Origin: Minisyncoccota bacterium
GTDB taxonomy: Bacteria; Verrucomicrobiota; Verrucomicrobiia; Methylacidiphilales; Verrucolacustridaceae
NCBI GenBank assembly: GCA_030054195.1
Contig: JASGCJ010000004.1
Location: 4,256-68,255, forward strand
Length of the DNA: 64,000 nt
Direction: 5' to 3'
A program made the translations under genes and the position numbers. The notes beneath the pieces were generated by a model. It worked only from the letters and a program-made list of their open reading frames with translations. It ran no database searches and was not told where the DNA came from. How positions within the stretch are numbered: the stretch's first letter is position 1; each line of letters opens with the position of its first letter. Below are positions 1 through 64,000 of this stretch, in pieces.

Positions 1-904
1 CATCTTGAAAGATCCCCGGATGACCCGATTCGCTCTCATTCCACTCTCCCGGCTTGCCGTTGGCCAAAAAGGGCTGATCCGACATCCGCCTCCACTTCAC
101 CCCATCCTCACTCGTAGCCACCCCGATCTGCTGCGGTTCATTGTTATAAGCTCCGGCATAAAACATAAAAAGCTTCTTTCCACGACGCAGAATGCTTGCG
201 GCTTCCAAACACTTCTTCTCCCATGGTAACTCCGGCTTGAGAATCGGCGCATCCACCAGCTGGGTCCAGGTTCCCCGTGAAAAATCAGAGTCGATTGGAG
301 CCGCTGCCACACCCATCAACTGAACTTCGTACCCCGGATCCCGACTAGCGAAATAAAGCAACATCCTCTTACCATCCGGCACCACCTCCGCATCGATCGC
401 TCGGCCGCATGTCCACTTTCCATGCGGGCGAAAGACCGGATTCGAGGGCTCTCTTGTAAAATGAATGCCGTCTTCCGACCAAGCATGACAAATCGCATCT
501 TTCTCCTTGTTCCCATAACTCTGATAAAAAAGATGGATCTTCCCCTTCCACACCAGTGCCGCAGGTGCGCAAAACCCCTTCGCCTCACTTGGATGCTCCG
601 ACTCCATCTGGGCCTCTTTTTTCCAGCGCAACATGTCCTGACTGGAGGCGATTCCGATTTTCCACCCATTGTTTCCGTCATGAGTCGGGACGGAGTAGTA
701 CATCCAGTACTTCCCCTTGAATTTCACCACGGAGGGATCCTTGGCAAACGGTTCACCCCCCAACGCACGATCTCCATACATCATGATTCCCCGTTGATTG
801 AACGAATCCAAATTCACCCCCTCCTCGAACTTCTTCTCCTCTTTTCCTGAGGCCGAAAACACGCTGAGTCCGAGAGTCCACAGACACAGGAAAAACACGC
901 GCAT
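1..904 (-). CDS. GH43-like five-bladed beta-propeller glycosidase, secreted (3' end outside window)
   Basis: Read on the minus strand from the ATG at 904; 301 codons are open to the window edge, so the C-terminus is missing. Residues 1-18 are a clear signal peptide (MRVFFLCLWTLGLSVFSA). Repeated blade-like strands follow: AKDPSVVKFKGKYWMYYS around residues 54-71, with D57 in the place of the first-blade catalytic Asp of GH43/GH32/GH117-type propellers, then APAALVWKGKIHLFYQSYG, GRAIDAEVV (D171) and a blade with KLFMFYAGAY. This pattern is known for family 43 and related glycosidases that attack arabinose-, xylose- or galactose-type linkages; the substrate cannot be named. It is divergent from the GH2 gene at 1022, with about 117 nt between them. 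GH43 versus GH117 or an unassigned propeller family is open. Confidence 0.72.
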   Translation of the reverse strand, partial: MRVFFLCLWTLGLSVFSASGKEEKKFEEGVNLDSFNQRGIMMYGDRALGGEPFAKDPSVVKFKGKYWMYYSVPTHDGNNGWKIGIASSQDMLRWKKEAQMESEHPSEAKGFCAPAALVWKGKIHLFYQSYGNKEKDAICHAWSEDGIHFTREPSNPVFRPHGKWTCGRAIDAEVVPDGKRMLLYFASRDPGYEVQLMGVAAAPIDSDFSRGTWTQLVDAPILKPELPWEKKCLEAASILRRGKKLFMFYAGAYNNEPQQIGVATSEDGVKWRRMSDQPFLANGKPGEWNESESGHPGIFQD

Positions 905-1021
905 GAATGAAAATTACCAAGGCATTACAGTCAGCGAAAGCGAAGATTGCCACTTTAACTGCGAAGTTTGGAGTTTTATTCTCGTTACATTCCTCCTGTT
1001 CTAGTAAGGTGTGCACTCCTC

Positions 1022-3862
1022 ATGAACCTCCCTCGCTTCCTGGGACTGTCGCTATTTCTGGCCCTCTTTTTTCTCAACCCCCTTATTCACGCAGAAGAAA
1101 TCCAATCCCTTGCCGGCACTTGGCAGGTCCGACTCGACCCCAAAGGACTCGGCCTCAGTCAAAACTGGATCGACCCCCAGACCCATTTTGATCAATCCAT
1201 CTCACTGCCGGGTACAACGGATCAAGCCCACCTCGGCACCCCCTGCCGCGTCGATCCGGAAATCAGTAAGGCAGGTCTCGCCGGACTCACACGTAAGTTT
1301 TCCTATATCGGGCCCGCTTGGTACCGCCGCACCATCGAAATTCCGAAAGAGTGGGAAGGGAAACGTATCACCCTCTTTTTGGAACGGGTGATCTGGGAAA
1401 GCCGCCTCTGGTTGGACGGAAAAGAGATCGGCCAGAGCAACTCCCTCAGCACCCCCCACGAGTTCGATCTATCCTCGATCACCCCGGGAAAACACGATCT
1501 TCTTATCCGCATCGACAACCGCCAACAGTTCGATGTCGGCCGTTCCCACGCCTACATCGAGGACACCCAGTCGATCTGGAACGGGGTGGTTGGAAAAATC
1601 GAACTCCGCGCCTCCCCTCCAGTTTGGATCGATCAAGTTCATCTGAATCCAGATCCCGCTAATCCCTCCGTAGAAATCCGGATCGGCAACCTCACCGGAA
1701 AAGCAGGTTCTGGAAATCTCTTGCTCCGGATCTCTAGCGGCAATAACCCGTACGAAAAGTCGGTCCCGGTGAAATGGGATGCTCAAGGAGGCACGATCAC
1801 ACAACCGCTCGACTTTGCCGGCAAACTCCCCGTTTGGAGCGAGTTCCATCCCAATCTCCAACAGTTGAACCTCACCTTACAATCGGATAACGGCCAAGAC
1901 ACACGGAAGCTTTCTTTTGGACTTCGAAAGATTGCCCGCTCTGGGATGAGCATCACCCTGAACGATCTCCCCGTCTTTTTCCGCGGAACCCACGAAGGGT
2001 GTTCTTTCCCATTGACCGGTTACCCCCCGATGGATGTGGAGGGATGGCGGCGAATTTTCAAAATTCTCAAGCAGTGGGGCCTGAATCATATGCGCTTCCA
2101 CTCCTACTGCCCGCCCGAAGCCTGCTTCACCGCCGCGGACGAGGAAGGAATCTACCTTCAACCTGAACTCCCTCTTTGGACCGGCAAACTAGACGCTGCA
2201 GGAGATGAAAAGCGGGTTGCCTGGGTTCGGGAAGAGGCTCGCCGTGTGATCGAGTCCTATCGAAATCACCCCTCCATGGTTCTCTTTGGTCTCGGGAACG
2301 AACTTCAGGGGCAATTCAAGTTTCTGCAAAATCTTTTGAGCGATTTAAAGAAAACCGACCCCTCCCGCCTCTACACCATGACCTCCAACCGCCTCTGGAT
2401 CCTGGATGCCCCAGCGAAACTGGGTGAACCCAACCTGCCCCCCCTTCTTGATGATTTCCTTGTTGAACGAGCCTTCTGGAATAAAAAAGAGAAGGACGGA
2501 ATGCGTGGCCAAACATTCTTTGCCGAATCCCCCAACACTACGATCGACTTTAGCCAAACCCTCAAACGCTCGCCTCTCCCCCTCCTCACCCACGAGATCG
2601 GCCAGTGGAACGCTTTTCCCAACCTGGCTGAAATCCCCAAATACACCGGAGTCCTCCGCCCGATCAATCTCGAAGCCATCCGAGACGATCTAAAAAAGAA
2701 CGGACTCCTCCCTCAGGCTGCCGACTTCACCCGTGCTTCTGGGAAGTTTTGTGCCGAACTCTACAAACAGGAGCTGGAACTAGCTCTTCGCAGCACTCCC
2801 CTCGCTGGATACCAACTCCTCGACTTGCACGACTATCCCGGCCAAGGCACCGCCCATGTTGGACTGCTCGACTCCTTTTGGGATCCCAAGGGATTCGCCG
2901 AACCAGCCCCGTTCCGCGAAGCCTGCTCCCCAATCGTTCCTCTTCTCCGACTCCCCAAACGCGTATACACCTCGGACGAAACCCTTTCGGCCAAACTTGA
3001 GTTCGTCAATTTCCTGGAAAAACCGATCTCCAACGTCACTCCCCAATGGGAAATCAAAGCTTCGGATGGAAAGTTGATCGGGGAGGGAAAATTGGGCCCG
3101 ATCAACCTCCCACTCGGTGCCGCCATTCCTGTCGGAACCCTTACAGCCTCCTTATCTTCCGTCACCGAACCGACCGAAGCCACGATCCGAGTTAACGCGC
3201 CGGAGGCTTGTGCAATGAACTCATGGAAGATCTGGATCGTACCGGTCCTTCCGAAGATCGATTCCGCTAAAGTTCTCGTCACCTCTTCCCTTGCCGAGGC
3301 CCAAGCCATTCTCGCAAAAGGTGGCACCGTTCTTTTTCTGCCTACGCAAGGTTCGATCCGTCAAAAACAGGAGACTTCCTTCCTTCCTGCCTTCTGGAGC
3401 CCTGTCTACTTCACCAACCAGGCCGGCACGATGGGACTGCTTATTAAGAACAACCATCCGGCCTTGGCCGATTTTCCGACCGAGGAGTACTGCAACTGGC
3501 AATGGTGGAGCCTCCTGACCCCCTGTGCCGGCTCGGTCGTTCTGGATCAGGTCAAAAACATCCAACCTATTGTCCAGACCATCGACGCCTTCTCCCGAAA
3601 TCAGAAACTCGGGCTGATCTTTGAAGTCAAAGTAGGCCCTGGTCGCCTCCTCGTCTGCTCGGCCAACCTCAGTGGAGATCCAGACCCTATGCGCCGCCAG
3701 ATGCGGGCCAGCTTGATCCGCTATTTATCGGGGTCGGCTCCCTCGAATCTCACAAAGATTTCCGAAACTGAATTGTCAGCCCTTTTTCAAGAAGATCGGT
3801 CCCAAAGTTCCAACTCAGAGAAATGGGCGAAAGATGTCGAATCTGTTCCCGTAAAGAAATAA
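1022..3862 (+). CDS. Secreted GH2 family glycosidase (beta-galactosidase/beta-glucuronidase type)
   Basis: The frame is open from 968, but the ATG at 1022 places a good signal peptide (MNLPRFLGLSLFLALFF, cleavage near IHAEE) at the N-terminus, giving 946 aa. Order: jelly-roll sugar-binding domain (about 60-200, with WYRRTIEIP and LWLDGKEIG), Ig-like domain, then a TIM barrel. The barrel shows MRFHSYCPPEA, GLGNELQG with the likely acid/base E427, and LLTHEIGQW with the likely nucleophile E525. The C-terminal 300 residues look like Ig-like and accessory domains. Members of GH2 are retaining exo-glycosidases on beta-galactosides, glucuronides or mannosides; specificity cannot be read here. Its stop overlaps the next start by one base (TAATG), so both are probably translated from one message. 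Confidence 0.85.
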   Translation: MNLPRFLGLSLFLALFFLNPLIHAEEIQSLAGTWQVRLDPKGLGLSQNWIDPQTHFDQSISLPGTTDQAHLGTPCRVDPEISKAGLAGLTRKFSYIGPAWYRRTIEIPKEWEGKRITLFLERVIWESRLWLDGKEIGQSNSLSTPHEFDLSSITPGKHDLLIRIDNRQQFDVGRSHAYIEDTQSIWNGVVGKIELRASPPVWIDQVHLNPDPANPSVEIRIGNLTGKAGSGNLLLRISSGNNPYEKSVPVKWDAQGGTITQPLDFAGKLPVWSEFHPNLQQLNLTLQSDNGQDTRKLSFGLRKIARSGMSITLNDLPVFFRGTHEGCSFPLTGYPPMDVEGWRRIFKILKQWGLNHMRFHSYCPPEACFTAADEEGIYLQPELPLWTGKLDAAGDEKRVAWVREEARRVIESYRNHPSMVLFGLGNELQGQFKFLQNLLSDLKKTDPSRLYTMTSNRLWILDAPAKLGEPNLPPLLDDFLVERAFWNKKEKDGMRGQTFFAESPNTTIDFSQTLKRSPLPLLTHEIGQWNAFPNLAEIPKYTGVLRPINLEAIRDDLKKNGLLPQAADFTRASGKFCAELYKQELELALRSTPLAGYQLLDLHDYPGQGTAHVGLLDSFWDPKGFAEPAPFREACSPIVPLLRLPKRVYTSDETLSAKLEFVNFLEKPISNVTPQWEIKASDGKLIGEGKLGPINLPLGAAIPVGTLTASLSSVTEPTEATIRVNAPEACAMNSWKIWIVPVLPKIDSAKVLVTSSLAEAQAILAKGGTVLFLPTQGSIRQKQETSFLPAFWSPVYFTNQAGTMGLLIKNNHPALADFPTEEYCNWQWWSLLTPCAGSVVLDQVKNIQPIVQTIDAFSRNQKLGLIFEVKVGPGRLLVCSANLSGDPDPMRRQMRASLIRYLSGSAPSNLTKISETELSALFQEDRSQSSNSEKWAKDVESVPVKK

Positions 3863-6618
3863 TGAATCGAAGCCTTATCCTCTGTCTTGTTCTTTTAGCT
3901 TCGTCTTTATTTGCGCAAACTGAAAAACAGATCGCTCCCATTTTTCGTGACCAAGACAAGGTCTGCTGGGTTGGCGACAGCATTACTGCCAGCGGTCTCT
4001 ACCACTCCTACATTTATCTCTACTACTCGACCCGTTTCCCTTCTCTTCACCTCTCCTTTGCGAACTGCGGCATCTCTGGAGATAACGCCTCCGGAATGAT
4101 GGGTCGACTCGACAAGGATGTTTATGCGAATCACCCCACCGTCGTCACCCTGAGCGCCGGGATGAACGATGTGAACCGCAACCTCTACTCCCAGACCAAT
4201 GCCCCCACAAATGCTCCTGTGCTGCAGAAACAGGCAATCGACAGTTATAAGAACAATATCGAAAAGCTGGCCGACTCCTTTGCCAAACAACAACTGCGCC
4301 AGATTTACTTTACTCCGACCATCTATGACGAGGATGTGGAGTCGACCGTTGAAAGCCTTCGGGGAGTCAACGGAGCTTTGCGGGAGTGCTCCGATTTTGT
4401 TCTCCAATTCGCAAAGTCGAGAAATATGCCCGCCGTCGATTTCTGGCACCCGATGGATGAACTCAACCGGAAACGTCAGAAAACCGACCCCAAGTTCACC
4501 CTGACAAGCAAAGACCGCGTACATCCGGGTGCTGCCGGCCATCTTGTCATGGCCTATCTCTTTCTGGACCAGACCGGAGCTCCCCAAGATGTTTGGCGTC
4601 TGTCTTTGGACGCGAAAACCTCCCAAGTCCTAACCCAGACAAATTGCGAAGCCACAGCGCTGAACTCCGATCCAAAGAGCCTCATTTTCTCGAACCGGGA
4701 ACTTGCCCTCCCCTTCCCCTGTATTGCGGATGCGAAAGATGCCTTCTCATGGGTTCCTTTCGATGAGCGACTCAATCAGCAGACTCTCCAGATCTCTCAT
4801 CTCGATGAAGGGAACTACTCCCTCCAAATCAACCAAGCTGAGGTAGGTCAATACTCCGCAACCGAGCTGGAAAAAGGAATTAACCTCGCGATCAACCCCA
4901 AGACACCCCAATCGGCACAGTCTGAAAAGATTGCGGCTCTCTGCCAGGAGCACTACACCCTCGGCAATACCATCCGAACCCTTCGCCGCGTCGAGATGAA
5001 GCATCTCCAGAATGTGGATCTGACCAACCGCACTGCGGTGGAAGCGTCGCTCAATAAACTGATTGAGGAAAAACAGGCTCAGAAAAACGATCCAGGCGCC
5101 AATTCGGGTTACTACATCAAAACGGCTAAGACCTACCTGAGTGAGATTCAAAAAGAACCAGAAATGCGTCTTCGCCTGAAAGCCATTCAGGATCAGATCG
5201 AATCCATTAACCAGCCCCAAAGCTATTCCTATTCCTTAAAACCAATTAGCACATCGACTTGTTTTCAAGCTCAGGGAGATTTCGCCGGAGAAGTGACGGA
5301 TCACTCGGTTCTACTTCAGTCACGAATCACTTCGATTCCCGGTCCCCTTCTTGACGCAAAAGGAGATATCCCGGGAATGGAGGGTCGAGCCTACTTCGAA
5401 TGGAGCGAAAACGAATCGTTTCGCCCATCCCAACGCACTCCTCTCCTCGAAGCCAAAGCGGAGTCCGATTTTATCATCCGAGCCGCGATCGAAGGATTGT
5501 GCGAAGGAACCCGGTACTTCTACCGACTCGTGTTTGAAAATGGAAACAAGGGGCCAACTCGCACATTTCAAACACGATCCCCTAGGGGAGATCATGTTTC
5601 GTTCTGTATGGGAAACTGCATGAACTACTATCCTTTCATCACTGGCCAACCCAACGGAGACGGACCCGTCACCGCAACAGCAGAGGACAAGCGCCTCGGA
5701 TACCCCTCCTTTGCCGCCATGCAGAAGTTGAATCCGGATTTCTTCATCGGGGGGGGCGATATTGTTTATTATGATTTTCCAAAAGATTCCCCCGCCCAAA
5801 CGGTTCCACAACTGCGAAAGAAGTGGCATGAACAGTTCCGCTTCCCTCGTCTCATCAGCTTTTTCGGTCGTTGCGGGACCTACTGGATGAAGGATGACCA
5901 TGATTTTCGCTTCGATGACGCCGACCTTGCGGGGGACCAGTTACCATCCGCCACCACAGGAAAGGATTTGTTCCGAGAACAGATGCCAATTCACGCGGCG
6001 GGGGATACGAAATCCCCAAATTACCGCACCCATCAAATCAGCCGTGACTTGCAGATCTGGTTTCTCGAGGGAAGAGATTACCGTTCTGACAACAGATCCC
6101 CTGCCGACTCGAAGAAATCGATCTGGGGCGAGGCCCAACGGAAATGGCTGGAAGCGACCTTACAATCAAGTCCTGCGAAATGGAAAATCATCGTCTCCCC
6201 CACCCCTCTCGTCGGCCCCGACCGTGCCAGCAAAAGCGATAACCACACGAACCTCAACGGCTTTCGAAACGAAGCGGACTCTTTTTTTCAATGGCTCACC
6301 GACAAAAAGATTCAAAATGTCCTGATCCTTTGCGGGGACCGACACTGGCAGTATCACAGCATTCATCCAAGCGGCGTGGAGGAACTTTGCTGTGGGGCCC
6401 TTAATGATGAAAACTCGATTCGCGGAATCGCTCCGGGAGACCCTACTTCCACCGATCCCCAAGCCACCATTCGCCAGCCTTATCTCTACCCCAACCCCAC
6501 GGGCGGATTTCTGCATGTTGATCTATCCCCAAATTCTAAAGGGACGTCACCCCTCACCTTTTCGTTTTATGACGACGGCGGAAAACTCCTCCACCAGGTC
6601 ATAAAGGAAAGCCCTTAA
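3862..6618 (+). CDS. Secreted SGNH hydrolase fused to a PhoD-like metallophosphoesterase
   Basis: I take the ATG at 3862, overlapping the GH2 stop, because it starts a signal peptide (MNRSLILCLVLLASSLFA); an in-frame start at 3823 would bury it. The protein is 918 aa. The N-terminal half is an SGNH/GDSL esterase: CWVGDSITASG with S40, NCGISGDNASG, GMND with N102, and DRVHPGAAG with D218 and H221. A linker of roughly 300 residues follows, including a Fn3-like stretch (YFEWSENESFRP to YFYRLVFENG). The C-terminal third matches PhoD-type alkaline phosphatase or phosphodiesterase folds: GGGDIVYYDFP, KDDHDFRFDDADLAG and ILCGDRHW supply metal-binding Asp/His residues. SGNH domains in such loci usually remove acyl groups from glycans; a phosphoesterase on the same chain is unusual. 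It ends 4 nt inside the convergent esterase gene. Confidence 0.8.
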   Translation: MNRSLILCLVLLASSLFAQTEKQIAPIFRDQDKVCWVGDSITASGLYHSYIYLYYSTRFPSLHLSFANCGISGDNASGMMGRLDKDVYANHPTVVTLSAGMNDVNRNLYSQTNAPTNAPVLQKQAIDSYKNNIEKLADSFAKQQLRQIYFTPTIYDEDVESTVESLRGVNGALRECSDFVLQFAKSRNMPAVDFWHPMDELNRKRQKTDPKFTLTSKDRVHPGAAGHLVMAYLFLDQTGAPQDVWRLSLDAKTSQVLTQTNCEATALNSDPKSLIFSNRELALPFPCIADAKDAFSWVPFDERLNQQTLQISHLDEGNYSLQINQAEVGQYSATELEKGINLAINPKTPQSAQSEKIAALCQEHYTLGNTIRTLRRVEMKHLQNVDLTNRTAVEASLNKLIEEKQAQKNDPGANSGYYIKTAKTYLSEIQKEPEMRLRLKAIQDQIESINQPQSYSYSLKPISTSTCFQAQGDFAGEVTDHSVLLQSRITSIPGPLLDAKGDIPGMEGRAYFEWSENESFRPSQRTPLLEAKAESDFIIRAAIEGLCEGTRYFYRLVFENGNKGPTRTFQTRSPRGDHVSFCMGNCMNYYPFITGQPNGDGPVTATAEDKRLGYPSFAAMQKLNPDFFIGGGDIVYYDFPKDSPAQTVPQLRKKWHEQFRFPRLISFFGRCGTYWMKDDHDFRFDDADLAGDQLPSATTGKDLFREQMPIHAAGDTKSPNYRTHQISRDLQIWFLEGRDYRSDNRSPADSKKSIWGEAQRKWLEATLQSSPAKWKIIVSPTPLVGPDRASKSDNHTNLNGFRNEADSFFQWLTDKKIQNVLILCGDRHWQYHSIHPSGVEELCCGALNDENSIRGIAPGDPTSTDPQATIRQPYLYPNPTGGFLHVDLSPNSKGTSPLTFSFYDDGGKLLHQVIKESP

Positions 6619-8141
6619 TCCGTATCGGTTCGAAAGGGACGGGCAGGCAGATTCGACTCATCCGTTAAATTGGCATCGGCCGGACGATTGCACCACGCGT
6701 AACGGACAAAAGCTGGATTCGCCACTTCGGATGATTTCAAAATTACCTGATTTTTATCTAACTTCACTTGGGCTGGCTTAAACTGCTTGTCACTTCCCGC
6801 CACGGCGAATCCCCCCACTTCCTTCTGATCCGAACTTTTCAGCCCTCCCGTCAGGGGCCGAAATGAAACGATGGCTTCCCCACCAGAATATTTCACCGAA
6901 TCAAAGACCGGACCTTGGCACACCACGTCTTTCCCATACGCAATCTTCTTCGCCCAAAGAGCCAGCCTCTCCCCCACCTCCATTTTACGGTTAGGATGTA
7001 TGTTCTCAGGATCGCCCAAACCTAAAGTCACAGCCAAACCTGTCTGGGGCACATGATCCGCCACAGCACTTTGAGCATCCCTCAATTGAGCCCACTTGAC
7101 TCCGGTAGCACCATCCTCGTTGTAGTTAAAGTCGGTGAGCTGAACGATCAGAAATGGAAAATCCCCCTGTCCCCATGCCTTCCGCCAAAATCCAATCATT
7201 CCCGTTAGAAGTTTTTCATACACGTCCGCACGGAATGCATTCGACTCCCCCTGGTACCAGATCACTCCCCGAATCGGATATGGTACCAAAGGATGAATCA
7301 TTCCATTCCATAGGACCGATGCTAAATTGGGGTTCTTATCAGGGGCATGGGGAGCACGTGGCTTTTTGGGAGGCTTAGCTCCGGTCTTTTCCGCCTCTTT
7401 GACTTCCAGATTGTACGCGAGCTCGTCTCTCTCATATTTGGCGACAAGTTTGGGATACCAGTTGGGATACTCATCCCGGTCATTTACCGCTTTGGCAAAA
7501 GCAGCATCACTTTTCAGAAATTCAAGAGGCGTCCAAGCCTCCGCGGGAGTTCCTCCCACCGCACTCTGAATCACACCTACGGGAACTTTAAGATCCCTGC
7601 GCAGATCTCTGCCAAAGAAGTAGGCCACAGCGGAAAAGTTCAAAGCCGAGCCCTTTGTGCTCAAATTCCAGGTGGTCTTTACGCTGTCGGAAGGATCGTG
7701 GGCAGGGGCATGGGAAATCCCCACTAAGCGCAAAAGCGGATCTTCTGCCTTTTCTGCTTCTACCGATTGGGCTCCGATCTGCTTCAACTTCCACTCCATG
7801 TTCGACTGACCGCTCGCCAGCCAAACCTCCCCGATCAGAATGTCGGAAACTTCGATCGAATTTGTCCTAGACGTTACCTTCAGGACCTGCCCTTTTTCGT
7901 TCACGGGGGAAGGATCCAACCGAACCAACCACTTCCCGTCCGCTCCTGCTTTGGCCTTAAAATCTTTCCCTTGCCAATTCACGATTACTTCCGAGCCAGG
8001 ATCTGACTTTCCTATCACTGGAAAAGGCACATCCCTCTGAAAAACCGCATGGTCCCCAATCAAGGGATGAAGGGTGAGTTCACCCCGCAATTCAAAGGAA
8101 AGAATCCCAAGAAACAGAGAAAGAAAGAAAAGCCGATTCAT
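6615..8141 (-). CDS. Sialate O-acetylesterase-family carbohydrate esterase, secreted
   Basis: 508 aa with signal peptide MNRLFFLSLFLGILSFELRG. The N-terminal beta domain (LHPLIGDHAVFQRDVPFPVIG) and the SGNH-type catalytic core with LASGQSNMEWKL (S113 in the GQSNM nucleophile box) and VIWYQGESNA are the signatures of the SASA family. Known members remove O-acetyl groups from sialic acids or from plant and algal polysaccharides; in this locus, de-acetylation of the glycan cut by neighbouring enzymes is the better guess. It is the last gene of a minus-strand run (transporter, GH2, beta-helix lyase, this gene) with an 11 nt gap to the gene before it, and it converges on the SGNH-PhoD gene with a 4 nt overlap. 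Confidence 0.85.
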   Translation of the reverse strand: MNRLFFLSLFLGILSFELRGELTLHPLIGDHAVFQRDVPFPVIGKSDPGSEVIVNWQGKDFKAKAGADGKWLVRLDPSPVNEKGQVLKVTSRTNSIEVSDILIGEVWLASGQSNMEWKLKQIGAQSVEAEKAEDPLLRLVGISHAPAHDPSDSVKTTWNLSTKGSALNFSAVAYFFGRDLRRDLKVPVGVIQSAVGGTPAEAWTPLEFLKSDAAFAKAVNDRDEYPNWYPKLVAKYERDELAYNLEVKEAEKTGAKPPKKPRAPHAPDKNPNLASVLWNGMIHPLVPYPIRGVIWYQGESNAFRADVYEKLLTGMIGFWRKAWGQGDFPFLIVQLTDFNYNEDGATGVKWAQLRDAQSAVADHVPQTGLAVTLGLGDPENIHPNRKMEVGERLALWAKKIAYGKDVVCQGPVFDSVKYSGGEAIVSFRPLTGGLKSSDQKEVGGFAVAGSDKQFKPAQVKLDKNQVILKSSEVANPAFVRYAWCNRPADANLTDESNLPARPFRTDTD

Positions 8142-8152
8142 CGAAAATGCAT

Positions 8153-10561
8153 TTAACGCACAATCTTCGCGTTTTTCAAATAATCACCTGAATAGGGTTG
8201 GGTGACATCGATCATCTTGTTGTTACGAATCAGGACATCCACAGGCCCCCCCTCCAGAATGGAATCATCCCAACGGCCACCCGTCTCCCGAATATCCACT
8301 CCAATCCGCGAATGCTTCACCTCCCCCGCCTCAAAAAGAATGTTCCCCACCATTCCCCCCGCATAAAAGTTTCCGGCCGATTCGATCCGGTTCCGCCGAA
8401 AGATCTGATCCACCGCCAAAGGTCCATGGTAATCAGGCGCAGTCACAGGCTGGCCTTTGTTTTTTTGAATCACCCGCTCAAAATAGAGAGGGGTGTAGGT
8501 GTAGGTTCCGATGAGGGATCCTCGTGGAAACACATAGGAAGCGCCCCAGTTAATTCCCTCCGTAATTACGTTGTCGAGAAACTGGGCTCTCATTCCGGGA
8601 ATAAACTGATCTCCGTGACACAAGGTAATCTGATTCAGCGCACCACCCCGTTCAGAATAATTACCTGCGACCACCATTTCCACCCCGCCTCCCCACAACG
8701 AAACCGCATTCCCTGCATCCTCCACGAGATTGTCGAGAAAAAGACCCCGATAAAGAGTCTTGGACACCGAAACAAAAGAGGTTTCATCCAGCGGGACCAG
8801 CCAAGGCTCATCCGTTTCGACCCTGTCTTCCTCCAAGGATTTCATAAATCTCACTTGGCCCGCCCCTTTCCCATCCAGGACTGAAACCATCGCCCCCACC
8901 CATTTTGCGCTCAGATCGTCCCCCTGCATCGAAGAAGCGAGTGTGGTTTTCGTTCCATCCGAACGTTTCGCCCATCCCGTGTAAATTCCCAACGGCGAGT
9001 GGAAATCGGAAACAAATCCGCCGTCCCGATCCAAGACATAACAATCCTCGATCGAGTTTCGGGCACAGTACAGCTCTCGGGAAAAGTTGCTCGCTTCGCC
9101 CAGTTTTCCCTCGTGGGAAGCCGTGACGTGCACATTGAGAAGACAGATTCCACCATCCAAACAAAGGTTCTCCTCAAAGATCAACTTTCTGGTCTTGCGA
9201 CCCATCACCGTCCAGGAACGCCCCGTCCCTCCGATTCGGTTGCGAGCTATTACCCCACTGGCTCCATTGAAGATCATCGCCGACATGGAGGAGTAAATAT
9301 CGCAGTCGATCACCTCCAGATTTGGCCCGCTCAGATGGATCGCCCCTTGAGAATTGGCTCCCCCCTTTGGCTCATCTTTCCAGCGTCGCAGAAAAGCTTC
9401 CTCCGAGTCCGCATAGTGTCGACCAGTTCTCTGCACATTGATGAAGCGGTTAAGCCTCATCAACACCCGATGAATCTTCACATGTCCTGCCCCAGGCGCC
9501 GTATCAGGAAAGTCGGAAAGGATGCCCGCTCGGTGATTCACCGCATAGATCGCCATATCCTCCACCCCGAAATGTCCAGGCCCGCGGATTAAGAATGGGT
9601 GGGACTGAGATTTCGGATCGGGAATCGGCTTAAAAAGCAGCGATCCCCACACCAGCTTCAGAATATCCTCTTTTTCCCTTGGCAGTTGATCATCCACCCA
9701 CGAAAGCGCCGTTTGTCCACGTCCTGCACCCCGTAAAATCACTCCAGCCGGCACCTCCACTCCTTTCGATAAGACGTATATTCCGCGAGGAAAATACACG
9801 ATCCCGCCTCCACCTTTCCCTGCAGCCTGCAACGCTTTCTGAATCGATTGAGTACTGTCCACCTGGTCCAGCGCCTTCATCCCCGTGTAGTACTGAATCG
9901 CATCGGGTTGTCCCGGCTTCGCCCCGAAATCGGTGACATTGTATACTTTGTTAAGCTGCTTGGGAGAGGTCACGATTTCTACTTTGCCTGCCACCACGTT
10001 TTCACCCGTAGGGCTCTCCCCCGATTTAAACTCCACCTGATATCCACCGACAGAAACCGTGTCGAGCACTTCAGCACGGAAATTATAATCATCCACGGCA
10101 ATCAGTCGTAAAGGAACGGAAGTCGCATCGTTTCGCAAAATCAGCTTGGCCCCTTTTTTTAGCCTTAGATTCAGCCCAAACAGACGAATCCAACCCCCGG
10201 GAGTGGCTGATTCGACTTGGTCACCCTGAATCCACCAAATTTGTGGTGTATTCAACTTTCGCACTTCCGAAAATGCTCCATCCGCCTGAATCCGATAGGA
10301 AACCACACCCGCGGGAAGTTCCATCGGCAAAACAAACTTCAAGGTCCGTTCGGTTTGCTGCAAAACCTCCGCCTGCTTCCACTCCCCCTGCCCTGAAACG
10401 GACACCTCCACCTTTGCTTTCCTACCGAAAGCGTCCCCACGAACCACCACCGTTTCGCCAGGACGGACAGGGTCCGAGGCCCAGATCACCACGGGAGCCG
10501 CCTCCAATCCCGAAACAAGCACCCAACCCAACAAGCCAAGGCACGGCGTGAGCTTACTCAT
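8153..10561 (-). CDS. Secreted right-handed beta-helix protein, pectate lyase/GH28-like
   Basis: 802 aa with a signal peptide (LGLLGWVLVSGLEAAPVV). Residues about 20-200 form two immunoglobulin/IPT-like modules (SDPVRPGETVVVRGDAFG). The pectate-lyase-superfamily start follows: VYNVTDFGAKPGQPDAIQ, then STQSIQKALQAAGKGGGGI, VYFPRGIYVL and GVILRGAGRGQTAL. The rest carries many short N-x-I/V turns typical of a parallel beta-helix. Such proteins cleave polyuronides or other acidic or alpha-linked glycans as lyases or hydrolases; no diagnostic catalytic triad was recognised, so the chemistry is open. Its start overlaps the upstream GH2 stop by 8 nt, which places it firmly in the same operon. Confidence 0.75.
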   Translation of the reverse strand: MSKLTPCLGLLGWVLVSGLEAAPVVIWASDPVRPGETVVVRGDAFGRKAKVEVSVSGQGEWKQAEVLQQTERTLKFVLPMELPAGVVSYRIQADGAFSEVRKLNTPQIWWIQGDQVESATPGGWIRLFGLNLRLKKGAKLILRNDATSVPLRLIAVDDYNFRAEVLDTVSVGGYQVEFKSGESPTGENVVAGKVEIVTSPKQLNKVYNVTDFGAKPGQPDAIQYYTGMKALDQVDSTQSIQKALQAAGKGGGGIVYFPRGIYVLSKGVEVPAGVILRGAGRGQTALSWVDDQLPREKEDILKLVWGSLLFKPIPDPKSQSHPFLIRGPGHFGVEDMAIYAVNHRAGILSDFPDTAPGAGHVKIHRVLMRLNRFINVQRTGRHYADSEEAFLRRWKDEPKGGANSQGAIHLSGPNLEVIDCDIYSSMSAMIFNGASGVIARNRIGGTGRSWTVMGRKTRKLIFEENLCLDGGICLLNVHVTASHEGKLGEASNFSRELYCARNSIEDCYVLDRDGGFVSDFHSPLGIYTGWAKRSDGTKTTLASSMQGDDLSAKWVGAMVSVLDGKGAGQVRFMKSLEEDRVETDEPWLVPLDETSFVSVSKTLYRGLFLDNLVEDAGNAVSLWGGGVEMVVAGNYSERGGALNQITLCHGDQFIPGMRAQFLDNVITEGINWGASYVFPRGSLIGTYTYTPLYFERVIQKNKGQPVTAPDYHGPLAVDQIFRRNRIESAGNFYAGGMVGNILFEAGEVKHSRIGVDIRETGGRWDDSILEGGPVDVLIRNNKMIDVTQPYSGDYLKNAKIVR

Positions 10562-13500
10562 GAGGATTAAAGTGATTCTTTCCAGCGATCAGATTTTTCG
10601 CGAATCGGGCGGCCGTCGGATTGGTTCCAACTGTGGACGGAAGTTCTACTTGGCAGACAACCCAGCGACCTTTCCCCTCGGACGTTTCCACGACAACGGG
10701 GACATAATCCCACGGACGTTTCCATCCGCCGTCTCCACTCCGTAAAACTGTGTTCCACCCCTTGCCCTCGAGAACGGTGGTCTGAATCGGAGCAGGATGC
10801 CCCAACGATGCGAAATGCCAGAATTTGAAGTCTTCCGATCCGAATCCCTCCACCCAAGGATGGCCCGTTACACCCGAAACAAAATGCCGCGGCCCCATTC
10901 CTGCCACCCGTACGGCAATCTCCTGCTTCCCCATCCGATAAACCCCGGGAGGTAACGGCAAAAAGAGTGCAACGGCACCATCCCTCACGGCGGAATCAAT
11001 CTCCGCCTGATTTTCGAGGTATGCCTCCCAGCAAGGAATCACCACTGGAGCCCTTGCATCTTTTCGACGTGCTGTTGCTTTTGGCCCCAAAAGATTCAAC
11101 CATGTGCTTTTCCCCACGGCTCCCTCTGGTACCCAAGGGGCAAGCTCCCCAGGACTCAGCCGCGGAAATACCCTTAACTCAATCGTACGGTCATGAATCG
11201 GTTTTCCGGATGCGTCCAACAAGGTCGCTCCCACTTGAACGACCGATGTTTTTTCCACCTGAGGCATTTTGATTGGAAGGATCCCCTGCCCCAAAGAGCT
11301 ACAGGCAGGCACTTTGGCTGGAGCTTTGCCGTGAGCCACTCCTTTGCCATTCAGTTTCATTTCATAAACCCAACTTGCTCCTGCCAGCTTCTCGGCTGGA
11401 TCATGAGAAACCCATAACTCCACCGGCACCACTTCCCCCGACCAAGCTTGGGTTCGCGAGCAACGCAACGAAACTGCCGTTGGGCTAAGGGCATCCCGAT
11501 ATGCGAACCATGCCTTTTTCGGAACGCGATCCACATCCATGATCGCCTTCATCCACCCGCACGGCCAAGCATCGATGAAAAGGTGGATGGCAAAAGTGTT
11601 CATCCAAGAGTGCCGACGATAGGCCTCAGTCATTAACCGTGTGATCCACTCCTGATGCCGCTGGCTAGCTTCAATCCAACCCCCGGCATCTTTCGGGGTG
11701 TCGTACCAGAGAAAGTGAAAGTTCCAGCTTTGGGATTCGGCAAGAATCTGTGGCGTCCACGCGCTTTTGAGCGAGGACGGTTGCCAATCCCGTGGATAGT
11801 ATTTTTTCATCACCCCGTGGGAATCAAGTCCTTCAGCTCCAAATTCTCCACACCCGAAATGCCAGCCCGGCTTCACGGGCAGCCAACCACCTGCCTCCAA
11901 CGCTCCAAGGTCGATTCCGTGTCCGATATACCAACCGCAGTAGCAGTGATTGTCCGGCATTCCGTACGGGGAGGGCGGATCATAATCCCCGTCGACACAC
12001 TTGATCACCCGGTCTGGATTTTCCTGCCGTACAGCTTCGATTCCCATCGAAAACATCCGCTCCATCTCGTTTCGGAGAATAAAACGGTGTGGCTTGGCGG
12101 CAGCCGCCGGCCTGGGTTCGTTGATGAAGGAGACAAGAATGTTTGAAGGATGGGCCCGAACATGTCGTTCCATACGACTGCACTGGCGCACCACCTCGAG
12201 CAGCTGATTTCGCCGGACGGTAGCAAACATGGGCATATCGGTCTGCAGCAACAGACCCAAGCGGTCACACATATCATACACTTCCCGATGAACCGGCCTC
12301 TGGGTCAGTCGCAGGAAGTTCATATGGGTTAGTTTTGCGAGAAGAACATCGTCTCGTAGCTGATCCAGATTTCCCTCCATAATACACCGCTCCAGATGCC
12401 CCATGGTGTTGGCACCGCGGAGCCGGATCTCTCGACCATTGAGATAGAATTTCCCTTTCGGTTTCGAATCCTCATCCTGACGAAAAGTCCGCATTCCAAA
12501 GGAGCGAGCCAGCCCATCCAGCACTTTCCCGTTCGTTTCAACAAGCTCCACCTGAGCCTGGTACAGCCAAGGGCTGTTCAGATCCCAAATTCGCGCCTTC
12601 GGCATCGGAACACGAAGAGTAAAAAAGTTTACGCCGTTCTCCATCTCGGCAGGGATTTCCGCCTTATGGTCCCCATCCAAATCCCCGAAGCCACGTAAGG
12701 TACGGGCTGAAGGTTGATATCGCTGCTTCTCCAAAATAGTGGCGGGAAAGTTTTGGCCAAACACCGAGACCTGTAAAACAGCTCCTTCAGGCAAGCCCCG
12801 CCCCCGCTGAGTGACTTCGAGGCGAATCTCCGCCGCTTCCTCCTCTGGCATAGGGCGAACCCACAAGTCGGTGATCTGAAGACGGGATCGTCCTTCGAAA
12901 AACACACGATTCCATATTCCCATACCAGCTGGGCAATGATGCCACCCCAACTCAGGCTCATTATATCCAAGTCCGGTCGCGGCATAGATCTTATCGCCGT
13001 TGATCGCTTGCCCGTCTTTCTGACTGCCCAGCATGGTGAAGTCGTTCTCTACCCGAACCAAAAGAACATTTTTCCCAGGACGAAGTGCCTCCCGACATGA
13101 AAATTCAAACTCCTCGAAAAATCCCTCGTGGGATCCAAGACAGATTCCGTTGAGATAGACCTGACAGGAGTAATCCACTCCGCCGAATCCAAGAACGACA
13201 TCTTCCTGCGAAGCTACCGAACTCTCTAATTCAAACTCCGTCCGATACAAGGTGGCGGCCTTACCCAAAGGAGGGCCGTAGTGGGGCAATCGAACCTCCT
13301 GCCACCCTCCCTTCCCTTCAAGAACCGAGGCAAATTCGCGGCGATCCATATCCGATTCAACCCTCCACTGGAATCGGTGAATCTCCTGCTTGGCCCGGAG
13401 ACTCTGCATCGCGGGAGCGTGGTTTTCCAAGAAAGGTGCATGTTCTCGTCTCGCTTGAACCAAGGCTTTTTGCAAATCGTCCGCAGTTTCGATTTTTGAA

Positions 13501-13658
13501 GCGAGGGGACGGGGCGAAGCCAGGGGTCCCGTTTTCCAAGGGAGCTTTTTCTGCGGACACGTCGCTCGAGGGGCTGGACGTAATCCGGGACGATGGGGAA
13601 CCGCCGCCTGAGTTGCGATCTCTGCGAAATAATCTTGGGCGGGAGGACGTGGCTTCAT
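10554..13658 (-). CDS. GH2 family glycosidase, probably cytoplasmic
   Basis: 1034 aa beginning with a Pro-rich, charged N-terminus and no signal peptide, unlike the secreted GH2 at 1022. A jelly-roll sugar-binding domain spans about 95-260 (TLYRTEFEL, CQVYLNGICLGSHEGFFEEF). The TIM barrel has KFYLNGREIRLRGANTMGH, NILVSFINEPRP with probable acid/base E514, and HFGCGEFGAEG with probable nucleophile E605. The likely role is trimming imported oligosaccharides, since the next gene upstream is a sugar transporter 4 nt away and the next downstream overlaps by 8 nt. Low similarity between the two GH2 N-termini suggests different substrates. Specificity is not readable. Confidence 0.83.
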   Translation of the reverse strand: MKPRPPAQDYFAEIATQAAVPHRPGLRPAPRATCPQKKLPWKTGPLASPRPLASKIETADDLQKALVQARREHAPFLENHAPAMQSLRAKQEIHRFQWRVESDMDRREFASVLEGKGGWQEVRLPHYGPPLGKAATLYRTEFELESSVASQEDVVLGFGGVDYSCQVYLNGICLGSHEGFFEEFEFSCREALRPGKNVLLVRVENDFTMLGSQKDGQAINGDKIYAATGLGYNEPELGWHHCPAGMGIWNRVFFEGRSRLQITDLWVRPMPEEEAAEIRLEVTQRGRGLPEGAVLQVSVFGQNFPATILEKQRYQPSARTLRGFGDLDGDHKAEIPAEMENGVNFFTLRVPMPKARIWDLNSPWLYQAQVELVETNGKVLDGLARSFGMRTFRQDEDSKPKGKFYLNGREIRLRGANTMGHLERCIMEGNLDQLRDDVLLAKLTHMNFLRLTQRPVHREVYDMCDRLGLLLQTDMPMFATVRRNQLLEVVRQCSRMERHVRAHPSNILVSFINEPRPAAAAKPHRFILRNEMERMFSMGIEAVRQENPDRVIKCVDGDYDPPSPYGMPDNHCYCGWYIGHGIDLGALEAGGWLPVKPGWHFGCGEFGAEGLDSHGVMKKYYPRDWQPSSLKSAWTPQILAESQSWNFHFLWYDTPKDAGGWIEASQRHQEWITRLMTEAYRRHSWMNTFAIHLFIDAWPCGWMKAIMDVDRVPKKAWFAYRDALSPTAVSLRCSRTQAWSGEVVPVELWVSHDPAEKLAGASWVYEMKLNGKGVAHGKAPAKVPACSSLGQGILPIKMPQVEKTSVVQVGATLLDASGKPIHDRTIELRVFPRLSPGELAPWVPEGAVGKSTWLNLLGPKATARRKDARAPVVIPCWEAYLENQAEIDSAVRDGAVALFLPLPPGVYRMGKQEIAVRVAGMGPRHFVSGVTGHPWVEGFGSEDFKFWHFASLGHPAPIQTTVLEGKGWNTVLRSGDGGWKRPWDYVPVVVETSEGKGRWVVCQVELPSTVGTNPTAARFAKNLIAGKNHFNPHE

Positions 13659-13662
13659 CTCG

Positions 13663-15087
13663 TTAGTGCGCGGCTACGCCTCCCAAAGTCGGACTTTCAT
13701 TCTCGAAACCGGGCGGGCGATACCCCTGATCCCCACCCCGAACGAGCCACTCCCGATAGAGAAAGAAACACATCACAAAACCCGCGAAGGTACAACCTCC
13801 ACACCAGACATAAATATAACGGTAGTCTTTCACCGTTTCCAAAAGCCATCCGGACAGGACGGGAGCCAAGGCAACTCCCAGAAATCCGAAAATCTGATTC
13901 GCCGTAAAGAACTGGCCATAATGGGTCCGAGGAAGGAGACGGGGCAAAATTGCCAAGTACGCCCCCATGTAAACTGCTTGAGCCATGAAGTTTAGAATCA
14001 ACCAAAAGGTAAATGTCCCCTGATCACGGACAAAAAAGAAATTCCCGAAAAAAGTCAGGCTGGAAAGAAGCATTCCCACGATTCCGATTCGGAGAGGGTG
14101 GAATCGGTCGACCAGAGGCCCGACGAGAAAAAATATCGGTACTTGAATCAGGGAACACCATCCGCGCACCTTGCCAAAGGCCTCCAGACTAAGCCCCAAA
14201 GTGGGTGCATACCCGAGATCTTGCCCCGGTTTCGTTCCGAAAAAGACGAGGAATGTCCAGAGAGGGACGATGGCACTCCAAAAACAAAAGGCCAAGGAGT
14301 AGGTCTTGAGATAAAAGACTTTGGAAAAACACTCCGTAAAGTAGGTGTGGGCCATTTTTCGAATGGTGGTTTTCGGCGGGGGCGTTGGATAGGTCCCTTC
14401 TTGCACCCTCCAAACCAGTAAAAAGAAGGAAAGGGCATAAAGAAGAGCAGAAATAATATAGATCCATTCGGTGTGGGTTTCCGCCTTCCCGAACATGAAT
14501 CGATGAAAGACGAAAGCTCCCAGCGCCCCCACTGCCCGATAACAACCCACAAATTTTCCCATCACCTCGGCAGGGATCACATCGACAAAAAGGAATTGAT
14601 AGACCTGCATGATGTAGGTGTTGGCCACGATGAAAATCATCATGCACCCCCCGATCCAACCGATCTGCAGGGACGCGACTGCTGTAGCCCCCGTCCATTT
14701 AGCCAGGATTGTGGAGATAGGTTGAGCCAAACCCAACCCAACCAAAGCCACCATCACCAAAGGAGTGGCAGCCAAAAGAAATGGACGCCGACGACCCATC
14801 TTTCCCCGATGACGATCACTTTGGACCCCGATCAAAGGATTAAGCAAAATCCCCAAAACCGCCGGCAAACTCCCCGATAAAAACCCGATTAAGGTGTCGG
14901 AAGCTTGCGCCCACCGCAACTGCAGGGGCACAAGAGAAGTGGGCAACTGCTCCATGATCTGGAGGCAAAGATCCCCCAACAACATCCAAAACATAACCGT
15001 CAAAAGAGCTTGAGGCCCATAAACCAAGGACCCGACCCGATACGACTTGGCCGCCCCCTTACCAGTGGATGCCGTGGAAGGATTCAT
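13663..15087 (-). CDS. MFS sugar transporter (GPH/SLC45-like)
   Basis: 474 aa with about twelve hydrophobic segments. The loop between helices 2 and 3 reads NPLIGVQSDRHRGKMGRRRP, the pattern of glycoside-cation symporters (GPH, SLC45/sucrose-transporter-like). It is first in the minus-strand run transporter-GH2-beta-helix-esterase and lies 4 nt upstream of the GH2 start. It probably brings in the di- or oligosaccharide that the cytoplasmic GH2 cleaves. The substrate is not identifiable from sequence alone. The 148 nt between this start and the LacI gene holds a plausible promoter. Confidence 0.8.
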   Translation of the reverse strand: MNPSTASTGKGAAKSYRVGSLVYGPQALLTVMFWMLLGDLCLQIMEQLPTSLVPLQLRWAQASDTLIGFLSGSLPAVLGILLNPLIGVQSDRHRGKMGRRRPFLLAATPLVMVALVGLGLAQPISTILAKWTGATAVASLQIGWIGGCMMIFIVANTYIMQVYQFLFVDVIPAEVMGKFVGCYRAVGALGAFVFHRFMFGKAETHTEWIYIISALLYALSFFLLVWRVQEGTYPTPPPKTTIRKMAHTYFTECFSKVFYLKTYSLAFCFWSAIVPLWTFLVFFGTKPGQDLGYAPTLGLSLEAFGKVRGWCSLIQVPIFFLVGPLVDRFHPLRIGIVGMLLSSLTFFGNFFFVRDQGTFTFWLILNFMAQAVYMGAYLAILPRLLPRTHYGQFFTANQIFGFLGVALAPVLSGWLLETVKDYRYIYVWCGGCTFAGFVMCFFLYREWLVRGGDQGYRPPGFENESPTLGGVAAH

Positions 15088-15161
15088 CTTATGAAATAGA
15101 TACCCGCCCAGTCAGGAAACCCTTGTTGGATCGATCGAAAAAATTGAGGGACACAACCTTA

Positions 15162-15190
15162 CAATAAAAGACGCCACCCCCCTGCGTCAA
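15162..15190 (-). promoter_or_regulatory. Candidate promoter of the transporter-GH2-lyase-esterase operon
   Basis: On the minus strand TTGACG (15190-15185) is followed after 17 nt by TTATTG (15167-15162), about 75 nt ahead of the transporter ATG. Spacing is ideal, but the -10 is only a fair match. No ACAAGCGCTTGT-type palindrome is present here, so this operon probably does not belong to the region 2 regulon. Confidence 0.35.
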
Positions 15191-15235
15191 TTTACAATGA
15201 GCCTAATGTAATTAAAATAAATCAGAGATGTTAAC

Positions 15236-16321
15236 TTAGGCTCGTCTTTCTCCTGCTGCCGGCTGACTAGTGAAATGAGGCGGAACCAGAAAGGTCAGAT
15301 TGTGGGTCGGAAGATGTTTCGCTCGATAGAGCAACCGATCCAAAGCGGTATGAATCAGTTCGGGAAAATCGAGATCAATAACCTGAACCATTTCTGGCAA
15401 TCCGCTGATTAAGGAGGGGTGATTTCCCGCAATCACCATCCGGACTTTACCATCGGACAATAGTTTGTGTCTCTCCAAAAGGTCCACCAGTTCTTTTGCT
15501 CCCTGTTCCAGGGTCATAAAGATTCCAACAGGCCCTTCCTCTGCCAAACACGCATCAGCCACTTCGCTAAGATCAGAAAAATCTGTCACCGGTTCGGGCC
15601 AGAAGTGGCGAGCGGAGTTGTTCGGCATAGGCCGAGCCCAAGTTCGGGTCACGCTTCCCGCCTGCCCTGCCCGATCAAGCATGGCGCGACCCCGTACAAC
15701 CAATGCCTCGTGAAAATAATCCCGGTTATGGACGACCCAAAACGAGCGACATCCCGACGAAGATAGAGACTGATAAGCCAAGCTTCCAATCGCGACGTCA
15801 TTCACCGTCACGTGATCAATTTTTTCAACCGGATGACCTGGCGCAAAGAGATGCACCGAGGGCACCAAGCTCGCCATCTTGGAAATACAGGCCCGCAGAT
15901 TTTCGCTGGGCCCAAACTCCATTAGAATCGCTCCATCGATTTGCCGGGACAGAACGCACAGCGGTACCTGATCTGCAGAAATCATCTGATCCAATATCAG
16001 ATTTAATTGACGCCTCCGACAAGCGTTCTGAAGCTCTTCTACCAAAATCGCCATAATCGGATCTTGAAAAACTTGCCGGCTCGAACCAATCGTCACCAAA
16101 GCAATCGACCCCAAACGAGGTTTCCGAGAACTTCCCAATTTTGGTTTTGGACCCGGGCGGATAACTGGACGAACATAACCCATCCGATCCATCGTTTGCC
16201 GGATGTGTTCTACCGTTTTTTGTTTAACCACCGCACTGCCGTTAAGAACCCTGGATACCGTCGCCCTCGAAACCCCAGCTAACCCAGCAATATCCGCAAC
16301 ATTAAGGTCTTTCGTATTCAA
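15236..16321 (-). CDS. LacI-family transcriptional regulator of the fucose-side locus
   Basis: 361 aa; the only good start is a TTG at 16321, giving MNTKDLNVADIAGLAGVSRA. The N-terminal helix-turn-helix and hinge (AGVSRATVSRVLNG) are typical of LacI/GalR repressors. Next comes a periplasmic-binding-protein-like ligand domain (IALVTIGSSRQVFQDPIMA onward). It lies between fucP and the transporter operon on the same strand. By position it should sense a sugar released by this locus, possibly L-fucose or an oligosaccharide, and control one or both flanking units. Its recognition helix differs from the second LacI protein at 53461-54480, so a different operator is expected. Confidence 0.87.
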   Translation of the reverse strand: MNTKDLNVADIAGLAGVSRATVSRVLNGSAVVKQKTVEHIRQTMDRMGYVRPVIRPGPKPKLGSSRKPRLGSIALVTIGSSRQVFQDPIMAILVEELQNACRRRQLNLILDQMISADQVPLCVLSRQIDGAILMEFGPSENLRACISKMASLVPSVHLFAPGHPVEKIDHVTVNDVAIGSLAYQSLSSSGCRSFWVVHNRDYFHEALVVRGRAMLDRAGQAGSVTRTWARPMPNNSARHFWPEPVTDFSDLSEVADACLAEEGPVGIFMTLEQGAKELVDLLERHKLLSDGKVRMVIAGNHPSLISGLPEMVQVIDLDFPELIHTALDRLLYRAKHLPTHNLTFLVPPHFTSQPAAGERRA

Positions 16322-16363
16322 TGTAGCATTTGTATATTCAACTTCCCCTGAATAAAAGATTAA

Positions 16364-16408
16364 ATTATAAGGATTACATATCCCTATGGACGAATGGCTT
16401 ACGCCATT
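16364..16408 (-). promoter_or_regulatory. Consensus -10 and inverted repeat upstream of the LacI gene
   Basis: On the minus strand a perfect TATAAT (16369-16364) lies about 43 nt ahead of the TTG start of the LacI gene. The expected -35 position is poor (CGTCCA). Just beyond it is a perfect inverted repeat, AATGGC-ttac-GCCATT (16393-16408). This could be the regulator's own operator or a weak terminator for fucP. No second copy was seen at the transporter or fucI/fucP promoters, so its assignment is uncertain. Confidence 0.3.
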
Positions 16409-16475
16409 TATCCAGATCGATTCATTGTATTCACAGCTTCAATTCACCACCCACGATCTTACGAAGTAATGGAAA

Positions 16476-17822
16476 TCAAGCTTTGCCCAGCAGATCCCGG
16501 CTCCCGCTGAGCTTCGGCCAAGTAAACCCGTAAACTGCCACCACTGCAAAGCAAGCCATCGGAACAAGAAATGCCGTCGACATATCTCGAACATCTCCTA
16601 CCCAGCCCATCACCTTAGGCAAGAGGGCTCCACCCATAATCGCCATCACGATGAACGAGGACGCAAATTTCGATTTCTCCCCCAATCCATGGATTCCAAG
16701 AGCAAAGATCGTTGGAAACATGACCGACATAAAGAAGAAGCTCAGAAAGAGAGCTCCTAACGATAGCCATCCCAACTTCAGCACAATGCCCGCCATCATG
16801 ACTACATTTGCCAATGCGTAGATGCCCATCACCCGATGAGCCGCCACCCTCGATAAAATCCATGCGCCCGTCGCCCGACCCAAAAGAAAAAGAGTGAATC
16901 CAAAATAAGCCAACAGCTTCGTCGCCCCCTGCTCGCTCACATACCAGTTCCCATCTCTCTCAGTCACACCCGCACTGCCTCCCAACCAAAAGTTGTTTTT
17001 CCATCCTTCCCCCACAGCCGGAATTTCAGAAACCACATAGTTGATGAAAAAAGCAAAAATCCCGGCCTGGGCCGCCACGTAGAAAAACTGCGCCACCACG
17101 GCCATCACAAAGTGAGGATGGGACCAGATCGATTTCGAGCTGCCTGCAGCAGAATCGGTCTGGGAATACTCGTCGGGTACCTGAATCTCGGGCAACCGAA
17201 CGAATAAAAAAATAAGCCCTAAGAGAAGAACTCCACCCGCAATCCCTGCATACGGAATCCAGAGCTGTTGGTGCGCTGCCTCCGCCCCTTCTGAAGAATA
17301 GAAAAACATTCCTCCCAGAATCGGCCCCAAAATCCAACCCACTCCGTTAAAGCTCTGGGCAATATTGATCCGAACTGCCGCAAACTGGGGCGCCCCCAAT
17401 ACGGTGGTGTAAGGATTCGCAATCGTTTCTAAGAAGGTCAACCCCATCGAGATCACACAAACTCCAAGCAAAAAGGCCCAGAAGGTGGAAATCTGGGTCG
17501 CGGGAATAAACCAGAGACATCCCGCTGCCACACCTAACAAGCCCGCCAAAATCCCGCCTTTGTATCCCAACTTCCTAGCCAACCAACCTGCAGGCAAAGC
17601 CATGAGAAAATATCCAAGATAGTGGGCGAATTGCACCCAGGCGGACTGGGCTTTCGTCAAATGCAAAAAATCCTGAAAATGCTTGTCCATTACATCAATC
17701 ATTCCGTTGCACAGAGCCCAAAGAAAAAAGAGGGAACTAACCAAAGCAAAAATTCCCAGATGATTTCTTCCATCTGTCCCTTTGAAAAGCCCCCCTGCGG
17801 ATGCGGATTTTTTCATGTTCAT
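16476..17822 (-). CDS. fucP: L-fucose:proton symporter
   Basis: 448 aa MFS protein of the FHS family with about twelve membrane segments. It aligns by eye with E. coli FucP. FLWALCNGMIDVMDKHFQDF carries D43, matching the proton/substrate Asp (D46 in E. coli); GLTFLETIANPYTTVLGA carries E132, matching E135. The permease imports L-fucose into the cytoplasm. It is transcribed away from fucI with only 43 nt between the starts, and the LacI gene follows it on the same strand. Start choice is between the first ATG (17822) and one two codons later. FHS members also carry glucose or galactose, but the fucI neighbour makes fucose the best call. Confidence 0.85.
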   Translation of the reverse strand: MNMKKSASAGGLFKGTDGRNHLGIFALVSSLFFLWALCNGMIDVMDKHFQDFLHLTKAQSAWVQFAHYLGYFLMALPAGWLARKLGYKGGILAGLLGVAAGCLWFIPATQISTFWAFLLGVCVISMGLTFLETIANPYTTVLGAPQFAAVRINIAQSFNGVGWILGPILGGMFFYSSEGAEAAHQQLWIPYAGIAGGVLLLGLIFLFVRLPEIQVPDEYSQTDSAAGSSKSIWSHPHFVMAVVAQFFYVAAQAGIFAFFINYVVSEIPAVGEGWKNNFWLGGSAGVTERDGNWYVSEQGATKLLAYFGFTLFLLGRATGAWILSRVAAHRVMGIYALANVVMMAGIVLKLGWLSLGALFLSFFFMSVMFPTIFALGIHGLGEKSKFASSFIVMAIMGGALLPKVMGWVGDVRDMSTAFLVPMACFAVVAVYGFTWPKLSGSRDLLGKA

Positions 17823-17865
17823 ATCTGGCTAGCCTAATTCGATAGCCTCCATCTACAATTCCTTT
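17823..17865. promoter_or_regulatory. Short divergent control region between fucP and fucI
   Basis: Only 43 nt separate the two starts, so the promoters must overlap or lie partly inside the coding regions. It contains the 8-bp palindrome GGCTAGCC (17827-17834) and a GGCTA/TAGCC inverted pair (17827-17831 and 17843-17847). No clear -35/-10 pair or Shine-Dalgarno was seen on either strand. Confidence 0.25.
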
Positions 17866-19641
17866 ATGCGCATTTTCAATCATAAAATTAAAGTCGGCAT
17901 CCGCCCCACCATCGATGGTCGTCTCGGAGGCGTTCGTGAATCCCTCGAAAACCAGACCCTCTCTCTCGCCAAAACCGCCGCCAAGCTTATCTCCTCTTCC
18001 CTCCACCACCGAGATGGCTCAACCCTCGAGTGCATCATTCCCGACAAGTGCATCGGTGGTGCAGCCGAATCCTCCGATACCGACTCGCTCTTTGCCCGCG
18101 AAAATGTCGGTCTCACCCTCACTGTCACCCCCTGCTGGTGTTACGGCTCCGAAACGATGGACATGGACCCGCTGCGCCCGAAGGCCGTTTGGGGCTTTAA
18201 CGGAACGGAACGCCCTGGCGCCGTCTACCTCGCCGCCGTTCTCGCTGGTCACGCCCAAAAGGGCCTGCCTGCCTTCGGCATCTACGGCCGCGATGTCCAG
18301 GAAGCCGGCGACCTAAAGATCCCCGCCGACGTTTCCGAAAAAATTCTCCGCTTCTGCCAAGCCGGTCTCGCCGTCGCCACCATGCGCAATCGCGCATACC
18401 TCGCCATGGGAGGAACCTCCATGGGCATCGCCGGATCGATCGTCGATCCCAACTTCTTCGAATCCTATCTCGGTATGCGCGTCGAAAGCATCGACATGAC
18501 CGAATTCGTCCGCCGGATGGACCGAGGCATCTTCGATTCGTCAGAGAAGAAAAAAGCCCTCGCTTGGACAAAAAAGAACTGTCGCGAAGGCAAAGATTGG
18601 AACTCCCCGAAAACGAAACGTCCCCGTGCCCAACTCGATAAGGAGTGGGAGAAGTCGGTCGAGATGGCTCTCATCGCCCGCGACCTGATGGTCGGCAACC
18701 CGGCGCTAGCCAAAGCTGGGTTCGGCGAAGAGGCCCTCGGCCACGACGCCATCGTCGCCGGTTTCCAAGGCCAACGCCAATGGACCGATCACTTTCCCAA
18801 CGGCGACTACCTCGAAGCCATCCTCAACAGCTCGTTTGACTGGAACGGTCGTCGCGCTCCCTACCTCGTCGCTACGGAAAACGACGCCCTCAACGGAGTT
18901 GGAATGCTCTTCGGCAATCTTTTGACGAACACCGCCCAGATCTTTGCTGACGTTCGCACCTACTGGAGTCCGGATGCGGTCAAACGCGTCAGCGGTGAAA
19001 AACTTTCCGGAGCAGCCTCGGGAGGCTTCCTCCATCTGATCAACTCCGGCCCCGCCGCCCTCGACGGAGCCGGACAACAAAAGGTTTCCGGTAAGCCCGC
19101 GATGAAGCCGTTCTGGGAAATCAGCGACGCGGAGGAAAAGGCCTGCCTCGAAGCCACCAGTTGGCATCCCTCGATCACCGAGTATTTCCCAGGCGGAGGT
19201 TGGTCGACCCGCTTCCTCACACCTGGCTCTATGCCCTGCACCATTCATCGTCTCAACCTCGTGCGCGGGCTCGGTCCCGTTCTTCAAATTGCCGAGGGTC
19301 AAACCGTGGAACTTCCATCCAAGGTGAACCAGATTCTGGAAGAAAGAACCAATCCCACCTGGCCGACCACCTGGTTTGTTCCCCGCACCGGCGGAAGCGG
19401 GGTCTTCCGCGATGTCTTTTCGGTGATGAACGCATGGGGTGCCAATCACTGCGTCCTTACCTACGGCCATGTTGGAGCTGACCTGATCTCACTCGCTTCC
19501 CTCCTCCGGATTCCCGTCTACATGCACAATGTGGATTCGGAAAAAGTTTTCCGCCCCTCTGCATGGAACGCCTTTGGAACGGCCGACCTCGAATCGGCCG
19601 ACTTCCGCGCTTGCGCCAACTACGGCCCTATCTACCGCTAG
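17866..19641 (+). CDS. fucI: L-fucose isomerase
   Basis: 591 aa, the same length as E. coli FucI. It interconverts L-fucose and L-fuculose in the cytoplasm using Mn2+, the first step of fucose breakdown; the family also accepts D-arabinose. The metal and catalytic residues are present: E338 in [12 protein letters not shown]362 in IFADVRTYW and H528 in MNAWGANH, matching E337, D361 and H528 of the E. coli enzyme. The N-terminus ([20 protein letters not shown]) is also family-typical. It is divergent from fucP. No fuculokinase or fuculose-1-phosphate aldolase gene is in the window, so the later steps are encoded elsewhere or run by another route. Confidence 0.95.
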
Positions 19642-19755
19642 GGGTCAGAGGTCGGTTTTACACGCATATCAACCACGAATCGTAGAAAACTGGCGGACCC
19701 CATCGCCTCAGCGATTGCATTGATTCTTCCGCCTAAAGCAGAGTAAGTTTCACCG

Positions 19756-20718
19756 ATGCCGCTAATCGATAAACCCCTCAAAGAGCTTCAGTCTTATCGA
19801 GGCATCACCCCTGTGCCATCCGATTTCGACGAATATTGGGCAGTTGCCCTACAAGAGCTTGAGGCCAACGACCCAAAGCCAGAGCTTGTCCCCTCCAAGG
19901 CGATCCATCCCAATCATGCCGAATGCTTTGATCTTTGGTTCCGCGGGGTTGACGGAGCACGGATTCACGCCCAATACATGCGCCCCATAAAACATCAGGT
20001 TGCCGGCCCCGCCCTACTCCAATTTCACGGCTACTCGATGAGCAGTGGGGATTGGGTGGATAAACTCGGTTATGTCAGCCAAGGCATCGCCGTTGCCGCC
20101 CTCGACTGTCGCGGACAAGGGGGGGCCAGCGAAGACAACACCCCTGTCAAAGGGAATACTCTCAACGGCCACTTCATCCGCGGCCTTAGCGATGCCCCGG
20201 ACAAACTCCTCTTCCGGCGCATCTTTCTCGATGCCGTACAGCTTGCACGCATCGTGATGTCCTTTCCGGAAATTAACCCGGCGCGAGTCGGCACTCTGGG
20301 GGCCTCGCAGGGCGGCGCCCTCTCTATCGCCTGCGCGGCACTCGAGCCGCGCGTTTCGCGTTGTGTTTCCATCTTTCCATTCCTCTCCGATTACCAGCGG
20401 GTCTGGGAACTGGATTTGGCCAAGGAAGCCTACGCTGAACTGCGAACATTTTTTCGCTCTTTCGATCCTCGCCATGAGCGCGAGCACGAAATTTTCACCC
20501 GCCTTGGGTATATTGACGTAAAGAATCTCGCTCCCCGCATCCAAGCCAAGGTTCTCATGGGACTCTCTTTGATGGACACGATCTGCCCACCTTCCACCCA
20601 ATTCGCCGTCTACAACCAGATCAAAAGCGAAAAAGAGTGTGCTATCTACCCTGATTTCGCCCACGAAACACTGCCGGGGTTTTCCGACCTCGCCTTCAAT
20701 TTCCTAGCCCAACTCTGA
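19756..20718 (+). CDS. CE7 acetyl esterase (acetyl xylan esterase/cephalosporin-C deacetylase family)
   Basis: 320 aa alpha/beta hydrolase, close to the usual CE7 length. Hallmarks: the conserved RGQGG (119-123), the nucleophile elbow TLGASQGGALS with S184, an Asp near LSLMDTICPP and a His in DFAHE near the C-terminus. There is no signal peptide, so it should remove acetyl groups from small imported saccharides in the cytoplasm, as known CE7 enzymes do with short xylo- and other oligosaccharides. It lies 114 nt downstream of fucI on the same strand and may share its message. The region between them shows no clear promoter. Confidence 0.87.
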   Translation: MPLIDKPLKELQSYRGITPVPSDFDEYWAVALQELEANDPKPELVPSKAIHPNHAECFDLWFRGVDGARIHAQYMRPIKHQVAGPALLQFHGYSMSSGDWVDKLGYVSQGIAVAALDCRGQGGASEDNTPVKGNTLNGHFIRGLSDAPDKLLFRRIFLDAVQLARIVMSFPEINPARVGTLGASQGGALSIACAALEPRVSRCVSIFPFLSDYQRVWELDLAKEAYAELRTFFRSFDPRHEREHEIFTRLGYIDVKNLAPRIQAKVLMGLSLMDTICPPSTQFAVYNQIKSEKECAIYPDFAHETLPGFSDLAFNFLAQL

Positions 20719-20818
20719 GCAATCGCGCCCGATTCCCTGAAGCGCTTTATCTAACCAAAACTTTTTAACGGGTATTGGTTTCGTGGATCATGCCGGCAGG
20801 CAATCGCTCGGTGAATCA

Positions 20819-20855
20819 TTGACAAAACACAAAAAAGATAGTACAATCGCTTGTA
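20819..20855 (+). promoter_or_regulatory. Promoter with overlapping LacI-type operator
   Basis: TTGACA (20819-20824), 17 nt, TACAAT (20842-20847) is a near-consensus sigma70-type promoter. The -10 forms the left half of TACAATCGCTTGTA (20842-20855), a 14-bp palindrome with one mismatch to the ACAAGCGCTTGT sites elsewhere in the window. A repressor bound here would cover the -10. The downstream gene is the giant SGNH/InlB-repeat protein at 20975. Confidence 0.65.
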
Positions 20856-20974
20856 TTAGGTTTTATCTTGAAGAAATACCCTCTTCTCTTTTTAAGCAAA
20901 TCCCAGGTAAGGCTCATCCCCGCAGTCAGCCTCCCTATTGGCTGTAAAGACAGATCCCACTCTCCCGACTCACC

Positions 20975-23900
20975 ATGAAAACCCCACGCGTCATCCTCGC
21001 CCTGCTGGGGTTTTTTGCGGCAAACCTCCACAGCCAAGCCTACCAATATGAGTACACTCCCTATAATGCTGGGGCAATGGACCCGCAGCCAAGCGGTTGG
21101 CCGGTCACTGATGCAGAGAAACTCTACATCCAGCAGGCAGAATACTTGCGGTACCCGGGTAAAGAAACGTCTAAGAACGCAACCGGGCAGCCCACCGGCA
21201 TAAGTATTTTGACCATGGTGGCGCAAACGCCCAACACCCAAGGCTGGGGGGCCAACAATTCGTACTTCGATACTCATCAGAAAACTATCCAACCGATTTT
21301 GGACAACACCGATAACATTCGGGACAGTCTAGATATCATCATGGTCGGTGACAGCATCACCTCCCAGTGGGGCGGAGGGCAGATGGGCGCATGGACAGCG
21401 ACATGGACCTCCAACTTTGGTTCTTACAAGGCGATCAACATGGGAATTGGCGGGGATCGCACTTCGTCGGTTCTTTGGCGTTTAGATCACGCACCCTTCG
21501 ACCTCCTCACGCGCCCACCCAAGGTCATCGTCCTGCAAATCGGCAACAACAACCAATACCTGAAGGCTCAGGGCGTGCCGACTTCCAGTAGCGTGCAAGG
21601 GGTGGTGACGTGCTTGAAAAACCTGCGCTCCAAATTCCCCAGCACGCCGATTATCTGGTTAAATCTGTTTCCCGTGACAGGGCTCAGCTCGAGCACCTAC
21701 CTCAAGGAACTTCACGATGCCTGCACCGCGGCAGGCATCACCGAGCCGGCTTCACCCAACTACGTTTCCAATGTTTATCCGCTCGATCTATGGAACCAAT
21801 ACGTGAGCGCGGACGGAGTCACCGCGAATTCTACATATTTCTATGACGGGGTTCATCCGAACGCTGCGGGTTACCAATTATGGGCCGACAATATGAAGCC
21901 GATGATCACCGCGTTACTGAACCCTGCGGTGACCTACAACGGCAACGGCAACACGGGCGGCACTGCCCCGATCGATGCCAGCAGCCCATACGCACAAGGT
22001 GGGACAGTGACGGTGATTGGCAACACGGGCAGTCTGACCAAGACCAACTACACCTTCGCGGGCTGGAACACGGCCGCCGACGGTAGCGGAACGAGTTACA
22101 GCGTGGGCAGCACCTTTGCGATTTCCAACCCGACCACCCTGTATGCCCAGTGGCTCTTTAGCGGAGCCTGTACGCTGACTTACAACGGGAACGGCAACAC
22201 GGGCGGTAACGTGCCTGCCGACAGCAGCAGTCCCTACGCGGCTGGAACAACGGTCACCGTGCTAGGTAACACAGGCGGCCTGACCAAATCTGGAAGTTAC
22301 ACCTTCGGGGGCTGGAACACAGCCGCGAACGGCAGCGGGACCACCTATACCGCAGGTAATACCTTCGCCATCAGGACCCCGACCACACTCTATGCTCAAT
22401 GGACTTACAACGGGCCAACTTACACGGTGACCTACAACGGTAACGGCAGCACGGGCGGGAGCGTTCCTGCCGAAACCAACAGCCCTTACATGCCCGGCGT
22501 GACAGTGACAGTGCTGGGCAATACCGGGAGCCTTAGCAGGACCAACTACATCTTTGCAGGCTGGAACACGGCCGCCGATGGAAGCGGAACGAGCTACAGC
22601 GCGGGCAGCTTGTTCACGATTTCGAGCGCCACCACCCTTTATGCAAAATGGACATTCAACGGCCCCTGCACGCTGACCTATGACGGAAACGGAAACACGG
22701 GCGGGACCGCGCCCACCGACGCGAACTCCCCCTACACGGTCGGGGCAACAGTCACAGTGCTAAGCAATACTGGCAACCTGAGCAAGTCTGGCAACTTCAC
22801 CTTCGCGGGCTGGAACACGGCCGCAAACGGCAGCGGAACGAGTGTCGTCCCGGGAAATAACTTCACCGTCGTAGCCCCGCTCACCCTGTATGCCCAGTGG
22901 AACTCCACAGCCACTTATACATGGACTCAAACCGCAGGTAACACACAGCCCTGGGCCACGGCAGGAAACTGGTTGGGTGGGGTCGCCCCCACTCCGTTTT
23001 CCGGTGACACGATGGACTTCAGCACAGTCAACATTGCGGCCTCCACGACTTTGACCCTGGGCGCGGACAGGACGGCGACTATATGGAACTTCGGCGACAC
23101 CTCGGGCGCCCAGACCTGGAGTGTTGCCAGCAGCAACAAGATTATCTTGGCGGGAACCGCCCCGACGATCTGCGTGCTTCAAAACTCCCTCACGGTAAAC
23201 TGCCCCATCACTGGTTCGGCCGGTCTTACCAAAGCTGGGGCGGGTCTCTTGACGCTCTCCAGCAGCACGAGCGCCTACACCGGCGGCACCTTCATCAAAG
23301 AGGGATCGCTTGCCTTGGGAACGGGCAACGACAGAATCCCGACCGGTTCGGTGGTGACGCTTGGCGACACTTCCACCAAAGGCACACTGATTTTGGGCAG
23401 CAGCGGCACCCCGCGAAATCAAACGCTCGGCGGGCTGTCGAGCACAGGGCTGGGCGGTAACGTGATCGGCCAAGGTGCAGGCTCCACACTCACTTTGAAC
23501 ATGTCCGCCAACAGCACCTACGGGGGCGTATTGGGTGGAACGGGCACGGGCAATAACAATCTTATACTCATCAAACAAGGCAATGGCACACTGACGCTCT
23601 CTGGCGCCAACACCTACACGGGCGCAACCTCGCTTAATGGTGGCACACTCGTAGTCAGCGGCAGTCTTGCGAACACCACCGTGACCGTGGGTAACGGCGC
23701 AACTCTCGCCGGTTCAGGCAACATCGGTGGAAGCGTTATCATTCAAAACGGAGGCCATCAGGCGTTCGTTGTCGCCACGACTTCCGGAGCACAGGCAACC
23801 CGCACCATCAGCGGAACGCTCACGTTGGATGCTGGCCACGTCATCGACCTCACCTCCGCAGCCACGTCCGCCGCTGGAACCTACACTCTCGTCACGGCTA

Positions 23901-24379
23901 CTGGGGGCGTGACTGGCACCGTTGGCACCGTCAATCTGACCGGTCTTAACGGTACTGTCTCCATAGTTGGCAAGAGTCTCGTCCTTACCGTCGCCGCAGC
24001 TAGCTATTATGAAAGCTGGAAAAGCGCCAACAGCCTGATCGGAGGACCCACCGCAGACGAGGATGGGGATGGATGGACAAATTTCCTGGAGTATGCGTTC
24101 GGGAGTAATCCCAAGGCCTCCAACGGCTCCTTGATCTCGATTGAGCCAACAGTTTCAGATGGTCCAACGCTCAGGTTCAATCGTCGCTCCCCGGAATATG
24201 GGGGTCCCGCCATGAGCTACTGGTACTCCCAAAGTTTGTCACCGGATTCATGGCAGGAGTTCGTGCCCGAGCGAATGGATGTTTCTGGATCTGGAGAGGT
24301 TCAGGATGCCCGCGCCGTGCTACCAGCAACCCTCCGCAATCAACCCAAGAGTTTCTTCCAGATTCGCGTATCCCAATAG
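20975..24379 (+). CDS. Giant secreted SGNH hydrolase with InlB-type repeats and beta-strand repeats
   Basis: 1134 aa. Signal peptide MKTPRVILALLGFFAANLHS, then the family motif YTPYNAGAMDPQPSGWPVT shared by other SGNH proteins in this window. Catalytic core: VGDSITSQWGG with S127, INMGIGGDRTSSVLWRLDH, IGNNNQY, and DGVHPNAAGY supplying Asp/His near residues 289-292. From about 320 to 645 come four Listeria-Bacteroides (InlB B) repeats. After these are two autotransporter-associated strands (GAGLLTLSSS, GNGTLTLSGANTYTG) in a beta-helical stretch, and a C-terminal module with DEDGDGWTNFLEYAFG, common in secreted proteins of Verrucomicrobiota. No PEP-CTERM or beta-barrel end is present. Probably a cell-surface carbohydrate esterase held or extended by the repeats. 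Confidence 0.82.
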   Translation: MKTPRVILALLGFFAANLHSQAYQYEYTPYNAGAMDPQPSGWPVTDAEKLYIQQAEYLRYPGKETSKNATGQPTGISILTMVAQTPNTQGWGANNSYFDTHQKTIQPILDNTDNIRDSLDIIMVGDSITSQWGGGQMGAWTATWTSNFGSYKAINMGIGGDRTSSVLWRLDHAPFDLLTRPPKVIVLQIGNNNQYLKAQGVPTSSSVQGVVTCLKNLRSKFPSTPIIWLNLFPVTGLSSSTYLKELHDACTAAGITEPASPNYVSNVYPLDLWNQYVSADGVTANSTYFYDGVHPNAAGYQLWADNMKPMITALLNPAVTYNGNGNTGGTAPIDASSPYAQGGTVTVIGNTGSLTKTNYTFAGWNTAADGSGTSYSVGSTFAISNPTTLYAQWLFSGACTLTYNGNGNTGGNVPADSSSPYAAGTTVTVLGNTGGLTKSGSYTFGGWNTAANGSGTTYTAGNTFAIRTPTTLYAQWTYNGPTYTVTYNGNGSTGGSVPAETNSPYMPGVTVTVLGNTGSLSRTNYIFAGWNTAADGSGTSYSAGSLFTISSATTLYAKWTFNGPCTLTYDGNGNTGGTAPTDANSPYTVGATVTVLSNTGNLSKSGNFTFAGWNTAANGSGTSVVPGNNFTVVAPLTLYAQWNSTATYTWTQTAGNTQPWATAGNWLGGVAPTPFSGDTMDFSTVNIAASTTLTLGADRTATIWNFGDTSGAQTWSVASSNKIILAGTAPTICVLQNSLTVNCPITGSAGLTKAGAGLLTLSSSTSAYTGGTFIKEGSLALGTGNDRIPTGSVVTLGDTSTKGTLILGSSGTPRNQTLGGLSSTGLGGNVIGQGAGSTLTLNMSANSTYGGVLGGTGTGNNNLILIKQGNGTLTLSGANTYTGATSLNGGTLVVSGSLANTTVTVGNGATLAGSGNIGGSVIIQNGGHQAFVVATTSGAQATRTISGTLTLDAGHVIDLTSAATSAAGTYTLVTATGGVTGTVGTVNLTGLNGTVSIVGKSLVLTVAAASYYESWKSANSLIGGPTADEDGDGWTNFLEYAFGSNPKASNGSLISIEPTVSDGPTLRFNRRSPEYGGPAMSYWYSQSLSPDSWQEFVPERMDVSGSGEVQDARAVLPATLRNQPKSFFQIRVSQ
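21932..22905 (+). repeat. Four in-frame InlB B-type tandem repeats inside the giant SGNH gene
   Basis: Four units begin near 21932, 22178, 22430 and 22676 with periods of about 246, 252 and 246 nt (82-84 codons). Each starts with a TYNGNGNTGG-like stretch, passes through a GNTG..T box and F-GWNTAA-GSGT, and ends with TTLYAQW. They are similar but clearly diverged at DNA level, so not a recent expansion. Confidence 0.85.
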
Positions 24380-24497
24380 GATTTACGAAAATTCACTTTG
24401 GCCTCATGGTTGGCAACGCCTGGTCATTGGTCCTGCTCCTTGGGAAATTTTTGATCGCCGATCCTGAGGTAAACTTTGCCAAAAGGTTCTCTTGGGC

Positions 24498-24525
24498 GAG
24501 GGTCTCGGTCCCTCCCGATTTTATA
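24498..24525 (+). terminator. Weak candidate terminator after the giant SGNH gene
   Basis: GAGGG (24498-24502), a 7-nt loop and CCCTC (24510-24514), then a short T-rich run (ATTTTAT). The stem is short and the T-tract is broken, so this is only a possibility. It lies in the 150 nt between the giant gene and the convergent aldolase. Confidence 0.22.
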
Positions 24526-24529
24526 AATG

Positions 24530-25189
24530 TTAGTTTCGCTGAGCCGATACTAGGCGTTGCGCGGCCTTCGCCCGGGCGGTGATTTTTTTCCAGTCTTTCA
24601 CCCGAATCAATTCGCTCGGGGCTATCCATGAACCCCCGATCGCCGCAACCAGAGGTTCCCGTAGGTAGGCACCGGCCGTAGCTGGGGTCAGCCCCCCCAA
24701 GGGTAGATACCGAAGCCGCAGGTGGGCAAAGGGAGTGGCCAGAACCCGCAAGTATCGGACGCCGCCCAGCGGCTCGGCCGGAAAGAACTTAACGAGGCGA
24801 CAACCGTGCTCAACCGCAACCTCAATATCGGACGCTGTGGCCACACCTGGTGCAAAGGAAAATCCTTGATCCCGGGCCGCCTCCAAAACGCGCGGATTGC
24901 AGCCCGGAGCCACCCCGAAAGCCGCCCCAGCCTCACTCGCTGCAGTAAGCTGGTCGCAGGTGAGGATGGTGCCGACTCCTGCTACCATTTCCGGAACCTC
25001 TCGCCGGATTGCGCGGAGGGCGTCAAGCGCAGCTGGGGTTCGCAAAGCCAATTCCATCATGTTGACACCCCCTTTGGACAATGCGCGGGCCAGCGGCACG
25101 GCGTCATGGACCTTCTCGACAATGAGAACCGCAACAACGCCAGCGGCCACGACTTTGTTCTCCAGTGAGGGCTCAAAAAGAGGACTCAT
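24530..25189 (-). CDS. KDPG/KHG-type aldolase (2-keto-3-deoxy-sugar acid aldolase)
   Basis: 219 aa, the standard length of the Eda family, a cytoplasmic class I aldolase that splits 2-keto-3-deoxy-6-phosphogluconate or -galactonate into pyruvate and glyceraldehyde 3-phosphate. E46 in GVNMMELALRT and the Schiff-base K134 in GCRLVKFFPAE are in place, as are GVGTILT and the phosphate-site GGLTP. It lies 89 nt downstream of the pseudopilin gene on the same strand and may be read from the operator-containing promoter at 26222-26250. The window has no matching dehydratase or KDG kinase unless the ROK kinase at 48756 serves. Confidence 0.88.
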   Translation of the reverse strand: MSPLFEPSLENKVVAAGVVAVLIVEKVHDAVPLARALSKGGVNMMELALRTPAALDALRAIRREVPEMVAGVGTILTCDQLTAASEAGAAFGVAPGCNPRVLEAARDQGFSFAPGVATASDIEVAVEHGCRLVKFFPAEPLGGVRYLRVLATPFAHLRLRYLPLGGLTPATAGAYLREPLVAAIGGSWIAPSELIRVKDWKKITARAKAAQRLVSAQRN

Positions 25190-25278
25190 ACTTATCTAGC
25201 TACACCTTTCAAATAGGCTTGCGAGTTTAGGCCAAGACCCCAGTACACGACTCCCTCCGGAAAAAGGGTGCAAAACGC

Positions 25279-26112
25279 TCACGGCACCTTGACATCCTTA
25301 GCGGTGGGAGCTTTGTACGAAGCGGCCTGATAAATCCATTGGAGTTCCGACATGCCCGCATCGTAGGAAGCCCATTTCACACTGCCATCGCCATAGAGGA
25401 CGTTCATCCCCTTGGGAATTCCGTTATGATAAAGTGTGAAGGAGGGGTTGGCAGAAGTGGAGGTCGTCCGAGTCCCGCCGGTACTGTGGGTACACCGCCA
25501 AGCGGAGCCATAGGTGTAAACCGTGTCCTGCATGAGAAGCGTGCGGGGTCCCAAGGCGGCTTGGCGCCCGGAGTTGATGCTTCCGCCCGGAGCAATGGAG
25601 GAGGGAAAACTGCCGGCATAATACTGGTAGGTGCTGCGAAACAGGGTCGTATTTCCTGGATCGTCAATGGAGACAGCCTTCGTGGCTGGGCAGCCCCAAA
25701 TCCGAAAGTCGGAGAAGTAAGGTTTGCACATGTCGACAAATGTATTTCCGTAGGAATCGGGATAGCTTCGCCCGGTTGGGTTGGGCAACTGACCATTGTT
25801 ATCCGACGCATAGGCAAGCAAGGCAACACCACATTGACGAAGATTGCTAGCGCACGCGGCACGGGAAGACTTTTCCCTCATCTGCCCAAGGACTGGTACG
25901 GAAAGAGCAATCAGCAAACCGAGGATTGCAACGACGACCAGGATTTCGACCAGACTGAACCCCCTTTGGCCCCCTGTCCGCTCTCCCCCCAGACGAGAAA
26001 AGAAAAAGCCGGGCGACAAACCCAAGCTAGATCGGTTTTTTATCGCGCCAGCCCCCATTACTCCAAAAGACCATATGAGACTGCCAACGCGGCGCATGAG
26101 CTTAGATCTCAT
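25279..26112 (-). CDS. Type II secretion pseudopilin-like protein with prepilin N-terminus
   Basis: The core is a prepilin cleavage site and hydrophobic helix, RGFSLVEILVVVAILGLL, followed by a Ser/Ala-rich segment (SRAACASNLRQCGVALLAYA) and a C-terminal MNVLYGDGSVKWASYD, the H-x9-DG-like ending common in Planctomycetes, Lentisphaerae and Verrucomicrobiota. I place the start at the ATG at 26112, which has an AAGG about 8 nt upstream; the frame runs to an ATG at 26199 and the leader stays long (about 45 residues) either way, so a downstream TTG is possible. Such proteins are thought to be minor pilins or surface proteins. Its position behind an operator shared with secreted enzymes suggests a part in export or surface attachment. 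Confidence 0.75.
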   Translation of the reverse strand: MRSKLMRRVGSLIWSFGVMGAGAIKNRSSLGLSPGFFFSRLGGERTGGQRGFSLVEILVVVAILGLLIALSVPVLGQMREKSSRAACASNLRQCGVALLAYASDNNGQLPNPTGRSYPDSYGNTFVDMCKPYFSDFRIWGCPATKAVSIDDPGNTTLFRSTYQYYAGSFPSSIAPGGSINSGRQAALGPRTLLMQDTVYTYGSAWRCTHSTGGTRTTSTSANPSFTLYHNGIPKGMNVLYGDGSVKWASYDAGMSELQWIYQAASYKAPTAKDVKVP

Positions 26113-26221
26113 TTGAAAACCTTGACCGATCTTTCCACGAAAGGCATGAAAAAGAATATGGCACCGGATGGTGAACATCGACCGAGCGAACTTGACCATA
26201 TAGGGGAAAGGTCACTATTTC

Positions 26222-26250
26222 TTATTACAAGCGCTTGTATCTTTTGTCAA
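26222..26250 (-). promoter_or_regulatory. Promoter with perfect LacI-type operator in its spacer
   Basis: Minus strand TTGACA (26250-26245), 17 nt, TAATAA (26227-26222). The spacer is filled by the perfect 14-bp palindrome TACAAGCGCTTGTA (26226-26239). It drives the pseudopilin gene and possibly the aldolase. The giant protein gene starts on the other strand, so the site may serve both; no convincing plus-strand hexamer pair was seen. Confidence 0.7.
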
Positions 26251-26380
26251 AAAAAGATAAGAACATACTTGGATTATCCCCAAGGACCCGTCGGTCTTGG
26301 TTTTCGATTCATATGAATTCCCATTTTGTGGTTGGCCCAAAAATTTGAAAACATCCCCACCTCTATGCGTCGTCACTTAC

Positions 26381-29300
26381 ATGCCTAACGAGCAGAGAAG
26401 GATAATCCGGAAGCTGACCGCGAGGAGGAGTAAAACTTGTTTCCTCCGGGAAAAGGAGGGCGGGGCTTTCGTCCAACCCCGTCCCCTTCCTGCTATTCCC
26501 CTAGCAGGCCAACCCAAGTCGTCCCCTCACCGCCGACGGCAACCTTGGCGTTCACTTCGTCCCATACTCATTTTTCTTCTGGTGGCATCGCTAAGTCCAT
26601 CCGGGCGGGCTTCTTCCATAAACCCATTTTCATTTTCTGCAGAAATTAAACCTGCGCGGGAGGCCGATCGTGACAAATTTCGGATCACCACATCGGGTAA
26701 TATTCGGACTGAGACAATGGAAACCAAGATGGGGGGGATGCAACGGCGAGCCGATGTAGTCACCTTCTGCGGCGAGGGAGCCATGCTGGCTCTCGAAGTG
26801 CCGGCCACGTCAGGAAAGTCGATCTTGTTGGAAATCGAGGAAACTCACAACCGGCGACTGCAGGCTTTCGGTTACACCGTGTCGGTCAACGAACACCCCG
26901 TTTACTTTCGAACGTATCAAGAGTTGGGGACAGGACCGAATCACTTTTTCGTCGCCGTTCCCCCGAAGTTCACCAAAGGTTCTGGGGCGCTCCGCATCAG
27001 CCTGCGCAGCGATGGATCGGCTCCGTTCAGCATCGCACGGCTGTGGGTTTATGAGGATTTTTTCGAGACGACTTCGGCAACGGAAAAGGTTTACCGCCCG
27101 ATGGCTCTTTACGGGTTCAAACTCCCCCTCTCGCGTAAAGGCTTTGAAAGCTACTCCCCCGTTGGGCGTATTCAGGTGATCCAGTATGCCTCCCAACCGA
27201 CGGAAACAGGTCGGAAACGAATCCGAGAAACTATGCGCAAGGCAGCGGAGTCGGGCACACCCGCGATGCTCGTGGTCAATGGAACCCTCTGGGGCGGCAT
27301 GCCATCTGGGGCGGACGGTGACGGCGGATACTTTAGCGATCCCCAATACAGTTCGACCAGCTTCGACGCAGAGACCAACTGCTTCAATCCCTCCTGGCCC
27401 AGTATGTGGGGAAACACGGCATCTCCCCGGCTTCAGGAAACATGGCTGTACGGATTTGTGGAGAAGAGATTCGAGATGATCATGGAGGGATTCGACCGAG
27501 AAAGAGATATGCTCAAGGCACGATTAGGAGATTTTGATTTTTCTCTTGTTCGGGAATGGGGCACATCAAGCTGTGAGATCTCGCCGACGGCCGTTGATCT
27601 CGCCAAGCAAGAGGGGGTACTTTTAAATCCTTCGGACGGACTCGATGCCTCGGAAAGAAAGTGGGTTTTCGATAACGGGATTCGGCTCTGGAACCGCTAC
27701 GCTGGAAGCACACGCAACGCGGTGGGACGCGACAGCGTGCGGGTGGATAACGGCAAAGTGCAACTGCCGTCCACTCACCTCCGGGACCATCTTTACTCTC
27801 AGCCGAACTTTCTTAGCGACTGGCCGGTCGGCCCCGAGCTTTGGAGCATGGGCGAACAGGGCATGGTGCCGGGATTCTGGGCCAGCGGCGAACTTGGCCA
27901 AGGCAAGGAGTACCGCGAAGTCGCCATGTATGATTACCTCCGAGCCACAGGTAGACTCATCATGGTCAATATGGAACGCACGATCCTCAAGGAGGACTTC
28001 AGCGTCCTGCCCAAGCACTACGGCCGAGGGTTTCAATCCCTCGCCTTCTTCAACGATGTTGATGGCGACGAACGATTCATCCGTGCCGTCGATCAATGCG
28101 AAGTCCTTCCCGCCCTTCAGCCTCCTCACCGCGAACCAACTCTCCTCTCATTGGACTTCCGCTACCTACAGTCGTTAGGAAGTGCGCCGCAAATCGCCGC
28201 CTCCGATAATGTGACCATCCTCCACAAAGGCTCTGTTGCAATCCAAGAACATCGCGTTCCCCGCCTCGCCGTGGGCGACTACGGCAAGAGTGGAACGATT
28301 GTTTATCGCATCCAAGGCGGCCCAGAGGGCCTTCCCGCAGGTCTCAGCCTCCATTTGGACGGACGAATTTCAAAGGTGCCTGGGAATTTCATTGAGATCA
28401 CAGCGGGCAAAGATCGGGATCATCTGGTGCCGGTCGCCACACTCACCAGCAAGGAATTGCCCACGCCCGACCATTGGACCATGCATGTGACTTCCGAAGC
28501 TTCCTTGTCTCTCGGGTCAGAGATGAAAGGTCTTCCCGTCTGGTATCTCGGAATCACTCTGCACTCGCCAAGCGCTCCCGACGCTGCCTTTCTCACCAAG
28601 CTCGCGGTGGGCGGAAAGTGGAAAAACCGCAGCGGCTACCTCGATGACGGGGCTGGGCTGACGCTGAAACAGCAGCGCACCTTGGAGCTCTGGGTGCAGG
28701 ACCGTGCGGTAGCCAACAATCTTCTACACGAATACGCCCGCACCGTCCTGCAAGCCTGCTTCATGGAGCCTGCTAAGCGGGAAGATGAGATGATGGTGCA
28801 ACTCTTCGCCCTGCGGGACACCATTCCGCAATGGATCGCGGTTGCCGATCAGGGATTCAATCTCATCCAACGCGGCTTCTACCAACAAGCCGCGGCGCTA
28901 CTCGCCGCCGAACTCGCCCAAGTGCCGCCAGCCCGCTACGCCGTGAAAGGAGGAGGAACCCTCGGTTCCTATCCCGTCAAAGTCCGGCTTCCAAAAGCGG
29001 ACGACACAGCCGTTATCACCTTGCATCACGTACATCCGAACAGCGTGCTGTTCTCCGTGGACGCAGCTGATTCGCTGCCTGTCGAACTCACTTTCACTGG
29101 CCTCGACCCGAATATCCCGAATTGGGCGCTGGACTTCCACGGTGACCAGTTCGTCCTCCGGGCTCCCGCTCCCGGCGAGAAGACCCTGCCGTCACAGCCC
29201 GGCCCGAGGACGGTCACGGTCACCGCTCCCAAAAGAGCATCCCAAGTCTCCTCGTTGCCCGAGCGGTTGGAGGGGCGCTTCCTCCGCGGGGATCGCCAGA

Positions 29301-30310
29301 AAATTGCCATCGACACCCAAAACCGAGAAGCGGCACGGTTCGAGGCCCAAATGGAGCTGCCCGTCGCGCCAGGAGCCATTGTCGAAAGAAAAGCACACCG
29401 CCTGGCCGATCCGGAAACTGCAGAAAAGACGTGGCCCGAGCCGATGGATATGGTTTCGCTTCGCCTAAAGAATGGTCAAGTTACCCACATCTCGGCGCTC
29501 TACGGTAGGGATCGCGGCAAGATTCGGAAATTTCATCCGCCCTCGTTGACGTCTCCGGCGGATCCAGGCGGAATCGAACTCGAAAACGGCCACCGCTACG
29601 ACTTCCAATTCTCCAAGGCAACCGGCACCAGGTTTGAAATTGCTGGCTTGCAGGACCACATCACCAATTATGAGTTTCGGCATCTTGCGGATTTTCTGAA
29701 GCCCGGCGAGGAGGTGGAAGTCACCTATACCCCCTATGCCACCGACTGGTCTCGTCCGCGCCTGCGATTGGTCCGCCAGCCATCCAAGGTTCTTCTTGAG
29801 GTAGACTTTACCACCACTCCTGCAGAAGTCTGGAGACAAAAGCCTATAAAAATCTCTGGTGTGAACGTGATTCCCCACAAACCCGAGCCGAATTATCTCT
29901 ACGACGTGGTGATTCCTCTGCTCCGGCCCACTAACTTTTTTGAGCCGGGTTCTGTCACTTATCTGGTGGAGTCCGAGCAACCCCTAGGCACCACCGCCCT
30001 CGAATTTGCCGCAAGGGCTTTTGAAGACAGCAGTCGGGTCGAGTTTTTCACCAGTTCGGACGGCGATTCATGGCAAAAGGTCGGCCAATTCGACAACACT
30101 TGGCAAAATAGCTACCCCCAAAGTACCGACAGCAAAACATGGCGGTTTCCTCCCCGAGCCATCGACTTAACGGCCCATGTTCACGGAAAGAAACGCTTCT
30201 TTCTGAAGATCCAGCTATTTTGCGGCGATGCGGATGATCGATTCTGTTTTGGGCGATTCCGGGTCCTCACATCTGCCGATTTCCCGGTGGCCGAACGCCG
30301 GCACCCATGA
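26381..30310 (+). CDS. Giant secreted protein of unknown family, paralogue of the 38413-41670 product
   Basis: I do not recognise a named family. The frame is open from 26297; the first useful ATG is 26381, but the start is unsure because the hydrophobic export segment (RPILIFLLVASLSPSGRA) begins about 55 codons later. It aligns over most of its length with the protein at 38413: THNRR, PVYFRTYQELGTG.NH, a WGG.PSGADGDGGYFSD segment, VREWG, VNMER, and near the end ALYGRDRGKIRKF and IELENGHRYDF. The middle reads like an (alpha/beta) barrel glycosidase core, with the Glu residues of EWG and NMER as the best acid candidates. N- and C-terminal parts look beta-rich. The C-terminal 170 residues, ending in a galactose-binding-like module (SSRVEFFTSSDGDSW), have no counterpart in the paralogue. 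Probably an extracellular glycan-active enzyme; function is inference. Confidence 0.7.
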   Translation: MPNEQRRIIRKLTARRSKTCFLREKEGGAFVQPRPLPAIPLAGQPKSSPHRRRQPWRSLRPILIFLLVASLSPSGRASSINPFSFSAEIKPAREADRDKFRITTSGNIRTETMETKMGGMQRRADVVTFCGEGAMLALEVPATSGKSILLEIEETHNRRLQAFGYTVSVNEHPVYFRTYQELGTGPNHFFVAVPPKFTKGSGALRISLRSDGSAPFSIARLWVYEDFFETTSATEKVYRPMALYGFKLPLSRKGFESYSPVGRIQVIQYASQPTETGRKRIRETMRKAAESGTPAMLVVNGTLWGGMPSGADGDGGYFSDPQYSSTSFDAETNCFNPSWPSMWGNTASPRLQETWLYGFVEKRFEMIMEGFDRERDMLKARLGDFDFSLVREWGTSSCEISPTAVDLAKQEGVLLNPSDGLDASERKWVFDNGIRLWNRYAGSTRNAVGRDSVRVDNGKVQLPSTHLRDHLYSQPNFLSDWPVGPELWSMGEQGMVPGFWASGELGQGKEYREVAMYDYLRATGRLIMVNMERTILKEDFSVLPKHYGRGFQSLAFFNDVDGDERFIRAVDQCEVLPALQPPHREPTLLSLDFRYLQSLGSAPQIAASDNVTILHKGSVAIQEHRVPRLAVGDYGKSGTIVYRIQGGPEGLPAGLSLHLDGRISKVPGNFIEITAGKDRDHLVPVATLTSKELPTPDHWTMHVTSEASLSLGSEMKGLPVWYLGITLHSPSAPDAAFLTKLAVGGKWKNRSGYLDDGAGLTLKQQRTLELWVQDRAVANNLLHEYARTVLQACFMEPAKREDEMMVQLFALRDTIPQWIAVADQGFNLIQRGFYQQAAALLAAELAQVPPARYAVKGGGTLGSYPVKVRLPKADDTAVITLHHVHPNSVLFSVDAADSLPVELTFTGLDPNIPNWALDFHGDQFVLRAPAPGEKTLPSQPGPRTVTVTAPKRASQVSSLPERLEGRFLRGDRQKIAIDTQNREAARFEAQMELPVAPGAIVERKAHRLADPETAEKTWPEPMDMVSLRLKNGQVTHISALYGRDRGKIRKFHPPSLTSPADPGGIELENGHRYDFQFSKATGTRFEIAGLQDHITNYEFRHLADFLKPGEEVEVTYTPYATDWSRPRLRLVRQPSKVLLEVDFTTTPAEVWRQKPIKISGVNVIPHKPEPNYLYDVVIPLLRPTNFFEPGSVTYLVESEQPLGTTALEFAARAFEDSSRVEFFTSSDGDSWQKVGQFDNTWQNSYPQSTDSKTWRFPPRAIDLTAHVHGKKRFFLKIQLFCGDADDRFCFGRFRVLTSADFPVAERRHP

Positions 30311-30342
30311 CGACAGGACTCTCCGCTTCTGTCATAAACAGT

Positions 30343-30370
30343 TTGTCCAAGCGCTTGGCATCGCTACGAT
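30343..30370 (+). promoter_or_regulatory. Weak promoter with LacI-type operator
   Basis: TTGTCC (30343-30348), 16 nt, TACGAT (30365-30370), with the perfect 12-bp palindrome CCAAGCGCTTGG (30347-30358) at the -35/spacer boundary. It lies directly ahead of the SGNH gene at 30376. The tiny distance to the ATG means an almost leaderless message if the -10 is right. Confidence 0.5.
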
Positions 30371-30375
30371 AATGG

Positions 30376-31356
30376 ATGCTTATGAAAAAACTCCCTCTCC
30401 TCGTCGCGTTTTTTCTCGTTGCCCCCCTCATTTCCCAAGTCTTTGGGGGGGATTTCGAATATCCTTATCCGCCGTACAACGAGGGCCGGATGGATCCTCA
30501 AATCAACGGTTGGCCCCTGACCCCTGAGGAGGTGAAATATTTGTCCAAAGGAGCTCATGAGCGGAGGCCCGGAACGGAAAGCGGCAAACAACAAATTACC
30601 TACCTGCCCTACACGCCAGTCGCGGACGGGTCCGGAAATCCAAACTGGTATGTCAAAGCACACGAAAAGCTCCTGGCCTCGCTCGATAAGTTCAAGGCCG
30701 AGCATGGCCCGGACATCGACGTTCTACTCGTGGGCGACAGCATCACCTGGCAGTGGCTTGATATCCGTGCTCCCTACGACCAGTACCCCCAACTCTTCAA
30801 CGAGGCGTGGCGCGAAAGCTTTCCTAAGATCAAGGCTTTCACCATCGGAGTGGCCGGAGACAAGAGCCAAGGCCTCCTGTGGAGACTCGATCACCAAGGA
30901 GCCACAGGGACGCAGCCCCCCCCGCTGAACCCTAAAGTGGTCGTCCTCGCCATCGGCCACAATAACATGTATTTCAGTCGGGAAACCGGCGTGGACAACG
31001 CTGCCAAGGGAATTCTCTGGTCCGCAAAAAACTTGCGCAGTAAGTTTCCGGGTTGTCTGGTCGTCGTTAGTAAGATATTCCCCAACAAAACGCCGGCCGA
31101 TGCTTTCTACAAAGACGCCCAGGCGATCAATGCCGAATTAGATAAACTGATCCCTGCGGAGAACGACACCAAGATAATCCTTCAACCGGACCTCTGGTCG
31201 AAAATGACCAACGCAGACGGCACCGTCAGGCCGGAGTTCTTTCGCGCCGACGAACCAGCGCACAACAAGATCCACCTATCCGTGGAGGGCTACCGTCTCT
31301 GGGCGGAAGCCCTCAAGCCGCTCATCGATCCTACAATCGAAAAAAAGAGAGATTAA
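30376..31356 (+). CDS. Secreted SGNH hydrolase of the MDPQ-GWPLT family
   Basis: 326 aa; starts at 30376 or two codons later. Signal peptide MLMKKLPLLVAFFLVAPLIS, then FEYPYPPYNEGRMDPQINGW, the N-terminal motif repeated in four other proteins here. SGNH blocks: LLVGDSITWQW (S122), TIGVAGDKSQGLLWRLDH, IGHNNMY. The last block is HNKIHLSVEGYRLW: the His is present, but Asp of the usual DxxH is Asn. Known relatives act as acyl or acetyl esterases on glycans. It is preceded by its own operator site and converges on the GH52-like gene with a 4-nt overlap. Confidence 0.83.
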   Translation: MLMKKLPLLVAFFLVAPLISQVFGGDFEYPYPPYNEGRMDPQINGWPLTPEEVKYLSKGAHERRPGTESGKQQITYLPYTPVADGSGNPNWYVKAHEKLLASLDKFKAEHGPDIDVLLVGDSITWQWLDIRAPYDQYPQLFNEAWRESFPKIKAFTIGVAGDKSQGLLWRLDHQGATGTQPPPLNPKVVVLAIGHNNMYFSRETGVDNAAKGILWSAKNLRSKFPGCLVVVSKIFPNKTPADAFYKDAQAINAELDKLIPAENDTKIILQPDLWSKMTNADGTVRPEFFRADEPAHNKIHLSVEGYRLWAEALKPLIDPTIEKKRD

Positions 31357-33521
31357 GAGAAGCCGGTTTCGCTCCAGTCCAACTTGGGCTCGACTTGCGG
31401 CGGACGGAACACACGGGGAGCTTGGCCCCGTAGCCAATCGGCCTCGAATAGGCACGGAACTTCCACCCCAGGCAATCCACCAGAAAAAACACGCGTGCCT
31501 GCAACGCGGTCAATCACCAGACCGACTGCCGCATCAAAGAACCCCCACACCGCAATGCCCCGAGGATAAAAGTGCAGATTGTTTCCGCCGAAGGTCTCAA
31601 AAAAAAGAGCTGGAGCCTGTGCGTTGGTGGTCAACTGCCAATCCCAATACCTTTCGCTGAGGTCTAGGAGATCAATGCCGCGGTAAAAGGCACAGATATC
31701 CCTCGACATGTTCATGGAAATCCAACCCGGGCGGGAAGAGACGCCGACCATTCCCTCTTGCAGCCCTCCGGCGGCGTAGTCGTCCGCCTCGAAATCGCTA
31801 TGGGAACAGCCATACTCGCGCAGACAGGCCTTGGCTGCGTTGCGGATGTCATCCCGCAATCGGCTGCCGTTCAGCGGGCTGGGAAAACCCACCATGTCCA
31901 ACGGCGGAAGACCATTACAGGTGTAGATGTGATACCCGTCCCACCCAGGAACAACCCCCATCCCTAAATCTTTGCCCGTCCAAGGGTTCTTTAATCCGCG
32001 ACCATCGTTGTTCATCAGACAGGCGTAGTGATCTCCCCGCCAACCGAACTCCTCGATCCGAGCCCGAATCAATTCGGCTCGGGCCCGCAGAACCATCGGC
32101 CGGCCTGCGTCTCCGTGATTCTCCAGAATGGCTGCCGCGCACTGCAGGGCGAGTAAGGTTTTTACGGCAAGATATACCTGCTCCCGCCCATATTGAAGTG
32201 CCGGCGATCCGTCATCGATGGTATTCGCCACCCCCACGTCGGGGACCCCAGTTCCGTCCGTGTCACAGCGCTCCAAGAACAAGGCATAGCGGTCAACCGC
32301 TCCGATGTGCCTACGCCAAATCGAAGGGTCACCCGTGCGTCGCCAATGCGCATAAAGCAGGATCAGGTAATTGGCCGTTTCTTCGACCTCCATTTCGTGG
32401 GGATAAGTCTGGCCATTGGCGCGAGCCATCTCGCCACAATCGTGGGAAAGGAATTCGGTCCCCTCGCCCCGTTCCCCAAGCGTTGCCGTGCCGGATTTAG
32501 AAAATTCCGGCCAGTAGTTCAGTTCGATCCCGAGCAATTCGGGCCACAGAGCGAGGTAAAACGGCGACTGGGTGAACTCCACATCCAACGTGGAATGGAA
32601 ACCACAGCTTCCCTCCCAGACACTAAACCAGTCCGATCCACCGCGATCTACCCACCAAGTGTTCATCAACCATGCGTGGAGCGTCTGGGCCATCAGGCGG
32701 TTCACTGACGGCGGCAAGTTGTTGGATTGCACGATGGAGTCAACCTTGCGGGCATTTTCAAAGATTTCCTCTCCGCTCGATCGGCACCAAGCAGCGACGT
32801 CCGACAAACCTTTGAACTCGTGGACATAAACGAAAGGGCACCGCTTTCCCCGGACTTCCAAGACCGGATCGCTCCAAGTACACCAGAAGATATCGAGGGT
32901 TTTGTCGCCCGTTTCGGAGAGTTCCATTTCCTTACAAAAGCCCGTCTCCTTTGCCGGCGTCTGCGGTGAAAGCAGACGATCCCGCTGGGGGACACGATTG
33001 GCGCTGGCTTCGGGATGGGAGGCCCGGACTAAACAGCTCTCAAAACAAAGATCTAAGCAGTCCTCCGCCGCAACTTCAAGGTGCCCGCCCAAAGGGACGA
33101 CTTCAAAAAAGCACTCGACCCTACTCACATCTTCTAGCACAGGAGTCCAACGGAAATTGCCCCGCAACTTCTCCACCTCCATTCGGATCGCAAGGACCGG
33201 ACGAGTTGAAAACTCACGGTCCCGCGGACGAAAGGGAGTCGCCACCGTAAGGCTCACCTTCAAAGCATGGCTCTCTTCAATTCCGATGAAACGGGAGGTG
33301 CATGGGGTGATTCGTTGATCAAGAAAGGCGAATCGCTGTCCGCCCTGACAAAATGGAAAATAGTACTCCTGCCCGTTGAATCGGATACCGGCCCGGATTT
33401 CGAGGGGACATCCCTCGTTAAACATGTCAAAGCGTATAATGCGCGCGCCCCCCCGCACCGGATCAAGAAGCAGCCCATGCCTAGAACCTAGGACAGAAAT
33501 AGCCTCACAAATGGGATTCAT
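31353..33521 (-). CDS. GH52-like (alpha/alpha)6-barrel glycoside hydrolase, cytoplasmic
   Basis: 722 aa without a signal peptide. By eye it follows bacterial GH52 beta-xylosidases in length and layout. An N-terminal beta-sandwich is followed by a helical barrel with WFSVWEGSCGFHSTLDVEF (compare NEGEYRMMNTFD), FLSHDCGEMA, ANTIDDGSPALQYGREQVYL (compare TYDSLDVSLGQARNNLYL) and a C-terminal LHFYPRGIAVWGFFD. E303 and D436/D437 fall where GH52 has its nucleophile and acid. Similarity is remote, and DUF4965-type or GH116-like barrels share parts of the pattern. It lies between an SGNH esterase and the GH38-like gene, with an operator about 80 nt upstream of its start. Confidence 0.6.
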   Translation of the reverse strand: MNPICEAISVLGSRHGLLLDPVRGGARIIRFDMFNEGCPLEIRAGIRFNGQEYYFPFCQGGQRFAFLDQRITPCTSRFIGIEESHALKVSLTVATPFRPRDREFSTRPVLAIRMEVEKLRGNFRWTPVLEDVSRVECFFEVVPLGGHLEVAAEDCLDLCFESCLVRASHPEASANRVPQRDRLLSPQTPAKETGFCKEMELSETGDKTLDIFWCTWSDPVLEVRGKRCPFVYVHEFKGLSDVAAWCRSSGEEIFENARKVDSIVQSNNLPPSVNRLMAQTLHAWLMNTWWVDRGGSDWFSVWEGSCGFHSTLDVEFTQSPFYLALWPELLGIELNYWPEFSKSGTATLGERGEGTEFLSHDCGEMARANGQTYPHEMEVEETANYLILLYAHWRRTGDPSIWRRHIGAVDRYALFLERCDTDGTGVPDVGVANTIDDGSPALQYGREQVYLAVKTLLALQCAAAILENHGDAGRPMVLRARAELIRARIEEFGWRGDHYACLMNNDGRGLKNPWTGKDLGMGVVPGWDGYHIYTCNGLPPLDMVGFPSPLNGSRLRDDIRNAAKACLREYGCSHSDFEADDYAAGGLQEGMVGVSSRPGWISMNMSRDICAFYRGIDLLDLSERYWDWQLTTNAQAPALFFETFGGNNLHFYPRGIAVWGFFDAAVGLVIDRVAGTRVFSGGLPGVEVPCLFEADWLRGQAPRVFRPPQVEPKLDWSETGFS

Positions 33522-33599
33522 AAGTCAACAAAAGGGGCGTCGTTTATTACAGTTACAGGCACAAACTCATCCGAATTCAACCATGAAGCCAATAAAAAG

Positions 33600-33611
33600 C
33601 CAAGCGCTTGT
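33600..33611. promoter_or_regulatory. LacI-type operator between the GH52-like and GH38-like genes
   Basis: CCAAGCGCTTGT, a 10-bp perfect palindrome in the 220 nt divergent gap. A TTGACA lies at 33620-33625 towards the GH38-like gene, but the nearest good -10 (TACAAT, 33648-33653) is 22 nt further on, so the promoter is less clear than at the other sites. It may act on either gene or both. Confidence 0.5.
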
Positions 33612-33741
33612 GTTCCTCGTTGACAAAAAACTATCCAAACGGAAAACTACAATACGGTGAGTTTCGCCAAGCGATGAGTTTATATACTGCCATGCCCGCA
33701 TTGACCCGGCGGATCCGGATCTTGCCACCCCTTTCCTGCTG

Positions 33742-36657
33742 ATGTCGGCTGACCTCAAAGCCCGGAAAATTCGTGCGGCCCGGGAAAGCAATCCGGTGAA
33801 GTACGATATGCACTTGATCCTCAACACTCACTGGGATCGGGAGTACCGCTGGTCGTTTCGCGAAACCCAAGCCCGCCTCCTGGAAGCGGGTGACCTACTC
33901 GTGACGACCATGGAAAAAGACGAGCGATTTCGTTACTTTCACACTGATTCTCAAGCCTCGTTTCTCGAAGATTATCTGGAATTTCGTCCCGAGAACCGTT
34001 CACGCGTCGAAAAGTTAGTGGCGGCGGGCCGAATCCTAACCGGGCCTTGGTACACCCTGCCGGCGGAGTTTCTGGTCAGCGCTGAATCCTTGGTCCGCAA
34101 CCTGCTTCTTGGGCACCGCATCGCCGCTGGACTGGGTGGCGTCATGAAATGCGCCTACAACATTTTTTCTTGGGGGCAGGTTTCCCAATTGCCCCAGATC
34201 TACCGTCAATTTGGAATGGATACGATCCTCTTCTACCGGGGCATTAATCAATCCAAGTTAAAGCACCTAGAATTCTGGTGGGAATCCCCGGACGGATCCC
34301 GAGCCATGGGACTGACTTTCAGTTCGTACCATCGCTTGAACTTTTGGATCTATGTATACAATCCATTTATTCGGGGATCCAAAAGCGGAAGTTTGCCCAC
34401 TGGGGAGTACTCGCTCGACGAAATTAAGAAGAAAGGCGGTTTGTTCGCCAAACTGGCCGATACCTACAGCACCAACGATTTAAACTATCACCTGCTTCAC
34501 CAACCCGTCGCCTTGGATATGACAGCAGCACTTGAGGGAATGACGACCTTGCTGAATTCCGTCAAGGACAAGGCCTCCACCCGACATCTACTTTTTCTGC
34601 AAGGTTTTGACCAAGAGAATCCAGACCCGGTGGTTCCGGACCTGATCGACAAAATCAACTCGTCAATTGACTATGGAAAACTCAAGGTCAGCAGCCTGCC
34701 CGAATACGTCGATCTGGTGCGAAAGGAGATGTCTAAAAGTGGCGCCGACTCTGCCTTGCCCACTTTTCAAGGTGAAATGTTGGACGTGGAGACTCATGCG
34801 GATGCCCTTGGCCCTTTATATAACGGCGTTTTTTCCGCCCGTATGCCACTCAAAATGAGGAATACGGACTGTCAAAACCGGTTGGAACGTTGGGCCGAAC
34901 CCACTTCCGCATGGCTCTTCCTGCAAGGCTTGGAATATCCTGGGAAATTGCTCGATTCTGCCTGGCGCGAGATATTACAGAATCAGCAACACGACGGCAT
35001 TGGGGGTTGCCATGTGGATCGAATACAACTCGCCATGGAAGAGCGTTACCGCATCGCCAACGACATCAGCGAGTGCGTCACCCGAGATAACCTGAAAGCA
35101 CTTGTCTCGCAGATTGACTACTCTTTTGTCGGCGCTCAAGAACTCGCCCTCACGATCTTCAATACCTCCCTCCACCCGCGCCATGAAGTGCTCGAGGTGG
35201 AAGTGGACATCCCGAAGTCCTGGGGACTCCGCGACCACGGCCCTTACAAGAAACCCTTGTTGATCGAGGCTGACGATCCGAAAGGCGCACCGGCGCGTTG
35301 TCAGATCTTGGGAACCGAAGACGACACCTTCTATGCCTATCTAAAATACGGCAACGCCATTAGCATTGAAGCAACGCGCATCCGCCTTGCCATCGAAGTC
35401 CGTGTCCCAGCATGCGGCTACGGAGTCTATCGCCTGCGCCCTCGGCAAGCGGCTTCCCGACCGGTGGACGACCTCAGCCGCGAGACCCACACGCTCGAAA
35501 ATGAGTTCCTCCGAGCTTCGATCGCCACTGACGGCTCAGTTTCAGTCCTCGACAAAGCCACCGGGTTTTCTGCGGAGAATTTGAACCACTTCGAGGACGA
35601 GGGGGAGTGCGGGGGTCCGCTCGCCCATATCCGGCCGGATCGGGATGCCCGCTACACGACCCACGGGGAACCCGCTCGCATCGCCCTGATCACCAATGGG
35701 CCACTCGTGGCCAAATATCGTGTGGAACGGGATTGGATGCTGCCGGAAAGCCTCGACGCGGAGAGGAAGATCCATGTTCCGCACGGTGCGCAATGGGTCG
35801 ACTACGGTTCGCTCGGGCGCTCCGAACGCAATCGTCACATCCGGATCGTGACCGAGGTCACGCTACAGAAATTGGGGCGCTGCTTAGAGTTCAAGACCCG
35901 TGTTTCGAATAACTGCCTCGACCATCGTCTTCGCGTGCTTTTCCCCGTCGGATTGGAGAAAGCAGAAACCTGTCATGTGGACAGCCCCTTTGATGTGGTC
36001 ACCCGCAAGATTGCGGTGCCTGATTCCACCGGATGGTACGAAGAAGCGGCTCGTACGTTGCCGACCACTTCCTTTGTCGACGTTAGCGACGGCACGCATG
36101 GCTTGGCCGTTTTCCATGATGGTCTTTCCGAATACGAAGTCATCGATCAACCAAAGCGCACGATCGCCCTGACGCTGCTCCGCTGCTTCGGAACGGCCGG
36201 CAATCCCACCGAAACCCACGTCTACCAACCGCTCGCCCAATGCCTCGGAGAACACCAGTTTCGCTACGCCGTTTTTCCACATAGTGGCCTCTGGAGCAGT
36301 TGCCATCTCCTACGCGAGGCCCATGCCTTCACCACCCCACTTCGGGCCGTGGTCTCCTCGGGCAACCCCTCTGGCAAACTTCCAACCTCGCTCGCCTTCT
36401 TTGAATGGAACACGGACGATCTAGTTTTCTCCGCTCTCAAACTGGCGGAGGATGGCCGGGCGCTTGTCCTGCGGGGTTTCAATCCTACCAAGAGCACGCT
36501 GGCCATGAGGCTTCGGGTTCCAGGGATCATCCACCGGGCAGCCCTCGTGACTTTGGAGGAAAAGGAAATCTCTGCTTTACCAATAGACGCCAACCACGTT
36601 GCCTGGACCGTCCGACCCGGCGAGATTACCAGCATCCGCCTAGAACTGCGTGACTGA
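33742..36657 (+). CDS. GH38-like alpha-mannosidase family protein with altered active site
   Basis: 971 aa, no signal peptide. The N-terminal domain is plainly GH38: LILNTHWDREYRWSFRE (H30 and D32, zinc ligands), DSQASFLEDYLEFRPENR, GPWYTLPAEFLVSAESLVRN, and later QNQQHDGIGGCHVDRI with the late His. GH38 enzymes are zinc-dependent retaining alpha-mannosidases. The segment that normally reads like LPDSFGHISQMPQI here reads YNIFSWGQVSQLPQI: the nucleophile and zinc-ligand Asp is replaced by F142 and the FGH His by Q146. The middle three-helix and C-terminal beta domains look complete, so this is not simple decay. Activity and substrate are therefore uncertain. The HAD gene follows with an 8-nt overlap. 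Confidence 0.8.
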   Translation: MSADLKARKIRAARESNPVKYDMHLILNTHWDREYRWSFRETQARLLEAGDLLVTTMEKDERFRYFHTDSQASFLEDYLEFRPENRSRVEKLVAAGRILTGPWYTLPAEFLVSAESLVRNLLLGHRIAAGLGGVMKCAYNIFSWGQVSQLPQIYRQFGMDTILFYRGINQSKLKHLEFWWESPDGSRAMGLTFSSYHRLNFWIYVYNPFIRGSKSGSLPTGEYSLDEIKKKGGLFAKLADTYSTNDLNYHLLHQPVALDMTAALEGMTTLLNSVKDKASTRHLLFLQGFDQENPDPVVPDLIDKINSSIDYGKLKVSSLPEYVDLVRKEMSKSGADSALPTFQGEMLDVETHADALGPLYNGVFSARMPLKMRNTDCQNRLERWAEPTSAWLFLQGLEYPGKLLDSAWREILQNQQHDGIGGCHVDRIQLAMEERYRIANDISECVTRDNLKALVSQIDYSFVGAQELALTIFNTSLHPRHEVLEVEVDIPKSWGLRDHGPYKKPLLIEADDPKGAPARCQILGTEDDTFYAYLKYGNAISIEATRIRLAIEVRVPACGYGVYRLRPRQAASRPVDDLSRETHTLENEFLRASIATDGSVSVLDKATGFSAENLNHFEDEGECGGPLAHIRPDRDARYTTHGEPARIALITNGPLVAKYRVERDWMLPESLDAERKIHVPHGAQWVDYGSLGRSERNRHIRIVTEVTLQKLGRCLEFKTRVSNNCLDHRLRVLFPVGLEKAETCHVDSPFDVVTRKIAVPDSTGWYEEAARTLPTTSFVDVSDGTHGLAVFHDGLSEYEVIDQPKRTIALTLLRCFGTAGNPTETHVYQPLAQCLGEHQFRYAVFPHSGLWSSCHLLREAHAFTTPLRAVVSSGNPSGKLPTSLAFFEWNTDDLVFSALKLAEDGRALVLRGFNPTKSTLAMRLRVPGIIHRAALVTLEEKEISALPIDANHVAWTVRPGEITSIRLELRD

Positions 36658-37678
36658 TCCGGCTTCTCAGTTTCCTGGACTGGGCCCCAACGCAGAGGCA
36701 CTAGGCTTACAGCCTCGGTTGCGAACGTCAGACAACCGCTTTCTCGCTGGCAACAGTTCCGTCCAGTCCATCGCCTCCACCCAGGACGGCAAAGTTGAAT
36801 TTGTTGGATTCCCTGACCACACCCTAGCCCTGGTCAACTCCGCCTTGGGATACCCAGCCTATTACCCGGTGCACCCCTCACCTCACCCAGAAAAGGTTCA
36901 GGCTGTCCTAATGGATTTGGACGGAACCACGGTCCACAGCGAGGAGTTCTGGATGTGGATCATCGAGCGAACCTTGGCCACGCTCTTAGGCACTCCTTCT
37001 TTTCGCCTGGAAGAGGCCGACCTTCCACACGTATCAGGCCACAGCGTCTCCGAGCATCTCCTTTATTGCATCCATAAATATGGGCCGGGCAAATCCTTGG
37101 ACACGGCACGAAATATTTATTTCACCCTGGTGAGCGGCGAGATGAAGGCGATCCTGGAAGGCACAGGGAAAAAGGGGGCTTTTCGCCCCGCTCCGGGGTT
37201 GAAGAATTTTCTCCTTCGCTGCAAAAGCCAAAAGATTCGCATCGGCCTAGTAACTTCGGGCCTTCACGAAAAAGCCTGGCCAGAAATTCTTGATGCCTTC
37301 CGCACTCTCGGGCTCGGGAACCCAGCGGATTTTTACGATGCGATTATTACCGCGGGAACCGCCATCCGCCCCGGCTCACCGGGAACCCTGGGGGAGCTTT
37401 CCCCCAAGCCCCACCCATGGCTCTACGCGGAAGCCGCACGGATTGGTCTAGGCATTACTTTTTCCCAACGGGGAAGTGTAGTCGGCATTGAAGATAGCGG
37501 TGCCGGGATTTGTTCCATCCGTCTGGCCGGACTCCGCCCCCTCGGCATGAAGACAGGAAACCTTGCCGCAAGCGGGACCCAAAGCCTTTGCGAAAGGGTG
37601 TTCGAAGATCTTCAAGAGGCCGAGGAGTACCTTTTCGGCACAGCCGGGGAATCAGGCAAGCAGTCTGGGGCTATTTAG
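36650..37678 (+). CDS. HAD-superfamily phosphatase/phosphomutase-like protein
   Basis: 342 aa from a GTG at 36650 that overlaps the GH38-like stop. The HAD core begins near residue 85: QAVLMDLDGTTVHSEEFW with the nucleophile Asp and the +2 Asp in DLDGT; IGLVTSGLHEK (motif II Ser/Thr region); SPKPHPWLYAEAARIGL with the motif III Lys; and VVGIEDSGAGICSIRLAGLR (motif IV). This layout resembles beta-phosphoglucomutase-like or sugar-phosphate phosphatases in the cytoplasm. The first 80 residues (VQSIASTQDGKVEFVGFP) are an extra segment I cannot assign. Translational coupling to the mannosidase-like gene suggests it handles a phosphorylated sugar from the same pathway. It runs 8 nt into the convergent next gene. 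Confidence 0.8.
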   Translation: MTDPASQFPGLGPNAEALGLQPRLRTSDNRFLAGNSSVQSIASTQDGKVEFVGFPDHTLALVNSALGYPAYYPVHPSPHPEKVQAVLMDLDGTTVHSEEFWMWIIERTLATLLGTPSFRLEEADLPHVSGHSVSEHLLYCIHKYGPGKSLDTARNIYFTLVSGEMKAILEGTGKKGAFRPAPGLKNFLLRCKSQKIRIGLVTSGLHEKAWPEILDAFRTLGLGNPADFYDAIITAGTAIRPGSPGTLGELSPKPHPWLYAEAARIGLGITFSQRGSVVGIEDSGAGICSIRLAGLRPLGMKTGNLAASGTQSLCERVFEDLQEAEEYLFGTAGESGKQSGAI

Positions 37679-38354
37679 GAAAGGTGAGTTCAAGAGCCAG
37701 TTGATCTCCCTCCACCATTTTTCGGCGAATCCGAATATCCGGTGGCTGGAATTCTTTTACAGCTTGCACGACATCCACACCGCTCATATCTCCAGAAAGG
37801 ATGAAAAGAGGCGCCTCCCGCGTACCCCGCCTAAATTCAAGCTTTGTGAAGAGCCCCACAAAGATGCCCGTCGGCACACCATTCTTGAAAATCACTTTGT
37901 CATCCGCCTGGACCGTAAGATCACCAACAATTTCTGAGGGAATCTGTAAAGTCAGGAATCCTGAACCAGTCGGAATCAATTTTCCTTTCCAGGCAAGAAC
38001 CATGGCCACCGCCCCTTTCCTCGTCTCACACGAAACCTTGGCGCTTAACTCCGCCCCTGAGGGCAAGAGAATGGATTCCGATGCCAAGGTAGCCAACCCG
38101 CTTTGACTTGGCTGTGCGAGTAGCATGTAAAAAAAGCGCTCTTCCACAAAAAAGGATGGCCGAAATATCAATGTTGGCAGGGCATCCTGCCTAACCTCAA
38201 TCTCGCCTTTGACGCCGATTTTAGCCGTTGGCTCAGAAGCCAATGCTGAAGAGCAGAAGCCAAGAGCAAGGGCTCCTACGGCCCCACATCTCATGAGCCA
38301 ACCAACGAACGCCAGAAAAGCCCCTAGTCGGCTTTTGACAAACGAATGACTCAT
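37671..38354 (-). CDS. Small secreted beta-rich protein of unknown function
   Basis: 227 aa. The start at 38354 is nearly on top of the predicted transcription start; an ATG at 38291 (MRCGAVGALALGFCSSALA) gives a cleaner signal peptide and is possible. The mature part is mostly beta-strand-like with few cysteines, e.g. LTVQADDKVIFKNGVPTGI and APLFILSGDMSGVDVV, and no family motif was recognised. It lies behind an operator-containing promoter, divergent from the second giant paralogue, which suggests joint induction and an extracytoplasmic helper role such as glycan binding or chaperoning; that is inference only. Confidence 0.65.
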   Translation of the reverse strand: MSHSFVKSRLGAFLAFVGWLMRCGAVGALALGFCSSALASEPTAKIGVKGEIEVRQDALPTLIFRPSFFVEERFFYMLLAQPSQSGLATLASESILLPSGAELSAKVSCETRKGAVAMVLAWKGKLIPTGSGFLTLQIPSEIVGDLTVQADDKVIFKNGVPTGIFVGLFTKLEFRRGTREAPLFILSGDMSGVDVVQAVKEFQPPDIRIRRKMVEGDQLALELTFPK

Positions 38355-38364
38355 AGTCTATCTA

Positions 38365-38392
38365 TATCTACAAGCGCTTGTTATTAGGTCAA
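38365..38392 (-). promoter_or_regulatory. Promoter with LacI-type operator in its spacer
   Basis: Minus strand TTGACC (38392-38387), 16 nt, TAGATA (38370-38365); the spacer carries the perfect 12-bp ACAAGCGCTTGT (38370-38381). It drives the small secreted protein and lies about 35-80 nt ahead of the divergent giant paralogue, which it may also control. Confidence 0.65.
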
Positions 38393-38412
38393 CACTCCCG
38401 TGACCTCGGGGC

Positions 38413-41400
38413 ATGCGTGGCAACCTTCTCCTCAAGCTTACTTTTTTTATGAAACTGCTGATCCCCCTGAGAAAAGTTACCGTCGCTTGCCTGGCTTTCC
38501 TCTGCCTGGTCAAGATGGCAGGACTGGCAAGTGCAGCCTCAATGATCTCCGTTGAAATGGGCAAGGATTCAGCCTCGTGGGCAAGGGCTCTGAGCAAATC
38601 CGGGGATGTGCGCACCGAAGCATTTTCCTTGGAAATGGGTTCCCTGCGAACAGATATCGAGGCGTGCACCATTCGAGGCCGTGACAGTGAACTTTCCCTC
38701 ACGCTCCAACCTCCACCAGGGGTCGGTTCGCTACTACTCGAGGTCGAGGAAGTTCACAATCGTCGTCCGGCAACGTTTGCCTATTCCATATTGGTGGAAG
38801 GGCAACCAGTCTTCTTTCGGACTTATGACGAGTTAGGTGCCGGAAGAAACCACTACTTCGTGGATCTTCCCGATGCCGTGGCAACACGGAATAGCCTCAC
38901 GATCACTTTCCGGAATGCGAGCGCCGCCCCCTTCAGCCTTTCCCGAATCTGGATTTTCCGAAATTTCACTCAACTGGCAGAAAAGGATAAAACCTATCGC
39001 CCCATGGCGGTGGCCGAAAATCCGACCTGGCTTCTTACGGAGTTCGTAACGAAGGGGCCCGACGGGAAGCCCGTCCGAAAAACGCAGGATCCGCAAACTG
39101 AGGCACGGGCGTGGACCACATTAAAGGAGCGCATGAAAGATACCCCTTATTCCCCCAGCGTTCTGCAGATCATTTCTTACGGCAACACCCCAGCGAAAGA
39201 AATCAACAAATCGATCCGGAAGGCCTTGGAAACTACGGCCACCAACGCCGTGGATCTGAACCTCTCCTTGAACGCCAGTGAGTGGGGCTATCATCCGAAC
39301 GGGCCGGATGGCCTCGGCGGTTTTTTCTCGGACATCAACTACAGCAAAGTTTTATTTCGGCCCGAGAGCGGGGATTTCCGCCCCACGTGGCTGAACACCC
39401 CAGGAAATACCACGTGGCCAACTTGGAACCATCCTCAGCTTAACCGTTTCTGGAACCATCGCATCGCTCAAGCCGTCCGGAGTTACGCCAACCAGCGCGA
39501 TTTCCTGCGGGCCCAAGGAGCCAAGTTTCCCCGTCCCACGGTGAATCAAGAGTGGGGGTTCAGCGTTAGCGATCGTAATGATGCCACTCTGTCTGCGGCC
39601 GCTAGGGATCATATCACCATTGACCCCAAGACCGCAAAACTCGATGAGACCCAGAAGAAGTGGGTCTTTCAAAACGCGGCGGCCGCCGCCGCACGATTCG
39701 GAAAGTCTTTTGATGACGCCGCAGGGAAAGACCGCGTCGTGGTTGACCGGGGAGTCGTCTCTTTGCCGGACGGGCAGTCGGTCGATGACAACTTCTTTCA
39801 GACGTTCGCGGATGCGATTGAACCCTACTACGACGACCAGTGGGCGGGATGGCAATTTGGTGTCAGCCCTTATTCTTCGACCACCGGCGAGTTTCTTCCG
39901 CACCATCCAGAAGCCATCTACGAATATATTTGCGCGCTGGGTAAGTTGGTTGGCCCCAATATCGAGCGACTCTGCCTTCCCACCCTCGACTACTATCAGA
40001 TCCTTTATGAGCGGGGATTCCTGCAGATTACCCCATTGAATCCGCGTCCCGGTGAAATCGATAACTTCCTTCCCCAGAGTGTAGGTTTGCGGGAGCGATC
40101 GGCTCGGTCCCCCGTCGATCACAACCGAAAACTCCTAGAGCTAGCTTTTCGAAACAAATCCGGAAATCTCGGCCCAGAAGATATCATCGCCCAAAAAGCC
40201 AATGTGCAAATTTCGTCGCAGGGCCTCGGTATGGTCATGTCCAAGCCACCGGAGTCGGGCGAAATCCTCTATAAAATTCATAATCCCGAACCCGTTTCCA
40301 AAGATAAACTCATGATTGAACTCGATGCCCGGATTCCCAAAGACAAAGGCGGAAAGATCACGATTCTTCTTGGAGATTCTCCATCTACAATGAACCCTGC
40401 GGCAACTTTCGCCGCAAAAGATCTTGGACCGGTCCTCAATTTCACGGGAACCCAGATCGTCAAAGCGGACTTAGGGGATACATTCGGCGGAAAAGATTCC
40501 TTCCTAATCGGCATCCGGTTGGAAGGCCAATACGCCAGCTACGCCTCCATCCGGTCACTGAGGCTCGGCGTTCCGTGGAAACAGACAACCGGACCATGGG
40601 ATGGAAAGATGCCCACTGTTCAGGAAGTACGCACCCGGAATTTATGGGTCCAGAATCGGGCAGTATTCGAGCGGGCGGCAGAGCGCTTTCAACAAACAGC
40701 CGGTGAAAATAAAAGCTATCAGGAGGCGATAACACTCGCCGGCCAGGGAGCGTATCGCGATGCCTACCGCGTTTTAGCTGGAGCCGAGGCCCTATCGTTG
40801 CCGGCTGCATTCGTAGTGCGAGGTCACGGGACGTTGGCCGATTATCCAGTAACCGTGAAGTTGACTAATGCTGACGATGTTGTTCTCGTCGATCTGATCC
40901 GCGCTGGACCGGACGAATATTCGTTGGGATTCCAGAGCGAAAAGCCCGTGAGAGGAACAATCGAAATCCGCGACTTACCACAAGGGCCCTCCTTCGAGTT
41001 ACTCAAACCAGCCCCCAATCAGCTCATCATTCGAAAAGCGGAGAACGGAATTCTCAATCCCGTGGGTGGGATTCTTACGACCGATATTTCCGTGCTGAGT
41101 CCGGATGCTATGAAACGCTCCTTGCCAAAAGTTTTAACGGGAATGGCTCTTTCCTCATCTAAAGAAGGGATTTTGATTGAGACGCAGGAGGAAGGGCTCT
41201 GGCTGGACAATCCCCACTTTATTCCGTGGTCTACCGGCGTGCAGTTCTCCCGAAAAGAACACGGAAAAAGCGAGCCGGTCACCTTGGATTGGCCGAAAGA
41301 ACGGGATCGGGTGGAACTAGTGCTCGACGAATCGGGGGCAGCTACCAAGGCAAGCGCCACCTTCGGTCGCGATCAGGGAAAAATTCGTTCCTTTCTACCC

Positions 41401-41670
41401 CCGCAGGCTACGGGCGAAATTCACAACGGTATCGTCGAACTGGAAAACGGTAACCGCTACGAACTCGCCAACATGTGGCGAATGACGGATGTAGGCGGGG
41501 TTGCGCCCTTGAAACCGTTCGTCCGGCAGAATTCCAACGAAACCCTTTCCGCCGGATTTTACCCTGGACGAACTTTGTCGATTGATTTCACTCCCTACAA
41601 CCCGTTCGGGCGCCTCCCGAGGATGATCAAGGTAACTTCCCCAGATCCGTCCAGATCCGTAAAGCCGTGA
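38413..41670 (+). CDS. Giant secreted protein of unknown family, paralogue of the 26381-30310 product
   Basis: 1085 aa from 38413; an ATG at 38449 (MKLLIPLRKVTVACLAFLCL) is an alternative start that leaves the same signal peptide, ending near GLASAA. It shares the full core with the gene at 26381: VHNRR (about 115), PVFFRTYDELGAGRNHYF, EWGYHPNGPDGLGGFFSD, PGNTTWP, NQEWG (E380), GPNIER (N516, E518), AVFERAAERF, HGTLADYPVTVKL, TFGRDQGKIRSF and VELENGNRYEL. No CAZy or Pfam family came to mind. The EWG and NxER glutamates are the best conserved acids, so a retaining glycosidase is a reasonable guess. It stops at the conserved beta-rich tail and lacks the extra C-terminal module of its paralogue. 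The symporter gene follows 43 nt later. Confidence 0.72.
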   Translation: MRGNLLLKLTFFMKLLIPLRKVTVACLAFLCLVKMAGLASAASMISVEMGKDSASWARALSKSGDVRTEAFSLEMGSLRTDIEACTIRGRDSELSLTLQPPPGVGSLLLEVEEVHNRRPATFAYSILVEGQPVFFRTYDELGAGRNHYFVDLPDAVATRNSLTITFRNASAAPFSLSRIWIFRNFTQLAEKDKTYRPMAVAENPTWLLTEFVTKGPDGKPVRKTQDPQTEARAWTTLKERMKDTPYSPSVLQIISYGNTPAKEINKSIRKALETTATNAVDLNLSLNASEWGYHPNGPDGLGGFFSDINYSKVLFRPESGDFRPTWLNTPGNTTWPTWNHPQLNRFWNHRIAQAVRSYANQRDFLRAQGAKFPRPTVNQEWGFSVSDRNDATLSAAARDHITIDPKTAKLDETQKKWVFQNAAAAAARFGKSFDDAAGKDRVVVDRGVVSLPDGQSVDDNFFQTFADAIEPYYDDQWAGWQFGVSPYSSTTGEFLPHHPEAIYEYICALGKLVGPNIERLCLPTLDYYQILYERGFLQITPLNPRPGEIDNFLPQSVGLRERSARSPVDHNRKLLELAFRNKSGNLGPEDIIAQKANVQISSQGLGMVMSKPPESGEILYKIHNPEPVSKDKLMIELDARIPKDKGGKITILLGDSPSTMNPAATFAAKDLGPVLNFTGTQIVKADLGDTFGGKDSFLIGIRLEGQYASYASIRSLRLGVPWKQTTGPWDGKMPTVQEVRTRNLWVQNRAVFERAAERFQQTAGENKSYQEAITLAGQGAYRDAYRVLAGAEALSLPAAFVVRGHGTLADYPVTVKLTNADDVVLVDLIRAGPDEYSLGFQSEKPVRGTIEIRDLPQGPSFELLKPAPNQLIIRKAENGILNPVGGILTTDISVLSPDAMKRSLPKVLTGMALSSSKEGILIETQEEGLWLDNPHFIPWSTGVQFSRKEHGKSEPVTLDWPKERDRVELVLDESGAATKASATFGRDQGKIRSFLPPQATGEIHNGIVELENGNRYELANMWRMTDVGGVAPLKPFVRQNSNETLSAGFYPGRTLSIDFTPYNPFGRLPRMIKVTSPDPSRSVKP

Positions 41671-41713
41671 AGCACCCCGCGAACCCCCTCCCTAACCGAT
41701 CTGTGGCATCCTC

Positions 41714-43180
41714 TTGAAAAATCCCTTTTCGCATCCCGCCGGGGTTTCGCATCTGAGTAGACGCGATAAAATCCTATACGGCGTCGGGTATGTGCCCGAC
41801 TCGATCATGAACAACACCTTCCTTACGTTGATCATGGTTGGCTATAACGTTGAATTTGGATTGGCGGCTTCTTTGGTGAGTCTCGCTATCAGTCTTCCAC
41901 GCATGTACGATGCGTTCCTCGACCCACTGATCGGCTCCCTCTCAGACCGCTGGAAAGGCCCGTGGGGAAAGCGGCGTCCATTCCTGCTGGTAGGATCAAT
42001 TCTTGGCGCCTTAGGGTGCATTGCCTTTTGGTGCCCACCATTCCGTGTCCATCAAGAGTTCATGGGTTTGCCGGGGCCATGGCCGCTCTTTGGTTGGCTG
42101 ATAGGGGTCGCCTTTTTCTATTACACCGCTTATGCGATTTACTCGGTTCCCTACCTGGCCTTGGGTTTGGGCATGACCACGGACGATCGGGCGCGGTCGG
42201 AGCTCATGGGCTACCGAGTGGCGGCAAACAACTTAGTTCTCTGTACGGTTGTTCCCTTGGCTTCTTGGCTGATCTACAAGAATTGGCTTGGAACGACTCC
42301 CGCGGAGTCCCTGCTGGCCATCGGAGGTATTCTGGCACTACTCATTATCGGTACTGGCGGAGTCACCGCGTTATTCACCCGAGAGAGCGCAACCTCGGCT
42401 GAGATTATCACCAAACCTGCGCACAAGCCGTCCGTTCGGGCTGACCTTCGGGCTGTTTTAAAAAATAAGCCGTTCCTGATGGTGGTGGGAATTGTCTCTT
42501 TCAACCTGCTCAGCCTCGGAGCCATCATGAGCCTCGCATTTTTTCTCATGTTCAGCGTCGTCTACCCAGGTGGCTCCGTGGAAAATAAAAGTAGTATCAT
42601 GACCCTCAGCTCGATCGGTGGATTTGCGGGAAATATCTTCGGATTTATGCTGGCCCCTTACGTCGCCGTTCTTTCTGCCCGCGTCGGCCGAAAGCGCCTT
42701 CTCCTGTTTGCGCTTGGCAATATGATTGTGGCTTACCTCCTTTCTCCGCTGATCTTTTCTCCGACCTGCCCCTGGCTTTTTCTTGTGTTCAAGTTGCAGA
42801 TCACTTTTAGCCTGACCTGTGTCTGGATTCTCACCCTCTCGATGCTTGCTGACGTCAGCGACATGGACGAACTCGAGAACGGATCGCGCCGCGACGGGCT
42901 CTTTTCGTCGATGTTCAACTGGGGCACCAAAGTCGCCTTTTCCCTTAGTGCTGTTGCATCCGGACTAGCCATCGACTGGTCAGGGTTCGACGCAAAGCTT
43001 GGTCTTCAGTCGCCGGAGACCATCACATTCCTCCGCTGGGTTTTCGCCCTGGGACCCATTCCGTTTTTTGTCGCCTCCATCTATTTCACCATGATCTTCC
43101 CCTATAGCCCGGAGAAAACGGCCATGCTTCGGAAAAAGCTGCCTGGCAGGATCGCCGAACCTGAAGACGTTCCTACGTGA
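41714..43180 (+). CDS. GPH-family (MelB-like) sugar:cation symporter
   Basis: 488 aa starting with TTG at 41714. It has twelve hydrophobic segments and GPH hallmarks: KILYGVGYVPDSIMNNTF, ISLPRMYDAFLDPLIGSLSD, RWKGPWGKRRPFLLVG, a YYTAYAIYSVPYLALGLGMT segment, and MLADVSDMDELENGSRRDGL late in the protein. Relatives import melibiose, xylosides, glucuronides or sulfoquinovose with Na+ or H+. It lies between the giant paralogue and the GH9-like gene (10 nt gap), which suggests uptake of the oligosaccharide that the cytoplasmic GH9-like, GH52-like and GH38-like enzymes then process. Confidence 0.85.
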   Translation: MKNPFSHPAGVSHLSRRDKILYGVGYVPDSIMNNTFLTLIMVGYNVEFGLAASLVSLAISLPRMYDAFLDPLIGSLSDRWKGPWGKRRPFLLVGSILGALGCIAFWCPPFRVHQEFMGLPGPWPLFGWLIGVAFFYYTAYAIYSVPYLALGLGMTTDDRARSELMGYRVAANNLVLCTVVPLASWLIYKNWLGTTPAESLLAIGGILALLIIGTGGVTALFTRESATSAEIITKPAHKPSVRADLRAVLKNKPFLMVVGIVSFNLLSLGAIMSLAFFLMFSVVYPGGSVENKSSIMTLSSIGGFAGNIFGFMLAPYVAVLSARVGRKRLLLFALGNMIVAYLLSPLIFSPTCPWLFLVFKLQITFSLTCVWILTLSMLADVSDMDELENGSRRDGLFSSMFNWGTKVAFSLSAVASGLAIDWSGFDAKLGLQSPETITFLRWVFALGPIPFFVASIYFTMIFPYSPEKTAMLRKKLPGRIAEPEDVPT

Positions 43181-43190
43181 CCCCTCCGCG

Positions 43191-45674
43191 ATGAACCCGA
43201 CAAATCCTCCTAGGCCGAATTGGTGGCACGAGGGATGCGAAAGCCGCGTTCTCGTCTGCCAATACGGCTTCCACCCTGAGCACCCCAAGCTGGTCCATTT
43301 CCCATTGGCGGCTACAGGATTTGCCGTCCACTGTGCCAGTTCGGGCCGTGCAGTCTTCTTGGGCTCGCTTTTCCCCGTTCATGGAGATTTTGGGACGTTT
43401 TGGCGCGGCGATTTCACGGCGCTGACCGAGTCGGGGAATTACTACATTTCGATCGGGAACGAACGCAGCCCGGGCACATTCCGCATAGGTGAAGGTATCT
43501 GGGATAACCTCCAAAAGTGCGTTGCCTGGTACTACTTCGGCCTCCGGCGCATGGGAGAAGACAATGTCATGGGCAACCTTGGAGACTACCGCCTTGTCGG
43601 TTGGGATGGTGCACGCATCGCCTCGAAGGATGGGGACCGCTACAAATACCTCGGGACGGCTTGGGCCGATGGGGATGACGGCCGTATCTATCCCTCCGCC
43701 TCGCTCGTAGTGGCCCAATATTGTGCCCTCAAGGAAACAAACCCGACATGGGACAGCTCCGACTGGATTTACTCGCAGGTACGATGGGGCCTGGACGGCG
43801 CCCTTTCTTTTTTAGAGAAGAACGGACGGCCAAAATACCTGCTGGAGTCGTTTCCTGAGCATCAGGACAAAACCTTCGACAACCGGTTTTTCAGCGGTGA
43901 CGAAAAATACCTTTGCGACTGTTTCGACGAGCAGCGCAGCACCAACGAATATAGTGGCACCGAGAACCACGAGGCAGTCTTCTCCTCGCTGCTCTTGGGC
44001 CCCGCCTATGCGACGTGCCTTTTCCGGGAACGGGACCCAGAATTCTTTGACCGGGTCCAAGCGCTGGTCACGATCGGATACCGGAGCATCCGCGAGCAAT
44101 ACTACCCCTTTCCGCAAAAGTATTCCTTGGCCGCCTGGGTCTGGCTGAACGTACTCATGGCCCGCCTGACTGGAGACGATTCCTACCGTAAGTTGGCCGT
44201 GGCAGAGGCAGAGCGTCTTCTCGCTCTCCAACAGGTTGACCCGACCGGAGATGCGGATTTCTCCGCCTCAGGCTGGTTCCGTCGGGATATGACATCAACG
44301 AGAAATCCTTGGGGCGAGAAACCTGAGCAGGAGGTTCTCCTCACACCATGGATATATCAATGCTTCTTCGCCCTCCTGCAGGAGTATCCGCAAGATATCG
44401 CAGCGCCCCGGTGGCGGGAGGCCATCCGGCGCTACGCCAGCGACTACCTGCTGGCGATAAGCCGTCGCAACGCCTTCGGCTTCACCCCAATGAAGGCGGA
44501 GAAAAACTTGTCCTCCAGCTTAAAACGCCGGCATGGGGATCTGGGCTACCAATACTTCGCCAAGATCGGCCGCCACTTTCACCAAGTCGGCAACGCCGCC
44601 TTCCTTTTGCAAGCTGGCAAACTTCTCGCTAATCGGGAAATTGAGAACGCCGGCTGGCAGCAGATTTTTTGGTTCAGCGGCAGCAACCCCTTGGGCCGCG
44701 CCTTAATCCACGGATTCGGGTCTAACAACACGTCCCAACAGTGGTTTTCCGAAACCCTCGGCCGTGCGTTTCCCGGAGGTATCTGCAATGGCGCCGTCGG
44801 CGATAACGAGGACAATCCCGATTACTCGAAATACAACGAGTACTACACATACGGAAACCTGAACGTACTGTGGCTTGCCACCGTCATCGGCGGAACACAT
44901 TTCAAAAATTCGCTCGAACTGTGGCCAGCAGAGATCCCGGAGGCCGCCCACGCAGGCGGCCCATCGAAGCATCTACACGTCACGTTCCCAGTGCGGATGA
45001 AGGGAGGCTTCACCTACCGGTTTCTTGCGTATAGCCGAGACCGCGATCCGGCGGGACTGCGCTGGTCGGTGAACGGCATCGAGGGCGGCGACGACGACGG
45101 GGGGCGCATCACCCCCGAAGGTGTTTTTTCAGCTCCCTGTGTCGACCACGAAACTGAGATCAAGGTCACAGCCGAAAATCGGGGGGGCGGTTCTCGCGCC
45201 GAAACTCGCGTCACCATCCTACCCGCTCCCAGCCGAGTCACGAACTTGCAGTGCCGTATAGATGGACAGCGCGTTTATCTTTCGTGGGATCCCCTTCCCA
45301 GCAATCTATCGGGCTACACAATCTGGCGGCGCCTCCCGGTCAGAGACCATGCCGCCGGCACCATCTTCGAAATGGTCGGCTCAACCGGTTCTTTGGAAAC
45401 CGGCTACACCTACCCGAATGATCGGATTTCCTACTACGACGACAACGTCCCGCTCCGCGGGCTTGAGTTTCTGGTCAAGGCCTTCCACCTGCGGCAGGAT
45501 CCCACCTTCTCGTACGGGGAAGACAAGCCCGGCGGATCTTTTTGGGCCGGTTGGATGGACACCCAGGCACAATCGCCTGACCGCATCTACGGATTTGGCC
45601 CGCCGTCGGATATCGTCCAGGTGGACGTATCTGGTCATTCACTGCCACTGGACAACCTAGGGAGACATCCATAA
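43191..45674 (+). CDS. GH9-like glycoside hydrolase with Ig-like/Fn3 tail
   Basis: 827 aa, no signal peptide. Residues 1-105 look like the N-terminal Ig-like domain of GH9 enzymes. A helical barrel follows (GIWDNLQKCVAWYYFGLRRM, ENHEAVFSSLLLGPAYAT, NPLGRALIHGFGSNN). Near its end, DYSKYNEYYTYGNLNVLW carries the Glu that matches the GH9 acid (NExxxxxN pattern). The last 230 residues are Ig-like and Fn3-like (PSRVTNLQCRIDGQRVYLSW). GH9 includes endoglucanases and also exo-acting glucosaminidase- and glucuronidase-type members; without secretion, an exo-enzyme on imported sugars is more likely. It is 10 nt after the symporter and overlaps the oxidoreductase start by one base. Confidence 0.7.
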   Translation: MNPTNPPRPNWWHEGCESRVLVCQYGFHPEHPKLVHFPLAATGFAVHCASSGRAVFLGSLFPVHGDFGTFWRGDFTALTESGNYYISIGNERSPGTFRIGEGIWDNLQKCVAWYYFGLRRMGEDNVMGNLGDYRLVGWDGARIASKDGDRYKYLGTAWADGDDGRIYPSASLVVAQYCALKETNPTWDSSDWIYSQVRWGLDGALSFLEKNGRPKYLLESFPEHQDKTFDNRFFSGDEKYLCDCFDEQRSTNEYSGTENHEAVFSSLLLGPAYATCLFRERDPEFFDRVQALVTIGYRSIREQYYPFPQKYSLAAWVWLNVLMARLTGDDSYRKLAVAEAERLLALQQVDPTGDADFSASGWFRRDMTSTRNPWGEKPEQEVLLTPWIYQCFFALLQEYPQDIAAPRWREAIRRYASDYLLAISRRNAFGFTPMKAEKNLSSSLKRRHGDLGYQYFAKIGRHFHQVGNAAFLLQAGKLLANREIENAGWQQIFWFSGSNPLGRALIHGFGSNNTSQQWFSETLGRAFPGGICNGAVGDNEDNPDYSKYNEYYTYGNLNVLWLATVIGGTHFKNSLELWPAEIPEAAHAGGPSKHLHVTFPVRMKGGFTYRFLAYSRDRDPAGLRWSVNGIEGGDDDGGRITPEGVFSAPCVDHETEIKVTAENRGGGSRAETRVTILPAPSRVTNLQCRIDGQRVYLSWDPLPSNLSGYTIWRRLPVRDHAAGTIFEMVGSTGSLETGYTYPNDRISYYDDNVPLRGLEFLVKAFHLRQDPTFSYGEDKPGGSFWAGWMDTQAQSPDRIYGFGPPSDIVQVDVSGHSLPLDNLGRHP

Positions 45675-47992
45675 TGAACATGATCAAAGAAAACCCGGCG
45701 AAAAGCCGAACACTGGCCCACCTCCAACTCACGAGCGAAGTTGTGGTTGTCGGCGGTGGACTCGCCGGAACCTGCGCCGCCATCACCGCTGCTCGCTCCG
45801 GGGCCAAGGTCGTCTTGATCCAAGACCGTCCGGTGCTGGGAGGAAACGCCTCCAGTGAAGTTCGGTTGTGGGTCCTCGGGGCCACGGCACACATGGGGAA
45901 CAATAATCGCTGGGCACGCGAGGGTGGGGTCGTGGACGAAATCCTCATCGAGAACCTCTACCGCAACCCGGAGGGAAATCCGTTGATGATGGATACCATC
46001 CTTCTCGAGAAAGTGGCCGAGGAAAAGAACCTTACCCTGCTCCTCAATACTGCGGTTTATGAGGCGGAAAAAAGCGATCCGGACACCATATCAGCCGTCC
46101 GTGCATTCTGCTCGCAGAACGCCACGACCTACACCGTAAACGCCCCGGTCTTTATTGATGCGAGCGGCGATGGCATTCTTGGCTTTTTGGTCGGCGCCGC
46201 TTTTCGCATCGGGGTCGAATCGCGCGCGGAATTCGGTGAGTTGTTCGCTCCGGAAGAGTCCACCCGCGAACTACTAGGACACTCCATTTACTTTTATTCC
46301 AAAGATGTCGGCCGCCCGGTCCGGTATGTCGCCCCCTCCTTTGCGCTTAAAGACATAACGAAGATTCCCCGGTGGCGTGATCTTCGCGTCTCTGACAGCG
46401 GGTGCCGACTCTGGTGGCTCGAATGGGGTGGTAGCCTCGATACCGTCCATGAAAGCGAAACAATCAAATGGGAACTTTGGCGAGTCGCCTATGGCGTCTG
46501 GGACTACATCAAAAACTCCGGGCAGTTCCCGGATTCGGCCAATCTAACCCTCGAATGGATCGGCACCATCCCAGGAAAACGCGAGAGCCGTCGTTTCGAG
46601 GGAGACTACATGATCCGCCAGCAGGACCTGATCGAACAGCGCGTCCACCCAGATGCCGTTTCCTTTGGCGGTTGGGCCATCGATCTTCATCCGTCCGACG
46701 GCGTTTACAGCCGAAAGCCGGGTTGCGAGCAATGGCATGCCAAGGGCGTTTTCCAAATCCCCTACCGAACGATGTATTCCCAGAATGTCCGCAACCTTTT
46801 CCTCGCCGGCCGGATCATTAGCGCCACCCACATTGCCTTCGGGGCAACTCGCGTGATGGGAACCTGCGCCCACAGCGGGCAGGCGGTTGGCCTGGCCGCC
46901 GCACGTTGCGCAAAAGAGGGACTCGTCCCCCGCGACTTGCTGGAGCCCGCCCGTATGCGGAAACTCCAGACCGATCTCATCACTTTTGGCCAATACATTC
47001 CTGGGATGGCGCTCCGTGACCCTGATGATTTAGTCAGCATGGCCGTAATTACCACTTCGACCGAACTTCGGCTCTCCGAGCTACCCGCCACCGGGGAGTC
47101 GGCTCGGCTGGATTTCTCCGCCGCCATGATGCTCCCGGTCCGCCCCGGCCCCTTGCCAGCGATGGAGTTCCTTCTCGATGTTGAAAGCGAAACAGACCTA
47201 GTTGTCGAATTACGGATCAGCAGCAAAGCTTCCAACCACTCACCCGATGTCACCCTTGCCTCGCACAAGATTCATCTGCAACCCGGAAAGGGAATTCCGC
47301 TTCCCGTCCGCTTCGACGTGACAATCCGTGAACCCCGCTACGTGTTCGTCTGCCTGATGCGCAACCCCGCGATCTCGGCCCGGCTCTCCGACCAGAGGCT
47401 CACTGGCATCCTTTCTATTTTCCAAAAATACAACCCCGCGATGGCCAAGGGACCGAGCCAGGAACCGCCGGAAGGCAGCGGCCTCGAACGCTTTGAATTC
47501 TGGCTGCCTCAGCGCCGCCCGGGGGGCAAAAATCTCGCCATCCGGATCAATCCTCCCCTCCACGTCTTCTCGGCGGCCAACCTGACGAACGGGCACCAGC
47601 GACCTATCGCGCAACCCAACGCCTGGGTGGCTGAACTGAAAGACCCTTCCCCGCATCTTCGTCTGACCTGGCCGGAGCCCAGAAAGATTTCACGCGTTGT
47701 CCTCTATTTCGACAACGACTTTGACCACCCCATGGAGACTGTCCTAATGACCCACCCTGAAACTGCAACCTGCTTTTGTGTCTGTGATTTCTCGATTTTG
47801 GATGGCCGCTCCGGGGCTTTGCTCGCCGAGGTGTCCGGCAATCACCAGACCGTTCGATCCATCACCCTCACCAAACCGGTTGTCACCGACTCTCTGGAGA
47901 TCCGGCTAACTCCACCCGAAAATGGGATCCCAGCCGCGCTCTTTGAGGTGCGTTGCTACGGTTCGCAAACGCCAGCTTCCCGATTAGCGTGA
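45674..47992 (+). CDS. FAD-dependent oxidoreductase with C-terminal beta domains
   Basis: 772 aa. The Rossmann FAD site is VVVVGGGLAGTCAAITAARS (residues about 17-36), then VLIQDRPVLGGNASSEVRLW, a signature of the FAD_oxidored family often found beside glycosidases in Planctomycetes, Lentisphaerae and Verrucomicrobiota. NLFLAGRIISATHIAFGATR and MGTCAHSGQAVGLAAA form the second flavin-contact region. From about 480 onward are two beta-sandwich-like domains, the last resembling a galactose-binding module. There is no signal peptide. It could oxidise a sugar or polyol, but the reaction is not established for this group. Start and stop of the GH9-like gene share one base (TAATG). Confidence 0.8.
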   Translation: MNMIKENPAKSRTLAHLQLTSEVVVVGGGLAGTCAAITAARSGAKVVLIQDRPVLGGNASSEVRLWVLGATAHMGNNNRWAREGGVVDEILIENLYRNPEGNPLMMDTILLEKVAEEKNLTLLLNTAVYEAEKSDPDTISAVRAFCSQNATTYTVNAPVFIDASGDGILGFLVGAAFRIGVESRAEFGELFAPEESTRELLGHSIYFYSKDVGRPVRYVAPSFALKDITKIPRWRDLRVSDSGCRLWWLEWGGSLDTVHESETIKWELWRVAYGVWDYIKNSGQFPDSANLTLEWIGTIPGKRESRRFEGDYMIRQQDLIEQRVHPDAVSFGGWAIDLHPSDGVYSRKPGCEQWHAKGVFQIPYRTMYSQNVRNLFLAGRIISATHIAFGATRVMGTCAHSGQAVGLAAARCAKEGLVPRDLLEPARMRKLQTDLITFGQYIPGMALRDPDDLVSMAVITTSTELRLSELPATGESARLDFSAAMMLPVRPGPLPAMEFLLDVESETDLVVELRISSKASNHSPDVTLASHKIHLQPGKGIPLPVRFDVTIREPRYVFVCLMRNPAISARLSDQRLTGILSIFQKYNPAMAKGPSQEPPEGSGLERFEFWLPQRRPGGKNLAIRINPPLHVFSAANLTNGHQRPIAQPNAWVAELKDPSPHLRLTWPEPRKISRVVLYFDNDFDHPMETVLMTHPETATCFCVCDFSILDGRSGALLAEVSGNHQTVRSITLTKPVVTDSLEIRLTPPENGIPAALFEVRCYGSQTPASRLA

Positions 47993-48064
47993 CCCGTTGT
48001 CTATCCTCGGATCTATGCTTGTCCGTTTACGCCTACGCGGCTCGCTACCCTTGGCATCTGGCTT

Positions 48065-48763
48065 CTAGGCACCCGACTCTTGCTGGATGATGGCCTGAAC
48101 CTTAACCGTCAACACTTCGACAATTTTTTCACGCGCGGCATTGCCCTCCTCGATCGAGGCAAGGGTGGGTTGACCGTTCACTCCTCCCGAATCTGGTTGG
48201 AGAGCCGCCCGGCTCCGAATGCGATACCAAGGTTTCTCCACGTGGAAATCCCGGGCGCGTTCAGCATGAAAACGGGTGCCCACCGCCGCCGCGATCTCAG
48301 TTTCCCCCTTGTCTGCATGGGAGATTCCCGTCAGGCCAGCCACGGTCCAATAATTCCAGTAGCAGGCATGCAGGTCAGGCCACTCCCGCCAAAGTTTGTG
48401 CAGAGCGCACTCCGCCGGAACGCTGTTTGCCCCGTGGCCGCTCAGCCAGATCTGGTTCTTGAATCCTTGAAAACAGAGAATTCCGGCAAGATCGGCGAGG
48501 ACTTGGCTCATGGTCTCGAACGAGACCCCGAGCGTGCCAACATATTCCCGCATTTCATCTGCGAACCCGTAGTGAACTGTCGGCAAAAGGATCGCCTTGG
48601 TGTTTTCAGCCACGCGGCGGGCAAAATAAGTCGCTGTATCGGTATCCACAGAGACAGCTAGATGCGGACCATGCGCCTCAATCAGACCGAGTGGGAGGAT
48701 GACCGGAAGGCGACGATCAAGCGCAGCGATTTCTTCGTTGGTCAATTGGGACCACTCAATCAT
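48065..48763 (-). CDS. Creatininase-family amidohydrolase
   Basis: 232 aa, about 25 residues shorter than typical creatininases. LPLGLIEAHGPHLAVSVDTD carries E29, H31 and D40 of the two-metal site, and IWLSGHGANSVPAE carries the later His. The family hydrolyses cyclic or linear amides (creatinine, formamides, mycofactocin maturation substrates). Here it closes the GntR operon and overlaps the ROK kinase start by 8 nt, so a lactam or lactone derived from a sugar acid is a more sensible substrate than creatinine; that is inference from context. Confidence 0.8.
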   Translation of the reverse strand: MIEWSQLTNEEIAALDRRLPVILPLGLIEAHGPHLAVSVDTDTATYFARRVAENTKAILLPTVHYGFADEMREYVGTLGVSFETMSQVLADLAGILCFQGFKNQIWLSGHGANSVPAECALHKLWREWPDLHACYWNYWTVAGLTGISHADKGETEIAAAVGTRFHAERARDFHVEKPWYRIRSRAALQPDSGGVNGQPTLASIEEGNAAREKIVEVLTVKVQAIIQQESGA

Positions 48764-49730
48764 GGCATTTCTCCTTACACATCATCGCCGCTCCCACAAC
48801 TCCCGAGTACTCCTTCAATTCCGAAATCAGAACTGGAATCTCTCGATCCTTCGGATAGCGAAAGCTTGATTGGGCGACATGCTCTTTCAGTTGAGGAAGG
48901 AAGTGACGGTGAGCCAGCGTGGCTCCGCCGCTTAAGATGAGCACCTCTGGCGAATACGCATGAACCGCACTGACCAGCAGCCAGCCCAACGAGGAGGTCC
49001 AACGCCGGAGTTCATCACAGCAAAGGGGATCACCGTGTTCCACTCCATCGCGGATGATTGTTTCGAAATCAATTGCATGCGGATTTTTCCAGTAAGTCTC
49101 CGAGAGCCGGGAGGGGATCCCCCGCTGAAGGCCCGAACGGACAGCAAGAGCCAGCGCGGTGGCGGAACAGTTCATCTCTCCTGTTCCGCGCGCTCCAGTC
49201 AAACAGAGGCGATCATCGGAAGTGTTGATGACAAGGTGCCCGACCTGCGTGCCGAACATGAAATGGGGATCATCGGGAATCCGACCGTCAACCATAACTC
49301 CCGACCCGACTCCGGTTCCCAAGGTCACCGCGACGGCATAGCGACAACTTCTGGCATGGCCGACATGTTTTTCCGCAAACATGGCCGCCAACCCATCGTT
49401 GGTTGCAAAAACAGAGGTTCCAAAGACCTCTCGGAAACGGGGCACCAGCGGATAACCCTCCAGCCCATCGATTTTTCCAGGCAGATAAACCACGCCGTGA
49501 TTCGGGTCCACCGGCCCGGTCAGTGCCAACCCGATTCCGTCAACAGGCCCTTGTTGCTTCGCGGCCAAATCGCGAACGTGGTCGACAATCAATTCAACGA
49601 TCGAGGCGAAGGAGGCGTCCTTCGGCAAGGAAACTGTTTTACTGACGAGTACACCCCCGCTGCTGGAGACCAGACCGCATTTTATGCGCGTTCCACCCCA
49701 GTCTACTCCGATGAAAACTTCTTCCTTCAT
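48756..49730 (-). CDS. ROK-family sugar kinase
   Basis: 324 aa. FIGVDWGGTRIKCGLVSSSG is the N-terminal phosphate motif, PGKIDGLEGYPLVPRF and FATNDGLAAMFAE (with the catalytic-base Asp) follow, and VTLGTGVGSGVMVDG is the second phosphate loop. The usual zinc motif CxCGxxGCLE is degenerate (CLTGARGTGEMNCSA), leaving the first Cys and the Glu. ROK kinases phosphorylate glucose, ManNAc, GlcNAc, allose or fructose using ATP. Overlaps: 4 nt with the oxidoreductase upstream, 8 nt with the creatininase downstream. With the SIS protein in the same operon, phosphorylation of an amino or keto sugar is plausible. Confidence 0.87.
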   Translation of the reverse strand: MKEEVFIGVDWGGTRIKCGLVSSSGGVLVSKTVSLPKDASFASIVELIVDHVRDLAAKQQGPVDGIGLALTGPVDPNHGVVYLPGKIDGLEGYPLVPRFREVFGTSVFATNDGLAAMFAEKHVGHARSCRYAVAVTLGTGVGSGVMVDGRIPDDPHFMFGTQVGHLVINTSDDRLCLTGARGTGEMNCSATALALAVRSGLQRGIPSRLSETYWKNPHAIDFETIIRDGVEHGDPLCCDELRRWTSSLGWLLVSAVHAYSPEVLILSGGATLAHRHFLPQLKEHVAQSSFRYPKDREIPVLISELKEYSGVVGAAMMCKEKCHD

Positions 49731-51055
49731 GGCATTTCAAGAATGGCACCGTCGCGAAGAAGTTGATCGCGGAGTGGGGCAAAAGAGAGCTCCTGAGTTG
49801 CCCGGCCGGTCTTGGCGGCGAGTGCGGCTGCCGTGCCGGCCGCCTGCCCTTGGGCCATGCATTGAGCCATCGAGCGGATCGAGGCGTGTGCATCATGAGT
49901 CGCCGAAAAGCAACGGCCGGCCACAACGACGTTCGGCACGCTCTTAGGAACTAAGGTGCCAAAGGGAATGCCACAGCAGTCTCCGTCCGGAAGATACGCC
50001 CAAGCCGTGTCCGTCCCACCATGGTGGTCCTCGATGGGCGCACCACAAAGTGCGATCTGGTCGTCGAATTTTCGAGCCGTGAGCACATCTTCGCGATTGA
50101 TCCGATACTCCCCATAAACCCGCCGGGTTTCACGAACCCCGATCTGCGTGCCGAAGGTCGAGAGCTGGGCTTTTTCATATCCTGGGACCTTGTCACACAG
50201 GAAACGGATGTATTCGATGGCCTGCCTGCGCCCCTCGATCTCGGCAGCGGAGAGCAACTCAGGGTCGGTCGCATTGATGACTCGATCTCCGTCGCGGCGG
50301 TAGGAGGGCAGCCGGGTCATGATTGTCGCCGTCATGTGATTGACTGGCGTGATGTGATCGGATCCCTCTTTGCGTGGCAACTGATAGAGCCCCGACTCGG
50401 CGGCCTTGGCCATCAGAGCGTGAAAATCGGCTTTGCTGACGGTCTTGCGGCGGGCCACATCGACGTTGCATAGCTTAAACGTGGTGGTCAGCGTCTGCGC
50501 CGGATCTCGGTCGCCCGCCAACTCGTAAGGAATGCCGGCGAAGTGACACAAGTCGGCATCACCCGAGGCGTCCACGAAAAACTTCCCGCGGAATCCAGCC
50601 AATCCCATCTTGGTCGCTGTGACCAGAACGTCAGGGCGCCCATGATCGAGCAGCACATCTTGAACCCACGCGTTCAAAAGAATGTCCACGCCGGATTCGG
50701 TCAGCAGGGATTCCCAGACCACCTTGAGATACTCCGGATGGTAGGTCACACCGGTGCCCGCTCCGTGAGTGTTCGGCCGCTCCAGCAGAGCCGAATATCC
50801 CTTCAAGCGGTTCATCACGTCTTCGGCGATTCCTGCGACAACTTTTAGGGATTGCGTACCCGGCGTATAAAAACCATAGAACGTGTCGAGCACGGCCGTT
50901 GAGGTTCCACCGACAAAGGGTAGGCGCTCGAGCAGCAGAGTGCGCGCCCCAGTACGGGCGGCGGCCAGGGCGGCGACAGCTCCGGCCGAACCAGAGCCCA
51001 AAACAATCACGTCGTAGCTCGCCTGAATCGAAACATTCTTTGTGTAAACGGTCAT
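49727..51055 (-). CDS. FAD-dependent oxidoreductase (FAD_oxidored family)
   Basis: 442 aa. YDVIVLGSGSAGAVAALAAA is the FAD-binding fold, with LLLERLPFVGGTSTA next to it. KFFVDASGDADLCHFAGIPY, IGVRETRRVYGEY and the C-terminal NVVVAGRCFSATHDAHAS with MAQCMAQGQAAGTAAAL are shared by this family and by the longer homologue at 45674. There is no signal peptide and no extra C-terminal module. It lies 7 nt after the SDR gene and overlaps the ROK kinase by 4 nt. The likely role is oxidation of a sugar or polyol hydroxyl in the same route; the substrate is unknown. Confidence 0.85.
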   Translation of the reverse strand: MTVYTKNVSIQASYDVIVLGSGSAGAVAALAAARTGARTLLLERLPFVGGTSTAVLDTFYGFYTPGTQSLKVVAGIAEDVMNRLKGYSALLERPNTHGAGTGVTYHPEYLKVVWESLLTESGVDILLNAWVQDVLLDHGRPDVLVTATKMGLAGFRGKFFVDASGDADLCHFAGIPYELAGDRDPAQTLTTTFKLCNVDVARRKTVSKADFHALMAKAAESGLYQLPRKEGSDHITPVNHMTATIMTRLPSYRRDGDRVINATDPELLSAAEIEGRRQAIEYIRFLCDKVPGYEKAQLSTFGTQIGVRETRRVYGEYRINREDVLTARKFDDQIALCGAPIEDHHGGTDTAWAYLPDGDCCGIPFGTLVPKSVPNVVVAGRCFSATHDAHASIRSMAQCMAQGQAAGTAAALAAKTGRATQELSFAPLRDQLLRDGAILEMP

Positions 51056-51062
51056 AAAACCT

Positions 51063-51863
51063 TTAATGAAGGTTCCATCCTGCGTCTACTTCGAGAAGTT
51101 CTCCAGTGATGGAACGCGCATCGTCGGACAAGAGGAAGCAGGCGGTCGCGGCCACATCGACGGCCGGAATCATTCCCCCGACTAAGCTTTGTTTGGACGA
51201 GACGAATTTCACCACCTCAGGATTTTCACTGGCCCGCGCACTCATGGCGGTGTGAACCAATCCAGGCGCAATCGCGTTGATGCGAATACCCTCTTGGGCA
51301 TAGAAGGCCGCAGCGGTTCGGGTCATGGAAACAATCCCCCCTTTGGCAGCGGCATATCCGATGGCCGAAAAATGAAGAGGCTCGGGTTGGACGGCGAGAA
51401 TGCTGGTCATGTTGAGTATCACTCCCCGCTGACCTGTGACTGGATCTGGCTCCTGCGCGCGCATTACCCTGAGGACTTCACGACTCATGCGATACTGCGT
51501 GGTGAGATTGGAAGTGATGGTCATCGCCCACCCCTCCTCAGTGCACTCATGCAGCGGACCGTCCCCGAATCGCCGGCCGCTGATACCGGCGACATTGAAA
51601 AGTGCCTGAATACGGCCAAAGCGCTTCCCACAGTCCTGCACCGCCGCGATGGCCACTTGGGGGTCAATCAAATCCCCGACGAAAAAAGCCGCCGACCCCC
51701 CGCTCTGCCCAATCCTCTCGGCCAGACTCCGACACTTATCTTCGTTGCGACCAACAAAAAAAAGAGCCGCGCCTGAGGCAGCAAGGCGAAGCGCCGTTTC
51801 CGCTCCAATACCGCTCGAGGCGGTGATCAGAAACGCCCCAGCATCTGGGCGGAACGTGTTCAT
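51063..51863 (-). CDS. Short-chain dehydrogenase/reductase
   Basis: 266 aa, classical SDR length. Cofactor motif AFLITASSGIGAETALRLA (TASSGIG in place of TGxxxGIG), FFVGRNEDKC after beta-2, and NVAG in LFNVAGISGRR. The catalytic Ser lies in ILNMTSILAV and Tyr-Lys in IGYAAAKGGIVSM; the SPG-like IAPGLVHTAMS follows. It is a cytoplasmic NAD(P)-dependent oxidoreductase on a hydroxyl or keto group. It overlaps the SIS gene by 4 nt and lies 7 nt from the FAD enzyme, so it works in the same operon. Confidence 0.88.
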   Translation of the reverse strand: MNTFRPDAGAFLITASSGIGAETALRLAASGAALFFVGRNEDKCRSLAERIGQSGGSAAFFVGDLIDPQVAIAAVQDCGKRFGRIQALFNVAGISGRRFGDGPLHECTEEGWAMTITSNLTTQYRMSREVLRVMRAQEPDPVTGQRGVILNMTSILAVQPEPLHFSAIGYAAAKGGIVSMTRTAAAFYAQEGIRINAIAPGLVHTAMSARASENPEVVKFVSSKQSLVGGMIPAVDVAATACFLLSDDARSITGELLEVDAGWNLH

Positions 51864-52669
51864 TTGCTATATCCAGGGAGGGCGTCCGGGCGGTAGAGGG
51901 CTTTCGCGTAGCGGCGGCGCTGGTCGGCCAGCCACTCGTCGTAATTCACCCCGTAACCCCCAAGATGCATGTTTCGGAGAACCTGATGTTTGATTCCTCG
52001 AGCATCGAGGATTTGGATGGTCAGTTCGTTGAGGCAGTGCACGAGGGTCAGCGCTCCTACGGAAGAGAGGGGACAAATCTTGTAGGTATCGTGCTTCCCT
52101 TCGTAGGTGACCGAGAGGTCACCCATCGGCATCCCGTTATCCAACAGATATCCACACCGGGCTTCCCGCGCGCAATGCCATAGGGTTTTTCCGCTGGAGT
52201 GCTTGGGTGCCGATTCCTTGGACTGGATGTCCGAGCAAATACAAATAAGGGGGTTATCGGGATAGCGTCGGATCCATTCCAGTGCGATGTCCACCGCCGC
52301 TTGCGTCTGGCCAGTAGCCGAAACAACTATCAGCGGCTCACCGGCCGCAATGCAGACTTCATCGAGGAGTTTGGCCCCAAGGCCCTCCACCTGCTCGATG
52401 GCTTGATTGATCCGAAGCCCGTCGCTTCCCACCACGTCGGTGAAGTTGGCCAGCCCGTGGCAAAGCAGCGGATGAAAACCAACCAGCGCTCCCATACGGA
52501 CCACCAACTCCTCGACGGTCACCCGCGAGTGCCCGTTGGCGTAAATGTGCACGAGGTTTCCAGCGCCGAGTGAATCCGCAAATCGGACGGCCACCTCCTC
52601 TAGGGTTTTTCTCTGTTTCTCAGCGTTGGCGGCGATGAGTGCTAGTTGGGCGGGGAAAGTTAATTGCAT
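51860..52669 (-). CDS. SIS-domain sugar-phosphate isomerase-like protein
   Basis: I choose the ATG at 52669 (MQLTFPAQLALIAANAEKQR), 10 nt before the GntR stop; a longer frame reaches 52735 but has no good context. 269 aa. The SIS fold shows a conserved NLVHIYANGHSRVTVEE near the N-terminus (phosphosugar Ser/His region), a second Ser-rich loop EPLIVVSATGQTQAAVD, and ICICSDIQSKE. SIS proteins bind or isomerise phosphorylated ketoses and aldoses such as GlcNAc-6-P or MurNAc-6-P. With the ROK kinase downstream this suggests a phosphosugar intermediate. The exact reaction cannot be named. Confidence 0.72.
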   Translation of the reverse strand: MQLTFPAQLALIAANAEKQRKTLEEVAVRFADSLGAGNLVHIYANGHSRVTVEELVVRMGALVGFHPLLCHGLANFTDVVGSDGLRINQAIEQVEGLGAKLLDEVCIAAGEPLIVVSATGQTQAAVDIALEWIRRYPDNPLICICSDIQSKESAPKHSSGKTLWHCAREARCGYLLDNGMPMGDLSVTYEGKHDTYKICPLSSVGALTLVHCLNELTIQILDARGIKHQVLRNMHLGGYGVNYDEWLADQRRRYAKALYRPDALPGYSK

Positions 52670-53382
52670 GTGTTTTGATCGAATAGTTGCACGTGGTAAC
52701 TGTAGCGGTCTGCCCGCGCGACGACCCTTGCCCATTCCATTGGTGTTCCATTCTCGAGGCGTGTTACCCGGGTAATTTCCAAAACAACTCGGGAGTCAGC
52801 CCCGATTTGCTGCTGCTCGGCCGACCTCGTTTCCCTCGCGGTCACCGACTCCCTCGCAGTGGATGCCTCCAGTTTAAAACGCTCAGCGAGGTCTTGGTAG
52901 AGCGACTCCCGAAGCAAGCCGGTGTGTTGCAATCCAGGCACAAGAACTGCCGGAAGAATATTTGTCATCACACAAACCGGCAGTCCGTCCGAGCAACGTA
53001 AGCGCCGGATCTCCACCACGGATGCACGGGAGCCCAGACCCAAAAGACGCGCGACATTGGCTGGAGCAGCCTTGGTTTTGACCGAGGCCCAAGCCGTGGA
53101 TGGCACTCCCCCAAGTTCGGCGATCGAATCGGTCCAGCTCGAAACTCCGGTGGGTACACCTCTGCCACCTTTAGCCTTTACCACCGTCCCAACTCCTCTG
53201 CGACTTTCAATCCATCCCTCCCGAGCCAGTTCGTCCGCAGCCCGCTTGACGGTAATTAGACTGACCCCAAAACGCTCGGCAATCTTCCGATGCGTAGGGA
53301 GCAGATCGCCGTCTCCAAAGTCGGAACCAATCCAACCCGCCAACTTGCGCCTCACCTGCTCATACTTGGGAAAGTGAACCAT
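52660..53382 (-). CDS. GntR-family regulator with UTRA ligand domain (HutC type)
   Basis: 240 aa from the ATG at 53382 (an in-frame TTG one codon earlier is less likely). Winged helix: LLPTHRKIAERFGVSLITVK, then RAADELAREGWIESRRGVGT. From about residue 95 a UTRA effector domain follows (VVEIRRLRCSDGLPVCVM, RVTRLENGTPMEWARVVARA), which in this subfamily binds small sugar phosphates or amino-acid-derived ligands. It heads the minus-strand operon with the SIS, SDR, FAD oxidoreductase, ROK and creatininase genes and overlaps the SIS gene by 10 nt. A perfect inverted repeat lies 6 nt upstream, so autoregulation is likely. Confidence 0.9.
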   Translation of the reverse strand: MVHFPKYEQVRRKLAGWIGSDFGDGDLLPTHRKIAERFGVSLITVKRAADELAREGWIESRRGVGTVVKAKGGRGVPTGVSSWTDSIAELGGVPSTAWASVKTKAAPANVARLLGLGSRASVVEIRRLRCSDGLPVCVMTNILPAVLVPGLQHTGLLRESLYQDLAERFKLEASTARESVTARETRSAEQQQIGADSRVVLEITRVTRLENGTPMEWARVVARADRYSYHVQLFDQNTCN

Positions 53383-53387
53383 CAATT

Positions 53388-53416
53388 AAGTATAATGATA
53401 TACTTTTTATGTGCAA
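53388..53416 (-). promoter_or_regulatory. Promoter and HutC-type operator of the GntR operon
   Basis: Perfect 18-bp inverted repeat AAGTATA-atga-TATACTT (53388-53405), whose core GTATA...TATAC matches the known HutC-subfamily GT-TA-AC operator pattern. On the minus strand TTGCAC (53416-53411), 16 nt, TATACT (53394-53389) forms a promoter whose -10 is one arm of the repeat. The ATG follows 6 nt after the -10, which implies a leaderless or nearly leaderless transcript. Confidence 0.65.
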
Positions 53417-53460
53417 GACAAAAAAACTCAAAGCCCACAAGGGGAAAGCGCCAAACAGAC

Positions 53461-54480
53461 TCAATCTCGACAGTCTGGTCTCCTCAAACCTAGTAGGGGC
53501 ACCTGCTCCCGCAACTCTTTGATCGGAACCCGCAGCAAACGCGGGGGTTGCTGTTTTTTTCGTTCGATCAAGGCGATCAAACGGCTGACGGCTTGCCGGG
53601 CCATACGGTCGCAATCCTGAACCGCCACCAACACTTTTTCGGCAGGCGAGGGATCGCCAATCCAGTCATCGAATACCCCGAAGATGAGACGATGCTGCAG
53701 CAATTCCGTAAAATGTTTCGATAGGAATGGAAGTATAGTAGAGGACTGACTTGAACCTAGCACAGCCACCATAGGACCAAACGATTGAAGTTCACGATGG
53801 ACATCCTGCTGGTAGCAAAATGGAATACCCGCTTTCACCAGTGCCTTTTGAGCTCCAATTCGCCGAGCCTCATCAACTGGATTCAAGTTGTCGAAAAGAA
53901 TAACGACCCCATTTGCTCCAGACGCTACCGCACGCTGGGCTAACTCCGCAGCACCCTGCTCGTTTTCTGAGGTAACAATAGGGCATGAAAAATCAGCAAG
54001 ATAGTTATCGAGAAAAACCAGTGGAAGCTTGATCCTTGCAATTGGATCCAGAATCTTTTTATCGTTCAACCCACGTCTTGGAATGACGATCACCCCGTCC
54101 GTCGTACCCTGCATTGCTCTGTCGAGAATGAGCTTGTAATGGTTGGAGGTGTTCGTGGCAAGGCTTCCAAAGCTGTCACTGTCATGCAGCGCAACAAAAA
54201 GAGTGTAATCGCACTCATTGGCCTGGTGACTGGCACTACGGACCAATCGGTGATCAACACTTGCATCGAGGGATGGGAGAACCAGCCAAATGGTCCTTGT
54301 CGCACCCCCTACTAGATTTCTGGCCAGCTGATTCGGACGGTATCCCATCCGATTCGCCACCTTCTTGATTTTATCCCGCGTTTGTACTTTGACGCGTACG
54401 TCTCCGCGTATAGCCCGAGATGCAGTAGAAATATCAACTCTGCAAATTCGGGCAATGTCGCTTAGTTTTACTCTAGACAT
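53461..54480 (-). CDS. LacI-family regulator, likely repressor of the ACAAGCGCTTGT regulon
   Basis: 339 aa from the ATG at 54480; an upstream in-frame start at 54540 would add 20 unlikely residues. HTH and hinge: VKLSDIARICRVDISTASRA, RVKVQTRDKIKKVANRMGYR. The ligand domain runs from GATRTIWLVLPSLD to the C-terminus, with DGVIVIPRRG and VFDDWIGDPS in the effector lobe. The palindrome found at six intergenic sites in the window also lies about 105 nt upstream of this start, inside its own promoter, which marks this protein as the best candidate for the binder. The inducer is presumably a sugar released from the target glycan. Confidence 0.88.
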   Translation of the reverse strand: MSRVKLSDIARICRVDISTASRAIRGDVRVKVQTRDKIKKVANRMGYRPNQLARNLVGGATRTIWLVLPSLDASVDHRLVRSASHQANECDYTLFVALHDSDSFGSLATNTSNHYKLILDRAMQGTTDGVIVIPRRGLNDKKILDPIARIKLPLVFLDNYLADFSCPIVTSENEQGAAELAQRAVASGANGVVILFDNLNPVDEARRIGAQKALVKAGIPFCYQQDVHRELQSFGPMVAVLGSSQSSTILPFLSKHFTELLQHRLIFGVFDDWIGDPSPAEKVLVAVQDCDRMARQAVSRLIALIERKKQQPPRLLRVPIKELREQVPLLGLRRPDCRD

Positions 54481-54562
54481 TTCTTTCACAAGGTTACATG
54501 AGCGCAGAAGTTCATGTAAAGGGTAGCGAAGAAGCAACAAGCCTTTCTAGCGCCCCGGGCAG

Positions 54563-54603
54563 ATATTATTTCATTCGACACTAATACAAGCGCTTGTTCT
54601 AAT
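54563..54603. promoter_or_regulatory. Divergent promoters sharing one LacI-type operator
   Basis: Perfect palindrome ACAAGCGCTTGT (54586-54597). Plus strand: TCGACA (54575-54580), 17 nt, TCTAAT (54598-54603), with the operator inside the spacer. Minus strand: TTGTAT (54589-54584), 15 nt, TATTAT-like TAATAT (54568-54563), with the operator overlapping the -35. The plus promoter would serve the esterase/fucosidase run at 54933 and the minus one the LacI gene itself. Confidence 0.65.
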
Positions 54604-54932
54604 CTAATAATTCTGCCACTTTCCCCTTCATCTTGCTCTCGCTCGCCATGTCTAGTGCAAACGCCGGCGATGGCCCACTCGTTCTATAAATCTGGCCTAT
54701 CCATCAATCGATTTCAGGCAGTAAAACTTACAGCTCAAAACGTATCACGAAAAGGGGTCAGCGGGGATCGGTCCCTATTGCCAGAAAACATCAACCGGTT
54801 GCCGCCTCCCAACTCTCTTCGGGCCTCCTCATTCATCTTGTCTTCTCGACTTCATAGCATCTTCACTCCCACCCCACCGAACGCCGCTCTCGCGAGAAAT
54901 ATCCCACCGATCGGCAAATAACTACGCTCCTC
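54604..54932 (+). other. Long untranslated leader, no gene seen
   Basis: About 330 nt between the predicted plus-strand transcription start and the SGNH ATG at 54933. An 88-codon frame at 54655-54921 has no recognisable domain and a composition unlike its neighbours, so it is not called. No clear riboswitch or terminator fold was recognised. The stretch contains AAAGGGGTCAGCGGGG near 54751, similar in its GGGGTCAG core to one at 19642. Confidence 0.4.
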
Positions 54933-55958
54933 ATGCGAATCGCACACCCTGCTCACTGGCTGCGACCCGCCTTGGTGGCCGGATTAATCCTCCTCACCGT
55001 CGCATCGGTTGTACGCGCCTCAGAACCTCCTCGCCTCACCTATCCTTACGCACCCTACAATGGAGGGAAAATGGATCCCCAACTCACGGGGTGGCCGCTC
55101 ACCGGGGAGCAGATGGCTTGGGTCCTCAAGGGGGAATACACCCGCAAGCCCGGCCACGAAGTGGACAAGCATCTTCCAGAGATGTGGTTTGTCACGCCGA
55201 CCGCTTCTCGCTGGGGCAAAAATCCAGCTGTAAACGACTGGGTCACACATCACGGCACCTTGATTGACCGGGTCCGTGCGGCCGGTCCCGCCATCGACAT
55301 CGCGCTGTTGGGAGACAGCATCACGCAAGGATGGGGCGGAGGTTGGGATGGAATGCCCGTGATCGCGGCTTGGAAAAAAAGCTTTGATGGGCGCAAGATG
55401 GTGAACCTCGGAATCGGCGGCGACCGAATCGAACATATACTCTGGAGGCTGGACCATGGTGCACTGGACGGCGCGTCCCCCAAAGTGATCGTCCTGATGA
55501 TCGGCGTGAACAACGCCCCACTTGTCTTTGCAAACGGCGTCCCCGCCATTCGGGCCGCGGAAGGCATCAAGCTCTGCCTCGACAATCTTCGCATCCGTTG
55601 CCCACGGGCGCAGATCGTTTTGATCAAAGTGCTTCCCGCTTTCGATCCCACTAAGGAGACCGGCAAAGCGGTGGTGGACATCAACAAGGCGCTTGACCAT
55701 GCCGGACTCGACACCGATCCCCACGTCCACATCCTCGACCTTACGGGAGATTTCACCAATCCCAACGAAACGCTCAAAACCGAGCTCTACTCCGGCGATA
55801 ACCTGCACATTAGTCCGGCCGGTTACGAAGTCCTCTCGACAAGACTGAAGCCGCTGGTGGACCAACTCCTAGATGAAACGGGCTCACCAAAAGCCCCGAG
55901 CGCTTTGAGGCCGGATGCCCGTCCCGCTGCGTTCGCGCAACCCTCCGCAGGCGCATGA
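54933..55958 (+). CDS. Secreted SGNH hydrolase of the MDPQ-GWPLT family
   Basis: 341 aa. N-terminal export segment LRPALVAGLILLTVASVVRA, then LTYPYAPYNGGKMDPQLTGW, the shared family motif. Blocks are complete: ALLGDSITQGWGG with S129, NLGIGGDRIEHILWRLDHG, IGVNNAP, and GDNLHISPAGY with the Asp/His pair. Probable acyl esterase in the envelope or outside. It opens the plus-strand run behind the LacI operator and overlaps the alpha/beta hydrolase by 4 nt (ATGA). A nearly identical gene order recurs at 59767-61610. Confidence 0.87.
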   Translation: MRIAHPAHWLRPALVAGLILLTVASVVRASEPPRLTYPYAPYNGGKMDPQLTGWPLTGEQMAWVLKGEYTRKPGHEVDKHLPEMWFVTPTASRWGKNPAVNDWVTHHGTLIDRVRAAGPAIDIALLGDSITQGWGGGWDGMPVIAAWKKSFDGRKMVNLGIGGDRIEHILWRLDHGALDGASPKVIVLMIGVNNAPLVFANGVPAIRAAEGIKLCLDNLRIRCPRAQIVLIKVLPAFDPTKETGKAVVDINKALDHAGLDTDPHVHILDLTGDFTNPNETLKTELYSGDNLHISPAGYEVLSTRLKPLVDQLLDETGSPKAPSALRPDARPAAFAQPSAGA

Positions 55959-56866
55959 AAGCGATCCTCTGGCCTGCCCTCTTCGTGGTCTTCAGCCTCG
56001 TGCCCGGCCGGGCGGTTGAGATTCAGACCGATCTGGCGATTCCACCTCTCTCCACAGAAGGCCCTTCGCCGAGGCACCGGTTTTTGGAAACTGCGCCCGA
56101 GTACAAAGGGACTGACGTTCACCATCAGGTTTATCTTCCGCCCGACTGGACGCCCGATTGGAAACACTTAAAGAAATCCTGGCCCGTGGTTGTTGAATAC
56201 ACGGGAAACTACTATCCCCCGTCGGGTTCCACCGGACGGGTCGAGGATGCCGCCTTGGGGCTTGGCCTCAGCGGAGGAAAAGCGATCTGGATCGTGTTGC
56301 CGTTTGTTTCTGCGGATGGGACGAAAAACGAGCTGATGTGGTGGGGCGACGAGCAAGCCACGGTCAACTACGCGAAAACCAACGTCCCCCGTCTGTGCGA
56401 AACCTACGGTGGAGATTCGGAGCGGGTGGTGCTCTGCGGTTTCTCCCGAGGGGCTATTGCCGTGAATTACATCGGACTCCACGATGACGAGATCGCCCGG
56501 CTCTGGAGCGGGTTCATGTCCCACGACCATTACGATGGCGTGCGTGCTTGGCCTGGCACGACCTGGGGCGCACCCTTAGAATCTTATCAAGAAGCCGCGG
56601 GCAAACGGCTCGCGCGACTGCAGGGCCGTCCCGTGCTGATCTCCCAAGCGAATGAGACCGGTGGCACACCCATGATCGAAAAATACATCGGTCCCCGGCA
56701 GCGTCTCGGGAAATTTACCTACCTCGGCTTCACCATGCGGAAACTTTTCCAGCAAATCCCCAATAACCTCTTTCAGGACCCGCACACGGACAGGTGGATG
56801 ATGGTTGATTCGCCGGAAAGGCAGAAAGCTCGCACATGGTTCACAAGCATTCCCCACAAACCATGA
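55955..56866 (+). CDS. Secreted alpha/beta-hydrolase esterase
   Basis: 303 aa with signal peptide MKAILWPALFVVFSLVPGRA. The beta-strand/elbow VVLCGFSRGAIAVNYIGL carries the nucleophile S164 in a GxSxG box, as in PHB-depolymerase/feruloyl-esterase-like hydrolases. PVVVEYTGNYYPPSG and WIVLPFVSADG form the sheet and oxyanion region, and FMSHDHYDG supplies Asp/His candidates. It is a clear paralogue of the protein at 60639 (same SRGAIA and YIGLHDD stretch). Coupled by an ATGA overlap to the SGNH gene, so two different esterase folds are made together. Confidence 0.83.
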   Translation: MKAILWPALFVVFSLVPGRAVEIQTDLAIPPLSTEGPSPRHRFLETAPEYKGTDVHHQVYLPPDWTPDWKHLKKSWPVVVEYTGNYYPPSGSTGRVEDAALGLGLSGGKAIWIVLPFVSADGTKNELMWWGDEQATVNYAKTNVPRLCETYGGDSERVVLCGFSRGAIAVNYIGLHDDEIARLWSGFMSHDHYDGVRAWPGTTWGAPLESYQEAAGKRLARLQGRPVLISQANETGGTPMIEKYIGPRQRLGKFTYLGFTMRKLFQQIPNNLFQDPHTDRWMMVDSPERQKARTWFTSIPHKP

Positions 56867-56940
56867 AAATCGTGCGGGATTGCCTTCAGATTTATCAAGG
56901 AAAGCTCCGGATAGAGCGTTTTACTCATGTCAGTGGTGCG

Positions 56941-56957
56941 TTGAGCCCTTGGCTCAA
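56941..56957. other. Perfect hairpin between the esterase pair and the fucosidase
   Basis: TTGAGCC-CTT-GGCTCAA: 7-bp stem, 3-nt loop, in the 130-nt gap. It is not followed by a T-run, so it is not a canonical terminator. It could stabilise or process the message within the operon. Confidence 0.3.
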
Positions 56958-56996
56958 GCGCGCCTGGGCTTCCCTCCAATTTGAAATCAATCCGCG

Positions 56997-58754
56997 ATGA
57001 TGCCTCAAGCCGCTCCTCAAGTTTGCTCCATTTCACCAACAATACCCGCACGCGAAGCGACCGATGCCGAGCGCGACACTCGAATGCAGTGGTGGCGCGA
57101 AGCGCGCTTCGGTCTGTTCGTCCATTGGGGGCTCTTCAGTGCGGCCGGCGGAACATGGCATGGGCAGAAAACCCCGTGGCTCGGGTGTTGGATGCAATCA
57201 AGTTTGAAAATTCCGAAAGAGCAGTATGCGGCGGCGCTACTGCCCATGTTTACGGGTGAACATTTCGATGCGGATTTTCTCGCTCAGTTAGCCAAGGACG
57301 CCGGGACGCGATACATCGTACCGATCACCAAGCACCACGAAGGCTTCTGCCTCTTCGACTCGAAGCACACAGATTTCAAAATCACCAACACCCAAGCCAA
57401 GCGCGATTGGATTCGGGAACTGGCGGATGCCAGCCGTAACCGCGGGCTGAAAGTGGGTTTCTACTATTCGCAGAACCTCGACTGGCACCACACTGAAGAG
57501 GGCTGGACCCCGGAACGCTATTTCGACGAGTTGGTCTTGCCACAGGTCGATGAACTCCTTTCCGGTTACGGCGAGGTGTCGATCCTTTGGTTCGACATCC
57601 CGGGCGGAGTGATCAACCCCAGTCGAGCTCGGCGTTTGGTTGAACTGTCCAAAAAACTTCAGCCCAACATCGTGATGAACAATCGCCTCGGCGGGGGCTT
57701 TCAAGGGGACTTTCAAACCCCCGAGCAAGTCATTCCGCCCACAGGCATTCCCGGGCGGGACTGGGAAACCTGCCAAACCCTCAATGACACATGGGAATAC
57801 ACCCACTACGACCGGAATTGGAAAAGCCCGACCATGCTCGTGCGCGAACTCATCGATACCGTGAGCAAGGGCGGCAACTACTTGCTCAACATTGGCCCAA
57901 AACCCGATGGCACCGTTCCGCAGAGCAACATCGACATCCTGCGGGCCATTGGCGGTTGGATGAAAGTGCACGGCGACTCGATTTATGGCACGGCCGCCTC
58001 GCCCTTCCCTCGTCAGCTTCCCTGGGGACGCTGCACGCAAAAGGACCTCGGCAATGGGGTAACCCGGCTCTACCTGCACATTTTCCGCTGGCCCTTTGAT
58101 TCCATCCTGCGGGTCCCTGCGCTGGATAATGAAGTTTCTGCGGTCGCCCTCCTGAGCGAACCCGACGCCGGACCGCTCAGCTACATCGAAGATGCCAATG
58201 GAGACCTCTTGGTCCGCCTCCCGATTGCCGAACCCAACGACTACGCCACCGTCGTCACCCTCGATGTTAAAGGCGCACCCAGGGTGGCCATCCAACCGAT
58301 CCGCACCAACGACAAGGGCATCCTGGAACTGCCGGCCAGTCTGGCCTTGATCCAAGCTGCTCCCGCCATCGCGGAAATTGCCGGCTTTGGTGAGAAGACC
58401 AAGACGCTCTACTACAATCCCGTGACCCATACGCTCGACTCCTGGATGAACCCTGAAGACTGGGCGTTCTGGCCGGTCAGCACCGCGCAACCCGGCGAGT
58501 ATTTTGTGGACGTGGTCTACAGCCGCAAGGAAAGCGGCGAGAGTTGCGAGTATCTCGTGGAGCTGGGGAACCAGAAAATCGCCGCAGCAGCAAACACCAC
58601 GGGGGCGGAGCAAGTCCGCACCGATCGCATCGGAGTCCTCAAGATCGACAAGACCGACCGCTCCGATGTCGGAATCCGACTCTCGAAAAGAACCGAGCAA
58701 GAGGCCATAAAAGTTCGTTCCATCACGCTCATACCTATCTCAATGAACCAATGA
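56997..58754 (+). CDS. GH29 alpha-L-fucosidase
   Basis: 585 aa. N-terminal catalytic barrel: QWWREARFGLFVHWGLFSAA, RYIVPITKHHEGFCLFDSKH, DWIRELADASRNRGLKVGFY, and VSILWFDIPGG with the retaining nucleophile D200. GNYLLNIGPKPDG closes the barrel; a C-terminal beta domain follows. GH29 enzymes release alpha-linked L-fucose. No signal peptide is seen and an upstream in-frame stop rules out a longer start, so it may act in the cytoplasm on imported fucosides, or be exported another way. The released fucose fits the fucP/fucI pair 38 kb away. The last four bases overlap an ATG at 58751. Confidence 0.92.
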   Translation: MMPQAAPQVCSISPTIPAREATDAERDTRMQWWREARFGLFVHWGLFSAAGGTWHGQKTPWLGCWMQSSLKIPKEQYAAALLPMFTGEHFDADFLAQLAKDAGTRYIVPITKHHEGFCLFDSKHTDFKITNTQAKRDWIRELADASRNRGLKVGFYYSQNLDWHHTEEGWTPERYFDELVLPQVDELLSGYGEVSILWFDIPGGVINPSRARRLVELSKKLQPNIVMNNRLGGGFQGDFQTPEQVIPPTGIPGRDWETCQTLNDTWEYTHYDRNWKSPTMLVRELIDTVSKGGNYLLNIGPKPDGTVPQSNIDILRAIGGWMKVHGDSIYGTAASPFPRQLPWGRCTQKDLGNGVTRLYLHIFRWPFDSILRVPALDNEVSAVALLSEPDAGPLSYIEDANGDLLVRLPIAEPNDYATVVTLDVKGAPRVAIQPIRTNDKGILELPASLALIQAAPAIAEIAGFGEKTKTLYYNPVTHTLDSWMNPEDWAFWPVSTAQPGEYFVDVVYSRKESGESCEYLVELGNQKIAAAANTTGAEQVRTDRIGVLKIDKTDRSDVGIRLSKRTEQEAIKVRSITLIPISMNQ

Positions 58755-58912
58755 TTATCCAGCTCCAGAAACTCATCTCCCTCATATTCGCAATCTTCCT
58801 GAGGTGCGAAAGCCGGCGCGATCAGCCTTCATTTTCGCCGCCAGCGCTTCCTTTGCCAACAGTCCCACAAAACAGCGGCCTTGCGATCACCTGCGCGAAG
58901 GCGTGCGCCATC
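58751..58912 (+). pseudogene. Apparent 5' remnant with a second export segment
   Basis: An ATG at 58751 overlaps the fucosidase stop (ATGA) as at other operon joints here and begins MIIQLQKLISLIFAIFL, a hydrophobic stretch. The frame then runs through low-complexity sequence straight into the next gene's own signal peptide. It looks like the leftover start of a deleted or rearranged secreted gene, or an unusual N-terminal extension of the next gene. Confidence 0.35.
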
Positions 58913-59770
58913 ATGCATAGGATTAACCAAAACAATACGAGGATGTGCACTGTTCTCCTGCTCTTCGCTTGCCTCGCCGGAATCGCGTCGGCAGCGGACG
59001 TGCTCGGCCCAGAAGAAGTTTTGGCTACGAAGCCAGCCGACACGGCGGCCATCGCCAAGCGCCGTCCAGCGGACCCGGCGCTATGGCCCGTTACCCCCAC
59101 CGCTGGATACGGGGGCTGGTCCAAGACCACCGGATCGACCTGGCTCGGCAGCCACGCCAAACTTGAGGCCGTTGCGGCGGCAAGCCCCTCAGCCGAGATC
59201 TTACTGCTAGGCGATGCGCTTCCAGCCACTCTGGGCAATGGGGTAGAGGCCACGCCAACGCCGCCTGCGTCCTGGAAGAAGTATTTAGGATCTAGACAAG
59301 TTCTCAATCTAGCCCAGCCCGGAGAGAACACCGAGCAGGTGCTCTGGCGTTTGAAATGTGCATTCATTGATCACCTCTCGCCTCGCGTGGTCATAATCGG
59401 CGTAGGCGCGAACAATCTCGTGGCGGTTGAACGTCATAAGGTGCCTGTAGCTGCCATAGCCAAGGGTATCGAGACGGTCATCAGCACGGTGCGTTCCCAC
59501 TGGCCCAATGTGATCGTAGTGGTCATCGAACCCCTGCTGATGGGTCGTCCCAAACCTGCCCAGCGCGAGTACCTCGCTGCTCTCCAGACTGCCATCGACG
59601 CCCTTCCCCGAATACCAGGGGTCACTTTCGTGGATCCACGAGGCCTGTTGGCCGATGATGCCGGCGTGATCCGCGCCGACCGCTCGGGGTATGGGGGACT
59701 AATGCTGAACGATGCTGGTCGCGAGGCCTTGGGAGACGCCCTAGCGGCGGCGCTGAAAGGACAACCATGA
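58913..59770 (+). CDS. Degenerate SGNH-like secreted protein (probable pseudoenzyme)
   Basis: 285 aa from 58913; an ATG at 58943 (MCTVLLLFACLAGIASA) is an equally good start. After the signal peptide come a shortened family motif (DPALWPVTPTAGYGGW) and an SGNH-like core that keeps NLAQPGENTEQVLWRLKCA and IGVGANN. The nucleophile is lost: LLLGDALPATLG has A102 where the active relatives have Ser (GDSIT). The final DxxH block is also gone (SGYGGLMLNDAGREAL). The fold appears complete, so the protein may bind glycan or partner the active esterase, whose gene follows with an ATGA overlap. Confidence 0.75.
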   Translation: MHRINQNNTRMCTVLLLFACLAGIASAADVLGPEEVLATKPADTAAIAKRRPADPALWPVTPTAGYGGWSKTTGSTWLGSHAKLEAVAAASPSAEILLLGDALPATLGNGVEATPTPPASWKKYLGSRQVLNLAQPGENTEQVLWRLKCAFIDHLSPRVVIIGVGANNLVAVERHKVPVAAIAKGIETVISTVRSHWPNVIVVVIEPLLMGRPKPAQREYLAALQTAIDALPRIPGVTFVDPRGLLADDAGVIRADRSGYGGLMLNDAGREALGDALAAALKGQP

Positions 59771-60642
59771 ACATCTTTCGTCTGCTACCTATTGCTCTCC
59801 TCGGTTCGGCTATAGCCGCCCAGGAAACACTACCGATCACTTACCCTTACGAGCCCTACCATCAGGGGCAGATGGATCCGCAAATCACCGGCTGGCCATT
59901 GAGCGCAGAAGGACATGCTTGGGCCATCCGGCCACGCGACCAGCGCCGGCCCGGCGACGAAGTGGGAAACCCTCGGCTGGAACTTATCCCGGTGGTTCCA
60001 TCGGCAAGCCGCTGGAAAGATCCCGAGAAATGGCTGAACCTCCATAGCACCCTGGTGGAAATCGTGCGTTCTCAGCAGAAGCCGGTGGATGTGGTCCTCC
60101 TCGGCGACAGTATCACTTGGATGTGGGGCGGCACCAAAACCGGCAATCCCAAATTCGAGGAGGCTTGGACTAAGCGCTTCAGCCACCTGAACACAGTTAA
60201 TCTCGGCATCCAGGGAGACACGACGGAAAATATCCTTTGGCGATTAGACCACGGGGCCTTAGACGGCATCGACCCGCAGGTCGTAGTGCTGCTGATCGGC
60301 ACCAACAATAAGCCTAACGCCAAAACGCAGACTGCGGTGGCCGAAGGTATCCGCCTGATCCTCGATAATTTGCAAAAGCGCTTGCCCAAGACTCGGATCA
60401 TCTTGGTCAAAACCCTGCCGGTGGCGACCGAAGACATGCGCCGCTTCTGCGATCATCTGGATACGCTTAGCTTTGACCAGCGCCCCGGGGTCCAAGTGCT
60501 CGACTTGTGGGAGGAACTGGTGCTCCCCGACGGCACGATCGACCGTGACCAATACATCGACGGCAGTCTGCATCTGGGCGCCGGATACGAGATATACGCC
60601 GATAAGCTGCAACCGTTGATCGATAAGGCCCTGAAACCATGA
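59767..60642 (+). CDS. Secreted SGNH hydrolase of the MDPQ-GWPLT family
   Basis: 291 aa. Signal peptide MNIFRLLPIALLGSAIAA, then ITYPYEPYHQGQMDPQITGW. Blocks: LLGDSITWMWGG with S115, NLGIQGDTTENILWRLDHG, IGTNNKP. The last block is YIDGSLHLGAGYEIY: the His is there but the Asp is one residue further away than in DxxH. Role as in the copy at 54933; this is the second SGNH plus alpha/beta hydrolase couplet. Overlaps on both sides are 4 nt (ATGA). Confidence 0.87.
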   Translation: MNIFRLLPIALLGSAIAAQETLPITYPYEPYHQGQMDPQITGWPLSAEGHAWAIRPRDQRRPGDEVGNPRLELIPVVPSASRWKDPEKWLNLHSTLVEIVRSQQKPVDVVLLGDSITWMWGGTKTGNPKFEEAWTKRFSHLNTVNLGIQGDTTENILWRLDHGALDGIDPQVVVLLIGTNNKPNAKTQTAVAEGIRLILDNLQKRLPKTRIILVKTLPVATEDMRRFCDHLDTLSFDQRPGVQVLDLWEELVLPDGTIDRDQYIDGSLHLGAGYEIYADKLQPLIDKALKP

Positions 60643-61610
60643 CCCGATCTGTCCTCATCCTTGTGCTTATTGTCCTGCCTTTCACCCAGTGTTGGGCGAC
60701 TGAAGTAGTCAGCCCTCCGGACGTCTTGACCATCCCTGCGGATTTGGAAAATCCAGTATTGGCCGATGGAAAACCCGCCCCGGGCAAAGCTGTACTGCAA
60801 TCCCTTCCACGCTACGCCGGCACGGAAGTCACCCACGCGCTTTACTTGCCCACAGATTGGTCTCCGAACAAGCGGTTCCCTGTTCTGGTCGAGTATTTGG
60901 GCAACACCGCCCGCGTTCGTGATTACCGGGGCATCGGTTACGGCCTGACTGGTGGGAAAGGCTTCATTTGGGTCGTACTGCCTTTTGTCAGCTCTGACGG
61001 CAAAAAGGACGAGGCGTGGTGGTGGGGCGATGTGGCAGCAACCGTTGCTTATGCCAAGGAAGCCGTGCCGGCAATTTGCAAACAATGGGGTGGGAATCCA
61101 GCCAAGGTGATTCTGATTGGCAGTTCGCGCGGCGCGATCGCATGCAACTACATCGGCTTGCATGACGACCAAATTGCCAAGCTCTGGCAGGCCATCATTC
61201 CGGTCAGCCACTACGACGACGGACACATTCCTTGGGACATGACGCCCGAGGAGCAACATCATGCCTCGGAACGGTTGCGACGACTGGGAAACACTCCGCA
61301 GTTGATCGCGGGCGAGCATTGCAGTGTCCCGCAACTTGGCAGTGACAAACCGCTTTTGGAAAAAATCAAAGAAAAGAAACTTACCTCGTTCATCGCTGCA
61401 AAGGGAGAGCTTGGGCTCAAGCCAATAACAGAAGTCGAAGGCACACGAAAGTTTATCGCGAGCAACTTTCCCCAAGGGAACTTCACGATCCTTGACCTGC
61501 CGTGGGTGAATCATAACGCGTCTAAGGCCTTGTTGCGGGACACGCCCGAACGGAAAAAGATTCGGCAGTGGATTCAAGAGATGGTGCGCGACGCGCAAAA
61601 TGATTCCTAA
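60639..61610 (+). CDS. Secreted alpha/beta-hydrolase esterase, paralogue of the 55955 product
   Basis: 323 aa with signal peptide MTRSVLILVLIVLPFTQCWA. The nucleophile elbow VILIGSSRGAIACNYIGLHD has S163; PVLVEYLGN and WVVLPFVSSDGKKDEAWWWG match the paralogue closely. Acid and His candidates are in VSHYDDG and near VNHNASK. An esterase on glycan-linked acyl groups is the best guess. The start overlaps the SGNH gene by 4 nt; the thioredoxin-like gene follows 5 nt later. Confidence 0.83.
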   Translation: MTRSVLILVLIVLPFTQCWATEVVSPPDVLTIPADLENPVLADGKPAPGKAVLQSLPRYAGTEVTHALYLPTDWSPNKRFPVLVEYLGNTARVRDYRGIGYGLTGGKGFIWVVLPFVSSDGKKDEAWWWGDVAATVAYAKEAVPAICKQWGGNPAKVILIGSSRGAIACNYIGLHDDQIAKLWQAIIPVSHYDDGHIPWDMTPEEQHHASERLRRLGNTPQLIAGEHCSVPQLGSDKPLLEKIKEKKLTSFIAAKGELGLKPITEVEGTRKFIASNFPQGNFTILDLPWVNHNASKALLRDTPERKKIRQWIQEMVRDAQNDS

Positions 61611-61615
61611 GAAAC

Positions 61616-62929
61616 ATGAAAACAATCACAACTCTCCTCGTCTTGATGTCGTTTGTCATTACTGTCCATTCCGAACAGTTGTCGCCTTCAGATTTAGTAA
61701 AGATAAATGAACTAAGAAAGGCGGTGGAGGATGCCTACACAGCCATGCGTCCCACCAAAGGCGACAGCGGAAATCTTGACAAGGCCTATGCGCAGTTGGA
61801 GGAAACCAATGTGCCCAAAATATTCTCACTGGCCCAAAAAGAGCCGGAATCACAACCCGCTTTCGATGTGTTTTTGTGGATTGCGATGGACAGTTACGCA
61901 TTGCGTGGACTCATTCGCACCTATCAGCTCCAATCACTGGAATACCTCGCGAATTATCATTCAACCAACTCAAAGCTTGGCCCGCTCTGCAGTTATCTTG
62001 GCCGCTACTGCTTTAATACGTGGGGTGGCAACCGAATGAATTGGATTTGGCTGAAGCCAGGAGTCGAACATATTTCCAACCCCGCCTATGGCGCCCGTGC
62101 GATTAAGGAGATGGGCCGTCTTGAAGCTAACAAATCCGGGCGGCCGGCGGTGGACTTTCTGAAGTCAGTAATCAAAAACAATTCCAACCGCGCCATTCGC
62201 GCTCAAGCGATTTATGCCTTGGGGCGTTTCGACGCCGAAAAGTTCGCGGATTTGGATGGATTTGAGAAAATTCCGGTATATGCGAAAGGCATGAGCGCTA
62301 ACGTTTTGGCTGAATGGAAAACATTCGGAAGTTCCCAGCAAGCCGCTGCCGATGCCGAGAACGAATTCAACGATGTCATAGCCAATTACTCTGACTGTCT
62401 TGATTTGGGGGAACGGAGTAGCCCGAAAGAAAAAGCACCACGTTTAAAGGAACTGGCGGAACAAAACTTATTTGCCCTGAAACATCTTTCCCTCGGCAAA
62501 GAAGCCCCGGAAATCGAAGCGAAGGGCGTGGATGGCAAACTTTTTAAATTAAGCGACAGTCGTGGAAAGATCTGTGTGCTGACTTTTTGGGCGAGCTGGT
62601 GCGGTCCCTGCATGGCGATGGTTCCCGAGGAAAGAGCACTGGTCCAGCAGATGCAGGGGAAACCATTCAGCCTTATCGGCGTCAATGGCGACGAGTCACT
62701 CTCGAATGCTAAGCGTGCGATGGAACGCGAACAGATGACATGGCCTTCTTTTTGGAATGGCAAAGAGGGATCAAAAGGGCCGATCGCCAAGGCATGGAAT
62801 GTTAAGGGCTGGCCAACGATTTATATCTTGGACGCCAAAGGAGTCATCCGATTCAACGGGGCGGCAGCCGACGACCTCAATCGATGTGTGGACGAACTTA
62901 TGAAGGAGCTGGCAGACACCTCATTATGA
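61616..62929 (+). CDS. Secreted TlpA-like thioredoxin-fold protein with large N-terminal domain
   Basis: 437 aa with signal peptide MKTITTLLVLMSFVITVHS. Residues about 20-295 are helix-rich and unassigned (DLVKINELRKAVEDAYTAM, FARSKL-like helices). From about 300 a redoxin/TlpA fold runs APEIEAKGVDGKLFKLSDS, TFWASWCGPCMAMVPEE with the CxxC pair near residues 328-332, and GWPTIYILDAKGVIRFNG with the cis-Pro. TlpA-like proteins reduce or isomerise disulfides outside the cytoplasm. Inside an esterase operon it may help fold Cys-containing secreted proteins, though the neighbours are Cys-poor. It overlaps the next start by 4 nt. Confidence 0.8.
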   Translation: MKTITTLLVLMSFVITVHSEQLSPSDLVKINELRKAVEDAYTAMRPTKGDSGNLDKAYAQLEETNVPKIFSLAQKEPESQPAFDVFLWIAMDSYALRGLIRTYQLQSLEYLANYHSTNSKLGPLCSYLGRYCFNTWGGNRMNWIWLKPGVEHISNPAYGARAIKEMGRLEANKSGRPAVDFLKSVIKNNSNRAIRAQAIYALGRFDAEKFADLDGFEKIPVYAKGMSANVLAEWKTFGSSQQAAADAENEFNDVIANYSDCLDLGERSSPKEKAPRLKELAEQNLFALKHLSLGKEAPEIEAKGVDGKLFKLSDSRGKICVLTFWASWCGPCMAMVPEERALVQQMQGKPFSLIGVNGDESLSNAKRAMEREQMTWPSFWNGKEGSKGPIAKAWNVKGWPTIYILDAKGVIRFNGAAADDLNRCVDELMKELADTSL

Positions 62930-64000
62930 ACCACCCCGCACTTCTCGCCGCAGGCATAGCATTGCTTGTCCCGGGCTTCCTGCCGGCCGCGGAACCCACT
63001 CCGCCCCCACCCATCACCTATGTCGAGCCGGGAAACGAACCCCAGCCCGAGGGCTGGCCGCTGACGGTTCCCGCCCAATGGGAGTATGTGAACCGCCGCT
63101 TCAAGCAAGGAAGCTTTGAGCCCATTCCCGGACGCTATGCAGCTCCGAACATGGATCCCAAGACGGGCGAAATCCAACGCAGTTCCTGGATGATGCAGCA
63201 TGCCGCGCTCGTCGAGCGTCTGGACTCGCTGGCGAGCAGTCCGGATGTCGTGCTCATCGGCGACAGCATCACGCAGAACTGGGGCAACACGGCCCTCATG
63301 GGAAAGAGCCTGGCCGCCATCCGTTCCGTGCCCGCATGGGATGAACATTTTCCGAATTACCTTTTCTACAACAGCGGCCAGGCCGGGGGAGCGCAGAATA
63401 CGGCCCTCTGGCGGCTACGACACGGCGGCCTCACGGGCAGCCACGGCAAAGCCGTGGTCAACCCGAAACTGGCCATCGTTAACCTCGGCGTGAACCCGAT
63501 CATCGGCTCCGAAGATTACGCAAGGATGGCGGTCGGCACTCGCCGCGTGGCCGAGGAGGTCCGGCGACAGTTTCCTGAATGCCGCGTGTTGGTTCTTGCG
63601 GTCTATCCCACGGCGCGCAAGGCCGAGCGGGTCGCACCCTTGAATGCCGCGGTGGCGGCGGAGCTCAAGCCGCTGACCGACGACCCGCAGTCGGGCATCC
63701 ATTACCTCGACATCGGTGAACACTTCCTCGAAGCCGACGGCGTCACCCTCAAGGAGCAGTTTTTCCACGACCGGCTCCACCCCAACGAACTCGGCTACGA
63801 TGTCATAGCACGCGCCATCAAGCCGAAGGTGGACGAACTCATGCAGCAAGCCTACGGCGGTCGGCCGTTCCCCACGATCAAGTCCCCGACAGAAGCGGTG
63901 GGACCGCGCAACACGCCGCTCGAAGTCCAATTCGAGGTGGACGATCCCGCCGGGGTGCCGGGCGACCTCAAGGTGTCCGCCGTTTCGGAATTGCCGGAAC
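62926..64000 (+). CDS. Secreted SGNH hydrolase, 3' part outside window
   Basis: 358 codons are open to the window end. Signal peptide LLAAGIALLVPGFLPAA, then a variant family N-terminus (ITYVEPGNEPQPEGWPLT and NMDPKTGEIQ). Blocks: VVLIGDSITQNWG with S114, YNSGQAGGAQNTALWRLRHG, NLGVNP, and FFHDRLHPNELGY with Asp/His. After residue 300 a new domain begins (VQFEVDDPAGVPGDLKVSAV), probably an Ig-like or beta-strand repeat module that continues outside. Its ATG overlaps the stop of the TlpA-like gene, so it continues the same operon. Confidence 0.83.
   Translation, partial: MNHPALLAAGIALLVPGFLPAAEPTPPPPITYVEPGNEPQPEGWPLTVPAQWEYVNRRFKQGSFEPIPGRYAAPNMDPKTGEIQRSSWMMQHAALVERLDSLASSPDVVLIGDSITQNWGNTALMGKSLAAIRSVPAWDEHFPNYLFYNSGQAGGAQNTALWRLRHGGLTGSHGKAVVNPKLAIVNLGVNPIIGSEDYARMAVGTRRVAEEVRRQFPECRVLVLAVYPTARKAERVAPLNAAVAAELKPLTDDPQSGIHYLDIGEHFLEADGVTLKEQFFHDRLHPNELGYDVIARAIKPKVDELMQQAYGGRPFPTIKSPTEAVGPRNTPLEVQFEVDDPAGVPGDLKVSAVSELPE

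Follow-up and report, generated by a model that had tools for sequence, protein, structure and literature searches.

Two giant paralogous proteins beside a shared operator as candidate members of a new family of exported glycoside hydrolases

The stretch of DNA analysed here (64,000 nucleotides from a lake bacterium, hereafter the window) encodes two very large proteins, which raises the question of what they are and what they might do among the carbohydrate-related genes around them. P0001 (1309 aa; 26381-30310, + strand) and P0002 (1085 aa; 38413-41670, + strand) are both encoded by intact open reading frames. A preliminary description of the sequence had proposed that they are paralogues on the basis of motifs shared from a THNRR/VHNRR box to a GRD/GKIR tail. 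BLASTP confirms this, with 30% identity over 1074 columns (E 3e-107). The named motifs are aligned, including the THNRR/VHNRR box (residues 155-159 of P0001 and 114-118 of P0002), the Glu of EWG (E392 and E380), the Glu of NxER (E532 and E518) and the GRD/GKIR tail. P0001 and P0002 are the only copies of the family in the source genome, which comprises 1.87 Mb in 100 contigs and is 87% complete. Judging from their N-termini, both proteins are probably exported, as had been claimed; P0002 begins with a typical signal-peptide-like segment, but in P0001 the hydrophobic segment starts late, not before about 57 residues from the N-terminus. Misbinning of the contig is not supported, since the tetranucleotide profile of the first 42 kb of the window correlates at 0.83-0.96 with those of the other contigs of the genome. 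The correlation is lower (0.78-0.85) for the right end (54-64 kb), consistent with recent acquisition of positions 54000-64000.

We searched for known families to which the two proteins might belong. Neither has a match in Pfam or NCBIfam, a Pfam search across 18 family members gave no match, and searches with P0001 alone and with family profiles returned no convincing sequence relative in the PDB. The earlier statement that no known family fits is thus borne out in the Pfam, NCBIfam and PDB sequence searches, with nothing above threshold, and no account of the family came to light in the open-access literature searched. A partial, short match to GH20 (22 bits, domain E 0.022) was rejected because its register does not align the catalytic Asp-Glu pair.

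Relatives of the giant proteins number about 25 and come from Verrucomicrobiota and one planctomycete metagenome-assembled genome (MAG). They were found in 3 of 388 genomes by a one-query search across the phylum, and by an alignment search in 7 of 384 genomes of the class and 3 of 288 of a second class. These class-scan matches include two shorter proteins of the type of L006 and a weak one in genome G113, where a C-terminal domain matches the F5/8 domain on a GH29. None of 20 congeners has a relative. A scan of genome contigs with a single sequence found no relatives, and the alignment-based scan found 14 loci, from several lake-labelled MAGs, two 'Methylacidiphilum sp. Phi', one Terrimicrobiaceae, one Spartobacteria and the planctomycete MAG. 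By these sequence comparisons the family is real and rare, and apparently undescribed. Multiple copies are frequent, with about six in genome G363 and at least four in G751. On one contig of the planctomycete MAG (L027, 2-7212), three giant-family genes lie in tandem on 7.2 kb, the first and last interrupted by the contig ends. A tree of 20 sequences separates the P0001 type from the P0002 type with support of 97/96. Both types are present in each of the window, L024, G363 and the planctomycete, which implies that the duplication is old and that the pair has been retained. L006 (694 aa) and L038, which are both shorter, have a sandwich and a barrel in common with the giants, and hhalign relates L006 to the family with a probability of 99.7 (E 2.9e-25). 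A match to Pgp3 at the N-terminus of L006 was weak and was set aside as a beta-sandwich look-alike.

Both giant genes adjoin the same palindrome, CAAGCGCTTG, as first described. The window contains five exact copies of it where 0.09 would be expected, 0 of 100 shuffles reached five, and all five sites are intergenic. These putative operators are located upstream of P0001 (26228-26237), upstream of a GDSL esterase gene (site 30348-30357, gene 30376-31356, + strand), between the divergent genes of a GtaA/GH52-like and a GH38 protein (33601-33610), upstream of P0002 (38371-38380), and upstream of a gene for a LacI-family regulator (site 54587-54596, gene 53461-54540, - strand). This regulator is the probable owner of the operator, and a second LacI protein (15236-16321) has no tie to the palindrome. 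The 11-bp form, ACAAGCGCTTG, has no match elsewhere in the 1.87-Mb genome, and G363 (locus L017) carries a 54% identical LacI relative, a 66% identical GH38 and the same operator sequence all together; the regulon is thus local and conserved. The operator positions support the proposed co-regulation of the giants with the GDSL esterase and with an MFS_2 sugar symporter, the gene of which (41714-43180, + strand) lies directly 3' of P0002. Two further genes face the giants across their operators. One encodes an N_methyl/DUF1559 pilin-like protein (25279-26199, - strand), possibly of the same regulon because it is divergent from P0001 across the operator. The other (37671-38354, - strand), divergent from P0002, is a 227-aa ORF without a Pfam match.

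The remaining neighbours also point to carbohydrates. The GtaA six-hairpin/GH52-like protein (722 aa; 31353-33521, - strand) is conserved as a companion of the giants (56% identity in L017 and 67% in L033) and may represent an uncharacterised hairpin glycosidase subfamily. The GH38 alpha-mannosidase-like protein is encoded at 33742-36657 (+ strand). Downstream of P0002 lie genes for a CelD_N/GH9-like protein (43191-45674, + strand) and a FAD-dependent oxidoreductase (45674-47992, + strand), and in the wider locus one for a GH29 alpha-L-fucosidase (56997-58754, + strand). The window also encodes AXE1, SASA, several GDSL esterases, GH2, GH29, FucI and GH38. A GDSL esterase encoded at 20975-24379 (1134 aa; + strand) is fused both to Listeria-Bacteroides (Flg_new) and to PATR autotransporter-type repeats and is, by this domain composition, an unusual surface esterase. 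Nearly all relatives of the giants likewise adjoin sulfatases, esterases or glycoside hydrolases, the exception being L032, with no recognised CAZyme nearby. S1 sulfatases occur near the relatives in L016, L017, L024, L028, L033, L034 and L040; none of the window ORFs that were compared by BLAST is similar to them. Other neighbours of the relatives include GH38, GtaA/GH52-like hairpin proteins, GH35, GH43, GH67, GH127, GH39, AXE1/SASA esterases and MFS_2 symporters. In the planctomycete MAG (L035, 2-5720), genes for a GH9-like protein, a FAD oxidoreductase and a GH29, respectively 50%, 57% and 66% identical to those of the window, adjoin a giant-family gene. This module is common to two phyla, which suggests horizontal transfer.

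The AlphaFold2 model of P0002, computed with 17 relatives, has a pLDDT of 85.9 and a pTM of 0.86. It comprises a beta-sandwich (residues 43-183), a (beta/alpha)8 barrel (residues ~196-560, encoded at 38989-40092, + strand), another beta-sandwich, a helical segment (736-794) and more beta domains. The barrel strands are residues 198-201, 246-255, 281-287, 376-381, 460-464, 489-492, 512-518 and 536-542, assigned by their order in the element list, with 198-201 taken as strand 1, and not by coordinates. P0001 is predicted to have the same architecture, with an N-terminal beta-sandwich, a TIM-barrel-like core (residues ~236-575) and beta domains, but ends in an F5/8-like sandwich (~1136-1305) that P0002 lacks. 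The region matching the P0002 barrel (residues 236-592, with E392, E504 and E532; 27086-28156, + strand) gave a weaker separate model (pLDDT 67.5, pTM 0.71), in which the barrel order is recovered and E392 and E532 again terminate what were read as strands 4 and 7. Identity is highest in the N-terminal sandwich, where it averages 54% per column, and the core is conserved across phyla.

A Foldseek search with the whole chain of P0002 returned many TIM-barrel glycoside hydrolases (GH66, GH26, GH29-like, GH2, GH5 and GH10), with GH66 first, at low whole-chain TM-scores of 0.1-0.2 and mixed with unrelated beta-rich proteins. The isolated core, itself a weak model, gave no significant fold match, and a search against viral models was uninformative. 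Structure prediction and fold search, which the preliminary description had recommended, therefore support the TIM-barrel fold class at the level of a model but not closeness to any single family. GH66 dextranases and cycloisomaltooligosaccharide glucanotransferases resemble the giants as the top match and in having a TIM barrel flanked by beta-sandwich domains. Membership of GH66 was rejected: PF13199 is unmatched in 18 members and in G363 with its roughly six copies, hhalign against the GH66 protein L073 gives a probability of 0.4%, and the TM-score is about 0.15. The GH29-like fucosidase FucWf4 (PDB 9pnk) matches the barrel and would suit the fucose-related context of the window, but its TM-score is 0.10 and no sequence relation is seen. 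Membership of GH29 was likewise rejected, as PF01120 (Alpha_L_fucos) is unmatched and hhalign against the window's own GH29 gives a probability of 0.9%. For the domain at the C-terminus of the P0001 type, the matches to F5/8 type C (CBM32) domains are weak and fall below the Pfam threshold (best E 0.0011).

In the P0002 model, E380 (EWG) ends strand 4, E493 (SGE) directly follows strand 6, E518 (NxER) ends strand 7, and D299 and D307 lie in the strand-3 loop. Conservation was counted over 25 core rows, in which one gene is entered twice (L033 = L062). D299 and D307 have no exception where covered, and E493 is present in 23 of 23 giants and absent from L006 and L038. Position 380 is Glu or Asp in 23 of 25 rows (Ser in L026, Cys in L031), and position 518 is Glu in 21 of 25 (Trp or Phe in L030, two L027 copies and L032). 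The four members without E518 retain Glu or Asp at 380, and no member lacks both. In L006 the EWG motif is replaced by ENEP and NxER by NREE, the pattern expected of an acid/base and nucleophile pair. The conserved Glu residues had been named as the first acids to examine; in the model they do terminate strands 4 and 7, but neither is invariant, and D299 and D307, together with E493 among the giants, are more conserved. In the window proteins, the modelled positions leave the Glu of EWG and NxER as good candidate catalytic residues.

Taking these data together, the indirect evidence that the family degrades glycans is strong, and we think it probable, with some reserve, that P0001 and P0002 are exported multidomain retaining glycoside hydrolases, forming a new family by Pfam, NCBIfam and PDB. 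Of what was first proposed, an undescribed glycan-active family is the best-supported part, through the missing Pfam, NCBIfam and PDB relatives, the predicted TIM barrel and the CAZyme neighbours, but enzyme activity is a prediction. Enzymes of clan GH-A (GH2, GH5, GH10, GH26, GH39 and others) are retaining, with a catalytic Glu ending each of strands 4 and 7. The predicted barrel with Glu ending these strands and the NEP-like motif of L006 resemble that clan. The giants differ from it in having no sequence relation detectable with Pfam, NCBIfam, PDB profiles or hhalign against single GH2 proteins, in lacking, for the most part, the Asn before the strand-4 Glu, in the loss of the strand-7 Glu from four members, and in their several extra beta domains. 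We read them as a new family, perhaps with a clan GH-A-like 4/7 layout, although the pair is not universal, since two members have Ser or Cys in place of E380 and four have Trp or Phe in place of E518.

As retaining hydrolases, the giants would use E380/E392 as acid/base and E518/E532 as nucleophile, and E493 and D299/D307 would bind the -1 sugar or join catalysis. The catalytic barrel would follow the N-terminal beta-sandwich and precede the other sandwich domains, and the CBM32/F5-8-like end domain of the P0001 type could bind substrate. From the regulon and gene context we infer that the substrate is a complex polysaccharide that probably contains fucose and mannose and is esterified, by acetylation and, in relatives, also by sulfation. 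It would be cleaved inside or near its ends, outside the cytoplasm; the GH38, GH29, GH52-like and esterase proteins would trim the products, which the MFS_2 symporter would import and the LacI regulator would sense. A comparable case is GH195, a new family recently found to act with sulfatases and an alpha-mannosidase family as a sulfated alpha-1,3-mannanase system in diatom-associated bacteria, and described as distantly related to GH99 (PMC13063451).

The giants might instead be enzymes of the same kind that pair E380 on strand 4 with E493 on strand 6, E518 merely supporting. Alpha-glycosidases of GH66, GH29 and clan GH-D type carry their catalytic pair on these two strands. This arrangement, which we regard as unlikely, would fit the invariance of E493 among the 23 giant cores, the four losses of E518 in members that keep Glu or Asp at 380, the interchange of Glu and Asp at that position, and the Foldseek order, with GH66 cycloisomaltooligosaccharide glucanotransferases at the top and GH29-like, GH97 and GH66 dextranase proteins lower. 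However, L006 and L038 lack E493 yet have equivalents of E380 and E518, the TM-scores are 0.14-0.16 with alignments extending over unrelated domains, and neither the GH66 model in G363 nor hhalign against a GH66 protein gave a match. Also doubtful, to a like degree, is the bolder proposal of a new family, perhaps a new clan, in which D299/D307 and E493 are the machinery in place of the 4/7 pair and the substrate is some uncharacterised heteropolysaccharide of freshwater algae or cyanobacteria. If that were true, paralogues without E380 or E518 would still be active, but with a changed specificity.

A barrel enzyme of other chemistry, either a polysaccharide lyase or an inverting hydrolase acting through D307/D299 and E493, seems improbable to us; D299, D307 and E493 are exceptionless among the giants and E380 and E518 are each lost somewhere, but the acid placement and the ENEP and NREE of L006 resemble retaining glycoside hydrolases. 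That the giants are non-catalytic glycan-binding or surface scaffold proteins aiding the enzymes encoded nearby is very improbable, for although they are very large, multi-sandwich proteins, one with an F5/8-like C-terminus, whose N-terminal sandwich is the part of highest identity and some of whose paralogues have lost candidate acids, five acids that the two window copies share cluster, by position, on the strand C-terminal side of the predicted barrel, and the core is kept across phyla.

If P0001 and P0002 are active glycoside hydrolases, as we favour, they would represent a sequence family that the general annotation libraries searched (Pfam and NCBIfam) fail to detect, and the genomes that carry it would consequently be under-called as polysaccharide degraders. 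The repeated sulfatase neighbours and the roughly six copies to which the family has expanded in one lake MAG suggest that its substrate is important in lakes. Once the family is named, the genes co-regulated with it could be used to work out that substrate.
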